This document shows, piece after piece, positions 1-40,522 of a stretch of 40,522 nt of DNA. The stretch spans positions 1 through 40,522 of the forward strand of contig SLOJ01000220.1 of the NCBI GenBank assembly GCA_007132585.1, read 5' to 3'. This DNA is from Bacteroidales bacterium (GTDB lineage: Bacteria > Bacteroidota > Bacteroidia > Bacteroidales > UBA7960). The notes under the pieces were generated by a model that did not search any database, had not been told where the DNA came from, and worked only from the letters and a program-made list of their open reading frames with translations. The translations under genes and the position numbers were made by a program. Each line of letters begins with the position of its first letter. Position 1 is the stretch's first letter.

Positions 1-14
1 ATAAAACAGAAGGG

Positions 15-60
15 CAAAAATAAGAAATCCCGGAAACATTATTTATGTTGATCCGGGATT
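15..60 (-). terminator. Rho-independent terminator of dnaA
   Basis: A perfect 8-bp inverted repeat (26-33 AATCCCGG against 53-60 CCGGGATT) is extended inside by AACAT/ATGTT (35-39 and 45-49). Read on the minus strand, the hairpin follows the dnaA stop codon and runs into a T-rich tract (25 down to 15). Confidence 0.8.
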
Positions 61-83
61 AACTTTTCAAATAATTAAATTAC

Positions 84-1529
84 TTACATTTTAATCTTGA
101 TCATATTATCAAGTTCATCAAAATGTTTTTTAAAAGTACGATCAGTATCATAAAGATTTCTGACCGTTTTACAGGCATGTAAAACGGTTGCATGATCTTT
201 TTTACCCAGTTTGCTGCCAATGGCTGCCAGAGAATTCTTCGTGTAAGATTTAGAAAAAAACATGGCAAGTTGACGAGCCTGAACAATTTCTCTCTTTCGG
301 GTATTTGAGTTGATCTTTTCAATGGGAATATCGAAATACTCACCCACAACTTTCTGGATATATTCAATGGTAATCTCTCTGGGAGTGCTTTTTACAAACT
401 TTTGAATAATATTATTGGCCAGCTCCAGCGTTATTTCTTTTTTGTTCATGGATGATTGTGCAAGAATAGAAATAAGTGCACCTTCCATTTCCCTGATATT
501 GGATGAAATACTATTGGCTATTAATTCAACAACATTTTGTGGCATCTCAACGCCATCATTGTAGAGTTTCTTTTTCAGTATTGCAATTCTTGTTTCCAGG
601 TCAGGAACCTGAAGATCGGCCGATAAACCCCACTTAAATCTTGAAAGCAAACGTGGCTCAATTCCCTTCATTTCAACCGGGGGCTGATCAGAAGTAATAA
701 TAATTTGCTTTCCACTTTGATGTAGTTGATTGAAAATGTGGAAAAATACATCCTGTGTTTTGGGTTTTCCGGCAAGGGAGTGAATATCATCAACAATCAA
801 AACATCAATCATTTGATAAAAATGAATAAAATCATTTTGATTTGAGTTTTTCACCGCATCTATAAACTGATTGGTAAATTGTTCACATGATACATACAAA
901 ACCGTTTTATCGGAAAAATTATTTTTCACTTCAATGCCTATTGCATGTGCCAGGTGCGTTTTACCCAGTCCATTGGCACTGTAGAGCAATAAAGGGTTAA
1001 AGGCTGTTTTTCCCGGATTTTTTCCCACGGCAATACCTGCACTTCTTGCCAGGCGGTTGCAATCTCCCTGGATAAAGTTATCAAAATTGTAGCTTTCAAT
1101 AAGTTGCGGGTGAATATTGAGCTTTTTTAGTCCGGGGATAATGAAGGGATTAGGAACGGCCTTACCACTTTCTTTGTTTAAATCTAATGGCATAGTTACC
1201 GGGGGATTTTTCAGAGCTTTCTTATTCAAAGTAGGAGCATTTACCGTATATGGCCTGGAATGATTACTATGATTGCTGTCCATTATAATACTGTATTCCA
1301 ACCTGCCGTCACTGCCAAGTTCTTTTTTGATGGTTTTTTTGAGAAGCTCAATGTAATGCTCCTCAAGCCACTCATAAAAAAACTGGCTTGGAACCTGAAT
1401 TGTCAAAACTTTGTTGATAAGCCTGACAGGTTTAATGGGTACAAACCAGGTATTATAACTGTTTAGAGTAATATTGTCCTTTATAACACTAAGACATTTT
1501 GACCATACATCCAGGTGATTGCTCTCCAT
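84..1529 (-). CDS. dnaA: Chromosomal replication initiator protein DnaA
   Basis: DnaA is the AAA+ ATPase that binds DnaA boxes at oriC, melts the origin and starts chromosome replication. The 481-residue protein has all four domains: an N-terminal DnaB/self-interaction domain (about 1-80), a short linker, the AAA+ core (about 145-345) and the C-terminal helix-turn-helix (about 385-481). Walker A is residues 184-191 (SANGLGKT), Walker B VLIVDDIH 243-250, sensor I around IIITSDQPP 276-284, the arginine-finger segment EPRLLSRF 291-298, and the DnaA signature KDHATVLHACKTV 444-456. The first glycine of the usual GxxxxGKT loop is Ser184, an oddity that leaves the GKT core intact. The gene stands alone, with a terminator downstream. 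No DnaA-box cluster is visible beside it, so the origin is probably elsewhere. Confidence 0.97.
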   Translation of the reverse strand: MESNHLDVWSKCLSVIKDNITLNSYNTWFVPIKPVRLINKVLTIQVPSQFFYEWLEEHYIELLKKTIKKELGSDGRLEYSIIMDSNHSNHSRPYTVNAPTLNKKALKNPPVTMPLDLNKESGKAVPNPFIIPGLKKLNIHPQLIESYNFDNFIQGDCNRLARSAGIAVGKNPGKTAFNPLLLYSANGLGKTHLAHAIGIEVKNNFSDKTVLYVSCEQFTNQFIDAVKNSNQNDFIHFYQMIDVLIVDDIHSLAGKPKTQDVFFHIFNQLHQSGKQIIITSDQPPVEMKGIEPRLLSRFKWGLSADLQVPDLETRIAILKKKLYNDGVEMPQNVVELIANSISSNIREMEGALISILAQSSMNKKEITLELANNIIQKFVKSTPREITIEYIQKVVGEYFDIPIEKINSNTRKREIVQARQLAMFFSKSYTKNSLAAIGSKLGKKDHATVLHACKTVRNLYDTDRTFKKHFDELDNMIKIKM

Positions 1530-1669
1530 TTCTTCTAAAAATTTCTCAGAATTATATTAATTTTCTACAAATATTTTCCTTACTATTTGAAATTCAATAA
1601 TTAAGACAAAAAAGGATTTCCCCAATACTTTTTAACAAAAATTCAAAAAAAAAAGTTAATAAAAAAATT

Positions 1670-2611
1670 TTAAAGGTATTGATTTTCTAAAACTTTTGTT
1701 GTATTTGATTCGACGAAAATTTCTCCCGAATTTTTCTTAAAGTACAGATCCATGCGGCCTAATCTCACTCCTGCATATCCGGTTTGTCCGATGTGGACAA
1801 TTTTACCGGATGTGTTTTCTATTTGAGCCGGTGGATCTAATAATGTATGGGTATGTCCGCCTATTATTATATCTGTATATCTTGTTTTTTCAGCTATTAT
1901 CACATCACTAACCTTTCCTGTATTATATTTATAGCCCAGGTGAGACAGACAAATTACCAGATCGCAAGCCATATCTTCCTTGAGCAGCATTTCCATTCTG
2001 CGGGCAACTCTTACAGGATCAGTGTAAGTTGTGTTTCCATATAGATTTCTTCCTACCAAACCTTCCAGTTCAATTCCTAAACCATATACTCCTATTTTAA
2101 GGTTGCCTTTCTGAAAAATACGATACGTTTCTATCTTTCCATTAAGGATAGTTTGTGAAAAGTCATAATTGGAACTGATAAAAGGAAATCCTGCAAAGGG
2201 TAATACTTCATTAAGTCCATCCAGACCATTATCAAATTCATGATTCCCAATAGTTGATGCATCGTATCCCATTTTTGTCATAAGTCGTAATTCAGGTTCG
2301 CCTCCATAAATATTATAATAAGGCGTGCCCTGAAAAATATCACCTGCGTCAAGTAATAAGAGATGATTAACCTGATTTCTGATCTGCTGAATAAGTGCTG
2401 CCCTTCGTGCATAACCACCCATTAACGGAAAATTAGGATCATTGGCAGGGTAGGGATCAATACGGCTATGAGTATCGTTGGTATGCAGTATACAAAGGTG
2501 CTCAATTTCATTGTTACCCATAAGATGGAAAGGAATACCTGCACCCAATGCCACACTTCCTATTAAAGATGTTCTGACAAAATTTCGTCTGTTGATTTTA
2601 TTCAGGGTCAT
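1670..2611 (-). CDS. Metallophosphatase, 5'-nucleotidase (UshA-like) catalytic domain, exported
   Basis: This 313-residue protein carries only the N-terminal calcineurin-like phosphoesterase half of the UshA/5'-nucleotidase family, which hydrolyses nucleotides or related phosphate esters in the periplasm. Dimetal-site motifs are all present: LHTNDTHSRI 42-51 (Asp46, His48), DAGD 88-91, GNHEFDNG 122-129, SHLG 223-226 and GGHTHT 251-256. The N-terminus (NRRNFVRTS at 7-15, then a hydrophobic stretch) looks like a Tat signal. The C-terminal substrate-binding domain of UshA is absent and is encoded by the gene immediately upstream (2703-3479), so the two probably work together. The start is supported by an unusually good Shine-Dalgarno (AAAGGAG, complementary to about 2618-2624), rare in this lineage. 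The exact substrate is unknown. Confidence 0.88.
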   Translation of the reverse strand: MTLNKINRRNFVRTSLIGSVALGAGIPFHLMGNNEIEHLCILHTNDTHSRIDPYPANDPNFPLMGGYARRAALIQQIRNQVNHLLLLDAGDIFQGTPYYNIYGGEPELRLMTKMGYDASTIGNHEFDNGLDGLNEVLPFAGFPFISSNYDFSQTILNGKIETYRIFQKGNLKIGVYGLGIELEGLVGRNLYGNTTYTDPVRVARRMEMLLKEDMACDLVICLSHLGYKYNTGKVSDVIIAEKTRYTDIIIGGHTHTLLDPPAQIENTSGKIVHIGQTGYAGVRLGRMDLYFKKNSGEIFVESNTTKVLENQYL

Positions 2612-2702
2612 AGTTTTTTCTCCTTTCCAAAAAAGGAATAAGATTTTTTAAAAAAAAATTATATTATCAATAGCTGTCCGGCTATAAAAAAATTCTATTT
2701 TA

Positions 2703-3479
2703 TCAATTAATTAGAGTTATCCTGCCATCGAGTTCTGCCCGAATTTTTTCTCCTCTGTCATCAACTTGTTGCATATGCATAATAATAGCATCTCTTACAC
2801 GTATGCCGAGTAATTCATAATTTATTGGCTGTAGGAAAAAATTCATTAAATCTCCACCTCCTGCAAGGTAATCAGACGTTAAAACTTTATACGATCTGTT
2901 GATATCAAATTCTTCTTCTTGTATAAGCATCTCATAAGGCTCATCATCCTTTATGGTTAATCTTATACCGGATACCGGCATACCCCTCTCGGCTGCTGCA
3001 AGATATTCAAACAGCTGTCGTGTTTTTTGTCCGCTGATTGTAACAACAACCATTTCATTTTCAAATGGTAAAAGTTCAAATACTCGTTCATAGGTTATTT
3101 CTCCTTTGGGTAGCGGCACTCTGAGTCCACCATAGTTAAGCAGACAAAAGTCAATAGCTTTATCATCATCGGGTTGGTATAAATCCTTGCCTATATCAAA
3201 AACGAGATCTGCAACAAAATTATTAAGCAGGCCTTCAGGAGTTCCCCGCTCCATAACCTGGGCCGATTGAACAAGCACCCGGCTCATGTCAGCCTCAAGA
3301 GTTTCGCGGTATTCCCGGATTATTTTCTCCTGCTCAGTATCTTTTTCCGGAACATTAATGCTATCAAGCAATATCAATTCACCCTTAAGAGTGTATTGTT
3401 TCTGGTCAGTACCTCTGCAAGAAGCTAAAACTATTAGCCCCCATAGCAACAGCCACAGGGAAATCCGGGCATTAAGCAT
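2703..3479 (-). CDS. 5'-nucleotidase C-terminal-domain lipoprotein
   Basis: This 258-residue lipoprotein corresponds to the C-terminal substrate-binding domain (5_nucleotid_C) of UshA-type nucleotidases. The signal peptide ends in a lipobox, LAS-Cys21. Family motifs are NYGGLR 115-120, LPFEN 137-141, the SGIRLTI segment near 170-176 and TSDYLAGGGD 201-210, the last equivalent to the nucleoside-binding loop. It lies just upstream of the metallophosphatase gene on the same strand with a 91-bp gap, so the usual single-chain enzyme is split into a lipidated binding half and a Tat-type catalytic half. It should be membrane-anchored facing the periplasm. The split is common in Bacteroidota as far as I know; that the halves form one enzyme is inference. 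Confidence 0.85.
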   Translation of the reverse strand: MLNARISLWLLLWGLIVLASCRGTDQKQYTLKGELILLDSINVPEKDTEQEKIIREYRETLEADMSRVLVQSAQVMERGTPEGLLNNFVADLVFDIGKDLYQPDDDKAIDFCLLNYGGLRVPLPKGEITYERVFELLPFENEMVVVTISGQKTRQLFEYLAAAERGMPVSGIRLTIKDDEPYEMLIQEEEFDINRSYKVLTSDYLAGGGDLMNFFLQPINYELLGIRVRDAIIMHMQQVDDRGEKIRAELDGRITLIN

Positions 3480-3718
3480 TTTTAAATTATTTTATTGAGA
3501 AGTTTAACTACAATGATAATACTAATTGAAATAAAAAACAACCTAAATTAACCAGATGATATAATTTAAAATTAATATACAGAAGCGTGTTTAAAAAAGT
3601 TGTCGCACAGATAAATTATGCTTATAATCAATAAGTTAAACGAAGATGAGCTAACATGTTACAAATCAGGCAGAATAGTGTAACTGATAAAAATTCAATG
3701 AGTTGTACGGGTTGATAT

Positions 3719-4330
3719 CTATAATGTATATTTATATGATATTGTTACGCCATAAATAGATTCGAAGATCTTTTTTACCTCATCTGCTTTATTTCGCCTT
3801 ACTTCAAAACTTAATTTACAACTCATTGCAAAATCATGTGAAATCTGGTTCAGACCGTAATCTTTAAGAACCTTCATGACCTGGTTCATCATGGGATATT
3901 CAAAATGAAGTTCATATACTTCTCTGATAAGCATTTCAAGGATGGTATTATTTTGTAAGGCATCTGCAGCAGCGGCTTTATATGCATTTATTAATCCACG
4001 CACTCCCAGTTTTGTTCCTCCAAAATACCTGACAACCACAATCAATACATTTGTAATATCATGAGATAGTATCTGCCCATAAATTGGTTTGCCTGCAGTA
4101 CCCGAAGGTTCACCATCATCGTTTATCCGGTAGGCATCGCGTGTAGGTCCCTGAGCCCATGCATAACAATGATGACGGGCATCATAATGTTTCTTTTTTA
4201 ATTCATCCAGAAAAAGTTTTATTTCTTCTTCGTTTTTTACCGGAAACACATAGGAAATGAACTTACTGCCTTTATCTTTATAAAGCCCTTCGCTTTTATA
4301 TTTCACAGTTCTGTAGGAATCGCTGAACAT
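3719..4330 (-). CDS. yigZ: YigZ/IMPACT family protein (UPF0029)
   Basis: This 203-residue protein belongs to the conserved YigZ/IMPACT family, whose bacterial members are small cytosolic proteins of unclear role linked to translation or nucleic acid binding. Signature segments are DDGEPSGTAGKPI 71-83 and RYFGGTKLGVRGLINAY 101-117. The N-terminal domain (1-120) is the conserved fold. The C-terminal part (about 130-203) matches the small EF-G-like appended domain of YigZ. Its length is normal for the family. It is the last gene of a compact unit with the upstream EamA transporter (22-bp gap) and ribD, without an obvious own promoter. Confidence 0.9.
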   Translation of the reverse strand: MFSDSYRTVKYKSEGLYKDKGSKFISYVFPVKNEEEIKLFLDELKKKHYDARHHCYAWAQGPTRDAYRINDDGEPSGTAGKPIYGQILSHDITNVLIVVVRYFGGTKLGVRGLINAYKAAAADALQNNTILEMLIREVYELHFEYPMMNQVMKVLKDYGLNQISHDFAMSCKLSFEVRRNKADEVKKIFESIYGVTISYKYTL

Positions 4331-4352
4331 AATTTTTTACTTTAAGTAGTTT

Positions 4353-5210
4353 TCAGGCAAAGGCAATGAATAATATGGTTAAGATTGCCAGGACAATTCC
4401 AAGCCAGTTTTTCCACCAAAGCTTCTCCTTGAAAATTACTAATCCGATAAGAGCTCCCATACTAACTATGCTTACATTAAATACAGGGAAAAATACACTG
4501 CTCTCAAAAACTGAAAGACCTTTCAGGAAAAAATAGGTTGAACTGAAATTAAAAAATCCTAGTAAAAACCCGGCAAGTAAATTACGTACCTCTAATCTGC
4601 GGCGGGTAATGTAAAGTTTCCTGATAAAAAAGGCAAACCCTATTATCAAAGAGAAAGTAAAGATTACGCCCAGAAACAATAAAAACTCCGCTTCAATATG
4701 AAATTTTTGCGCATGTTTCATTATGCTGTCATTACTTCCTGTACCCAGAAATAATATTAAAGGAAGAAAAATATACCTTTTATCCGGCTCTATGGGCTTG
4801 TCAGGTTTCTTGAATATCAGATAAAATGCCGGAAATGCGGTTATAATACCTGCAATTTTTAAAAAACTGATATGGTCACCGTAAATAAAGAACCCTATAG
4901 CAACAGGTATTATAACAGACATTTTGCTTGCTACAGCTGTAACAGCAACACCGGCTTTTTGAGCAGACTGGGCAAATATGAAAAATACCAGGATAAAAAG
5001 TACTCCGTTAATCATTGACCATGGAAACCATGGTTTAAGGTATAATTCAGAAAAAATTATTTCCTCTTCCCATATGAAAAAGCATAACAGGGCTGCAATC
5101 AGATAATTAGCAGTAATAGCCTGCAGGTTATCAATCTTTAATATGCTGAAAAGTCTGAATGTAACAATGATACACGAAGAAAAAAAAATGGCAAGTAGCA
5201 GGTATTGCAT
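4353..5210 (-). CDS. EamA/DMT-family transporter
   Basis: This 285-residue, very hydrophobic protein has about ten predicted membrane helices in two similar halves, the layout of drug/metabolite-transporter (EamA) permeases that export or import small metabolites. Helices begin at the N-terminus (about 1-20) and the last ends near residue 284. A Pro-rich loop and EPDKRY separate the two halves around residues 135-145. The gene starts 11 bp after the ribD stop codon and is followed closely by yigZ, suggesting co-transcription. Co-location with ribD could hint at a riboflavin-related substrate, but no motif supports that, so the substrate is unknown. Confidence 0.8.
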   Translation of the reverse strand: MQYLLLAIFFSSCIIVTFRLFSILKIDNLQAITANYLIAALLCFFIWEEEIIFSELYLKPWFPWSMINGVLFILVFFIFAQSAQKAGVAVTAVASKMSVIIPVAIGFFIYGDHISFLKIAGIITAFPAFYLIFKKPDKPIEPDKRYIFLPLILFLGTGSNDSIMKHAQKFHIEAEFLLFLGVIFTFSLIIGFAFFIRKLYITRRRLEVRNLLAGFLLGFFNFSSTYFFLKGLSVFESSVFFPVFNVSIVSMGALIGLVIFKEKLWWKNWLGIVLAILTILFIAFA

Positions 5211-5221
5211 GCTTCAGATTT

Positions 5222-6280
5222 TTACCATGAATTTTCAGGATTTTTAAAAAAATACAGAATTTCATTTCCTATCAAAGACATGTCGAAATTATCGTGAGGC
5301 AATGATGGTGCTCTCAAACCTTTGATAAAAAACTTATTTCCCTGGAATACCCTTGCTTCATCCCATAAATCTCGGGAAATAAAAGCTTGCAGAAGTTTCT
5401 GACCGCCCTCGATAATCACTGACTGAATGTCCTTTTCTGCCAATATTTTCAATATATTATCAAGAAATGCTTCTTCGGCAAAATCTGTTTGAATCCATTG
5501 TGTATTTTCTCTTGAAAAGTTTTTATTGTTATTGAAAACAATGGTTTTCTGGCTATTGTCGAAAAGGCTCAGCGAATCGGATAATGTGAGATTTTCGTCT
5601 AAAACGATACGCAAGGGTTGTTTTCCGCTCCAGTCTCTTACATTCAGCTTTGGATTGTCTTTGAGGGCAGTAATTGTTCCTACCATAATTGCCTGTTCTT
5701 CGGTTCTCCACTTATGAACCAGCATTCTTAATTTTTCGGAGGTAATCCAGGTGGGTCGGGCAGGGGTTCCGGGTAAACGTTCAATGTCAATAAGTGCATC
5801 TGCTGTTTGAGCCCATTTTAAAATTATATATGGTCTCTTTTTTTTATGAAATGTAAAGAAGCGTTTGTTGAGTAACATTGCCTGCTGGCGCAAAATACCT
5901 ACATCAACTTTCACTCCATGATTTCTGAGTATCGATATACCATTTCCGGCAACAGCATCATAAGGATCAATACTGGCAACTACCACATGAGGTATTTTGG
6001 TTTTAATAATTAAATCGGTACATGGTGGAGTTTTCCCCCAGTGACAACAAGGTTCAAGGCTAACATAGAGAGTTGATTTTTTGAGCAGATCTTTTTCCTT
6101 TACAGAGTTTATTGCGTTTACCTCGGCATGCGCTTTTCCATATTCCCTGTGATAGCCTTCTCCTATAATTCTGTCATTGTAAACTATAACACTACCAACC
6201 ATCGGGTTTGGTGCTGTCTTTCCCAAACCCTCTCTTGCCAGCTCAATGCAACGCTGCATGTAGAGTTCTTGTTGTATCAT
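5222..6280 (-). CDS. ribD: Bifunctional riboflavin deaminase/reductase RibD
   Basis: RibD catalyses the second and third steps of riboflavin synthesis: deamination of the pyrimidine ring of the GTP-cyclohydrolase II product, then NADPH reduction of the ribosyl chain. The N-terminal zinc deaminase domain (about 1-145) shows APNPMVGSVIV 23-33, HAEVNA 51-56 with the catalytic glutamate, and PCCHWGKTPPC 77-87 with the zinc cysteines. The reductase domain (about 148-352) shows KWAQTADALI 155-164, WRTEEQAIMVGTIT 191-204 and a VIIEGG motif near the end. At 352 residues it is complete. It heads the ribD-EamA-yigZ unit and lies just downstream of the histidine-kinase terminator. Confidence 0.95.
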   Translation of the reverse strand: MIQQELYMQRCIELAREGLGKTAPNPMVGSVIVYNDRIIGEGYHREYGKAHAEVNAINSVKEKDLLKKSTLYVSLEPCCHWGKTPPCTDLIIKTKIPHVVVASIDPYDAVAGNGISILRNHGVKVDVGILRQQAMLLNKRFFTFHKKKRPYIILKWAQTADALIDIERLPGTPARPTWITSEKLRMLVHKWRTEEQAIMVGTITALKDNPKLNVRDWSGKQPLRIVLDENLTLSDSLSLFDNSQKTIVFNNNKNFSRENTQWIQTDFAEEAFLDNILKILAEKDIQSVIIEGGQKLLQAFISRDLWDEARVFQGNKFFIKGLRAPSLPHDNFDMSLIGNEILYFFKNPENSW

Positions 6281-6284
6281 ATAT

Positions 6285-6312
6285 AAAAAAAGCCTTTCAG
6301 GAAATAAAAGGC
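6285..6312 (-). terminator. Rho-independent terminator downstream of hybrid histidine kinase
   Basis: The inverted repeat GCCTTT (6292-6297) / AAAGGC (6307-6312) forms a hairpin with a 9-nt loop. On the minus strand it is followed by seven T residues (6291 down to 6285). It lies 47 bp past the kinase stop codon and before ribD, separating the two units. Confidence 0.7.
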
Positions 6313-6320
6313 CAAAATTA
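6313..6320 (-). promoter_or_regulatory. Possible ribD promoter -7 element (TAATTTTG)
   Basis: On the minus strand these bases read TAATTTTG, matching the Bacteroidota TAnnTTTG element, 32 bp upstream of the ribD start codon. No clear TTTG -33 box is present, and the start site would fall within the terminator hairpin, so support is weak. Confidence 0.3.
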
Positions 6321-6359
6321 CGATTTTATGAGGATAACAGATTAATAGTATTCTTTTTT

Positions 6360-9300
6360 TCAGTTGGTATGGATATTTACCGAATTGTTCCTGATATAGT
6401 CTTTTTGAATTTCTCTCAAAACTCTTACAATTTTTCTTGATTCATCATCCAGTTCACTACAAAGTGCTTCGAGCTTGTCAATATTGTTTTGCGAACGTGT
6501 AAGAAGCTGTATTTGGGTAATCAAATCCGATACTTCATTGAATCCAAGATAGCTGAAAGCTGGCTTTATTTTGTGTACCAGTTTGTTTAAAGTTGTAAGA
6601 TCTTTTTCGTAATAGGCCTCATTGACAGCAATCATTGCCCTGGGAATATCTTTAAGAAACCTGGATATGAGTGCCAGCGTACTTTCAAGATCGTCATCAA
6701 AAATAGAGGCAAGGGCATCCTTAATATGCTTCTTTACACTTTCGCTGTCATCTGCTATAATTTGCTCTTGCTTTATTTCATCGGCCTTTTTCTCAACAAA
6801 TTCAGTTTTCTGATTAATAACTGCACGGTTGATTTTATCAAACATTGTTTCCTGGTCGCTGGGCTTGGTAATATAATCATTCATACCAGCATCTAAAACC
6901 TTTTGCCTGGTTTCGGGAGTAACATCGGCAGTTAAAGCTATAATTGGTACATTATGGTTTGCCACACCGGTATTTTTATCACGAATTTTCTGTGCAGTTT
7001 CATAGCCGTCGAGTTCAGGCATGTGCAGATCCATAAGTACCAGATTGAAATTATCCTTTTTAAGCATTTCTATTGCCTGTAAACCATTATCAGCAACTTC
7101 CAGCTCAGCAAGCCATTTTTTCAGGAGCTTGGTAATTACATATTGATTCATCGTATCATCTTCTACCAGCAAAATCTTTACTCCTTTAAGGTTCTTTAAC
7201 CTGCCACCTGGTTTTCCCAATTCCTGAATATTAGGCTTTTCGCTTATTTTAAAGGGCAGATCAACCCAAAATGTAGAGCCCATGTCTTCTATGCTTTTTA
7301 CCCCTATTTCGCCGTTCAGCAGTTCGGTAAGCTTTTTACAAATGGCCAATCCCAGGCCTGTGCCACCAAACTTTCTTGCGGTATCTTTGGTGGCTTGTGT
7401 GTAAGATTCAAAAATACCCGAGAGTTGATCTTCCGGTATACCTTTACCGGTATCTGATACCGAAAATCTTATATTTACCTTATCATCATGCATGTTTATT
7501 ACTTTAACATCTATGCTTACATGCCCTTCACTGGTAAATTTTACCGCATTACTTAGTAAGTTTAAAAGTATTTGTCTTAATCTTGCAGGATCGCCCTTCA
7601 GAACTTTAGGTGCAGCAGGATCAATGTTTACATTCAGGTCTATTGCCTTTTCTCTGGCCTTAAAATCAAATGATTTACTTGATTCTTTCACCAGAGAAAT
7701 AACGTCAAAGTCGGTTTCTTCGAATTCAATCTTGCCCGCCTCGATCTTTGAAAAGTCAAGTACTTCATTGATTACTTCAAGTAAATGATCGGAAGAAAAC
7801 TTTATGGATCTCATATTATCGAGCAATTCTGACGAAAGATTGTTTTCATCGATAATCAGTTCTGCGAGCCCGATTATATTATTCAGGGGAGTACGTATTT
7901 CGTGACTCAGGTTGCTTATAAAAAAGCTTTTTACGCTGGTAGCTTCTTCGGCTGTTTCCTTTGCCTTCTGTAATTCACTTTCAATTTTCTTACTGTGGCT
8001 AATATCAAAAACAATTGAATATTTTATGTTTTTTCCTTTTAATCTTGCTTCACTTTCATATACTTCAACAGCTCTGGTTGTGTCATCACTAAGCTTATGG
8101 GTAAAATAGTAATATGCTCTGTCATCATTTTCAGCTGTTTTCATTTCTTTCTGGATCTCTTCTTCTGTCATTGCAAGTATATCACTCATATTTTTACCCA
8201 GAAGCGCATCCTTATCCCACCCATAATAATCAACCGAAGCTTCATTGGCATCCAGAATGTCACCCGTTTCAGCGTCCGATATTAAAATTACCGTTTTACT
8301 TTTTGCAAAAAGATTTTTAAATTTTATTTCATTTTCGCGCAACAGAATCTCGGCTTCTTTTCTTTCATTTACATCAGCATGGGTGCCAATGATACGCCAT
8401 GCATTATCGTTTGAATCCAGGATAAGGGTAAAAGAAGCCAGTATCCATTTATAGAAACCATCTTTACATTTCATCCTGTATTCTGTTTGAAAAGATGGAA
8501 AATTACCTGTTTCCAGGTTTTCGAGAATTCGCACAACTTTGGCTTTATCATCAGGATGAATAAGATCGGTCCATGATTCTTTAGTGTTTTTAATATCGGT
8601 TTCCTTATATCCCAGCATTTCTTTCCATTGCAATGACAAGTAAAGAGTTTCATCTTTAAGATCATAATCAAAGATGCCCTGTCCGGTAACAGCAATAATG
8701 TTTGCCAGTCTTTCGTGCGATTCGGAAAGTTCGTTGCTTTTATGTTTCTTTTCGGTTATATCTATTGCCGTGACAATAACAGCTGTTTTACCTTCTGCTT
8801 GTATACTTCTTGCTGAAAAATCAACCCATTTGCTTTCCTGGTGGCGTGTAACAATCTTCAAGTCGTTACGAAATGAATCCTTATTCTGATCTGTTATCAG
8901 ATCATCATTATTAAAAGTTTGCAAACTATCAGGATGCAGTATTTGAAAAACTTCCATTTTAAGAAGTTCCTTACGGTGATATCCGGTAAGAATTTCAAAA
9001 GAAGGATTAACATAAATGATCCTGTAATTTTGAAACACCATAATTGGCGAAGGGGAGGATTCAATGAGCCTTAAAAGCTTTTCATGATTGATGTGCGTTT
9101 TTTTTGATTTCTGAAGTGTCCTAATCCAAAAAAATGTTATAACAATTTGTACAACGATCAGTAAACCGACAAAAAATATGAAGTTTCCGTAATAGAAAGG
9201 CAGGTTTAAATCAGCAAGCAATTTAAATTCCGTAAGTAATGAATTGGTTTTCTGCAGAAAGTTTGTTAACGTAGTAAACCCATACATAACAGTTTCAACA

Positions 9301-9467
9301 GCAGAAATAGAGCTATTTACTGCTGAGCCTGATTGTTGAATCTCGCTGGTTACGCCTGAAATTTCTCCGGGGGAGGCAGAGGCAATGCCAGACTTAAGGT
9401 ATAAACCCAGATTAAAAACCAGAAACAGAGAAAAGATTGTAAAATTTAATGAAGGTAATCTTTTCAC
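6360..9467 (-). CDS. Hybrid sensor histidine kinase (3 PAS, HisKA, HATPase, REC, HPt)
   Basis: This 1035-residue membrane-bound phosphorelay protein has all transfer modules in one chain. An N-terminal hydrophobic segment (about 8-30) and a second helix (about 95-116) bracket a small periplasmic domain. Three PAS domains follow (about 128-240, 250-370, 380-495). The kinase core has the phospho-accepting His522 in SHEIRTP, the N box LLNLLSNAVKF around 634-644, the G1 box DTGKGIP 672-678 and the G2 box GGTGLGL 701-707. The receiver domain (about 763-885) has acidic DD around 770-771, phospho-acceptor Asp813 and Lys868. The C-terminal HPt domain (about 915-1023) carries His965 in LVHKIKP. No DNA-binding output is attached or adjacent, so the partner is unknown. 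It is monocistronic, with its own promoter and terminator. Confidence 0.93.
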   Translation of the reverse strand: MKRLPSLNFTIFSLFLVFNLGLYLKSGIASASPGEISGVTSEIQQSGSAVNSSISAVETVMYGFTTLTNFLQKTNSLLTEFKLLADLNLPFYYGNFIFFVGLLIVVQIVITFFWIRTLQKSKKTHINHEKLLRLIESSPSPIMVFQNYRIIYVNPSFEILTGYHRKELLKMEVFQILHPDSLQTFNNDDLITDQNKDSFRNDLKIVTRHQESKWVDFSARSIQAEGKTAVIVTAIDITEKKHKSNELSESHERLANIIAVTGQGIFDYDLKDETLYLSLQWKEMLGYKETDIKNTKESWTDLIHPDDKAKVVRILENLETGNFPSFQTEYRMKCKDGFYKWILASFTLILDSNDNAWRIIGTHADVNERKEAEILLRENEIKFKNLFAKSKTVILISDAETGDILDANEASVDYYGWDKDALLGKNMSDILAMTEEEIQKEMKTAENDDRAYYYFTHKLSDDTTRAVEVYESEARLKGKNIKYSIVFDISHSKKIESELQKAKETAEEATSVKSFFISNLSHEIRTPLNNIIGLAELIIDENNLSSELLDNMRSIKFSSDHLLEVINEVLDFSKIEAGKIEFEETDFDVISLVKESSKSFDFKAREKAIDLNVNIDPAAPKVLKGDPARLRQILLNLLSNAVKFTSEGHVSIDVKVINMHDDKVNIRFSVSDTGKGIPEDQLSGIFESYTQATKDTARKFGGTGLGLAICKKLTELLNGEIGVKSIEDMGSTFWVDLPFKISEKPNIQELGKPGGRLKNLKGVKILLVEDDTMNQYVITKLLKKWLAELEVADNGLQAIEMLKKDNFNLVLMDLHMPELDGYETAQKIRDKNTGVANHNVPIIALTADVTPETRQKVLDAGMNDYITKPSDQETMFDKINRAVINQKTEFVEKKADEIKQEQIIADDSESVKKHIKDALASIFDDDLESTLALISRFLKDIPRAMIAVNEAYYEKDLTTLNKLVHKIKPAFSYLGFNEVSDLITQIQLLTRSQNNIDKLEALCSELDDESRKIVRVLREIQKDYIRNNSVNIHTN

Positions 9468-9776
9468 CTTTTCTTTTTTTTATGTCTCCGAACTTACAAA
9501 AAAAATCTGTATAATTCGGAATAATGTTGTCGGATAAATAAATTTGTTCTATGAACGAAGCAAATATAGTAACAAAATATTACTATTCAAAGAAGAATCT
9601 GTCCTATAGGTAGTATTAAATTGTGGTTTAACCAACAATTCATTGCTATATAGCTAACCTTCAAATAAATACAGTGTCTGTTTTTGTTAAAATCTTTACT
9701 GACAATTGTTTATTTATATTAAGACTGATTATAAATAGGGATGTCAATGCGGTTTTAGGAAGAAAGATTACAGCAA
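9468..9776. other. 309-bp intergenic region between phosphatase and hybrid kinase
   Basis: This AT-rich region separates two minus-strand genes. It contains a two-part Bacteroidota promoter for the kinase (9561-9591) and an imperfect palindrome at 9620-9639 (ATTGTGGTTTAACCAACAAT), upstream of that promoter. I see no gene or convincing terminator for the phosphatase unit. Confidence 0.6.
9561..9591 (-). promoter_or_regulatory. Bacteroidota-type promoter of the hybrid histidine kinase
   Basis: Read on the minus strand, a TTTG box (9591-9588) is followed after exactly 19 nt by TATATTTG (9568-9561), matching both halves of the Bacteroidota consensus (TTTG, about 19-20 nt, TAnnTTTG). The start codon is 93 bp downstream. 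Confidence 0.5.
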
Positions 9777-10961
9777 TCAGATAAATTCCAGAGTTACTTC
9801 TTTAAGAAACTTTTCTTCGAGTAAAGAAGCTATTTTTTTTGCCACACTACGTCGAATTTCCAGTTCAACCGGCAGATTAGGGTCCTGATGGGCAACGTTT
9901 ATAGCTGTACCAATGCATAGGTATATTTCATCACTTTCAAGCAGCAGTTTAATAATGCTATCGGCAGGTCCCTTGCCCAGCTCCGTTCGATCATTATATT
10001 TTTCAAGTATTCCGGATACTTTGCTTAATGTAAGAATTCCTTCGGTAACAAGTTCAACTCCTTCCATATGAGAAATAGGGGGAAGATCGTGGTCATCAAA
10101 CTCAAGCGTATCCTCGATGGGAAGGTTTAGTTTTTCTGAAATAATATCGGCAGTAGTACCTCCGCAAATAATCTTTTTGCCTTTAAAGTCTTTAACTTTG
10201 TTACCCAGATACTCATCTTTTTCTTTATCAAATGGAGGCCCTGAGCAAAGAAGCAATTTTCTGGGCTCACGAAAGTACACCACAACAGTGCTTATGTCAT
10301 CTTTTGATTGATATTCATCATTAGTGTGGGCGCGGTTAACAATTACCGATGCAAGTTTTGTTGCCGAAATATCCGGATGAGATGTGATTTGAGATAATAC
10401 CATATCGCGTGTATTCTCCCATCCGAAACCAAGCAGGTATTTGCCTTTTCCCAGGCCGCTCTGAGTTATTCCATCTGTAAGCATTATTATCCGGTCCTCC
10501 TTTAATGCCTTGAATGAGCATGCTTGTATTTCATTACTCCTTTTATCCTGGCTGTCAATTTTTATGGTATGCCAGTCAGGCTTAAGTTCTTCTTCATTAC
10601 GCACAATAATGCATTGAGGATTATCATAATTGATTATGGTTGTTTGACCATTATCTTCAATATCAATAATAGTAAATGTGGCATAGCTTATTTTTCTTTC
10701 ACTGCAAACCGGAAGGGTATTCATAATGATTTCAGCAATTTTATGCACATCTTTATGTTCGGCAGTAAAATTTATTGCCATGGTGGCGGTAAGTGTGGCA
10801 AGCAAATTAGCTTTTACACCATGGCCCATCCCATCCGACAATACCACTACTGTTCTGTTCTCTTCCTTAATCTTTCGTGTAAGAAAAACATCTCCGCAAA
10901 TACGCTCACCGATATGGTTTTTCTGCAATACACCAACTTCTATGAAAAAGGAATTATCCAT
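9777..10961 (-). CDS. SpoIIE-family protein phosphatase with extra C-terminal domain
   Basis: The first ~230 of 394 residues form a PP2C/SpoIIE serine/threonine phosphatase domain with metal-binding motifs VVLSDGMGHG 39-48, MLTDGITQSG 160-169 and KDDISTVVVYF 220-230. Such phosphatases usually dephosphorylate regulatory proteins, for example anti-anti-sigma factors. The remaining ~160 residues (232-394) form a second domain that I do not recognise, with KKIICGGTTADIIS 262-275 and MEGVELVTEGILTLS 299-313. The gene follows the PAS-type sensory hydrogenase with a 59-nt gap. SpoIIE-type phosphatases next to group C [FeFe]-hydrogenases are a known association, so it is the likely output of that sensor. 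Its target is not visible in the window. Confidence 0.85.
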   Translation of the reverse strand: MDNSFFIEVGVLQKNHIGERICGDVFLTRKIKEENRTVVVLSDGMGHGVKANLLATLTATMAINFTAEHKDVHKIAEIIMNTLPVCSERKISYATFTIIDIEDNGQTTIINYDNPQCIIVRNEEELKPDWHTIKIDSQDKRSNEIQACSFKALKEDRIIMLTDGITQSGLGKGKYLLGFGWENTRDMVLSQITSHPDISATKLASVIVNRAHTNDEYQSKDDISTVVVYFREPRKLLLCSGPPFDKEKDEYLGNKVKDFKGKKIICGGTTADIISEKLNLPIEDTLEFDDHDLPPISHMEGVELVTEGILTLSKVSGILEKYNDRTELGKGPADSIIKLLLESDEIYLCIGTAINVAHQDPNLPVELEIRRSVAKKIASLLEEKFLKEVTLEFI

Positions 10962-11020
10962 GAAACAAAATTTGTTTAGATCTTTATTCTGAGATTGACT
11001 TTTTATGGTTTACAAAGAGA

Positions 11021-12877
11021 TTAGTCATTTTTCTTAACCTTTTTGTAGGTTTCTATGATAGAGTTGAGCATTTTTTCGGTACTTGATGCACCCTCACCCA
11101 GAGAAAAAGCTATCTGTTGTACCATCTTCAGGTTTTCGTCAATTACCTCGGTTACCCGGTTAATAATCTCCTCTTGTCTTACTTCGGCCACATACATATC
11201 GCGGAAAACAGCTCCCGCAATTTTATTGGGCTTTAGCGAGAAAACGCTTATGTTCAGTAACCCTTCATTAAAGTTTATATCTCTTCCGAGAATATTTTCA
11301 TCCTTCTGAAGCACGTAATTGAAAAGGTTGTAAATATTATAGGGTAGTAGTGTTTTTAAATCCGCTCCAATGAGTCCGGGTATTACTTCATTTATCATTT
11401 CGGCATCTTCACCTAAAGTATTAATAAATGAACTGTTTGATTCAATCACTTTAAGATTCTCATCAACAATAACCACAGCCGATGGAAGGTTATGCAACAG
11501 TGAAGAAATGGTTTCTGACTGGGTTTTTATTTTTTGATTATCTGTTTTAAGAAGTTTTTCATTTTCTTCCAGTTCCTTCCGGTTTTTTCTTAGCTTTTCA
11601 TTGTTGGCTTTTAGCGTTTTAATGAAATCCTGTTTGTTTTTAAGTGAATAGGTCAGGCACGTATCGGGTTTAGCCAGGCCTTGACTAACAGAAACGGCAA
11701 AATCGCGGCAGCTTCTGAACCCACAGGCGTTGCAAGATGATTTTTCATCAACTGATTTATCAACAGACTTAAGTATTTCTTCAATTTTTTCATCTGAAGG
11801 AATTTCAAGTCGTTGATCATCTGAGGTGAATGTCCGTGAAAGATCAAGATCTGAGAAGTAACTCATATCTTTTTCCCATTTTTTCTTATCAAAATTTTTC
11901 AACCTTTTTTTGGCATAGTCGATCACAAGTGTTTTCCTCAAAAACTTTCGGTTATCGGGTGTGGTTCCCGGGCCCATAAGACAGCCTTTATTGTAAAACA
12001 AATTGAAGTGTTTTTTCAATACTTCGGGTCCCTGACTGAATTCATCGATGGCATCCATTATATTAAATTTTCCATCGGTAGTAAGCACTGGTGATTCCAT
12101 CATATTTTCCGATATACCAGCAGCAGTTAAAATACCCTTACTCAGGGGGTAAAGTGATCCAAGATAACCTATGGGCTCATCAAAATCAGAATATTCAACC
12201 GTTGATTCCTTTATGTTTTTCTCATGAAACATTTGCCGCAATTCATGGAAAGTAAGCACTGCATCCACTTTTCTATTTCCTTTATGTCTGTTTGCTTCAT
12301 CTTTTGCCGAAACACATGGACCGATATAAACTACTCCAATATCAAGGCCAAATTTCTTTCTTACTACCATGGCAGTGGCCGTCATAGGTGTTACAATCGG
12401 ACTTAGATTGGTTGCCATTTCAGGATAAAATTTCTCTACATAAGACACAATTGACGGGCAATTTGCACTGATGTAATACTTTCCTTTAAAATTCGTAAAC
12501 AATTTATGGTATTCTTTTGCCACCAGATCTACACCAAATGAAACTTCATTCACGTAATTAAAACCCAGGGTTCGTATCATGTCTACGAATCTTATGTAAT
12601 CGGTAATATCAGGAAATTCACCACTGATGCTTGGATCAACAATTGCAGCTATCTTTTTTTCTGATTCAAGAAGTTTGAACGTGTCAGCGATTGAACTGGC
12701 GTATGATACGGCATTTACTGGGCAAACATTTAAACAGCTTCCGCATCCTATGCATCTGTCATGGTTAATCTCAGGGTTTTCATTATGTTTCGATACTGTA
12801 ATGGCCTGTACAGGACAAGCCCTGATACATGCATGGGATTGGTTACATTTTTCAAGATCAATATTTATCAGTTGCAT
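11021..12877 (-). CDS. hydS: Sensory [FeFe]-hydrogenase (group C-like, HydS type) with PAS domain
   Basis: This 618-residue cytosolic protein combines two N-terminal ferredoxin-type motifs, a hydrogenase H-cluster domain (about 75-345), a CxxCG-type 4Fe-4S domain (Cys382, 385, 390, 407), a coiled coil (about 411-460) and a PAS domain (about 455-560). This is the architecture of group C putative H2 sensors. The H-cluster motifs are non-catalytic in style: ISANCP 136-141 has Asn in place of the proton-relay Cys, followed by IGPC 185-188. In the third motif the first cysteine ligand is replaced by Tyr295 (FYNKGC), leaving only Cys299. The first ferredoxin motif also lacks one cysteine (Cys11, Ser14, Cys17, Cys21), while the second is complete (Cys42, 45, 48, 52). 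It lies between a small ferredoxin and the SpoIIE phosphatase in one leftward unit. Whether it holds an intact H-cluster is open. Confidence 0.88.
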   Translation of the reverse strand: MQLINIDLEKCNQSHACIRACPVQAITVSKHNENPEINHDRCIGCGSCLNVCPVNAVSYASSIADTFKLLESEKKIAAIVDPSISGEFPDITDYIRFVDMIRTLGFNYVNEVSFGVDLVAKEYHKLFTNFKGKYYISANCPSIVSYVEKFYPEMATNLSPIVTPMTATAMVVRKKFGLDIGVVYIGPCVSAKDEANRHKGNRKVDAVLTFHELRQMFHEKNIKESTVEYSDFDEPIGYLGSLYPLSKGILTAAGISENMMESPVLTTDGKFNIMDAIDEFSQGPEVLKKHFNLFYNKGCLMGPGTTPDNRKFLRKTLVIDYAKKRLKNFDKKKWEKDMSYFSDLDLSRTFTSDDQRLEIPSDEKIEEILKSVDKSVDEKSSCNACGFRSCRDFAVSVSQGLAKPDTCLTYSLKNKQDFIKTLKANNEKLRKNRKELEENEKLLKTDNQKIKTQSETISSLLHNLPSAVVIVDENLKVIESNSSFINTLGEDAEMINEVIPGLIGADLKTLLPYNIYNLFNYVLQKDENILGRDINFNEGLLNISVFSLKPNKIAGAVFRDMYVAEVRQEEIINRVTEVIDENLKMVQQIAFSLGEGASSTEKMLNSIIETYKKVKKND

Positions 12878-12911
12878 GTTTTTTACTTTACCTGGTTTAA
12901 GCTGAAGTAAT

Positions 12912-13184
12912 TTATGATGATGAAGAATTTAAAAGTTTCTCTGCCAGCAAATCGGTAAGATTTTCATCATTTACATTGATAATTACTTCTTCATTGATTT
13001 TCATAACAGGTCCTTTATCGCATTTCGACATGCAATGTGCGCCTTTGAGAGTTACCTCGTCTTCCAGTTTTTGTTCTTTCAAAAAATCCTGGATCATGCG
13101 CACAAGATTTCTGTTGCCCCTCGAGAAACAACTACTTCCCATGCATATGACTATTGTGTGAGGTTTTTGGGTCATGATATCCAT
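12912..13184 (-). CDS. Thioredoxin-like [2Fe-2S] ferredoxin, hydrogenase-associated
   Basis: This 90-residue protein has the thioredoxin-like [2Fe-2S] ferredoxin fold found as HydC/NuoE C-terminal domains and as stand-alone proteins in [FeFe]-hydrogenase operons. Its four cysteine ligands are Cys14 and Cys19 (CMGSSC) and Cys51 and Cys55 (CMSKC). It is the first gene of the leftward sensor unit, 34 bp ahead of the sensory hydrogenase, facing hydCBA across the divergent intergenic region. It is probably an electron carrier to or from the sensor. The true start may be Met4 (13175), because neither ATG has a clear ribosome-binding site. Confidence 0.85.
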   Translation of the reverse strand: MDIMTQKPHTIVICMGSSCFSRGNRNLVRMIQDFLKEQKLEDEVTLKGAHCMSKCDKGPVMKINEEVIINVNDENLTDLLAEKLLNSSSS

Positions 13185-13429
13185 TTATTTTTCAGCTTCT
13201 GAAAAGCTTTTTTCTTTCAATCTGAAATGCAAATTTATTTCCTGGAATATCAGAATTGAAGTATCTGTTTTCTATTTAAGAACAAAAATAAAGATTTGTA
13301 ATGATATAAGAGGTTAATTTGGTAACATCTTAAGCTTTATGTTGCTTCTTCATAATTAATCTAAATAACATTAAGCATTTTATCCTGATTATATGCCAGT
13401 TACATTAGGTCCAGAAGTTATTTTTTGGT

Positions 13430-13437
13430 TATATTTG
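13430..13437 (+). promoter_or_regulatory. Possible hydCBA promoter -7 element (TATATTTG)
   Basis: TATATTTG matches the Bacteroidota TAnnTTTG consensus and lies 108 bp before the hydC start. The -33 position lacks a clear TTTG. A start near 13444 would place the Rex-like site downstream, in the leader. Confidence 0.35.
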
Positions 13438-13519
13438 TGGTTATGGAAAACAGGGTTATTTCGTGTTAAAGCAATAAAAAATCAAAAATTTTTTTTATTT
13501 CCCTGATTTGTTCCTATTA

Positions 13520-13537
13520 TTGTTAAAAAATTAGCAG
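13520..13537. promoter_or_regulatory. Candidate Rex operator upstream of hydC
   Basis: TTGTTAAAAAATTAGCAG matches the general Rex consensus TTGTTAA-N4-TTAACAA at 12 of 14 defined positions, with a perfect left half. It ends 8 bp before the hydC start codon. A rex gene lies in the same cluster (21354-21992), and hydrogenase genes are classic Rex targets. Occupancy is inferred. Confidence 0.5.
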
Positions 13538-13545
13538 CCTAAATC

Positions 13546-14028
13546 ATGGACACTAAATTAAGTTCCATTTTTGAAAATTATCCCAATAAACAAAGGGATG
13601 ATCTCATACCTCTTTTGCACAGCATTCAGGATCAGTTTGGCTATTTATCGGAAGAGTTTATCATTGAAGTAGGCAATTATCTTAATATTTCGGTAAATAA
13701 AATTTATGGTGTTGCTACCTTTTATGATAATTTTCGTTTTGGCCCCAAAGGTAAGTTTCATATAAGACTTTGTCACGGTACTGCCTGTCATGTTGCTGGT
13801 TCTTCAAATATTCTTTCAGAACTGGAAAAACTTCTCCGAATAAGCAATGGAGAAACAGACAAAAACGGTTTGTTTAGCCTTGAAGTTGTTTCTTGTATAG
13901 GCGCCTGTGGACTGGCACCACTGATTGAGATCAACGAAGAATATTTCTCACAATTAACAACCGAATCCTTAAAAGACATTCTGAACCATTTCAGGGAAAA
14001 CCATAATAGTATTTATGAAGATCAATGA
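13546..14028 (+). CDS. hydC: [FeFe]-hydrogenase subunit HydC (NuoE-like, [2Fe-2S])
   Basis: This 160-residue NuoE/HndA-type subunit belongs to the soluble trimeric [FeFe]-hydrogenase. It has an N-terminal helical domain (about 1-70) and a thioredoxin-like fold with the four ligands of one [2Fe-2S] cluster: Cys76, Cys81 (CHGTAC), Cys117 and Cys121 (CIGAC). The segment YGVATFYDNF 54-63 is typical of NuoE. It is the first gene of the rightward unit and overlaps hydB by 14 bp, indicating translational coupling. The subunit probably passes electrons to or from the flavin subunit. Transcription is likely under Rex control through the site just upstream. Confidence 0.95.
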   Translation: MDTKLSSIFENYPNKQRDDLIPLLHSIQDQFGYLSEEFIIEVGNYLNISVNKIYGVATFYDNFRFGPKGKFHIRLCHGTACHVAGSSNILSELEKLLRISNGETDKNGLFSLEVVSCIGACGLAPLIEINEEYFSQLTTESLKDILNHFRENHNSIYEDQ

Positions 14029-15964
14029 TCGAAATGCGGTAAAAGAATTCCTCGTAAAAAAGGTTTTAAGAAATCCTGATCGTGATAAGGATACTGATAT
14101 CAGTAAACAACTCTCTCAGATAGGTCGCGACAGGATAACAAAACCACTCATTTATGTGGGTACATCTACCTGTGCTATTGCAGCAGGTGCTCAGAAAACA
14201 CATGATGCAATTGCAAAATACCTTACTGATTCGCATCATGATGTTGATCTTGTAAAAGGAGGTTGTGTGGGTTTTTGTAAAGCAGAACCATTGGTTGATG
14301 TCCAGTTGCCTGGTAAAGCACGCATTTCTTTCGGAAATATCAAAGCAGATATGGTTCCTGAGCTGCTGGATGAGATACTGAATAATCATGTGCCAACTGA
14401 TATGGTGCTTGGGCAATACCGAAGTGCTGTTCATCAGCCATGGGATAACGTATATTTCCTTGATGAGCTTGATTTTAACAAGCATCAGAAAAAAATACTG
14501 ATGGCTAATTGTGGCATCATTGATCCGGTTTCAGTTTCAGAATACATTGCAAGGGGGGGCTATCAGGCATTTGCAGATACCATAACCCGATATACGCCTT
14601 CGCAGGTATGTGATCTGGTTGAAGAAAGCATGCTTGCGGGTAGAGGAGGAGGTGCTTATATTGCAGGTAAAAAGTGGAAAATATCGCTCAATACGGTCAG
14701 CGATCAAAAGTATTTTGTTTGCAATGCAGTTGAAAGCGACCCCGGTAGTTACATGAATCGGGTAATAATGGAAAGTGATCCGCACCAGCTTATTGAAGCT
14801 ATCCTTATAGCATCATATGCTATTGGAGCTTCCAAAGCTTTTATTTTTACCCGTCGCGAGTTTCCCCTTGCCATTGAACGGTTAAATCAAGCTCTTAAGG
14901 AAGCCGATGAATATGGTGTTCTGGGACATAATATTTTTGATTCGGGTGTAAATATTGACATTGTAGTAAAGGAGGGAGCGCGAGCCTTTGTTTGTGGTGA
15001 AGAAACAGCACTTAATAACAGTATCGAAGGAAAACGTGCAATGCCGGTTTCCAAACCACCATTTCCGGCCATAAAAGGTTTATGGAATAAACCTACCATA
15101 GTAAATAACCTTGAAACGATTATCAATGTGCCTATGATCATGAAAAATGGTCCTGATTGGTTTAAAGGCATTGGCAATGAGAAAAGCAAGGGAACAAAAT
15201 TGTTTACATTAAGTGGTAAGGTAAAAAACTATGGCACTATCGAAGTGGAGATGGGAATTAGTTTCAGAGATATAGTATACAAAATTGGTGGTGGTATAAA
15301 AGATAAGCAGGATTTTAAAGCTATTATACTGGGAATTAACAGTGGTAGTTATGTAACAGAAAAAACACTGGATACCTTAGTTGACTTTGATGCACTGAAA
15401 CAAATCGGATCTGCCCTTGGAAGCGGTGCATGTGTTGTTGTTGACAAGAACTCCTGTATGCTGGATCTTGCCAAGTTTTTTACACGGTTTTTTAAAAATG
15501 AAAGTTGTGGAAAGTGTATTCCATGTCGCGAGGGAACCGCACGTATGCTTGAAATAGTTGAAACAGCTACCCGTAAACCTGAAAAAGAAAATTCTTTTCA
15601 AACCCTTGAACGCTTTAAAGGAATTATGCAGTTAAAGGGTATGGCTGACGTTATGAAGGATACCAGCCTGTGTTCGCTCGGAAAATCTGCTCCAAATGCT
15701 ATACTGAATACCCTTGCCAATTTTAAGTCGGAATTTGATGCACATGTTTTTGAAAGAAAATGTCCGGCAGGTGTTTGCCGCGATTTAAAAACCTACACGA
15801 TAGATGTTGATATGTGCACAGGATGCACTGCATGTTTTAAAAAGTGTCCGGTAGATGCAATTATAGGCACGCCAAGGCAACCACATTTTATTGTTCAGGA
15901 TAAATGCATTGCCTGCAATGCATGTTATGAGGTATGTAAGTTTAATGCTGTATTAGTGGAATAA
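14015..15964 (+). CDS. hydB: [FeFe]-hydrogenase subunit HydB (NuoF-like flavoprotein)
   Basis: At 649 residues this has the full HydB layout: a thioredoxin-like [2Fe-2S] domain (about 44-125; Cys53, Cys84, Cys88 visible), the NuoF-type FMN/NADH domain (about 150-480), the N3-type 4Fe-4S site (ESCGKCIPC, Cys498/501/504, plus Cys553) and a C-terminal 2x[4Fe-4S] ferredoxin domain (Cys601/604/607/611 and Cys631/634/637/641). It should oxidise or reduce NAD(P)(H) and ferredoxin for hydrogenase turnover. CGEETAL 327-333 and VNNLET 363-368 are kept. The FMN loop, normally GRGGAGFPTGLKW, reads GRGGGAYIAGKKW (209-221), and the normal NADE motif reads NAVE (237-240). Flavin or nucleotide use may therefore differ from characterised HydB. 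It overlaps hydC by 14 bp and hydA follows after 13 bp. Confidence 0.93.
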   Translation: MKINDRNAVKEFLVKKVLRNPDRDKDTDISKQLSQIGRDRITKPLIYVGTSTCAIAAGAQKTHDAIAKYLTDSHHDVDLVKGGCVGFCKAEPLVDVQLPGKARISFGNIKADMVPELLDEILNNHVPTDMVLGQYRSAVHQPWDNVYFLDELDFNKHQKKILMANCGIIDPVSVSEYIARGGYQAFADTITRYTPSQVCDLVEESMLAGRGGGAYIAGKKWKISLNTVSDQKYFVCNAVESDPGSYMNRVIMESDPHQLIEAILIASYAIGASKAFIFTRREFPLAIERLNQALKEADEYGVLGHNIFDSGVNIDIVVKEGARAFVCGEETALNNSIEGKRAMPVSKPPFPAIKGLWNKPTIVNNLETIINVPMIMKNGPDWFKGIGNEKSKGTKLFTLSGKVKNYGTIEVEMGISFRDIVYKIGGGIKDKQDFKAIILGINSGSYVTEKTLDTLVDFDALKQIGSALGSGACVVVDKNSCMLDLAKFFTRFFKNESCGKCIPCREGTARMLEIVETATRKPEKENSFQTLERFKGIMQLKGMADVMKDTSLCSLGKSAPNAILNTLANFKSEFDAHVFERKCPAGVCRDLKTYTIDVDMCTGCTACFKKCPVDAIIGTPRQPHFIVQDKCIACNACYEVCKFNAVLVE

Positions 15965-15977
15965 TTTTAATCCGTAT

Positions 15978-17699
15978 ATGAGTTTTAACATTCAAGTAAA
16001 TAACAAACCTGTTGAGGTACACGAAGGTGAAATACTATTGAATGCCTTGCGCAGAAATGGTATTAAAATTCCTACTTTGTGCTATATGCATGGTTTTACG
16101 CCATCCGGTGCCTGCAGACTATGCGTCGTGGAGATAGATGGGAAAAGAGATCTTGTAACGTCCTGCGCTTATCCCGTTGAACCGGAAATGGTTGTAAAAA
16201 CCAATTCTGCAAGGGTAATAAAAGCCAGAAAGTCACTGGTAGAAATGTTGCTTTCCAATCATCCCGATGATTGCTTGTATTGCGAGCGCAACGGTAATTG
16301 CGAATTGCAATGGCTTGCCGAAGAAATGAATATTAAAGAGAGAAAATATTTCAGCAGCAAGCGTTCTGATAAACGTGATCATTCCAGCCCGAGTGTTTAT
16401 CGCGATCCTGCAAAGTGTATTCTTTGCAGCAGATGTGTAAGGGTTTGTGAAGAAGTTCAACTGGTTACAGCTATAGAGTTTATTTCCAGGGCTGATAAAA
16501 CTTCTGTAAATTCAGCTTTCAGCAAAGGACTCAATATTTCAAGTTGTATCAATTGCGGACAATGTATAATGGTTTGCCCTACCGGGGCACTTGTTGATAT
16601 TTCTCATATTGAGAAGGTGCAATCTGCTCTGGCAAGTGACAAAAAATACCCTGTAGCTTTTTTGTCACCCGCTTTTGTGGCATCCGTGTCCGATCATTTC
16701 AATTTAAAACCCTCTGATAAACCTGCAGGATTAATTATTGCAGCATTAAAAAATATGGGTTTCAGAAAAGTTTATGATCTGGGTTGGGCAGTGGATATGA
16801 ATATTCACCTTGAAGCTTCGCTATTGCTGGAAAGGAGTAAGAAAAAAGATACTGTTACTCCATTGTTTTCTTCCTGTTGTCCTGCCTGGATTAAATACGC
16901 TGAAGAATTTGTTCCGGAAATGATCTCCGATATCTCAACGGTTAAATCGCCTCAACAGTTGATGGGTTATATAGTTAAGAATCACGAAAAAGCTGAGGCA
17001 GAAAAGAAAAAACAGCAGCTATATACAGTTTCCCTGATGGCTTGTGTTGCCAATAAATTTGAAGGCTCAAGGGAGGGAAATACACGTAAGGGTGAATCGG
17101 AAGTTGATGCTACTTTAACCATCAGGGAGTTTCTGAAAATGCTGCGTAGTTATGGCATAAACTTACTTCGCTTTGATCCGGTTATCGCTGATAATCCTTT
17201 TGATCACTCATCTGCAGCCGGCTATCAGGTATCTTATTCAGGGGGTAAAGCTGAAGCCGTAGCCATGCATTTAAATCATCTGATAAACGGAGAGAAAAAA
17301 AACGGGCCTAAATTCACCCCACCTAAAAATCCCGGTAGTAAAAAAGAAGTTAAACTTTCAATTGGAAAACAGGAGTTTGGTTTTGCATGGGTAAGCGGAA
17401 TAGGAGAAGCACAAAAATATTTTGATCAGCTTGTAACTGAAAAAAGAAAAGACATTCATTACGTAGAGGTAATGGCTTGTCCGGGCGGTTGCGCTGGAGG
17501 AGGAGGACAACCCGTTTATTATTTCCAGGATAAACACAAAGCACGCAAAAAAACAGGTCAGGATCTTGAAAAAAGTCTAAAATCCCGAAAACCATCCCAA
17601 AACATACATATGTTGGAGTATTTGAATGTTCGTTTGGCTCGCAAAGAAGAAAAAGATGTATTACAAACCCGCTTCAAACAAAGAGATGTGATAAAATAA
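15978..17699 (+). CDS. hydA: [FeFe]-hydrogenase catalytic subunit HydA (M3 architecture)
   Basis: This 573-residue subunit carries the H-cluster that interconverts protons and H2. An N-terminal [2Fe-2S] domain (Cys35, 46, 49, 63) is followed by a His-ligated 4Fe-4S cluster (His95, Cys99, 102, 108), two ferredoxin clusters (Cys147/150/153/157 and Cys190/193/196/200) and the H domain (about 225-553). H-cluster motifs are FSSCCPAW 297-304 (relay Cys300, ligand Cys301), LMACVANKFE 353-362 (ligand Cys356) and EVMACPGGCAGGG 497-509 (Cys501, Cys505). All ligands are present, but the second motif differs from MPCxxKxxE: Pro is Ala355, and the lysine that contacts a cyanide ligand in CpI is Asn359. 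The first motif has Ser for Thr. It follows hydB by 13 bp and is the third subunit of the HydABC complex. Confidence 0.93.
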   Translation: MSFNIQVNNKPVEVHEGEILLNALRRNGIKIPTLCYMHGFTPSGACRLCVVEIDGKRDLVTSCAYPVEPEMVVKTNSARVIKARKSLVEMLLSNHPDDCLYCERNGNCELQWLAEEMNIKERKYFSSKRSDKRDHSSPSVYRDPAKCILCSRCVRVCEEVQLVTAIEFISRADKTSVNSAFSKGLNISSCINCGQCIMVCPTGALVDISHIEKVQSALASDKKYPVAFLSPAFVASVSDHFNLKPSDKPAGLIIAALKNMGFRKVYDLGWAVDMNIHLEASLLLERSKKKDTVTPLFSSCCPAWIKYAEEFVPEMISDISTVKSPQQLMGYIVKNHEKAEAEKKKQQLYTVSLMACVANKFEGSREGNTRKGESEVDATLTIREFLKMLRSYGINLLRFDPVIADNPFDHSSAAGYQVSYSGGKAEAVAMHLNHLINGEKKNGPKFTPPKNPGSKKEVKLSIGKQEFGFAWVSGIGEAQKYFDQLVTEKRKDIHYVEVMACPGGCAGGGGQPVYYFQDKHKARKKTGQDLEKSLKSRKPSQNIHMLEYLNVRLARKEEKDVLQTRFKQRDVIK

Positions 17700-17748
17700 A
17701 CAGGCGAAATTATCTGCGGGTAATTTTTATAAACTAGGTATAGCATAT

Positions 17749-19785
17749 ATGGATCTTCAACAAAAAAATCAATTTATTTATACGGTTAAAGACCGTTGTA
17801 AGGTTTGCTATACATGTGTAAGAGAATGTCCTGCCAAAGCCATTCGAATCGTTAACGGGCAGGCTGAAATAATTGCAACAAGGTGTATTGCTTGTGGTAA
17901 TTGTGTTAAGGTTTGCAACAGAGATGCCAAAATGTTTTCCTTTGCAATTGACAGGGTTAAAAAGCTTATAAAAAGCGAAGATAAGGTGGCTGCAATTATT
18001 GCTCCCAGCGTGGCAGGTGAGTTTATTGATATTTCAGATTACCAAACCCTTGTGGGGATGATAAGAATGCTTGGATTCGACCATGTTAATGAAGTTGCTT
18101 TTGGTGCCGAGCTGGTTGCAGATAAATATAAAGAACTGCTCAGGAAAGATCAGAAACAAACCTTTATTTCAACAAGTTGTCCGGCAATAGTATCTTATGT
18201 TGAAAAGCATCATCCACAGATAGTTAAATCACTTGCTCCTATTGTATCTCCAATGATTGCTACTGCCAGGGTACTGCATGATATACATGGCAATGATTTA
18301 AAGATTGTGTTTATTGGTCCGTGCATAGCAAAAAAAAATGAAGCAGCCCTCGGGCAATTTAAAGAAATGGTGCACGAAGTGATTTCTTTTACCGAGCTAA
18401 GAAGAATGTTTGATGAGAAAAACATAAACCCCGAACATCCTGATATTGTACCATCAGAATTTGATCAGCCCATAGCAGGTAAAGGTTCGGTTTTTCCAAT
18501 AAGCGGGGGTATGTTGCAAACCGTTGACCTGGAAGAAGATTTTCTCAATGGAGAAATTGTTGTTGCAGAAGGCAGGCAGGATATTATTGAAGTACTGAAA
18601 GAATTTGAAGAGGGGTATCTTGAAGCCAAATTATTCGATTTGCTTTGTTGCAACGGTTGTATGAATGGTCCGGGAATGAGTAGTCGTCAGAAGTTTTTTC
18701 TTAAAAGAAAAAACATCAGCAATTTTGCAAAAAGACAATTTGACCGGCTTGATCAGGCTGAATGGGAGAAAAATAAAAAGAAATACTCTAATATAAAGCT
18801 TGATAGATATTTTATAGCCGATGACCAACGATATCCTTCAAACTTTTCAGAAGAAGAGATAAATAAGGTTAAAGAAAAACTGGGTATTAAAGGGCAGGAT
18901 GATGAACTTAACTGCACTGCTTGCGGATATGATACTTGCCATGAACACGCGGTAGCTATTTTGAAAGGAATTGCTGAAACAGAAATGTGCCTGCCTTATA
19001 CTATTGATAAGCTACATAAATACATTACCGATCTAGATGTTTCCAATAAAAAACTGGCATCTACCCAAGATGCTCTCAAGCAATCTGAAAAACTGGCATC
19101 AATGGGCCAGTTGGCTGCCGGTATTGCCCATGAGGTCAATAATCCCCTGGGGGTGGTAATCATGTACGCTCATCTTTTACTTGATGAAATAGAGCCCGAT
19201 TCACCTCATTACAGAGACCTAAAGCTTATTGTTGATCAGGCTGACCGGTGCAAGAAAATTGTGGGCGGATTACTTAACTTTGCAAGAAAAAGCAAGGTAA
19301 ATATTACTGAGGTAAAAATCAGATCGCTCATTAAAAATAGTTTGAAGGCTGTAATGATGCCTTCAAACGTTGATTTAAACATAGAACTGGATACCCCCCA
19401 GGAATTTATTGCCTGCGATCATGATCAAATGGTTCAGGTATTTTCAAACCTTGCAAAAAATGCAGTGGATGCTATGCCCGATGGTGGCGAATTGCTTGTA
19501 AAAGTTGAAGATGATCCCAATATCACCGGAGGCTTGGTATTTACAGTCAAAGATACAGGCACCGGTATTTCTCCTGAAAACCTGGAGAAGATGTTTGAAC
19601 CCTTTTTCACCACTAAAGAAGATGGAAAAGGAACCGGTTTAGGTTTGCCAATCATGTATGGTATTGTAAAAATGCATAAGGGAAATATCAAGGTTGATTC
19701 AAACACTGATCCGGAGAAAGGACCCTGCGGAACCAGCTTTTATGTTAGCCTTCCCGGAGTACCGGAAAAAATTAATGCACATTGA
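17749..19785 (+). CDS. Sensory [FeFe]-hydrogenase fused to a histidine kinase
   Basis: This 678-residue fusion has two complete ferredoxin clusters (Cys17/20/23/27 and Cys46/49/52/56), an H-cluster domain of the sensory type (about 78-350), a CxxCG 4Fe-4S domain (Cys389, 392, 397, 414), a short coiled coil (about 420-450) and a full histidine kinase. The kinase has His461 in AGIAHEVNNPLG, the N box SNLAKNAVDAM 566-576, DTGTGI 602-607 and GKGTGLGL 626-633. H-cluster motifs are STSCP 141-145 (Ser143 at the relay-Cys position, ligand Cys144), IGPCIAKK 189-196 and LLCCNGC 298-304, so all four cluster ligands are available. There is no membrane segment. It starts 49 bp after hydA and precedes two receiver genes. 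It is probably a cytosolic H2 or redox sensor that phosphorylates those receivers; the signal is inferred. Confidence 0.9.
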   Translation: MDLQQKNQFIYTVKDRCKVCYTCVRECPAKAIRIVNGQAEIIATRCIACGNCVKVCNRDAKMFSFAIDRVKKLIKSEDKVAAIIAPSVAGEFIDISDYQTLVGMIRMLGFDHVNEVAFGAELVADKYKELLRKDQKQTFISTSCPAIVSYVEKHHPQIVKSLAPIVSPMIATARVLHDIHGNDLKIVFIGPCIAKKNEAALGQFKEMVHEVISFTELRRMFDEKNINPEHPDIVPSEFDQPIAGKGSVFPISGGMLQTVDLEEDFLNGEIVVAEGRQDIIEVLKEFEEGYLEAKLFDLLCCNGCMNGPGMSSRQKFFLKRKNISNFAKRQFDRLDQAEWEKNKKKYSNIKLDRYFIADDQRYPSNFSEEEINKVKEKLGIKGQDDELNCTACGYDTCHEHAVAILKGIAETEMCLPYTIDKLHKYITDLDVSNKKLASTQDALKQSEKLASMGQLAAGIAHEVNNPLGVVIMYAHLLLDEIEPDSPHYRDLKLIVDQADRCKKIVGGLLNFARKSKVNITEVKIRSLIKNSLKAVMMPSNVDLNIELDTPQEFIACDHDQMVQVFSNLAKNAVDAMPDGGELLVKVEDDPNITGGLVFTVKDTGTGISPENLEKMFEPFFTTKEDGKGTGLGLPIMYGIVKMHKGNIKVDSNTDPEKGPCGTSFYVSLPGVPEKINAH

Positions 19786-19807
19786 TGACTGATAAAAAAA
19801 TACAGGT

Positions 19808-20206
19808 ATGCTTAAAATTGAGAAAAAGAAGATTTTACTGGTTGATGATGATCCTGATTATCTCTTTCAGCTTACCATAGCACTGGAAGATATGGGTTTT
19901 GAAGTAATTGCAGCACAAACTCAGCAGGAAGCTGAAAATATTGTTGACAAAATGAAACCTGATCTGGCCATTCTTGATTTAATGATGGAAAATCAGGATA
20001 CTGGATTTATCCTTTGCCATCTGATAAAAAATAAATATCCTGATGTGCCCATCATCATCGCCTCGGCTGTTACAGCTGAAACAGGATTGTTGTTTGATGT
20101 TGAATCGGAAGAAGATCGTCAGTGGATCAAAGCAGATCTTTTTCTTGATAAAGGCATAAGAAATGACCAGCTTCAAAAGGAAATCAATAAATTGCTCAAA
20201 ATATAA
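19808..20206 (+). CDS. Single-domain response regulator (receiver)
   Basis: This 132-residue protein is a stand-alone CheY-like receiver with the acidic pocket at DDD 13-15, phospho-acceptor Asp57 (LAILDLMM) and conserved Lys115 (LFLDKG). There is no output domain, so it must act by protein-protein contact or as a phosphorelay shuttle. It sits 22 bp after the hydrogenase-kinase fusion and 3 bp before the receiver-kinase, so it is probably the direct phosphoryl acceptor linking the two. Confidence 0.9.
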   Translation: MLKIEKKKILLVDDDPDYLFQLTIALEDMGFEVIAAQTQQEAENIVDKMKPDLAILDLMMENQDTGFILCHLIKNKYPDVPIIIASAVTAETGLLFDVESEEDRQWIKADLFLDKGIRNDQLQKEINKLLKI

Positions 20207-20209
20207 GCA

Positions 20210-21331
20210 ATGGGAAAGCTAAATCTGCTTGTGGTTGATGATGAACCAGGAATCAGAAGTGGTATAAAACGTATTCTGGAAAGTTTCTCGGTAAGCTATC
20301 CTTTCATGGATGAAGACTTCGAATTTGATGTGCTGGAAGCCGAAACCGGAGAGGAAGCCATTGAGTTACTTGATAATTACTTGTTTGATATTGTGCTGCT
20401 TGATAACAAACTACCCGGGATTCAAGGGGTTGAAGTACTTGAGTATATTAAAAGTCAAAGTATTGATGCCATAGTGGTAATGATTACTTCATATGCATCG
20501 CTTGATCTGGCGGTAAAAGCAACCAAAAGCGGGGCTTATGATTTTGTGCCAAAACCGTTTACACCCAAAGAATTGAGAAGTTGTCTTGAGAATATTGCCA
20601 AGCAATTGTTTCTTAGGCGAATGACTCAAAAACTGCAGGTAGAAGGTAAACAAATAAGATTTCAGTTTCTATCAGTCCTTTCGCATGAATTAAAATCACC
20701 TATCAATGCCATTGAAGGGTATCTTAATCTCATGGAAACAAAAAAGAAGGGCGAAAAGATTGATGATTATGCCGAAATGATTCAGCGTTCTTTGGCAAGG
20801 GTGCAGGATATGAGAGATTTGATAATGGACCTGCTTGATTTTACGAAAATCGAATCAGGTAAAAAACAGCGTAACATAAAACCTGTTTATTTGTCTGAAA
20901 TAGCTCGTCAGGCTATTGACTTGATTCAACCGCTTTGTATCCAGAAAGACATTGATATACATTTGAATTGTAATGAAAAAATAACACTTAAAGCAGATCG
21001 TCAGGAACTCGATATAATTCTCAATAACCTGCTTTCAAACGCAGTAAAATACAATAAACAGAATGGGCGTATCGACCTTACGCTAAAAAAGGAGAAAGAT
21101 GAGGTAGTACTTAATGTAAGTGATACAGGTATTGGGATGGAAAAGGAAGATATAGACAAGCTTTTTGAAGATTTTGTGCGCATAAAAAGTGAACAAACAA
21201 AAAATATAAGCGGTACAGGATTAGGTTTATCCCTGGTGAAAAAAATCGCCGATCTCTACAATGCAAAAATTCAGGTAGAAAGTGAACCGGGAAGTGGAAG
21301 CACATTTACAATCAGGTTTCCGGGAAATTAA
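20210..21331 (+). CDS. Receiver-histidine kinase hybrid (REC-HisKA-HATPase)
   Basis: This 373-residue cytosolic protein has an N-terminal receiver (about 4-125; DDE 10-12, phospho-acceptor Asp65, Lys115) followed by a histidine kinase core with His159 in SHELKSP, N box NNLLSNAVKYN around 272-282, G1 DTGIGM 305-310 and G2 GTGLGL 335-340. With the receiver in front, its kinase activity can be gated by an upstream phosphodonor. Its place after the hydrogenase-kinase fusion and single receiver suggests a multistep relay. No DNA-binding output regulator follows; the next gene is rex. The final target is unknown. Confidence 0.9.
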   Translation: MGKLNLLVVDDEPGIRSGIKRILESFSVSYPFMDEDFEFDVLEAETGEEAIELLDNYLFDIVLLDNKLPGIQGVEVLEYIKSQSIDAIVVMITSYASLDLAVKATKSGAYDFVPKPFTPKELRSCLENIAKQLFLRRMTQKLQVEGKQIRFQFLSVLSHELKSPINAIEGYLNLMETKKKGEKIDDYAEMIQRSLARVQDMRDLIMDLLDFTKIESGKKQRNIKPVYLSEIARQAIDLIQPLCIQKDIDIHLNCNEKITLKADRQELDIILNNLLSNAVKYNKQNGRIDLTLKKEKDEVVLNVSDTGIGMEKEDIDKLFEDFVRIKSEQTKNISGTGLGLSLVKKIADLYNAKIQVESEPGSGSTFTIRFPGN

Positions 21332-21353
21332 TTATAAATATTATTTATACCAA

Positions 21354-21992
21354 ATGGACCCACAAAAAAGTAAAGATCTTCCAGGAAAGACCATTGAACG
21401 TCTTAGCCAATACAGGAGAATTCTTTTTAACAGTATAAACGAGGGTAAAGTAAATGTATATTCACATGAGCTTGCCCGCATGATGAATCTTACTCCCGTG
21501 CAGGTACGTCGTGATCTTATGTTGATCGGGTATTCGGGTAGCCAGAGCAAAGGCTATGTGATAAAAGATCTCATCAGCCTTATCGGTAAGATCATTGACA
21601 GTGATGAACCGCAGAAAGTGGCCATTGTTGGTATGGGTAACCTGGGGCGGGCAATAACAAGTTATTTCTCCGGTAAAAGAGAACGTTTATCAATTGTTGC
21701 AGCTTTTGATAACGATATGCAAAAAGCCAATCGCATTATAGCAGGTGTTCCGTGTCATCATGTAAACAAACTAAATGAAATACTTCCGGCTGAAGGTATA
21801 AAAATTGCAATACTTACATTAGCGCCGGAAGCAACCAATGAAGTGGCTAAAATGCTTTTTGATGCAGGAATAAAGGGAATTCTTAATTATACATCAGTAC
21901 CCCTTACAGTTCCCGAAGGAGTATTTCTGGAGGAATATGATATTGTTACTTCTCTTGAAAAGCTGGCGTTCTTGGTTAAACAGGATATGTAA
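21354..21992 (+). CDS. rex: Redox-sensing transcriptional repressor Rex
   Basis: Rex is a dimeric repressor that binds DNA when NADH/NAD+ is low and releases it as NADH rises, controlling fermentative and hydrogenase genes. The 212-residue product has an N-terminal winged helix (about 10-80, with LTPVQVRRDL 46-55 in the recognition region) and a Rossmann domain with VAIVGMGNLGRA 89-100 (GxGxxG) and IKIAILTLAPEA near 135-146. The reading frame is open back to 21282, but Met at 21354 fits known Rex N-termini and avoids a 50-bp overlap with the preceding kinase gene. It lies in the hydrogenase operon, and a candidate site precedes hydC, so feedback on the locus is likely. Confidence 0.92.
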   Translation: MDPQKSKDLPGKTIERLSQYRRILFNSINEGKVNVYSHELARMMNLTPVQVRRDLMLIGYSGSQSKGYVIKDLISLIGKIIDSDEPQKVAIVGMGNLGRAITSYFSGKRERLSIVAAFDNDMQKANRIIAGVPCHHVNKLNEILPAEGIKIAILTLAPEATNEVAKMLFDAGIKGILNYTSVPLTVPEGVFLEEYDIVTSLEKLAFLVKQDM

Positions 21993-22030
21993 GTTCATTA
22001 ACTTTTTTATAACAAAAACAGATGTAAAAA

Positions 22031-22951
22031 ATGAAAGTTTTTCATGATTCACAGGAAGCGAAGGAACATGTAAAAAATACTGTTGTTACTACAGGCTCTT
22101 TTGACGGCGTGCATATTGGTCATAAAGTTATTATTGAAAGATTGAAACAAATTGCTAATGAAATAGAAGGTGAGTCAACCCTGGTGACTTTCCACCCACA
22201 TCCGCGAAAAGTATTATACCCTGAGCAAAAAGATCTTAAACTTATCAATTCTCAGGATGAGAAAATCAAACTGCTTGCTAAAACAGGACTCGACAACCTT
22301 GTGATTATACCCTTTTCAAAAGAATTTTCAAAAACAACATCTCATGATTTTATAACCGATATCTTAATTGGTCAGCTAAAAGCCAAAGTTATAATCGTAG
22401 GTCAAAATCATCATTTTGGACACAACCGGTCAGGTGATTACTCATATTTGTACAAGTTAAGCCAGGATCTTGGTTTCAGGGTAGAGGATATTCCTTTACA
22501 GGATATTGAAAATGAAACGGTCAGTTCTACAAAGATCCGCAAGGCTTTACTGGAAGGAAACATTATGAGAGCAAACGCTTACCTTGATCACCAGTATATC
22601 ATTCGTGGAATTTTTTGCGATTCGCCGGAATCAGACGATTTGAAAAATCAAAAATTTTTCAGAATTTATAACAGAGAAGAAGAAAAACTTATACCACCTC
22701 CCGGCATTTATGCAACAAGCACGGTATGCAGCGATGAGTATCTTAAATCTATGAGTATTATAAGAGAAGATCATAGCGGAAAGCGTATTGTAGATACTAC
22801 TCTTTTATATGATAATGTTTTGCTTCATGACGTAAGGGTTACAATCTTTTTTTATAAAAGAATTAAAGGTCAGGAAGCCTTTGTGGAAGGTGAAATTAAT
22901 GAATCAGAACTTAAAGATGCAATAGAGGATGTTGACGAATTACTCTATTAA
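22031..22951 (+). CDS. ribF: RibF-like FAD synthetase with degenerate flavokinase domain
   Basis: This 306-residue protein has the nucleotidyltransferase half of RibF (about 14-185), with TGSFDGVHIGH 21-31, VTFHPHPRKVL 52-62, VGQNHHFGHNRSG 123-135 and VSSTKIRKALLEG 164-176. This half adenylates FMN to FAD. The C-terminal half occupies the riboflavin-kinase position but lacks the expected GRxLGFPTAN-type signature. Residues 188-212 instead read through IIRGIFCDSPESDD, and only the PPPGIYA segment (222-228) recalls the fold. It may therefore make FAD but not FMN, or be a paralogue with another role. It follows rex by 38 bp. Another, complete RibF could exist elsewhere in the genome. Confidence 0.82.
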   Translation: MKVFHDSQEAKEHVKNTVVTTGSFDGVHIGHKVIIERLKQIANEIEGESTLVTFHPHPRKVLYPEQKDLKLINSQDEKIKLLAKTGLDNLVIIPFSKEFSKTTSHDFITDILIGQLKAKVIIVGQNHHFGHNRSGDYSYLYKLSQDLGFRVEDIPLQDIENETVSSTKIRKALLEGNIMRANAYLDHQYIIRGIFCDSPESDDLKNQKFFRIYNREEEKLIPPPGIYATSTVCSDEYLKSMSIIREDHSGKRIVDTTLLYDNVLLHDVRVTIFFYKRIKGQEAFVEGEINESELKDAIEDVDELLY

Positions 22952-22971
22952 TTGCAATCAGAACAGCCAGA

Positions 22972-23769
22972 ATGACAATGAACCAAAAAAGTAATCTGAA
23001 AGTAACTTTCCTGGGAACCGGCACATCGACCGGTGTTCCGGTTGTGGCATGCGATTGCAATGTTTGTAGAAGTAATGATCATCGCGATCACAGATTACGT
23101 ACATCGGTTATGGTTCAAATAAAAGGGCATAATTATATAATTGACTGCGGACCCGATTTTCGCTATCAAATGATTCGTGAAAAAGTAGAAGATATATCTG
23201 CAATAATTTTTACACATGGACACCGCGACCACATTGCAGGACTCGACGATGTAAGAGCTTTCAACTATGTGCTTAACAAAACAGTTGATGTATATGCCAG
23301 TGAAGAAGTAATGAATTCTATCAGGCGTGAATTTCCCTATATCTTTACCGAAAAAAGATTCTTTGGGGCTCCCCAACTAAATTTTCATATAATTGATAAC
23401 AATAAATTCAGGGTAGATGATGTGGAGATTACCCCTATTGAAGTACTACATCATAAATTAAAAGTATTTGGTTTTCGAATTAAGAATTTCTCCTATGTAA
23501 CTGATGCAAGTTATATATCAGAAGAAGAAAAGCAAAAGATAAAAGGATCAGATATACTTGTAATTAACGCCCTCAGAAAATCAAAGCATATTTCTCATTT
23601 TTCGCTTCAGGAAGCAATTGATATAATCAAAGAAATAAAACCCAGAAAAGCATATATTACTCATTTAAGCCACTTTATAGGACTTCATAAAAGCATTGAA
23701 CAAAACTTACCCGAGAATATTTTTCTGGCTTATGACGGATTAAGGGTTGAAATGGATACTGCCGATTAA
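22972..23769 (+). CDS. Metallo-beta-lactamase-fold hydrolase, PhnP-like
   Basis: This 265-residue member of the metallo-beta-lactamase superfamily resembles PhnP-type phosphodiesterases. It shows GTGTSTGVPV 15-24, a cysteine cluster CDCNVC 27-32, the metal-binding THGHRDHIAGLDD 81-93, further histidines at 160-161, TDAS 177-180 and ITHLSH 229-234. The zinc-cysteine cluster near the N-terminus is typical of the PhnP group. Its substrate is not apparent. It begins 20 bp after ribF and so is probably co-transcribed. The start could be Met1 or Met3. PhnP proper acts in phosphonate breakdown, but no other phosphonate gene is nearby. Confidence 0.85.
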   Translation: MTMNQKSNLKVTFLGTGTSTGVPVVACDCNVCRSNDHRDHRLRTSVMVQIKGHNYIIDCGPDFRYQMIREKVEDISAIIFTHGHRDHIAGLDDVRAFNYVLNKTVDVYASEEVMNSIRREFPYIFTEKRFFGAPQLNFHIIDNNKFRVDDVEITPIEVLHHKLKVFGFRIKNFSYVTDASYISEEEKQKIKGSDILVINALRKSKHISHFSLQEAIDIIKEIKPRKAYITHLSHFIGLHKSIEQNLPENIFLAYDGLRVEMDTAD

Positions 23770-23884
23770 GAATAAATTTAACAGGAAATAAGTATTGATT
23801 ATAACCCAGGAGAAATATATCCGAAACGTTTAGAAAATAAGGTAATCTGGCCAAAAAAAGTTATAATGTTGCCTTAAATTTCCG

Positions 23885-23892
23885 TATTTTTG
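23885..23892 (+). promoter_or_regulatory. Possible hydG promoter -7 element (TATTTTTG)
   Basis: TATTTTTG matches TAnnTTTG and lies 28 bp before the hydG start within a 151-bp gap, a distance seen at several other genes in the window. The -33 box is poor. Confidence 0.35.
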
Positions 23893-23920
23893 TACTATAA
23901 TTACCGAAATAACGATAATC

Positions 23921-25348
23921 ATGATATACCGCCCTGAAAATTACAGTATTAAGGATCAAAGGATGAAGCCATTCATTGATCCTGATGAAATCTGGAATTT
24001 TATCAATACAGCAAAAGGAGATAAAAGCCGGATCAGGGAGATTATAAAAGCTTCTCTTAATAAAAAACGATTATCATTAGAGGAAACAGCCATACTGCTT
24101 AATGCTGATGATCCTGAATTAATTGAAGAGATCAAAGAGGGAGCGCGCACACTTAAGGAGAGGGTTTATGGCGAAAGGATTGTACTTTTTGCCCCGCTTT
24201 ATGTGGGCGACCTTTGCACAAACAATTGCCAGTATTGTGGTTTCAGAGCCGAAAATAAAGGCATGAAGCGTATTACTTTAAGTCGTGAAGAACTCATTGG
24301 TGAAACCACTGCACTTATTGATCAGGGCCATAAACGATTAATTCTTGTTTACGGTGAACATCCGAAATATTCTGCCGATTTTATTGCGGAAACCGTAAAG
24401 ATTGTTTATAGCGTAAAACATGATAATGGTGAAATACGAAGAGTAAATATAAATGCCGCTCCGTTTGACATAAATGGTTTTCGCACCATAAAAGATTCAG
24501 GTATAGGCACTTTCCAGATCTTCCAGGAAACTTACCACGAACCCACTTACCAGAAAGTACACCTTGGTGGAATTAAAAGAAATTACGACTGGCGCCTTAC
24601 ATCGCTTGATCGTGCCCAGGAAGCTGGTATTGATGATGTAGGTATAGGTGCACTTTTCGGACTCTATGACTGGCGGTTTGAGGTACTTGGGCTCGTTAGG
24701 CATGTAAACCACTTTGAAGCTGTTTATAAAGTGGGGCCGCATACTATTAGTTTTCCAAGGATTCAAAATGCTCTCTCACTTAATATTGATAAAGATCATC
24801 TTGTAAAGGATGATGAATTTGTAAGACTGGTATCTATTCTGCGGCTGGCAGTGCCTTATACGGGTATGATACTCACTGCACGAGAGCCACACCACATTCG
24901 CGATCAGATATTAAGGTTCGGGGTATCGCAAATTGATGGAGGAACAAACCTTGAACTGGGTGGCTATAGCAAAGAAAAAAAAGACACCCAGGATCTTACC
25001 ATGGAGCAGTTTCAAATAAACGACAACCGCTCTTTGAATGAGATTATGGATGAGCTGATCAAAACAGGATATATACCATCATTTTGCACTGCATGTTACA
25101 GGCTTGGACGCACAGGTGAGCATTTCATGGAATTTTCTGTTCCGGGTTTTATCAAAAGGTTTTGTTCACCCAATGCCTTGCTTACCCTGGCAGAGTATCT
25201 TGAAGACTATGCGCCAACAGATACCAAAGAAAATGGCTATAAACTAATTAACCAGAAAATATCTCAACTGGCTCAGCACCAAAATGTAGATAAGCTTAAA
25301 GAAAAAGTTCAGTTGGTTAAAAATGGTAAACGTGATTTGTATTTCTGA
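23921..25348 (+). CDS. hydG: [FeFe]-hydrogenase H-cluster maturase HydG
   Basis: HydG is the radical-SAM tyrosine lyase that makes the CO and CN ligands of the H-cluster. The 475-residue protein has the radical-SAM motif CTNNCQYC (Cys99, 103, 106) and the C-terminal cysteines CTAC plus FC (Cys389, 392, 415) that bind the auxiliary cluster where Fe(CO)2CN is built. This auxiliary motif distinguishes HydG from the related ThiH. The segment GTFQIFQETYHEPTY 196-210 is typical of HydG/ThiH tyrosine lyases. The other maturases, HydE and HydF, are not in this window. Two TM1266-like genes follow at 29 bp and further, suggesting co-transcription. Confidence 0.95.
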   Translation: MIYRPENYSIKDQRMKPFIDPDEIWNFINTAKGDKSRIREIIKASLNKKRLSLEETAILLNADDPELIEEIKEGARTLKERVYGERIVLFAPLYVGDLCTNNCQYCGFRAENKGMKRITLSREELIGETTALIDQGHKRLILVYGEHPKYSADFIAETVKIVYSVKHDNGEIRRVNINAAPFDINGFRTIKDSGIGTFQIFQETYHEPTYQKVHLGGIKRNYDWRLTSLDRAQEAGIDDVGIGALFGLYDWRFEVLGLVRHVNHFEAVYKVGPHTISFPRIQNALSLNIDKDHLVKDDEFVRLVSILRLAVPYTGMILTAREPHHIRDQILRFGVSQIDGGTNLELGGYSKEKKDTQDLTMEQFQINDNRSLNEIMDELIKTGYIPSFCTACYRLGRTGEHFMEFSVPGFIKRFCSPNALLTLAEYLEDYAPTDTKENGYKLINQKISQLAQHQNVDKLKEKVQLVKNGKRDLYF

Positions 25349-25377
25349 TTCATCATAAATATTCAAAAAGACCGGAT

Positions 25378-25644
25378 ATGCAACAGTCAAGAATAATGGG
25401 AATAATGGTTTACGACCGCATAAAAGAAGCGGGTAAAACACAGGAAGTGCTTAGCAAATATGCTACCGCTATACGCACCAGACTAGGGTTTCATGAACTT
25501 TCAAGAGATGTATGCAGCAGGGTGGGAAACATCATCCTTGTTTTACAGGGTGATCCTAAAATCTGGAATGAACTTCAAACAGAATTGGAAGACATTGGAG
25601 GGGTAGAGGTTCAAATCATGAAATTTAAAAACTCCGGGAAATAA
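25378..25644 (+). CDS. TM1266-like hydrogenase-associated small protein, copy 1
   Basis: This 88-residue protein belongs to the TM1266 family, annotated as putative regulators of the iron-only hydrogenase system with an ACT/NikR-C-like fold. Recognisable segments are RIMGIMVYDR 5-14, IRTRLGFHEL 32-41 and IILVLQGDP 52-60. There is no DNA-binding motif of its own. It starts 29 bp after hydG and is followed by a second paralogue. The biochemical role of the family is not established, and the link to hydrogenase maturation is contextual. Confidence 0.82.
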   Translation: MQQSRIMGIMVYDRIKEAGKTQEVLSKYATAIRTRLGFHELSRDVCSRVGNIILVLQGDPKIWNELQTELEDIGGVEVQIMKFKNSGK

Positions 25645-25688
25645 TTTATTTTTAATTCAGGAAGCAACAAACCAAATCATTTACAATC

Positions 25689-25940
25689 ATGGATCAACTT
25701 GTGATTTTAGGCTTAATGGTGAAAGAAAAGGAAAAGCATGCGGTGCGCCTTCAGGATGTATTTACCAAATACGGATGTAGTATAAAAACCCGGCTGGGGC
25801 TAAACGAACTGGATATTCCCGAGGCAGGAGATGCAGGCCTGATTATACTTGAATTAATGGGTGATATTGAAGAATGTGGTCGGCTGGAAAATGAATTACA
25901 TGCCATAGATGGCGTAAAAGTGCGGAAAATGACTTTTTAA
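25689..25940 (+). CDS. TM1266-like hydrogenase-associated small protein, copy 2
   Basis: This 83-residue paralogue of the preceding gene has closely matching segments (VILGLMVKEKEKHAV 4-18, IKTRLGLNEL 32-41, LIILELMGD 51-59) and is closer to the standard TM1266 sequence. The two copies are clearly diverged, so they may form a heteromer or recognise different partners. It lies 44 bp after copy 1 and 52 bp before the Rrf2 regulator. Confidence 0.85.
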   Translation: MDQLVILGLMVKEKEKHAVRLQDVFTKYGCSIKTRLGLNELDIPEAGDAGLIILELMGDIEECGRLENELHAIDGVKVRKMTF

Positions 25941-25992
25941 AAAATGTCAGAATTATCCATATTTATATAAATTTATTATTTAATTCCAAGCA

Positions 25993-26403
25993 ATGGCTAA
26001 AATTGTTCATCTTTCAGAAGCCGCCTCATTGGCAATACATTCCATGGTGCTTATAGCAAAATCCGATTCGCATATCAATGTAAACATGATAGCCCAGGAG
26101 ATGGGTGCATCAAGGAATCATCTTGCCAAAGTACTGCAACTATTGGTAAAATATAACTACCTGAAATCTGTAAGGGGACCAAGCGGAGGATTTGTACTTA
26201 ATGTGCATCCTTCTGAAATTACTCTTCTTGATATTTATCAGGCCATTGAAGGAAAAATTGAAACCCCGGAATGCCCGCTTGATCGGCAGGTATGCCCTTT
26301 TGATAAGTGTCTCCTGGGGGGCATGGTAAAAGATGTTACTGAGCAGTTCAAAACCTATTTCGAAGGGCAAACGCTGGAAAAATTCATAAATGAACCTTAT
26401 TGA
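25993..26403 (+). CDS. Rrf2-family transcriptional regulator
   Basis: This 136-residue Rrf2-family regulator has an N-terminal winged helix (about 8-70, recognition region MGASRNHLAKVLQ 37-49, wing around RGPSGGFVL 61-69) and three C-terminal cysteines at Cys94, Cys101 and Cys106 that could bind an Fe-S cluster as in IscR or NsrR. This would make it a sensor of iron-sulfur status, NO or redox. It closes the hydG-TM1266-TM1266 group, so hydrogenase maturation genes are likely targets. The spacing C-x6-C-x4-C is close to but not identical with IscR. Confidence 0.88.
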   Translation: MAKIVHLSEAASLAIHSMVLIAKSDSHINVNMIAQEMGASRNHLAKVLQLLVKYNYLKSVRGPSGGFVLNVHPSEITLLDIYQAIEGKIETPECPLDRQVCPFDKCLLGGMVKDVTEQFKTYFEGQTLEKFINEPY

Positions 26404-26541
26404 TCAGGCTTTGTAAGTTTTTGCTCTCCTTTTCAAACATATTATTTTTTAAATTTCAGAAAAAATTTTTATACCCGATTAAACTTCTTCCAATTTTGAT
26501 CATCAAAGAACCATAATCATAATATTAACCCAAAAAAATTG

Positions 26542-27042
26542 ATGAAAAAAAAAAAAAAAAAAATTTTTGTAATTGCACTCGTATTCTTTTTTGCATTAAA
26601 TATTGATGCATTTGCACAACGCAGCCCCAGGGGCAATCATGATGGTGCACGTATGTGTCTTGATATTCCTGAACTAACACAGGAACAGGAAACTAAAATC
26701 AAGGCCATCCGAACAAAGAGGTTGAATGAAGCAACAACCCACAGAGCTCAGATGGATGAACTGAGAGCACAAAAAAGAACACTTCGTCTGGCCGCAAATC
26801 CTGACATGAATGAAATTGAAAAAGTAATTGATCAAATGGCCGGTTTAAGAGCTGAGCATATGAAAGCCAGTGAAACTCACCACCAGAGCATCAGAGAGAT
26901 CCTTACTCCTGAGCAAAGAACATTTTTCGACAGCCGCACAGCAAATCGTCCCCGCTTTGAGCAGAGAAACATGAGAAGAGGACAGGCTACACGTGGCGAA
27001 GGTCGTTACAATGATCAAAGACCTCGTGGCAGAAGAAGGTAG
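26542..27042 (+). CDS. Spy/CpxP-like periplasmic protein (LTxxQ motif)
   Basis: This 166-residue secreted protein has an N-terminal signal peptide (about 1-26, lysine-rich then hydrophobic, ending before QRSPRG) and a helical region with two LTxxQ-type motifs (LTQEQ near 46-50 and LTPEQ near 127-131), typical of Spy/CpxP periplasmic chaperones and of LTxxQ metal-resistance proteins. The C-terminus is Arg/Gly-rich. The ATG at 26542 follows an in-frame TTG. Directly after it comes a run of 19 A residues (26545-26563) encoding six lysines, an obvious slippage site. It is monocistronic, with a strong terminator downstream. Confidence 0.8.
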   Translation: MKKKKKKIFVIALVFFFALNIDAFAQRSPRGNHDGARMCLDIPELTQEQETKIKAIRTKRLNEATTHRAQMDELRAQKRTLRLAANPDMNEIEKVIDQMAGLRAEHMKASETHHQSIREILTPEQRTFFDSRTANRPRFEQRNMRRGQATRGEGRYNDQRPRGRRR

Positions 27043-27081
27043 ATTAAAGAGTTCTTTATTCAATTTTTGTTTTAATACCCG

Positions 27082-27108
27082 AAAGCCCGTTTTTGCGGGC
27101 TTTTTTAT
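27082..27108 (+). terminator. Rho-independent terminator after Spy-like gene
   Basis: AAAGCCCG (27082-27089) pairs perfectly with CGGGCTTT (27096-27103) around a 6-nt loop and continues into a T run through 27106. It lies 40 bp after the stop codon. Confidence 0.9.
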
Positions 27109-27132
27109 TTATGTCAGATGGAATGAAATGAA

Positions 27133-27140
27133 TAACTTTG
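27133..27140 (+). promoter_or_regulatory. Possible porin promoter -7 element (TAACTTTG)
   Basis: TAACTTTG matches TAnnTTTG and sits 22 bp before the start codon of the porin-like gene, just after the terminator. Only a partial -33 match (TTTA at 27108-27111, 21-nt spacing) is seen. Confidence 0.4.
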
Positions 27141-27162
27141 CCGCTTCAAACAAGTATGAAAT

Positions 27163-28392
27163 ATGAAAAAGATACTTTTTATTTCCGTGCTGCTAATTTT
27201 TTCCATCAATACCTTAAAAGCAGGAGAGGGCCCGGTTAATATTAAACCATATGGTTACATTAGTTATGAAATAATATATGATACATACCGCTCGCTCGAT
27301 ACCCGCGATGGAGAGCTTTATCTGTTCCCGAAAAAACCTGAATATGATATCAATGGCAACGATATAAACAAAAGGAGCAAGTTTAATATGTTGTCAGTTC
27401 ACTCACGTTTTGGAGTGGATGTCAAAGGTCCGGAAATTTTGGGTGCCAAAACCTCCGGTAAAATTGAAACAGACTTTTTTGGTACCCGGCAGGACCTTGT
27501 CAGGATGCTAAGACTTCGACAAGCCTTTATTCGTATGAATTGGGAAAACTCTGAACTGATATTGGGAAATACTTTTCATCCGGCTTTCGTACTGGATTGT
27601 TTTCCGCAAACTATTTCATTTGCAGCGGCTGTACCTTTTCATCCTTTAAACCGATCACCTCAATTACGTATCACACAAAATATTTCAGATAAGATTACCG
27701 GTTCGTTATCTTTTCTTGTACATGGATATCATAAAAGTGCCGGCCCCGAAGACCAGCAAAGGAATTCAGGTTTACCGGAATCTGTTATGCAATTGCGTTT
27801 TGAACCCTCATCAGGGTTTTTGGCAGGAATAACAGCAGGATATAAATTTTTATCTCCCCGAGATATTACTAACGGAGGTGAAGCGACAAAAAAAACCATC
27901 GGATCGTACATTCTTCAGGCATTTTCAAGAATTACAACTTCAAATGTTGATATAAAACTTGAAGGAATTTTTGGAGAAAATCTCACCCATTTTATTATGA
28001 TTGGTGGTTACGGGGCAAGAGGTACATCAGAAACCATTGACTGGAACAGTGATTATGATTATTCAAACTTACGAACACTATCAGTTTGGGCAGATATAGA
28101 AACAGATTTTGCCGGTTTTGACTGGGGAATATTTACCGGTTACACTGAAAATCTGGGTTCAAAACACCTGTATACTCCAATTGCAGGATTATCGCGTTAC
28201 GATGATCTTCATTTTCTTTTCAGAATATCTCCAAGAGTTCTTTATAAAGAAGGAAATATGAGCTTTGGTGCTGAGTATTCTTTCTATAATGCAGTATATG
28301 CCGAAGATTTTGACGCATACGGCAAACCTTCGGTATCTATGGATCCAGCGATCAACAATCACATATTATTAATGGCCCGTTACATTTTCTGA
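27163..28392 (+). CDS. Outer-membrane porin-like beta-barrel protein
   Basis: This 409-residue protein has a signal peptide (about 1-20, cleaved after LKA) and alternating hydrophobic/aromatic strands throughout, ending in MARYIF with a terminal Phe, as expected for an outer-membrane beta-barrel. The opening IKPYGYISYE (26-35) resembles the first strand of porin-type channels. Residues 95-150 (GKIETDFFG, RQAFIRMNW) match the general porin/DcaP-like pattern. No lipobox or plug domain is present, so it is not a TonB receptor. Substrate is unknown. It is preceded by its own promoter and ends convergently 12 bp from the TlpA-like gene, with no clear terminator between. Confidence 0.75.
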   Translation: MKKILFISVLLIFSINTLKAGEGPVNIKPYGYISYEIIYDTYRSLDTRDGELYLFPKKPEYDINGNDINKRSKFNMLSVHSRFGVDVKGPEILGAKTSGKIETDFFGTRQDLVRMLRLRQAFIRMNWENSELILGNTFHPAFVLDCFPQTISFAAAVPFHPLNRSPQLRITQNISDKITGSLSFLVHGYHKSAGPEDQQRNSGLPESVMQLRFEPSSGFLAGITAGYKFLSPRDITNGGEATKKTIGSYILQAFSRITTSNVDIKLEGIFGENLTHFIMIGGYGARGTSETIDWNSDYDYSNLRTLSVWADIETDFAGFDWGIFTGYTENLGSKHLYTPIAGLSRYDDLHFLFRISPRVLYKEGNMSFGAEYSFYNAVYAEDFDAYGKPSVSMDPAINNHILLMARYIF

Positions 28393-28404
28393 TCATTGAA
28401 AATC

Positions 28405-29508
28405 CTAAACAGATTGAAGTAACCTGGGAATTAATTCTACCAATTCATTGTATTTGAGATTTCTGGCCACAATGGTACCATCAGGACCAATAAGAACATT
28501 TTGAGGTATGCTGCGAACAACATATTCACTTGCCGGCCCACTCCTCCAACCTTCCAGATCACTCACCTGTGGCCAGTTTAACTCATCTTCTTCAATGCCT
28601 TTCACCCAGGCATCATGATTTCTGTCAAGCGAAACACCAATTATTTCAAAACCTTTTGAATCAATTTCATTGTATGCTTTAACAAGATTCGGATTTTCTA
28701 CCCTGCAATAGGGGCACCACGATGCCCAAAAGCTAAGCAAAACATATTTACCCCTGTAATCGGATAGTGAAATCTCATTCCCATCCGGATCGGGGAGGGT
28801 AAAATCAATTGCAGGTTCTCCGATAGCCACTCTTTCAAGGTCGGTAACCCGACCTGCCAGGTCATCATAATATCTTGATCCGGCGAGTTTTGTATCAAAA
28901 ATATCAAGTATTTCCTGCAGTTCTTCATGGTCCAGGCCATGACTCAATTGCCTTATAGCAATAAATACTGCAGCCGGTTGATCGGAATACTGGTTTACGT
29001 AATCCAATATTGCCTGCTTTCTTAGTCTTTCAGTTTCCTCATAACGTTCCCGAAGCTGATCGGCAAGCAACTCATTATTTTCTTCCACTGCTTTACGGAT
29101 TTCTTCCTGGTCAAACCGAAGTCTTTCATCAAAGGGCTGCACAACATCATCCAGACCGGTAAAGATTTCGTGAGACTTTGAACCACTTACCTGATATTGC
29201 GAAGGATTTTCGGCGTCGATGTCAACTTCTATGTCTGTATTTTCAACAAACAACGCAAGACGACTGGCAACTCCATCAATATTCAGGTAAAATATCTCAG
29301 GATGTTTTATTTCTCCAGAGAAACTAAAATTTCCGTTTTGAACTTCAGCTGAATCCATATTTACCATTAATCCGTCAACTCTGTCTTGCAGGTATACCTT
29401 CCCATTTTCAAGTCCGCTTATTGAACCATTAATGGTAAATGATTCCTGTGGTTTTGGCTGGCAGGCAAAAACGGCTGCAGCCATGATAATGATCCATATT
29501 TTTTTCAT
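28405..29508 (-). CDS. TlpA-like thiol-disulfide oxidoreductase lipoprotein (DUF4369)
   Basis: This 367-residue lipoprotein (lipobox VFA-Cys16) has an N-terminal DUF4369-type beta domain (about 23-110), a helical linker (about 115-225) and a TlpA/ResA thioredoxin domain (about 228-367) with WCPYC 264-268 and a cis-proline at SIPQ 333-336. Such proteins keep cysteines reduced in the periplasm, for example during cytochrome c maturation, or scavenge oxidants. It follows the symporter gene with a 5-bp gap and is likely co-transcribed. The specific partner cannot be told from sequence. Confidence 0.92.
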   Translation of the reverse strand: MKKIWIIIMAAAVFACQPKPQESFTINGSISGLENGKVYLQDRVDGLMVNMDSAEVQNGNFSFSGEIKHPEIFYLNIDGVASRLALFVENTDIEVDIDAENPSQYQVSGSKSHEIFTGLDDVVQPFDERLRFDQEEIRKAVEENNELLADQLRERYEETERLRKQAILDYVNQYSDQPAAVFIAIRQLSHGLDHEELQEILDIFDTKLAGSRYYDDLAGRVTDLERVAIGEPAIDFTLPDPDGNEISLSDYRGKYVLLSFWASWCPYCRVENPNLVKAYNEIDSKGFEIIGVSLDRNHDAWVKGIEEDELNWPQVSDLEGWRSGPASEYVVRSIPQNVLIGPDGTIVARNLKYNELVELIPRLLQSV

Positions 29509-29513
29509 GGTGT

Positions 29514-31049
29514 TTATTTTTGATTTGTATGAATAATTTGATTAAATATTTCATCATTATTATCTGCTTTGCGTGTAAAAAGACTTACCAGCCAGGTTAC
29601 CAGAAAAGCAAGGATAAATGCAGGCACAAGCTCATATATCCATTCTTTAAGAAAATCTACCCGAACCCATATCATTACAGTAACTGCACCGGTAATTATT
29701 CCGGAAATTACACCTGCTTGGGTAACATTTTTCCAGTATAATGCGAGTATTGATGTGGGCCCGAAGGCAGCTCCAAGTCCTGCCCATGCAAAAAGCACCA
29801 GCCAGAATACCAGTTGCTCTGCTACAAAACCCAGCATCAATGCCAATATTACAAGGAAAACTACAAACCATCGACTGATATAAACAAGTTTTCGCTGCGA
29901 AAGTTCCTTGTGCCGGTAAATCATCTTCTCATAGATGTCCCTTACCAGGGCAGATGCAGCAACAAGAAGCTGTGAATCGGCTGTTGACATGATGGCTGCA
30001 AAAATTGAAGCTATAACCACACCGAACATAATAGGATGGAGGTGCTCGCCTGCAAGGGTGGGATAAAGGTTTTCAGGATCTGCACCTGGCAGAAAACTCA
30101 GATCAGGAAAGTATATTCTTCCGGCCATTCCCGTTGCCAATGCTCCCAATGCCATAAGAATATTGGCTCCTGTACCTACCATGGCAGTCATTTTCAGCTT
30201 TGCCGGATTTTTTATTGACATATAACGGGCAATAATATGCGGATTTCCTACCGAACCCAGCCCGATCCCCAAAAACCCGATCAAGGCCCCGGCTGATAGT
30301 GCAAATGCACCGGTAAACCGACCTCCTTCGGTGGGTATAAGTGAAGCTTGTTCATAAAATTCACCAAATCCTCCCAAATGTATAATTGTAATAATTGGCA
30401 AAACTATCAGTGCAATAATCATAATAAACCCCTGTATGGTATCTGTTACACTTACTGCAAGAAAACCACCCACCACAGTATAAAATAAGATGATAACAGC
30501 AGTTAGCAGCAGGCCCTGGGTTTGTGTCATTTGAAAACCGGCACTGAAGGTTTTTCCACCGGCAACAAATTGTGCTGAAACATAGGCCAGCATAAAAATG
30601 ATAATAATTACTGCCACCACAGTTCGTATGGTCCCTGATTTATCTCCAAATCGTTCTTCAAAAAAGTCGGGTATTGTAATACAGTCAAGTTTTTCGCTAA
30701 ACCTTCTGATTCGTGGGGCATAAAAGAAAAAAAGAAAAAATTCAGCTGTAATATAACCAGCTGCAGCCCACAAAGCTGATAATCCAATTGTGTAAGCCAT
30801 TCCGGTAAACCCCAGCAATAGCCAGGCGCTGCGGCCACTTACTACTGCCGACAGAGCCACCACCAGCATATTCATTTTACGTCCACCAATAAAGAAATTG
30901 CTTATTCCCTGTGATGAAAACCTTGCAGCCAGAACACCCACAATTACTATAAGTAAAAGATAGCCAATGAATGCACTTAATGCATAATTGTCAACATGAA
31001 GCACCAGGCTTTGAACTTCTTCCATGCATAATTGATTTTGGTTTGCCAA
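29514..31049 (-). CDS. putP: Sodium:solute symporter, PutP-like (SSF family)
   Basis: This 511-residue polytopic protein (about 13 helices) belongs to the sodium:solute symporter family. It has typical SSF segments FFIGGRKMN around 52-60, SGRSAWLLLGFTG 71-83, DTIQGFIMIIAL 207-218, GLGSVGNPHIIARY 268-281 and a helix with STADSQLLVAAS around 363-374. The last two are closest to the sodium/proline symporter PutP. It should import a small solute, proline by best guess, with Na+. Met9 is an alternative start. It is immediately upstream of the TlpA lipoprotein and 42 bp downstream of batE. Confidence 0.85.
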   Translation of the reverse strand: MANQNQLCMEEVQSLVLHVDNYALSAFIGYLLLIVIVGVLAARFSSQGISNFFIGGRKMNMLVVALSAVVSGRSAWLLLGFTGMAYTIGLSALWAAAGYITAEFFLFFFYAPRIRRFSEKLDCITIPDFFEERFGDKSGTIRTVVAVIIIIFMLAYVSAQFVAGGKTFSAGFQMTQTQGLLLTAVIILFYTVVGGFLAVSVTDTIQGFIMIIALIVLPIITIIHLGGFGEFYEQASLIPTEGGRFTGAFALSAGALIGFLGIGLGSVGNPHIIARYMSIKNPAKLKMTAMVGTGANILMALGALATGMAGRIYFPDLSFLPGADPENLYPTLAGEHLHPIMFGVVIASIFAAIMSTADSQLLVAASALVRDIYEKMIYRHKELSQRKLVYISRWFVVFLVILALMLGFVAEQLVFWLVLFAWAGLGAAFGPTSILALYWKNVTQAGVISGIITGAVTVMIWVRVDFLKEWIYELVPAFILAFLVTWLVSLFTRKADNNDEIFNQIIHTNQK

Positions 31050-31086
31050 ATAAACAACTAAAATACATAATTATTCCGGTAGGACG

Positions 31087-31094
31087 CAAACCTA
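31087..31094 (-). promoter_or_regulatory. Possible symporter promoter -7 element (TAGGTTTG)
   Basis: On the minus strand this reads TAGGTTTG, matching TAnnTTTG, 37 bp upstream of the symporter start and overlapping the batE stop codon. There is no clear -33 box. Confidence 0.3.
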
Positions 31095-31850
31095 AATCAC
31101 CTCAAGTGTTTCTTTTTTTACCCATCCAACATTACCATCGGGTAAACCAATTTCCAGCCATTCTCCAATACCATTTCTTATATAAACTTTTGTGCCTTCA
31201 TGCACAAGAAAAAGGTCAGGGCTCTGCGGAGAAGGAGAACTCTTTGCAGAAACTCTTGGATTCATAATAACAGCTTCATTGTCGGCTGTAAGTCTGTTAT
31301 ATTGTTTTTGGGCAAAAATAAATGAAAATACTGTAAGAAATAATAAAAATACTGCTGTATAAAAAGAAGCCTTTTTTACACCACGGGTGCGCGAAAATAG
31401 ATATAAAGCGGTAAGAGAAAGAAATATAAAGAGCAGAATAATGGAAGTAATACCCCATCCTGTAGCTGACTGTATCTTAATGATATTTTGCCACCATCTT
31501 TCATAAAATAGCTTCGGGCGTTCATCTATACGATCTACTATTCTGTTTCTGGTAATTTGCAGGTTGTGTAAAATATTATCATTAACTGGATCAAGCCTGA
31601 GGGCTCTCTCGTAATGCAAAATCGCAGGCCCTAACCGATTGTTTTTAAAATAGGCATTACCCAGATTGTAATGTAGTTCTGAAGCTACAAATCCTTGTTC
31701 AAGAACCTGTTCGTATAACTCTGCAGCATATGAATATTCACTACGGGCATATGCTTCGTTGGCTTCTGCAATGAGCTGATCAGGGGTTTGAGGGTAAACC
31801 AATATACCTGCAAATGAAAAAAATAAAAATATCAGTATTGTTCTTTTCAT
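31092..31850 (-). CDS. batE: BatE: TPR and SH3-domain membrane protein
   Basis: BatE closes the Bacteroides aerotolerance (Bat) operon. From the start at 31850 the protein has 252 residues: a signal sequence (1-21), two TPR repeats (about 23-90), two membrane helices (about 133-153 and 163-181) and a C-terminal bacterial SH3 domain (about 190-250). The frame is open further upstream (to 31979) but would overlap batD by more than 120 bp. Met at 31850 sits 8 bp past the batD stop and gives a proper signal peptide, so it is chosen. It probably acts with BatA-D in a cell-envelope complex. Confidence 0.88.
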   Translation of the reverse strand: MKRTILIFLFFSFAGILVYPQTPDQLIAEANEAYARSEYSYAAELYEQVLEQGFVASELHYNLGNAYFKNNRLGPAILHYERALRLDPVNDNILHNLQITRNRIVDRIDERPKLFYERWWQNIIKIQSATGWGITSIILLFIFLSLTALYLFSRTRGVKKASFYTAVFLLFLTVFSFIFAQKQYNRLTADNEAVIMNPRVSAKSSPSPQSPDLFLVHEGTKVYIRNGIGEWLEIGLPDGNVGWVKKETLEVI

Positions 31851-31857
31851 AAATGTT

Positions 31858-33696
31858 TTATTTCTTTTTGCTACGTAACTCTTTTTCAATAGTAACAATG
31901 GTTTGCAGGGCTTTATTATAAATTTCAGCCATACGGTTTTCTTTTTTACCGGGCGCAAAGCGGGCAAACTCCGTATCATTTAATGTACTCATAAATTTAT
32001 CGGAGAGTTCCTGGGGTACCTTTTGCGATTTAAAAGCGCCTGATACAGTTTCTTTATTGAGAATTGAAACAGGAATACTTAGTTTATCGGAAAGATAACC
32101 CCATAATGCCTTAAAAATCTCATCATAAAATTCATTTTCCTGCTTTTTATCCAGATAATTTTTTGCCAGTTTTAGTCTTTTTCTGGCCAACTTTTCAGCT
32201 TTCTTATTTCGTAAAAGCTGTTGGTTGCTTTGAAGCTTAATATAGTTTCTCCGGTAAATAAGGAAAAAGATAAACAGAGTAAACGGTATAATAATTAATA
32301 AAAAGAATAAACGACTCCCATAAAAGACATCTGCCTGACGGAATAATTTTACAGGTCCGGTGTATATATATCTGATATCGGTAGCAATTTGTCTGATATC
32401 TTCCTGGTTAATGGTTCCAGGTTCGGTCCCCGGAGAAGCAACATCACCACTCACAAATAGTGTAAATTCTGGGGTGGTTTTACTAACATATTTACTGCTT
32501 GTGGGGTCAAAGTAAACAAAATTAAAAGGTTGTATTATAAACTCACCACTGGTACGTGGAATCATAAGGTAGTCAAAAGTTCTTGACCCCGATACGCCTG
32601 CAGTAGTATTTCTGATATTATCATTTATATTTGGATCAAAAACTTCCAGGTTGGCCGGAAAATTAAAATCAGGTTTCCCAAGCATGCGCATATTCCCTTT
32701 GCCCGAAACGTTTACCTTCAAATTTACAGCATCATTGGGGTTAACTTCTGTAGCAGAAATATCAGCCGATACATCAAAATCAGTACCTACCATGCCGGTA
32801 AATGCCGCAGGGCGGTTTTGCACAGGCAAAGGTTTTACGTTAAGTTTAATTGTGTTGGAAGAAACAGTTTGTCTGATTTGCCGCTGATCAAAAGGAGACC
32901 CGCCAAAAAATTCATCAAAAAGGCTTTGGCGTCTGCGTTGTCCGGGCAAATTGATAACCATATCCACTTCAAGTGGTTCAATGGAAATCTCACCGCTCCT
33001 TTGGGCAAATAGAGCTACTCTTCTTATTTCTGCTACTCTGTATGTTTCTCCATTTATCGTCTGTGTGCGTGTTTGGGGAGAACCGGTTTGGGTAAGATTT
33101 TCTGACCAGAAACCTCTGTAGGAGGGAAGCTTTTCAACGTTGTATTGACTAACTCCCACTTTCGTTACTATCTCATAAGTGATAATTACCTGTTCACCCT
33201 GGTAAGGGTTCATATTATTTGCTGATGCTCTGATAAATATATCCCGGGCTGTAACCCCGTTTTCATCCTGTGTTCTGCTTTGGCCGGGATCGGGATCGGT
33301 TGTTTGGGGTGGTGTTGCAGCTGCTCCCACATTGATATTATTGGAATTGGAACGATATGTATTTCCGTCAACCTGCACGGTAGCAGGTTGTATGGTTTGG
33401 GTTCCTTCACGGGTTGCTTCTAAAATATAAGTATATGAAACAGACTCTGTGCGGGTTGTTTGGCCGTTAATGATTTGCATGGATGTACTTGATGACTGGC
33501 TGGGTCCGGATAGTACCCTGAAACCTTCAAAAGAAGGTGCGGTAAAATCCGATGGCCGGGCATTTATCTGGAAAGTAACACGAAAACGCTCGCCTACTGC
33601 AACATTGGCAGGGGCAGAGGCTGTAAACTCAATGTCATCTGCTTTACCTGCTGTTGACCAAAATAGTACAACTATCAAAAAAAATATCTTTTGCAT
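31858..33696 (-). CDS. batD: BatD (oxygen-tolerance protein)
   Basis: This 612-residue BatD has a signal peptide (1-19), a long periplasmic part with repeated immunoglobulin-like beta domains (about 20-455), one membrane helix (462-482) and a cytoplasmic tail (about 485-612) rich in charged helices. Length and layout match BatD from other Bacteroidota. The role of the Bat proteins is not fully resolved; the name comes from aerotolerance in Bacteroides, and they are associated with MoxR AAA+ chaperones. It lies between batC and batE with gaps of 12 and 7 bp. Confidence 0.92.
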   Translation of the reverse strand: MQKIFFLIVVLFWSTAGKADDIEFTASAPANVAVGERFRVTFQINARPSDFTAPSFEGFRVLSGPSQSSSTSMQIINGQTTRTESVSYTYILEATREGTQTIQPATVQVDGNTYRSNSNNINVGAAATPPQTTDPDPGQSRTQDENGVTARDIFIRASANNMNPYQGEQVIITYEIVTKVGVSQYNVEKLPSYRGFWSENLTQTGSPQTRTQTINGETYRVAEIRRVALFAQRSGEISIEPLEVDMVINLPGQRRRQSLFDEFFGGSPFDQRQIRQTVSSNTIKLNVKPLPVQNRPAAFTGMVGTDFDVSADISATEVNPNDAVNLKVNVSGKGNMRMLGKPDFNFPANLEVFDPNINDNIRNTTAGVSGSRTFDYLMIPRTSGEFIIQPFNFVYFDPTSSKYVSKTTPEFTLFVSGDVASPGTEPGTINQEDIRQIATDIRYIYTGPVKLFRQADVFYGSRLFFLLIIIPFTLFIFFLIYRRNYIKLQSNQQLLRNKKAEKLARKRLKLAKNYLDKKQENEFYDEIFKALWGYLSDKLSIPVSILNKETVSGAFKSQKVPQELSDKFMSTLNDTEFARFAPGKKENRMAEIYNKALQTIVTIEKELRSKKK

Positions 33697-33708
33697 AGGT
33701 TTAATTTT

Positions 33709-34413
33709 TTACCATTCTCTAACCGGTCTTTGCGGTATTGCCTGCTTTTCTTCTCTTTCAATTTTCTCCTGTATCTCCTGTTCCTGCTGATTCAGTGCAT
33801 CAAGTATTCGTTGTGCATCCTCAGGGGAGATCTGATCGGGTCTGGGTTGTGGTTGCTCTTGTTGTTCCTGCTGGTCATCTTCTCCCTCCTGCGGTTGCTC
33901 CTGGTCGTCCTGTTGATCATCCTGATCATCTTCACCATCCTGATCCTGCTGCTGTTGTTGTTGTTCCTGTTCCTGCAACATCTTCATTGCCGTAGCCAGA
34001 TTAAACCGGGTGTCATTGTCATCAGGTCTTATACGAAGTGAGTTTTTGTAAGCATCAATACCTTCGCTTATTTGCTGATTGCCCAGGAGTGCATTACCCA
34101 GATTGTGATATACATCGGCACGTCTGTTATCCGAAATGTCTGATTGTACTATACCTTCCAGAATATTGGAAGCTTCATCGTACCGACCCTGCTTGTATAA
34201 TGAATTTGCCAGGTTATATAAAGCTTTAATATTACCCGGATCTTCTTCCAAAGCTTTTCTGTAATTCATTTCAGCATCCGAATAATTTTCATTCTTATAC
34301 TCGCGGTTTCCTTTTCTCAAATCAGGATTGACATTTTGCGATAATGTATTCACACTAAATAAAAAGAAAGATAGTAAAAAAAGAATGATATGTCCAGAAG
34401 TTTTGTTTTTCAT
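33709..34413 (-). CDS. batC: BatC: TPR protein with Gln/Asp-rich tail
   Basis: This 234-residue exported protein has a signal peptide (about 1-26), three TPR repeats (about 30-63, 64-97 and 101-134) and a low-complexity, Gln/Glu/Asp-rich stretch (about 147-194) encoded by repetitive DNA near 33840-33975. The extreme C-terminus (195-234) is again helical. It should act as a periplasmic scaffold for the Bat complex. The acidic tract could vary in length between strains. Confidence 0.88.
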   Translation of the reverse strand: MKNKTSGHIILFLLSFFLFSVNTLSQNVNPDLRKGNREYKNENYSDAEMNYRKALEEDPGNIKALYNLANSLYKQGRYDEASNILEGIVQSDISDNRRADVYHNLGNALLGNQQISEGIDAYKNSLRIRPDDNDTRFNLATAMKMLQEQEQQQQQQDQDGEDDQDDQQDDQEQPQEGEDDQQEQQEQPQPRPDQISPEDAQRILDALNQQEQEIQEKIEREEKQAIPQRPVREW

Positions 34414-34469
34414 AAGGTTTATTTCATGAAAATGTATAACTAATCGTTTTTAAATATTTTACTTCGACA

Positions 34470-35510
34470 TTACGATATATCAAAGAGTTTTATTTTGTTA
34501 AGCCATTTACTTTTTCTTTCAAAAATCAAAAATTCAACAAGAAAGAAAATCAGGGCCAGAGCAATAAAGTAATGAAACCTGCTTTCGTATTCAGCAAAAC
34601 GAGTAGTTTCATATTCCTGTTGTTCCATCAATCTGATTTCTTCAAGAATTTTATTGAGTCCCAGATCAGGGCCGGTGCCTGTTTGAAACACACCGCCAGT
34701 TTGTTGGGCAATATTTCGCAGCATCGGTTCATCAAATCTGCTTACCACGGTATTTCCTTCATTGTCTCTGAGAAAACCACTCAACTGACCGCCACGGTAT
34801 ACCGGAATGGGTGCTCCCCGGGAAGTACCAATTCCAACAGTATGAATCATTATTCCCATATCAGATGCCCTGCGGGCAACAGATAAAGGGTCGTCCTGAT
34901 GGTTTTCTCCATCCGATACAAGTATTATAACCCTGCTTTTATCATCCTGATTCGCAAATGTTGCAATGCTTCTTTCCAGGGCACTGCCGATGGCAGTTCC
35001 CTGTACCTGCACAGTTTCAGTATTTACTGTTCTCAATATCATTCTTGCCGCATCCAGATCAGAGGTAATGGGTACCTGTGTTACAGCCGATCCGGCAAAG
35101 ACAACCAGTCCTACCCGGTCATTTTCCAACTGATCAATCAAACGTGATACAGCATGTTTTGCTCTATCCATACGATTGGGACGAATATCTTCAGCAAGCA
35201 TACTGCGGCTTACATCAAGGGCAATCACAATGTCAATTCCTTTGCTGCGGGCTTCTTCGGTTTTAAACCCTATTTGCGGGTTTACTGCAGCCATAATGAG
35301 TGATGAGAAACCAAGTGTAAACAATATAAACCTGAGCCAGGGCCTTGCACTGGAACGCATCGGAAGCATACGGGCAATCAATTGCCCATGGCCTAACTTT
35401 TTTATTCTTCTGCTAGTGACGTAAACAGCCCTGAGAAATATTAAAAGCAGGACAGGTAAAAAAGCAAATAAAATAAAATATTCTTGATTTTCAAACCTCA
35501 GTATATCCAT
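34470..35510 (-). CDS. batB: BatB: VWA-domain membrane protein
   Basis: This 346-residue protein has two N-terminal membrane helices (about 11-32 and 58-78), a von Willebrand A domain (about 91-300) with an intact metal-ion-dependent adhesion site DVSRS (99-103), and a C-terminal helix (about 309-330). It pairs with BatA, which has the same layout, in the Bat aerotolerance complex. It follows batA by 29 bp. VWA partners of MoxR ATPases are thought to bridge the chaperone to its targets. Confidence 0.93.
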   Translation of the reverse strand: MDILRFENQEYFILFAFLPVLLLIFLRAVYVTSRRIKKLGHGQLIARMLPMRSSARPWLRFILFTLGFSSLIMAAVNPQIGFKTEEARSKGIDIVIALDVSRSMLAEDIRPNRMDRAKHAVSRLIDQLENDRVGLVVFAGSAVTQVPITSDLDAARMILRTVNTETVQVQGTAIGSALERSIATFANQDDKSRVIILVSDGENHQDDPLSVARRASDMGIMIHTVGIGTSRGAPIPVYRGGQLSGFLRDNEGNTVVSRFDEPMLRNIAQQTGGVFQTGTGPDLGLNKILEEIRLMEQQEYETTRFAEYESRFHYFIALALIFFLVEFLIFERKSKWLNKIKLFDIS

Positions 35511-35539
35511 ATCTGAATATATTCTTTAAGTAAAGTGTT

Positions 35540-36541
35540 TTAAGTTGTAACTCTTAGCCACGTATTTCTCAATAAAAAATCAAACCCTGCCAAAATGAGA
35601 GCCAATAAAATCAATGGTAAATATTCGTCAGTTTTTCTTGAAAATTCAATTACATCTATTTTGGAGCGTTCCAGTTGATCAATCTCTTTGTATATTTCAC
35701 TAAGTGCAGTTTGATTATCAGCCCAAAAGTAAATACCACCGGTCATTTCTGCTATTTCCTGCAAAAGGGCTTCATCGACAGGAATTTCCACTTCGCGATA
35801 TTGCTTACCAAAAGGTGTTTGAAATGGATAGGGGACCGGACCTGTACTTCCAACTCCCACGGTATATACCCTTATATTGTACATTTGAGCAATTTCTGCA
35901 GCAGTAAGCGGATCAATTGCTCCTGCATTATTTATACCATCGGTTAGCAAAATAACAACCTTGCTTATGGCATCACTTTCTCTTAATCTGTTAATGGCCG
36001 TGGCAAGACCATCACCAATGGCAGTACCATCTTCAACCATACCGGTATGCACACTTTTCAATAAATCTTTTAACAATACATGATCAGTAGTTAATGGCAC
36101 CATGGTAAAACTTTCCCCGCTAAAAATGGTTAAACCGATTCTATCGCCGGGGCGCATGTTCACGAATTCAATGGCAGTTTCTTTGGCAGCTTCCATCCTG
36201 TTGGGTTTAAAGTCTTCGGCAAGCATAGAGCCTGAAATATCAAGAGAAACGACAATATCAATACCCTCAATGGTAACATCGCGTGTTCGGGAAGTTGATT
36301 GTGGTCGGGCCAGCGCAACGATAAGCAGAGCAAAAACAAGTATTCTTAACACAAAAGGCAGGTGCAGAAAATATAACCGAAAGCTTTTATTTACATTCTT
36401 CATAAATCCCGAATGTGAATACTGCATCTCAGAATGCTGATATTTGTTTCGCCAGATGTAATATCCCACGAGTAAAGGAATTACCAGAAGAAAATAAAGA
36501 AACGGTTGATATGCAAATGTAATTTCGCTAAACATTTTCAC
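35540..36541 (-). CDS. batA: BatA: VWA-domain membrane protein
   Basis: This 333-residue protein has two N-terminal membrane helices (about 11-30 and 60-78), a von Willebrand A domain (about 92-300) with the adhesion-site motif DISGS (101-105) and a C-terminal helix close to residues 308-326. The order batA-batB-batC-batD-batE is the standard Bat arrangement. BatA is distinguished from BatB mainly by position and by the DISGS form. Confidence 0.93.
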   Translation of the reverse strand: MKMFSEITFAYQPFLYFLLVIPLLVGYYIWRNKYQHSEMQYSHSGFMKNVNKSFRLYFLHLPFVLRILVFALLIVALARPQSTSRTRDVTIEGIDIVVSLDISGSMLAEDFKPNRMEAAKETAIEFVNMRPGDRIGLTIFSGESFTMVPLTTDHVLLKDLLKSVHTGMVEDGTAIGDGLATAINRLRESDAISKVVILLTDGINNAGAIDPLTAAEIAQMYNIRVYTVGVGSTGPVPYPFQTPFGKQYREVEIPVDEALLQEIAEMTGGIYFWADNQTALSEIYKEIDQLERSKIDVIEFSRKTDEYLPLILLALILAGFDFLLRNTWLRVTT

Positions 36542-36604
36542 TATTCAGTTTACAAAAATTGATCTTTAAATAAAAATTCTTTGATGGCTTAATTTCTTAC
36601 CAAA

Positions 36605-37555
36605 TCAGTCACTATTTTTGGTTTCTTCTTCTCTGACCCGTGTAAGATTTACAAACTCAAAAGCACTTTCAAGTGATTTTTCATTTTCCTGGCCCCCGGG
36701 AGCGTGTTTGGCAAATTTCACAAGGTCTGCCAATTGTAAACATTCACTGAGTATTTCTTCAGATTCTTTTGATATTTGTTCGCTCCTGAATGATTCCATT
36801 ACTTCCGAACTTGTCATTTCCATGGCATTTATATTGAAACGTTTTTCAATATAATGCCGGAGAATATCGGTTAATTCACTGTGGTATTCCTTAATTTTAC
36901 CCTGTTGCCATAGTTTACGTGCTTTTAACTTTTCAAGGCTGCTTATTGCAGCGATATGAGCGGGTATATCGGGTTTTTCCCAGATAGTTGCAGGTTTTTC
37001 TACCGTTTTTCTTCGACGCAAATAAAGAAGAAGTGCTGTAATTACCAGTGCCAGAGCAATACTTCCCAAAGCCCAGGGTAATACCTCTCTGAAAGTCACT
37101 GGTGCTGAGATGATGGTTTTTATGTCTTTCAACTCTGTATATTCATCAATGAGAAATTCATCTACTTCAAGCAACAAAGGTTCACTTTCTGCTTCAAGGG
37201 TATCGGTAGCGGATAGGAATCGGAATATGATAGGCTCAATGGGATGAAATCCCTCTTCCCATGAAGTAACTGTTAAAGAGCGTCTAAAGTGTTTCTGGCT
37301 TTGCTCAGCAGCTTCAAGTGAATCCGTTTGGCCATGGTTGAGAATTTCAATAACAGGACTTATCTGTTCATTGAAAACGGGCATTTCCAGTTTCAAACTA
37401 TCCGGATATTTTATATCAAAAACAAGCTGCACCGGTTCACCCATGAAGATTTTCTGAGGCTCAATGCTGCTTGTTATCTGTTGTGCTTTTACTGATGGAT
37501 GCAATAAAAACAAAACAAGTAATAAAAGAATATATCTGAATTCAGGAATTTTCAT
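36605..37555 (-). CDS. Bat-operon membrane protein of unknown function (DUF4381-like)
   Basis: This 316-residue protein has a signal peptide (about 1-25), a periplasmic beta-rich region (about 27-150) reminiscent of a BatD-type domain, one membrane helix (160-180) and a cytoplasmic tail with HYIEKRFNINAMEMTSSE, similar to the C-terminus of DUF4381 proteins. Genes of this type sit between the DUF58 and batA genes in many Bat operons. The specific function is unknown. Confidence 0.78.
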   Translation of the reverse strand: MKIPEFRYILLLLVLFLLHPSVKAQQITSSIEPQKIFMGEPVQLVFDIKYPDSLKLEMPVFNEQISPVIEILNHGQTDSLEAAEQSQKHFRRSLTVTSWEEGFHPIEPIIFRFLSATDTLEAESEPLLLEVDEFLIDEYTELKDIKTIISAPVTFREVLPWALGSIALALVITALLLYLRRRKTVEKPATIWEKPDIPAHIAAISSLEKLKARKLWQQGKIKEYHSELTDILRHYIEKRFNINAMEMTSSEVMESFRSEQISKESEEILSECLQLADLVKFAKHAPGGQENEKSLESAFEFVNLTRVREEETKNSD

Positions 37556-37599
37556 ATTCCGATCATTTTTTCTCCGGGTAAAAAGTAATTATGCATGAA

Positions 37600-38469
37600 T
37601 TATTGAATACGTCTCTTAAATAAAGCTATCAATGGCGGAACATAGTCCTGCCCAGTGCTGATAGATGTAAGATCAACCGAAGCCTTGGTAAATGTATTTT
37701 TCAGGAACTTCTCATGGTTCATTTTCCATCTTTTAAGATTTTCCCTGAAACTTTTACTTGATGTATCTGCCCAGATCATTTTCCCGCTTTCTGCATCACG
37801 GATCTTCATCAAGCCAACAGCGGGTATTCCACTCTCCAGGGGATCGTAAATACGGATACCCACCAGATCATGTTTTTTTGCAACAATTGATAATGCATCA
37901 TCAAATCCTTTGTCCTGCATATCGGAAATAAGAAAAGCTACCGACTTTTTCTTGATAACATTTCTCATGTATTTAAGAGCTCCTGCAATATCAGTGCCTT
38001 GTTCAGCAGGTTTAAAGTCAATTAATTCTCTGATTATTCTCAAAATGTGAGTTGTTCCTTTTTTGGGAGGAATAAACTTTTCTATGGTGCTGCTAAAAAA
38101 AATCACACCTACTTTATCATTATTATTTATGGCAGAAAAAGCAAGTACCGCAGCTATTTCGGTGATCATTTCCTCTTTAAGTTGTTTTTGAGAACCGAAT
38201 TCATTGGATCCGCTCACATCAATCAGCAGCATTACAGTAAGCTCACGTTCTTCTTCAAAAACTTTCACATATGGGTGATTGAACCGAGCTGTTACATTCC
38301 AGTCAATTGATCTTATATCATCACCAAACTGATATTCGCGTACTTCAGTAAAAGCCATTCCTCGGCCCTTGAAAGCGCTTTGATAGTTTCCGGCAAAGAC
38401 CTGGTTGGAAATACCCCTGGTTTTTATTTCAATTTTCCGTACCTTTTTTATCAGTTCTTTGGTTTCCAT
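37600..38469 (-). CDS. DUF58-domain protein (VWA-like, MoxR partner)
   Basis: This 289-residue cytosolic protein has the DUF58 signature EYQFGDDIRSIDWN (45-58) and a VWA-like fold with DVSGS (84-88). DUF58 proteins are encoded next to MoxR ATPases and are probably adaptor or substrate-presenting subunits. It lies 4 bp after moxR. The complete length argues for a normal, functional gene. Confidence 0.92.
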   Translation of the reverse strand: METKELIKKVRKIEIKTRGISNQVFAGNYQSAFKGRGMAFTEVREYQFGDDIRSIDWNVTARFNHPYVKVFEEERELTVMLLIDVSGSNEFGSQKQLKEEMITEIAAVLAFSAINNNDKVGVIFFSSTIEKFIPPKKGTTHILRIIRELIDFKPAEQGTDIAGALKYMRNVIKKKSVAFLISDMQDKGFDDALSIVAKKHDLVGIRIYDPLESGIPAVGLMKIRDAESGKMIWADTSSKSFRENLKRWKMNHEKFLKNTFTKASVDLTSISTGQDYVPPLIALFKRRIQ

Positions 38470-38473
38470 ATGA

Positions 38474-39457
<984 letters not shown>

Positions 39458-39491
39458 AATTGTTATTGAGTTATTTTGTGAAGATGTGCTG

Positions 39492-39499
39492 CAAAAATA
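39492..39499 (-). promoter_or_regulatory. Possible moxR/Bat-operon promoter -7 element (TATTTTTG)
   Basis: The minus strand reads TATTTTTG, matching TAnnTTTG, 34 bp upstream of the moxR start codon. The -33 box is weak. Confidence 0.35.
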
Positions 39500-39766
39500 G
39501 GTTTTGCATAGCCTAAACAGATTTTTTTATAGTTAATATATGTTAAAGTTACGGTTAAAAAATTTAAGTGAAATATTTCTAAAAATATTGGTAATAATAT
39601 CGTATACATTAATTATGATTTTAAATTAGATGAAATTGAAAAGTACCTTCATTCAAAAAAAGTTGAAAATCTTTCCCTGGCTGGAATAAACAGAAATATT
39701 TATATAATCAGTTTAACGGAAAATATTTTTCAGAATCACAAAAGGTGAATGCATTATAAGTAAATT

Positions 39767-39786
39767 TCTAATCACAGATGATTAGA
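39767..39786. promoter_or_regulatory. Palindrome, possible operator
   Basis: TCTAATCA and TGATTAGA form perfect 8-bp arms around a CAGA spacer, ending 51 bp before the lipoprotein start. It could be a repressor site. No known consensus is recognised. Confidence 0.35.
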
Positions 39787-39837
39787 TTTAGTAAATTAGC
39801 AAAGAATTAAAAATGTAACACAAAAAAAAACTTTCAA

Positions 39838-40452
39838 ATGATGAAAAAAATTTTACCCCATCTTGCTTTTGCTTTAACACTGTTGATTTTTGCAAACTGC
39901 GGCCAGCGGCAACCCACATCTGAAGAAACAACACTTCCCGAAACCGAAAATCTGGAATCCGAAGTGCATCAGGCATTTTTTGATAATCTGAGAACACTGT
40001 GCGGACAATCCTTTAAAGGAGAGCAGGTATACAGAAGCCATCATGGCGAAAGCTGGGCCGGCCGCGAAATGATCATGCATGTTAGTGTTTGCGAGAACAA
40101 TCAAATACACATTCCTTTTCATGTGGATGATGATCACTCACGAACCTGGATGTTTTTGAATGAAGAAGGTAAGCTAAGGTTCAGGCATCAACATTTACAT
40201 GATGATGGTACCCATGAAGAAGGATCAATGTATGGAGGATATGCCAATGACCAGGGTAATGCATTTGTGCAATATTTTCCTGCTGATGAATATACAGCAC
40301 AGGTTATTGAAGATGGTGGTGGAAATATATGGACTGTAAGTTTATTAAATCCAAATCCTCCGTATGATGTTATGACTGTTTTTTCTTACAGACTTGATCG
40401 TGATGGTGAAAAACGTTTTGAAATTGTTTTTGACATTACAAACCCCATCTGA
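39838..40452 (+). CDS. Lipoprotein of unknown function
   Basis: This 204-residue lipoprotein has a signal sequence with lipobox FAN-Cys21 (ATG at 39838 or 39841). The mature part is rich in histidine and acidic residues in the middle (HIPFHVDDDHSR, RFRHQHLHDDGTH), which could bind metal, and ends with a beta-rich segment. I do not recognise the family. It is isolated from the Bat operon by a 380-bp divergent region. Its 3' flank reaches the window edge without a terminator. Confidence 0.7.
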   Translation: MMKKILPHLAFALTLLIFANCGQRQPTSEETTLPETENLESEVHQAFFDNLRTLCGQSFKGEQVYRSHHGESWAGREMIMHVSVCENNQIHIPFHVDDDHSRTWMFLNEEGKLRFRHQHLHDDGTHEEGSMYGGYANDQGNAFVQYFPADEYTAQVIEDGGGNIWTVSLLNPNPPYDVMTVFSYRLDRDGEKRFEIVFDITNPI

Positions 40453-40522
40453 AAAAGATAGTTTTCGTTGAGATAATTGAGTGAGATAAATATTTCAATC
40501 TGTAAACCAATGATTTATAAAA

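Follow-up and report, generated by a model that had tools for sequence, protein, structure and literature searches.

The PAS-type sensor encoded in the window, i.e., the whole stretch of 40,522 nucleotides from a Bacteroidales bacterium analysed here, has the fold of an [FeFe]-hydrogenase and lacks one of the cysteine ligands of the H-cluster. The missing cysteine is replaced by Asn296, and asparagine, histidine or aspartate occupies this position in 57 of 122 distinct orthologues, among them all those of the window's own GTDB family. We hold it an even call that the H-cluster site of this C3-type sensor has been remodelled into an iron-sulfur site made of three cysteines and one Asn, His or Asp, devoid of [2Fe], and that the protein responds to redox conditions instead of sensing H2 directly. 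The features on which this reading depends are collected in Table 1.

Table 1. Location of the sensor, its metal-binding positions and its neighbours. Coordinates refer to the window.
Feature	Position	Strand	Basis or remark
PAS-type sensor, [FeFe]-hydrogenase fold, 618 aa	11021..12877	-	ORF, Pfam, AlphaFold2
Codon 14 (TCC, Ser), ferredoxin Cys absent	12836..12838	-	orthologue alignment
Codons 139-140 (Asn-Cys), relay position Asn139 (AAT, 12461-12463) and kept ligand Cys140 (CpI Cys300)	12458..12463	-	alignment
Codons 188-191 (Cys-Val-Ser-Ala), kept ligand Cys188 (CpI Cys355) and Ala191	12305..12316	-	alignment
FYNKGC, third H-cluster motif	11981-11998	-	sequence
Codon 295 (TAC, Tyr), residue named in the first-pass annotation	11993..11995	-	orthologue alignment
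Codon 296 (AAT, Asn), substituted H-cluster ligand	11990..11992	-	orthologue alignment
Codon 299 (Cys), CpI Cys503 equivalent, ligand bridging cubane and [2Fe]	11981..11983	-	kept in 119/122
SpoIIE/PP2C-type serine phosphatase, presumed output partner	9777..10961	-	directly downstream; Pfam SpoIIE E=1.2e-16
Thioredoxin-like [2Fe-2S] protein (NuoE/HydC C-terminal type), presumed electron partner	12912..13184	-	directly upstream
Divergent hydCBA operon (electron-bifurcating-type [FeFe] hydrogenase)	13546..17699	+	
Histidine-kinase sensor, same fold, intact ligands	17749..19785	+	natural internal control
Receiver protein and receiver-histidine kinase	19808..21331	+	downstream of histidine-kinase sensor
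Rex-like redox repressor	21282..21992	+	conserved neighbour
HydG H-cluster maturase	23921..25348	+	TIGR03955, 510 bits (cut-off 312)
PAS-type sensors without any of the four ligands	loci L107, L146, L162, L221		two lineages, neighbours kept

Sensor architecture and gene neighbourhood

From its N-terminus, the window sensor comprises a ferredoxin domain (residues 1-62), an H-domain (about 63-310; Pfam Fe_hyd_lg_C, E=5e-39, with a match ending at residue 284), a Cx2Cx4Cx16C iron-sulfur domain (382-407), a coiled coil (408-462), a PAS domain (465-560) and an output helix (564-616). The cysteines of the C-terminal cluster motif (C382, C385, C390 and C407) are invariant in 122/122 orthologues. The PAS domain was recognized by a Pfam match under the gathering score (E=0.005) and by predicted PAS-like secondary structure at 467-560; its fold is conserved among orthologues together with the output helix, which is invariant. 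The AlphaFold2 model, built without cofactors, has a mean pLDDT of 86.9, and the top PDB fold matches of the sensor are [FeFe] hydrogenases (CbA5H, DdHydAB variants, HydABC and CpI). HydDB group C3 is defined as sensors encoded with a serine/threonine phosphatase (PMC5037454). By its domain layout and its phosphatase neighbour, we assign the window sensor to the C3 (phosphatase-linked) or M2f type, a SpoIIE gene lying directly downstream in the window and in its relatives.

The product of the upstream gene, also a conserved neighbour, matches Pfam 2Fe-2S_thioredx (E=2.1e-12). Wherever enough sequence surrounds an orthologue, the order [2Fe-2S] protein, sensor and SpoIIE phosphatase is nearly always maintained, accompanied by the divergent hydCBA, the histidine-kinase sensor, the receiver, the receiver-kinase and Rex. 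From this gene order and the conserved helix, we infer that the sensor would interact with the SpoIIE phosphatase. The histidine-kinase sensor next door shares the ferredoxin domain, the H-domain and the Cx2Cx4Cx16C domain, with 35-38% identity over the shared part. Unlike the window sensor, it has a histidine kinase as output and keeps all ligands, the [2Fe]-anchoring lysine and Cys14. Its motifs read CCNGC, as the first-pass annotation had reported, GPCIAKK and CKVCYTC. As for maturation, a search of the genome to which the window belongs (about 84% complete) gave no HydF and, for HydE, only a partial match at a contig start; both are present in relatives.

Several other features of the locus deserve mention. 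The Rex-like ORF overlaps the receiver-kinase gene (20210-21331) by 50 bases, and its GTG start is probably placed too early. Directly downstream of hydG, two consecutive genes (25378-25644 and 25689-25940) encode small TM1266-like proteins, putative iron-only hydrogenase regulators, the first recognized by a sub-cut-off Pfam match and the second by eye only. A large PAS hybrid histidine kinase (6360-9467) follows the SpoIIE gene, a position kept in the loci of the closest relatives, and two ORFs (27163-28392, 409 aa; 39838-40452, 204 aa) have no Pfam match at E 0.01. The window HydA (15978-17699) is divergent, its second motif, MACVANKFE, having Asn where CpI has Lys358. This Asn is common to close relatives of the same genus, and other HydA of the family have Lys or Glu there. 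In several of the L067-L096 loci, mostly Lentimicrobium-like, HydA reads SSDCPAW or NSDCPAW and thus naturally has Asp where CpI has its proton-relay residue, Cys299; HydA of the L073 group reads SGSCPAW. A by-eye comparison of HydA active-site motifs with the state of the sensor revealed no simple link.

The substituted ligand and its surroundings

Orthologues were sought in 47 genomes of the same GTDB family, in samples of the order and the phylum, and in the GTDB genome collection, which yielded more than 100 loci; the records that carry them are labelled Bacteroidales, Lentimicrobium or other Bacteroidetes. Beyond the order, the phylum sample gave above-threshold matches to paralogues of the histidine-kinase type only. 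The alignment holds the 122 PAS-type orthologues, and 71 distinct histidine-kinase sensors make up the paralogue set. CpI numbering was transferred by motif alignment rather than by an inspected structure superposition.

The first-pass annotation had read the third motif as FYNKGC and had taken Tyr295 for the residue replacing a ligand cysteine. The motif, which falls inside the coordinates given there, and the codon are as described, and one cysteine is truly absent, but the alignment assigns the loss to the next residue. Position 295 is Tyr in 101 of the 122 orthologues, Phe in 18, Met in two and Thr in one, and is never Cys, whereas position 296 is occupied by Cys (62), Asn (29), His (19), Asp (9), Lys (1), Ser (1) or Gly (1). 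All 62 Cys-bearing orthologues place their cysteine at 296 in FYCEGC-like motifs, with Tyr (44), Phe (16) or Met (2) at 295. The same register prevails among the histidine-kinase paralogues, 67/71 of which have Cys at -3 (CxGC), 20 of them only there; the remaining four have CxxxC, and none is without the cysteine. It is very improbable that the CxxxC spacing is the right register here, with Tyr295 as the substituted ligand or as a ligand itself: such a register finds a parallel in three Firmicutes HydS, in the first cysteine of the neighbour's CCNGC and in CpI, where Cys499 and Cys503 are four residues apart as are Tyr295 and C299, but it conflicts with the position of the cysteine in both alignments. 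Because the three Firmicutes HydS have CxxxC, the Bacteroidota form is one residue shorter. As 295 is never Cys and the family's cysteine stands at 296, the substituted ligand is therefore Asn296; judging from the alignment, Tyr295 is an ordinary residue of the subfamily, and a Tyr295Cys variant, as had been proposed, would probe the wrong site.

The remainder of the pocket differs from that of CpI as well. CpI Lys358 is known to anchor [2Fe] and to hold its cyanide; a search of the available literature for the effect of a Lys358 mutation found nothing. In the window sensor, the Lys358 position is taken by Ala191, a change that the first-pass annotation had not mentioned. Among the 122 orthologues, this residue is most often Ala (82), followed by Thr (18), Ser (11) and Asn (6), and it is Lys in a single one. 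The lysine is thus gone in 121/122 PAS-type orthologues and kept in 71/71 paralogues of the histidine-kinase type and in all three Firmicutes HydS. Lys192, four residues after Cys188, is Lys or Arg in 122/122 orthologues and might act as a stand-in. Residue 81, at the position of CpI Ala230, is Asp in 45/57 proteins with Asn, His or Asp at 296 and Ala in 33/62 proteins with Cys296. Asn139, correctly named in the first-pass annotation as the residue at the relay position, is near fixed in the former set (55/57). The Asp and Asn139 together indicate that the pocket of these proteins is probably altered. In sensory enzymes, the ligand cysteines and the residues that stabilize [2Fe] or hydrogen-bond to it have been reported to be conserved (PMC10055695). 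Since the window sensor has only C140, C188 and C299 of the four cysteines expected for [4Fe-4S]H, with Asn at 296, it should not be classed among the hydrogenases that bear an H-cluster.

Ser14 in place of a ferredoxin cysteine, also noted at first pass, holds as well, with Ser or Thr in all orthologues of the same family. Residue 14 is Cys in 64, Ser in 53, Thr in three and Asn in one of 121 orthologues, so that the full set of eight cysteines for two [4Fe-4S] clusters is incomplete in the window sensor; the other seven are invariant in 121/121. As in ferredoxins with a non-Cys residue there, this may mean a [3Fe-4S] or a Ser-ligated cluster. A correlated loss of Cys14 and Cys296 received no support from an independent-pairs test, each being lost alone in some groups; the two losses overlap in the window's family and in the L073 group.

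Recurrence of the replacement and complete loss of the site

In the window's GTDB family, all orthologues covering the sites have Asn, His or Asp at 296 and Ser or Thr at 14, and because the same states recur across them, Asn296 and Ser14 are not sequencing slips. Parsimony on a quick tree, from whose alignment the trait columns had been left out, places about seven separate changes from Cys to Asn or Asp, and a later change to His inside the window's family; the minimum for Cys versus non-Cys is eight changes with the total losses counted (treekit), the count of origins being affected by open or weak forks and only three contrasts sitting on strongly supported branches. Ligand replacement at 296 thus seems repeated, with several origins. 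Codons for Asn, His and Asp are two base changes away from the Cys codons TGC and TGT, and none of the one-step substitutes (Tyr, Ser, Arg, Gly, Phe, Trp) occurs at 296 in the 57 proteins of this set.

All 57 retain C140, C188 and C299. Lys, Ser and Gly at 296 are confined to three proteins, exactly those without the other three ligands. Within the H-domain, pairwise dN is 0.03-0.14 against a dS of 0.7 to saturation for pairs with Asn, His or Asp, and pairs with Cys296 are similar. As the three other ligand cysteines are kept throughout and purifying selection is strong, the sensor gene is not decaying, and the replacement at 296 looks like a maintained change. Several conserved cofactor residues are missing together, as would be the case in a gene that is decaying or recently inactivated and that accumulates neutral substitutions. 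This explanation is hardly credible given the low dN with high or saturated dS, the invariant output helix, the conserved synteny and the sharing of identical substitutions by a whole GTDB family.

Two lineages, G053/G170 and G087/G197, with two species each, have lost all four ligands. In these proteins, C140 is replaced by Asp, C188 by Leu, Glu or Asn, and C299 by Ala or Phe, and the motifs read SNDPV or SCDPV, then GPL-like, GPE or GPN, and finally YKEFLM, TSGNALAG or MYGSALTG. The ferredoxin and C-terminal cluster cysteines are retained, and the genes still lie between the [2Fe-2S] and SpoIIE genes, adjoining Rex or hydCBA. Of these genomes, G053, G087 and G197 were tested, and all three encode HydE and HydF as well as other [FeFe] hydrogenases; the sensor has therefore been retained without an H-cluster in cells that could build one. 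Because both lineages keep the protein and its neighbours without any ligand, the H-cluster appears dispensable for the role of the family.

Proposed mechanism, alternatives and known relatives

In the proposed mechanism, C140, C188, C299 and one nitrogen or oxygen ligand would bind a [4Fe-4S] cluster, or a labile or [3Fe-4S] one, without [2Fe]. Electrons from the neighbouring [2Fe-2S] protein or from a ferredoxin would travel via the N-terminal clusters to the remodelled site. The state of this site, in redox or in occupancy, would then be relayed by the C-terminal cluster and the PAS domain and coiled coil to the SpoIIE phosphatase, which would tune expression of the hydABC region. The window sensor would thus report the redox state, and indirectly the H2 pressure, without binding H2, and sensing of H2 would be left to the neighbouring histidine-kinase paralogue, whose ligands are intact. 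Asn is a rare ligand of [4Fe-4S] clusters. Nar1/NARFL/IOP1 is an example of a hydrogenase fold that lacks [2Fe] and has a cubane where the H-cluster would sit; Nar1 has its four cysteines and takes part in iron-sulfur assembly in the cytosol.

It is unlikely, though to be taken seriously, that the sensor keeps a complete H-cluster in which Asn, His or Asp at 296, or water, is the fourth cubane ligand, and that it is a true H2 sensor with a shifted redox potential. The invariance of the bridging C299 and of C140 and C188 in the 57 proteins would be expected from such an arrangement, as would the restriction of the substitutes to residues able to coordinate iron; the window itself encodes HydG, close relatives have HydE and HydF as well as catalytic hydrogenases, and TmHydS assembles [2Fe] despite several pocket changes (PMC10055695). 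Nevertheless, the near-universal loss of the Lys358 equivalent and the Asp at the Ala230 position argue against a bound [2Fe], and characterized sensory hydrogenases are reported to conserve both the cysteine ligands and the residues hydrogen-bonded to [2Fe] (PMC10055695). At the other extreme, the site could be empty, leaving the N-terminal and C-terminal clusters and the PAS domain to sense on their own. Such a cluster-free scaffold, which the first-pass annotation had also envisaged, fits the two lineages of total loss, where the rest of the protein and the neighbours persist; for the window sensor it is rather improbable, given that the three remaining cysteines are invariant in the 57 proteins, unlike in those lineages, and that the domain is under strong purifying selection. 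The modified cluster, envisaged as well, is plausible; one H-cluster and one ferredoxin cysteine are indeed gone.

A close parallel in overall design is HydS of Ruminococcus albus 7 (L187, RUMAL_RS17375), a C3-type sensor about 25% identical to the window sensor and with the same order of domains from ferredoxin to output helix. Its locus resembles that of the window, with [2Fe-2S] genes directly upstream, Rex and adhE nearby, and a SpoIIE phosphatase gene that overlaps the end of the HydS gene. Unlike the window sensor, it keeps the H-cluster cysteines (CNGSC), the Lys358 equivalent (GPCVSKK) and Cys14. In R. albus, a group C hydrogenase with PAS and putative Ser/Thr phosphatase has been proposed to sense H2 and to adjust expression of hydrogenase and alcohol dehydrogenase (PMC6776011). 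By its published description, TmHydS of Thermotoga maritima (group C, M2f) is PAS-type, lacks the relay cysteine and has Gly at the Met353 position, all like the window sensor (PMC10055695; PMC8163306); however, its ligand cysteines are retained and it does incorporate [2Fe] (PMC10055695), whereas the window sensor lacks one ligand and the anchoring lysine. In Thermoanaerobacterium saccharolyticum, the PAS-type homologue HfsB (hfsABCD) is likewise encoded with a serine phosphatase, HfsC, and has been proposed to control hydrogenase and ethanol genes (PMC11837493; PMC5707799); it shares its operon with the catalytic HfsD, whereas the window sensor is divergent from hydCBA. Group C members of Hydrogenedentota, including BfuT, are sensory paralogues found beside A3 hydrogenases, as in the window, and the C1 type has been reported to lack recognizable H-cluster motifs, a precedent for motif loss in group C (PMC11406978). 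In C1, the motifs as a whole are hard to find, whereas in the phosphatase-linked branch of the window a single ligand is exchanged for Asn, His or Asp and the three-Cys site is intact.

It is assumed that sensory [FeFe]-hydrogenases detect H2 directly by a complete H-cluster, for which direct physiological evidence is thin (PMC8924675). The present comparison suggests that an H2 sensor has been converted into one that uses another metal site and perhaps reads the redox state of the cell. We infer that the phosphatase wiring would have been kept and the detector changed in about half of the sampled Bacteroidales sequences. A broader claim, to which we lean slightly less than halfway, is that these proteins form a recurrent natural class of phosphatase-driving redox sensors, with a non-Cys (Asn, His or Asp) cubane ligand and no [2Fe], some lineages of which would have ended in total loss of the site. 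Calling such genes H2 sensors on the strength of their fold alone can mislead. The lineage with Asn, His or Asp at 296 is a natural source of variants for studying the ligand chemistry of [4Fe-4S]H, and as the fold, the accessory clusters and the phosphatase are kept while the ligand is swapped or the site lost, one can ask in this family which part of the protein carries the signal.
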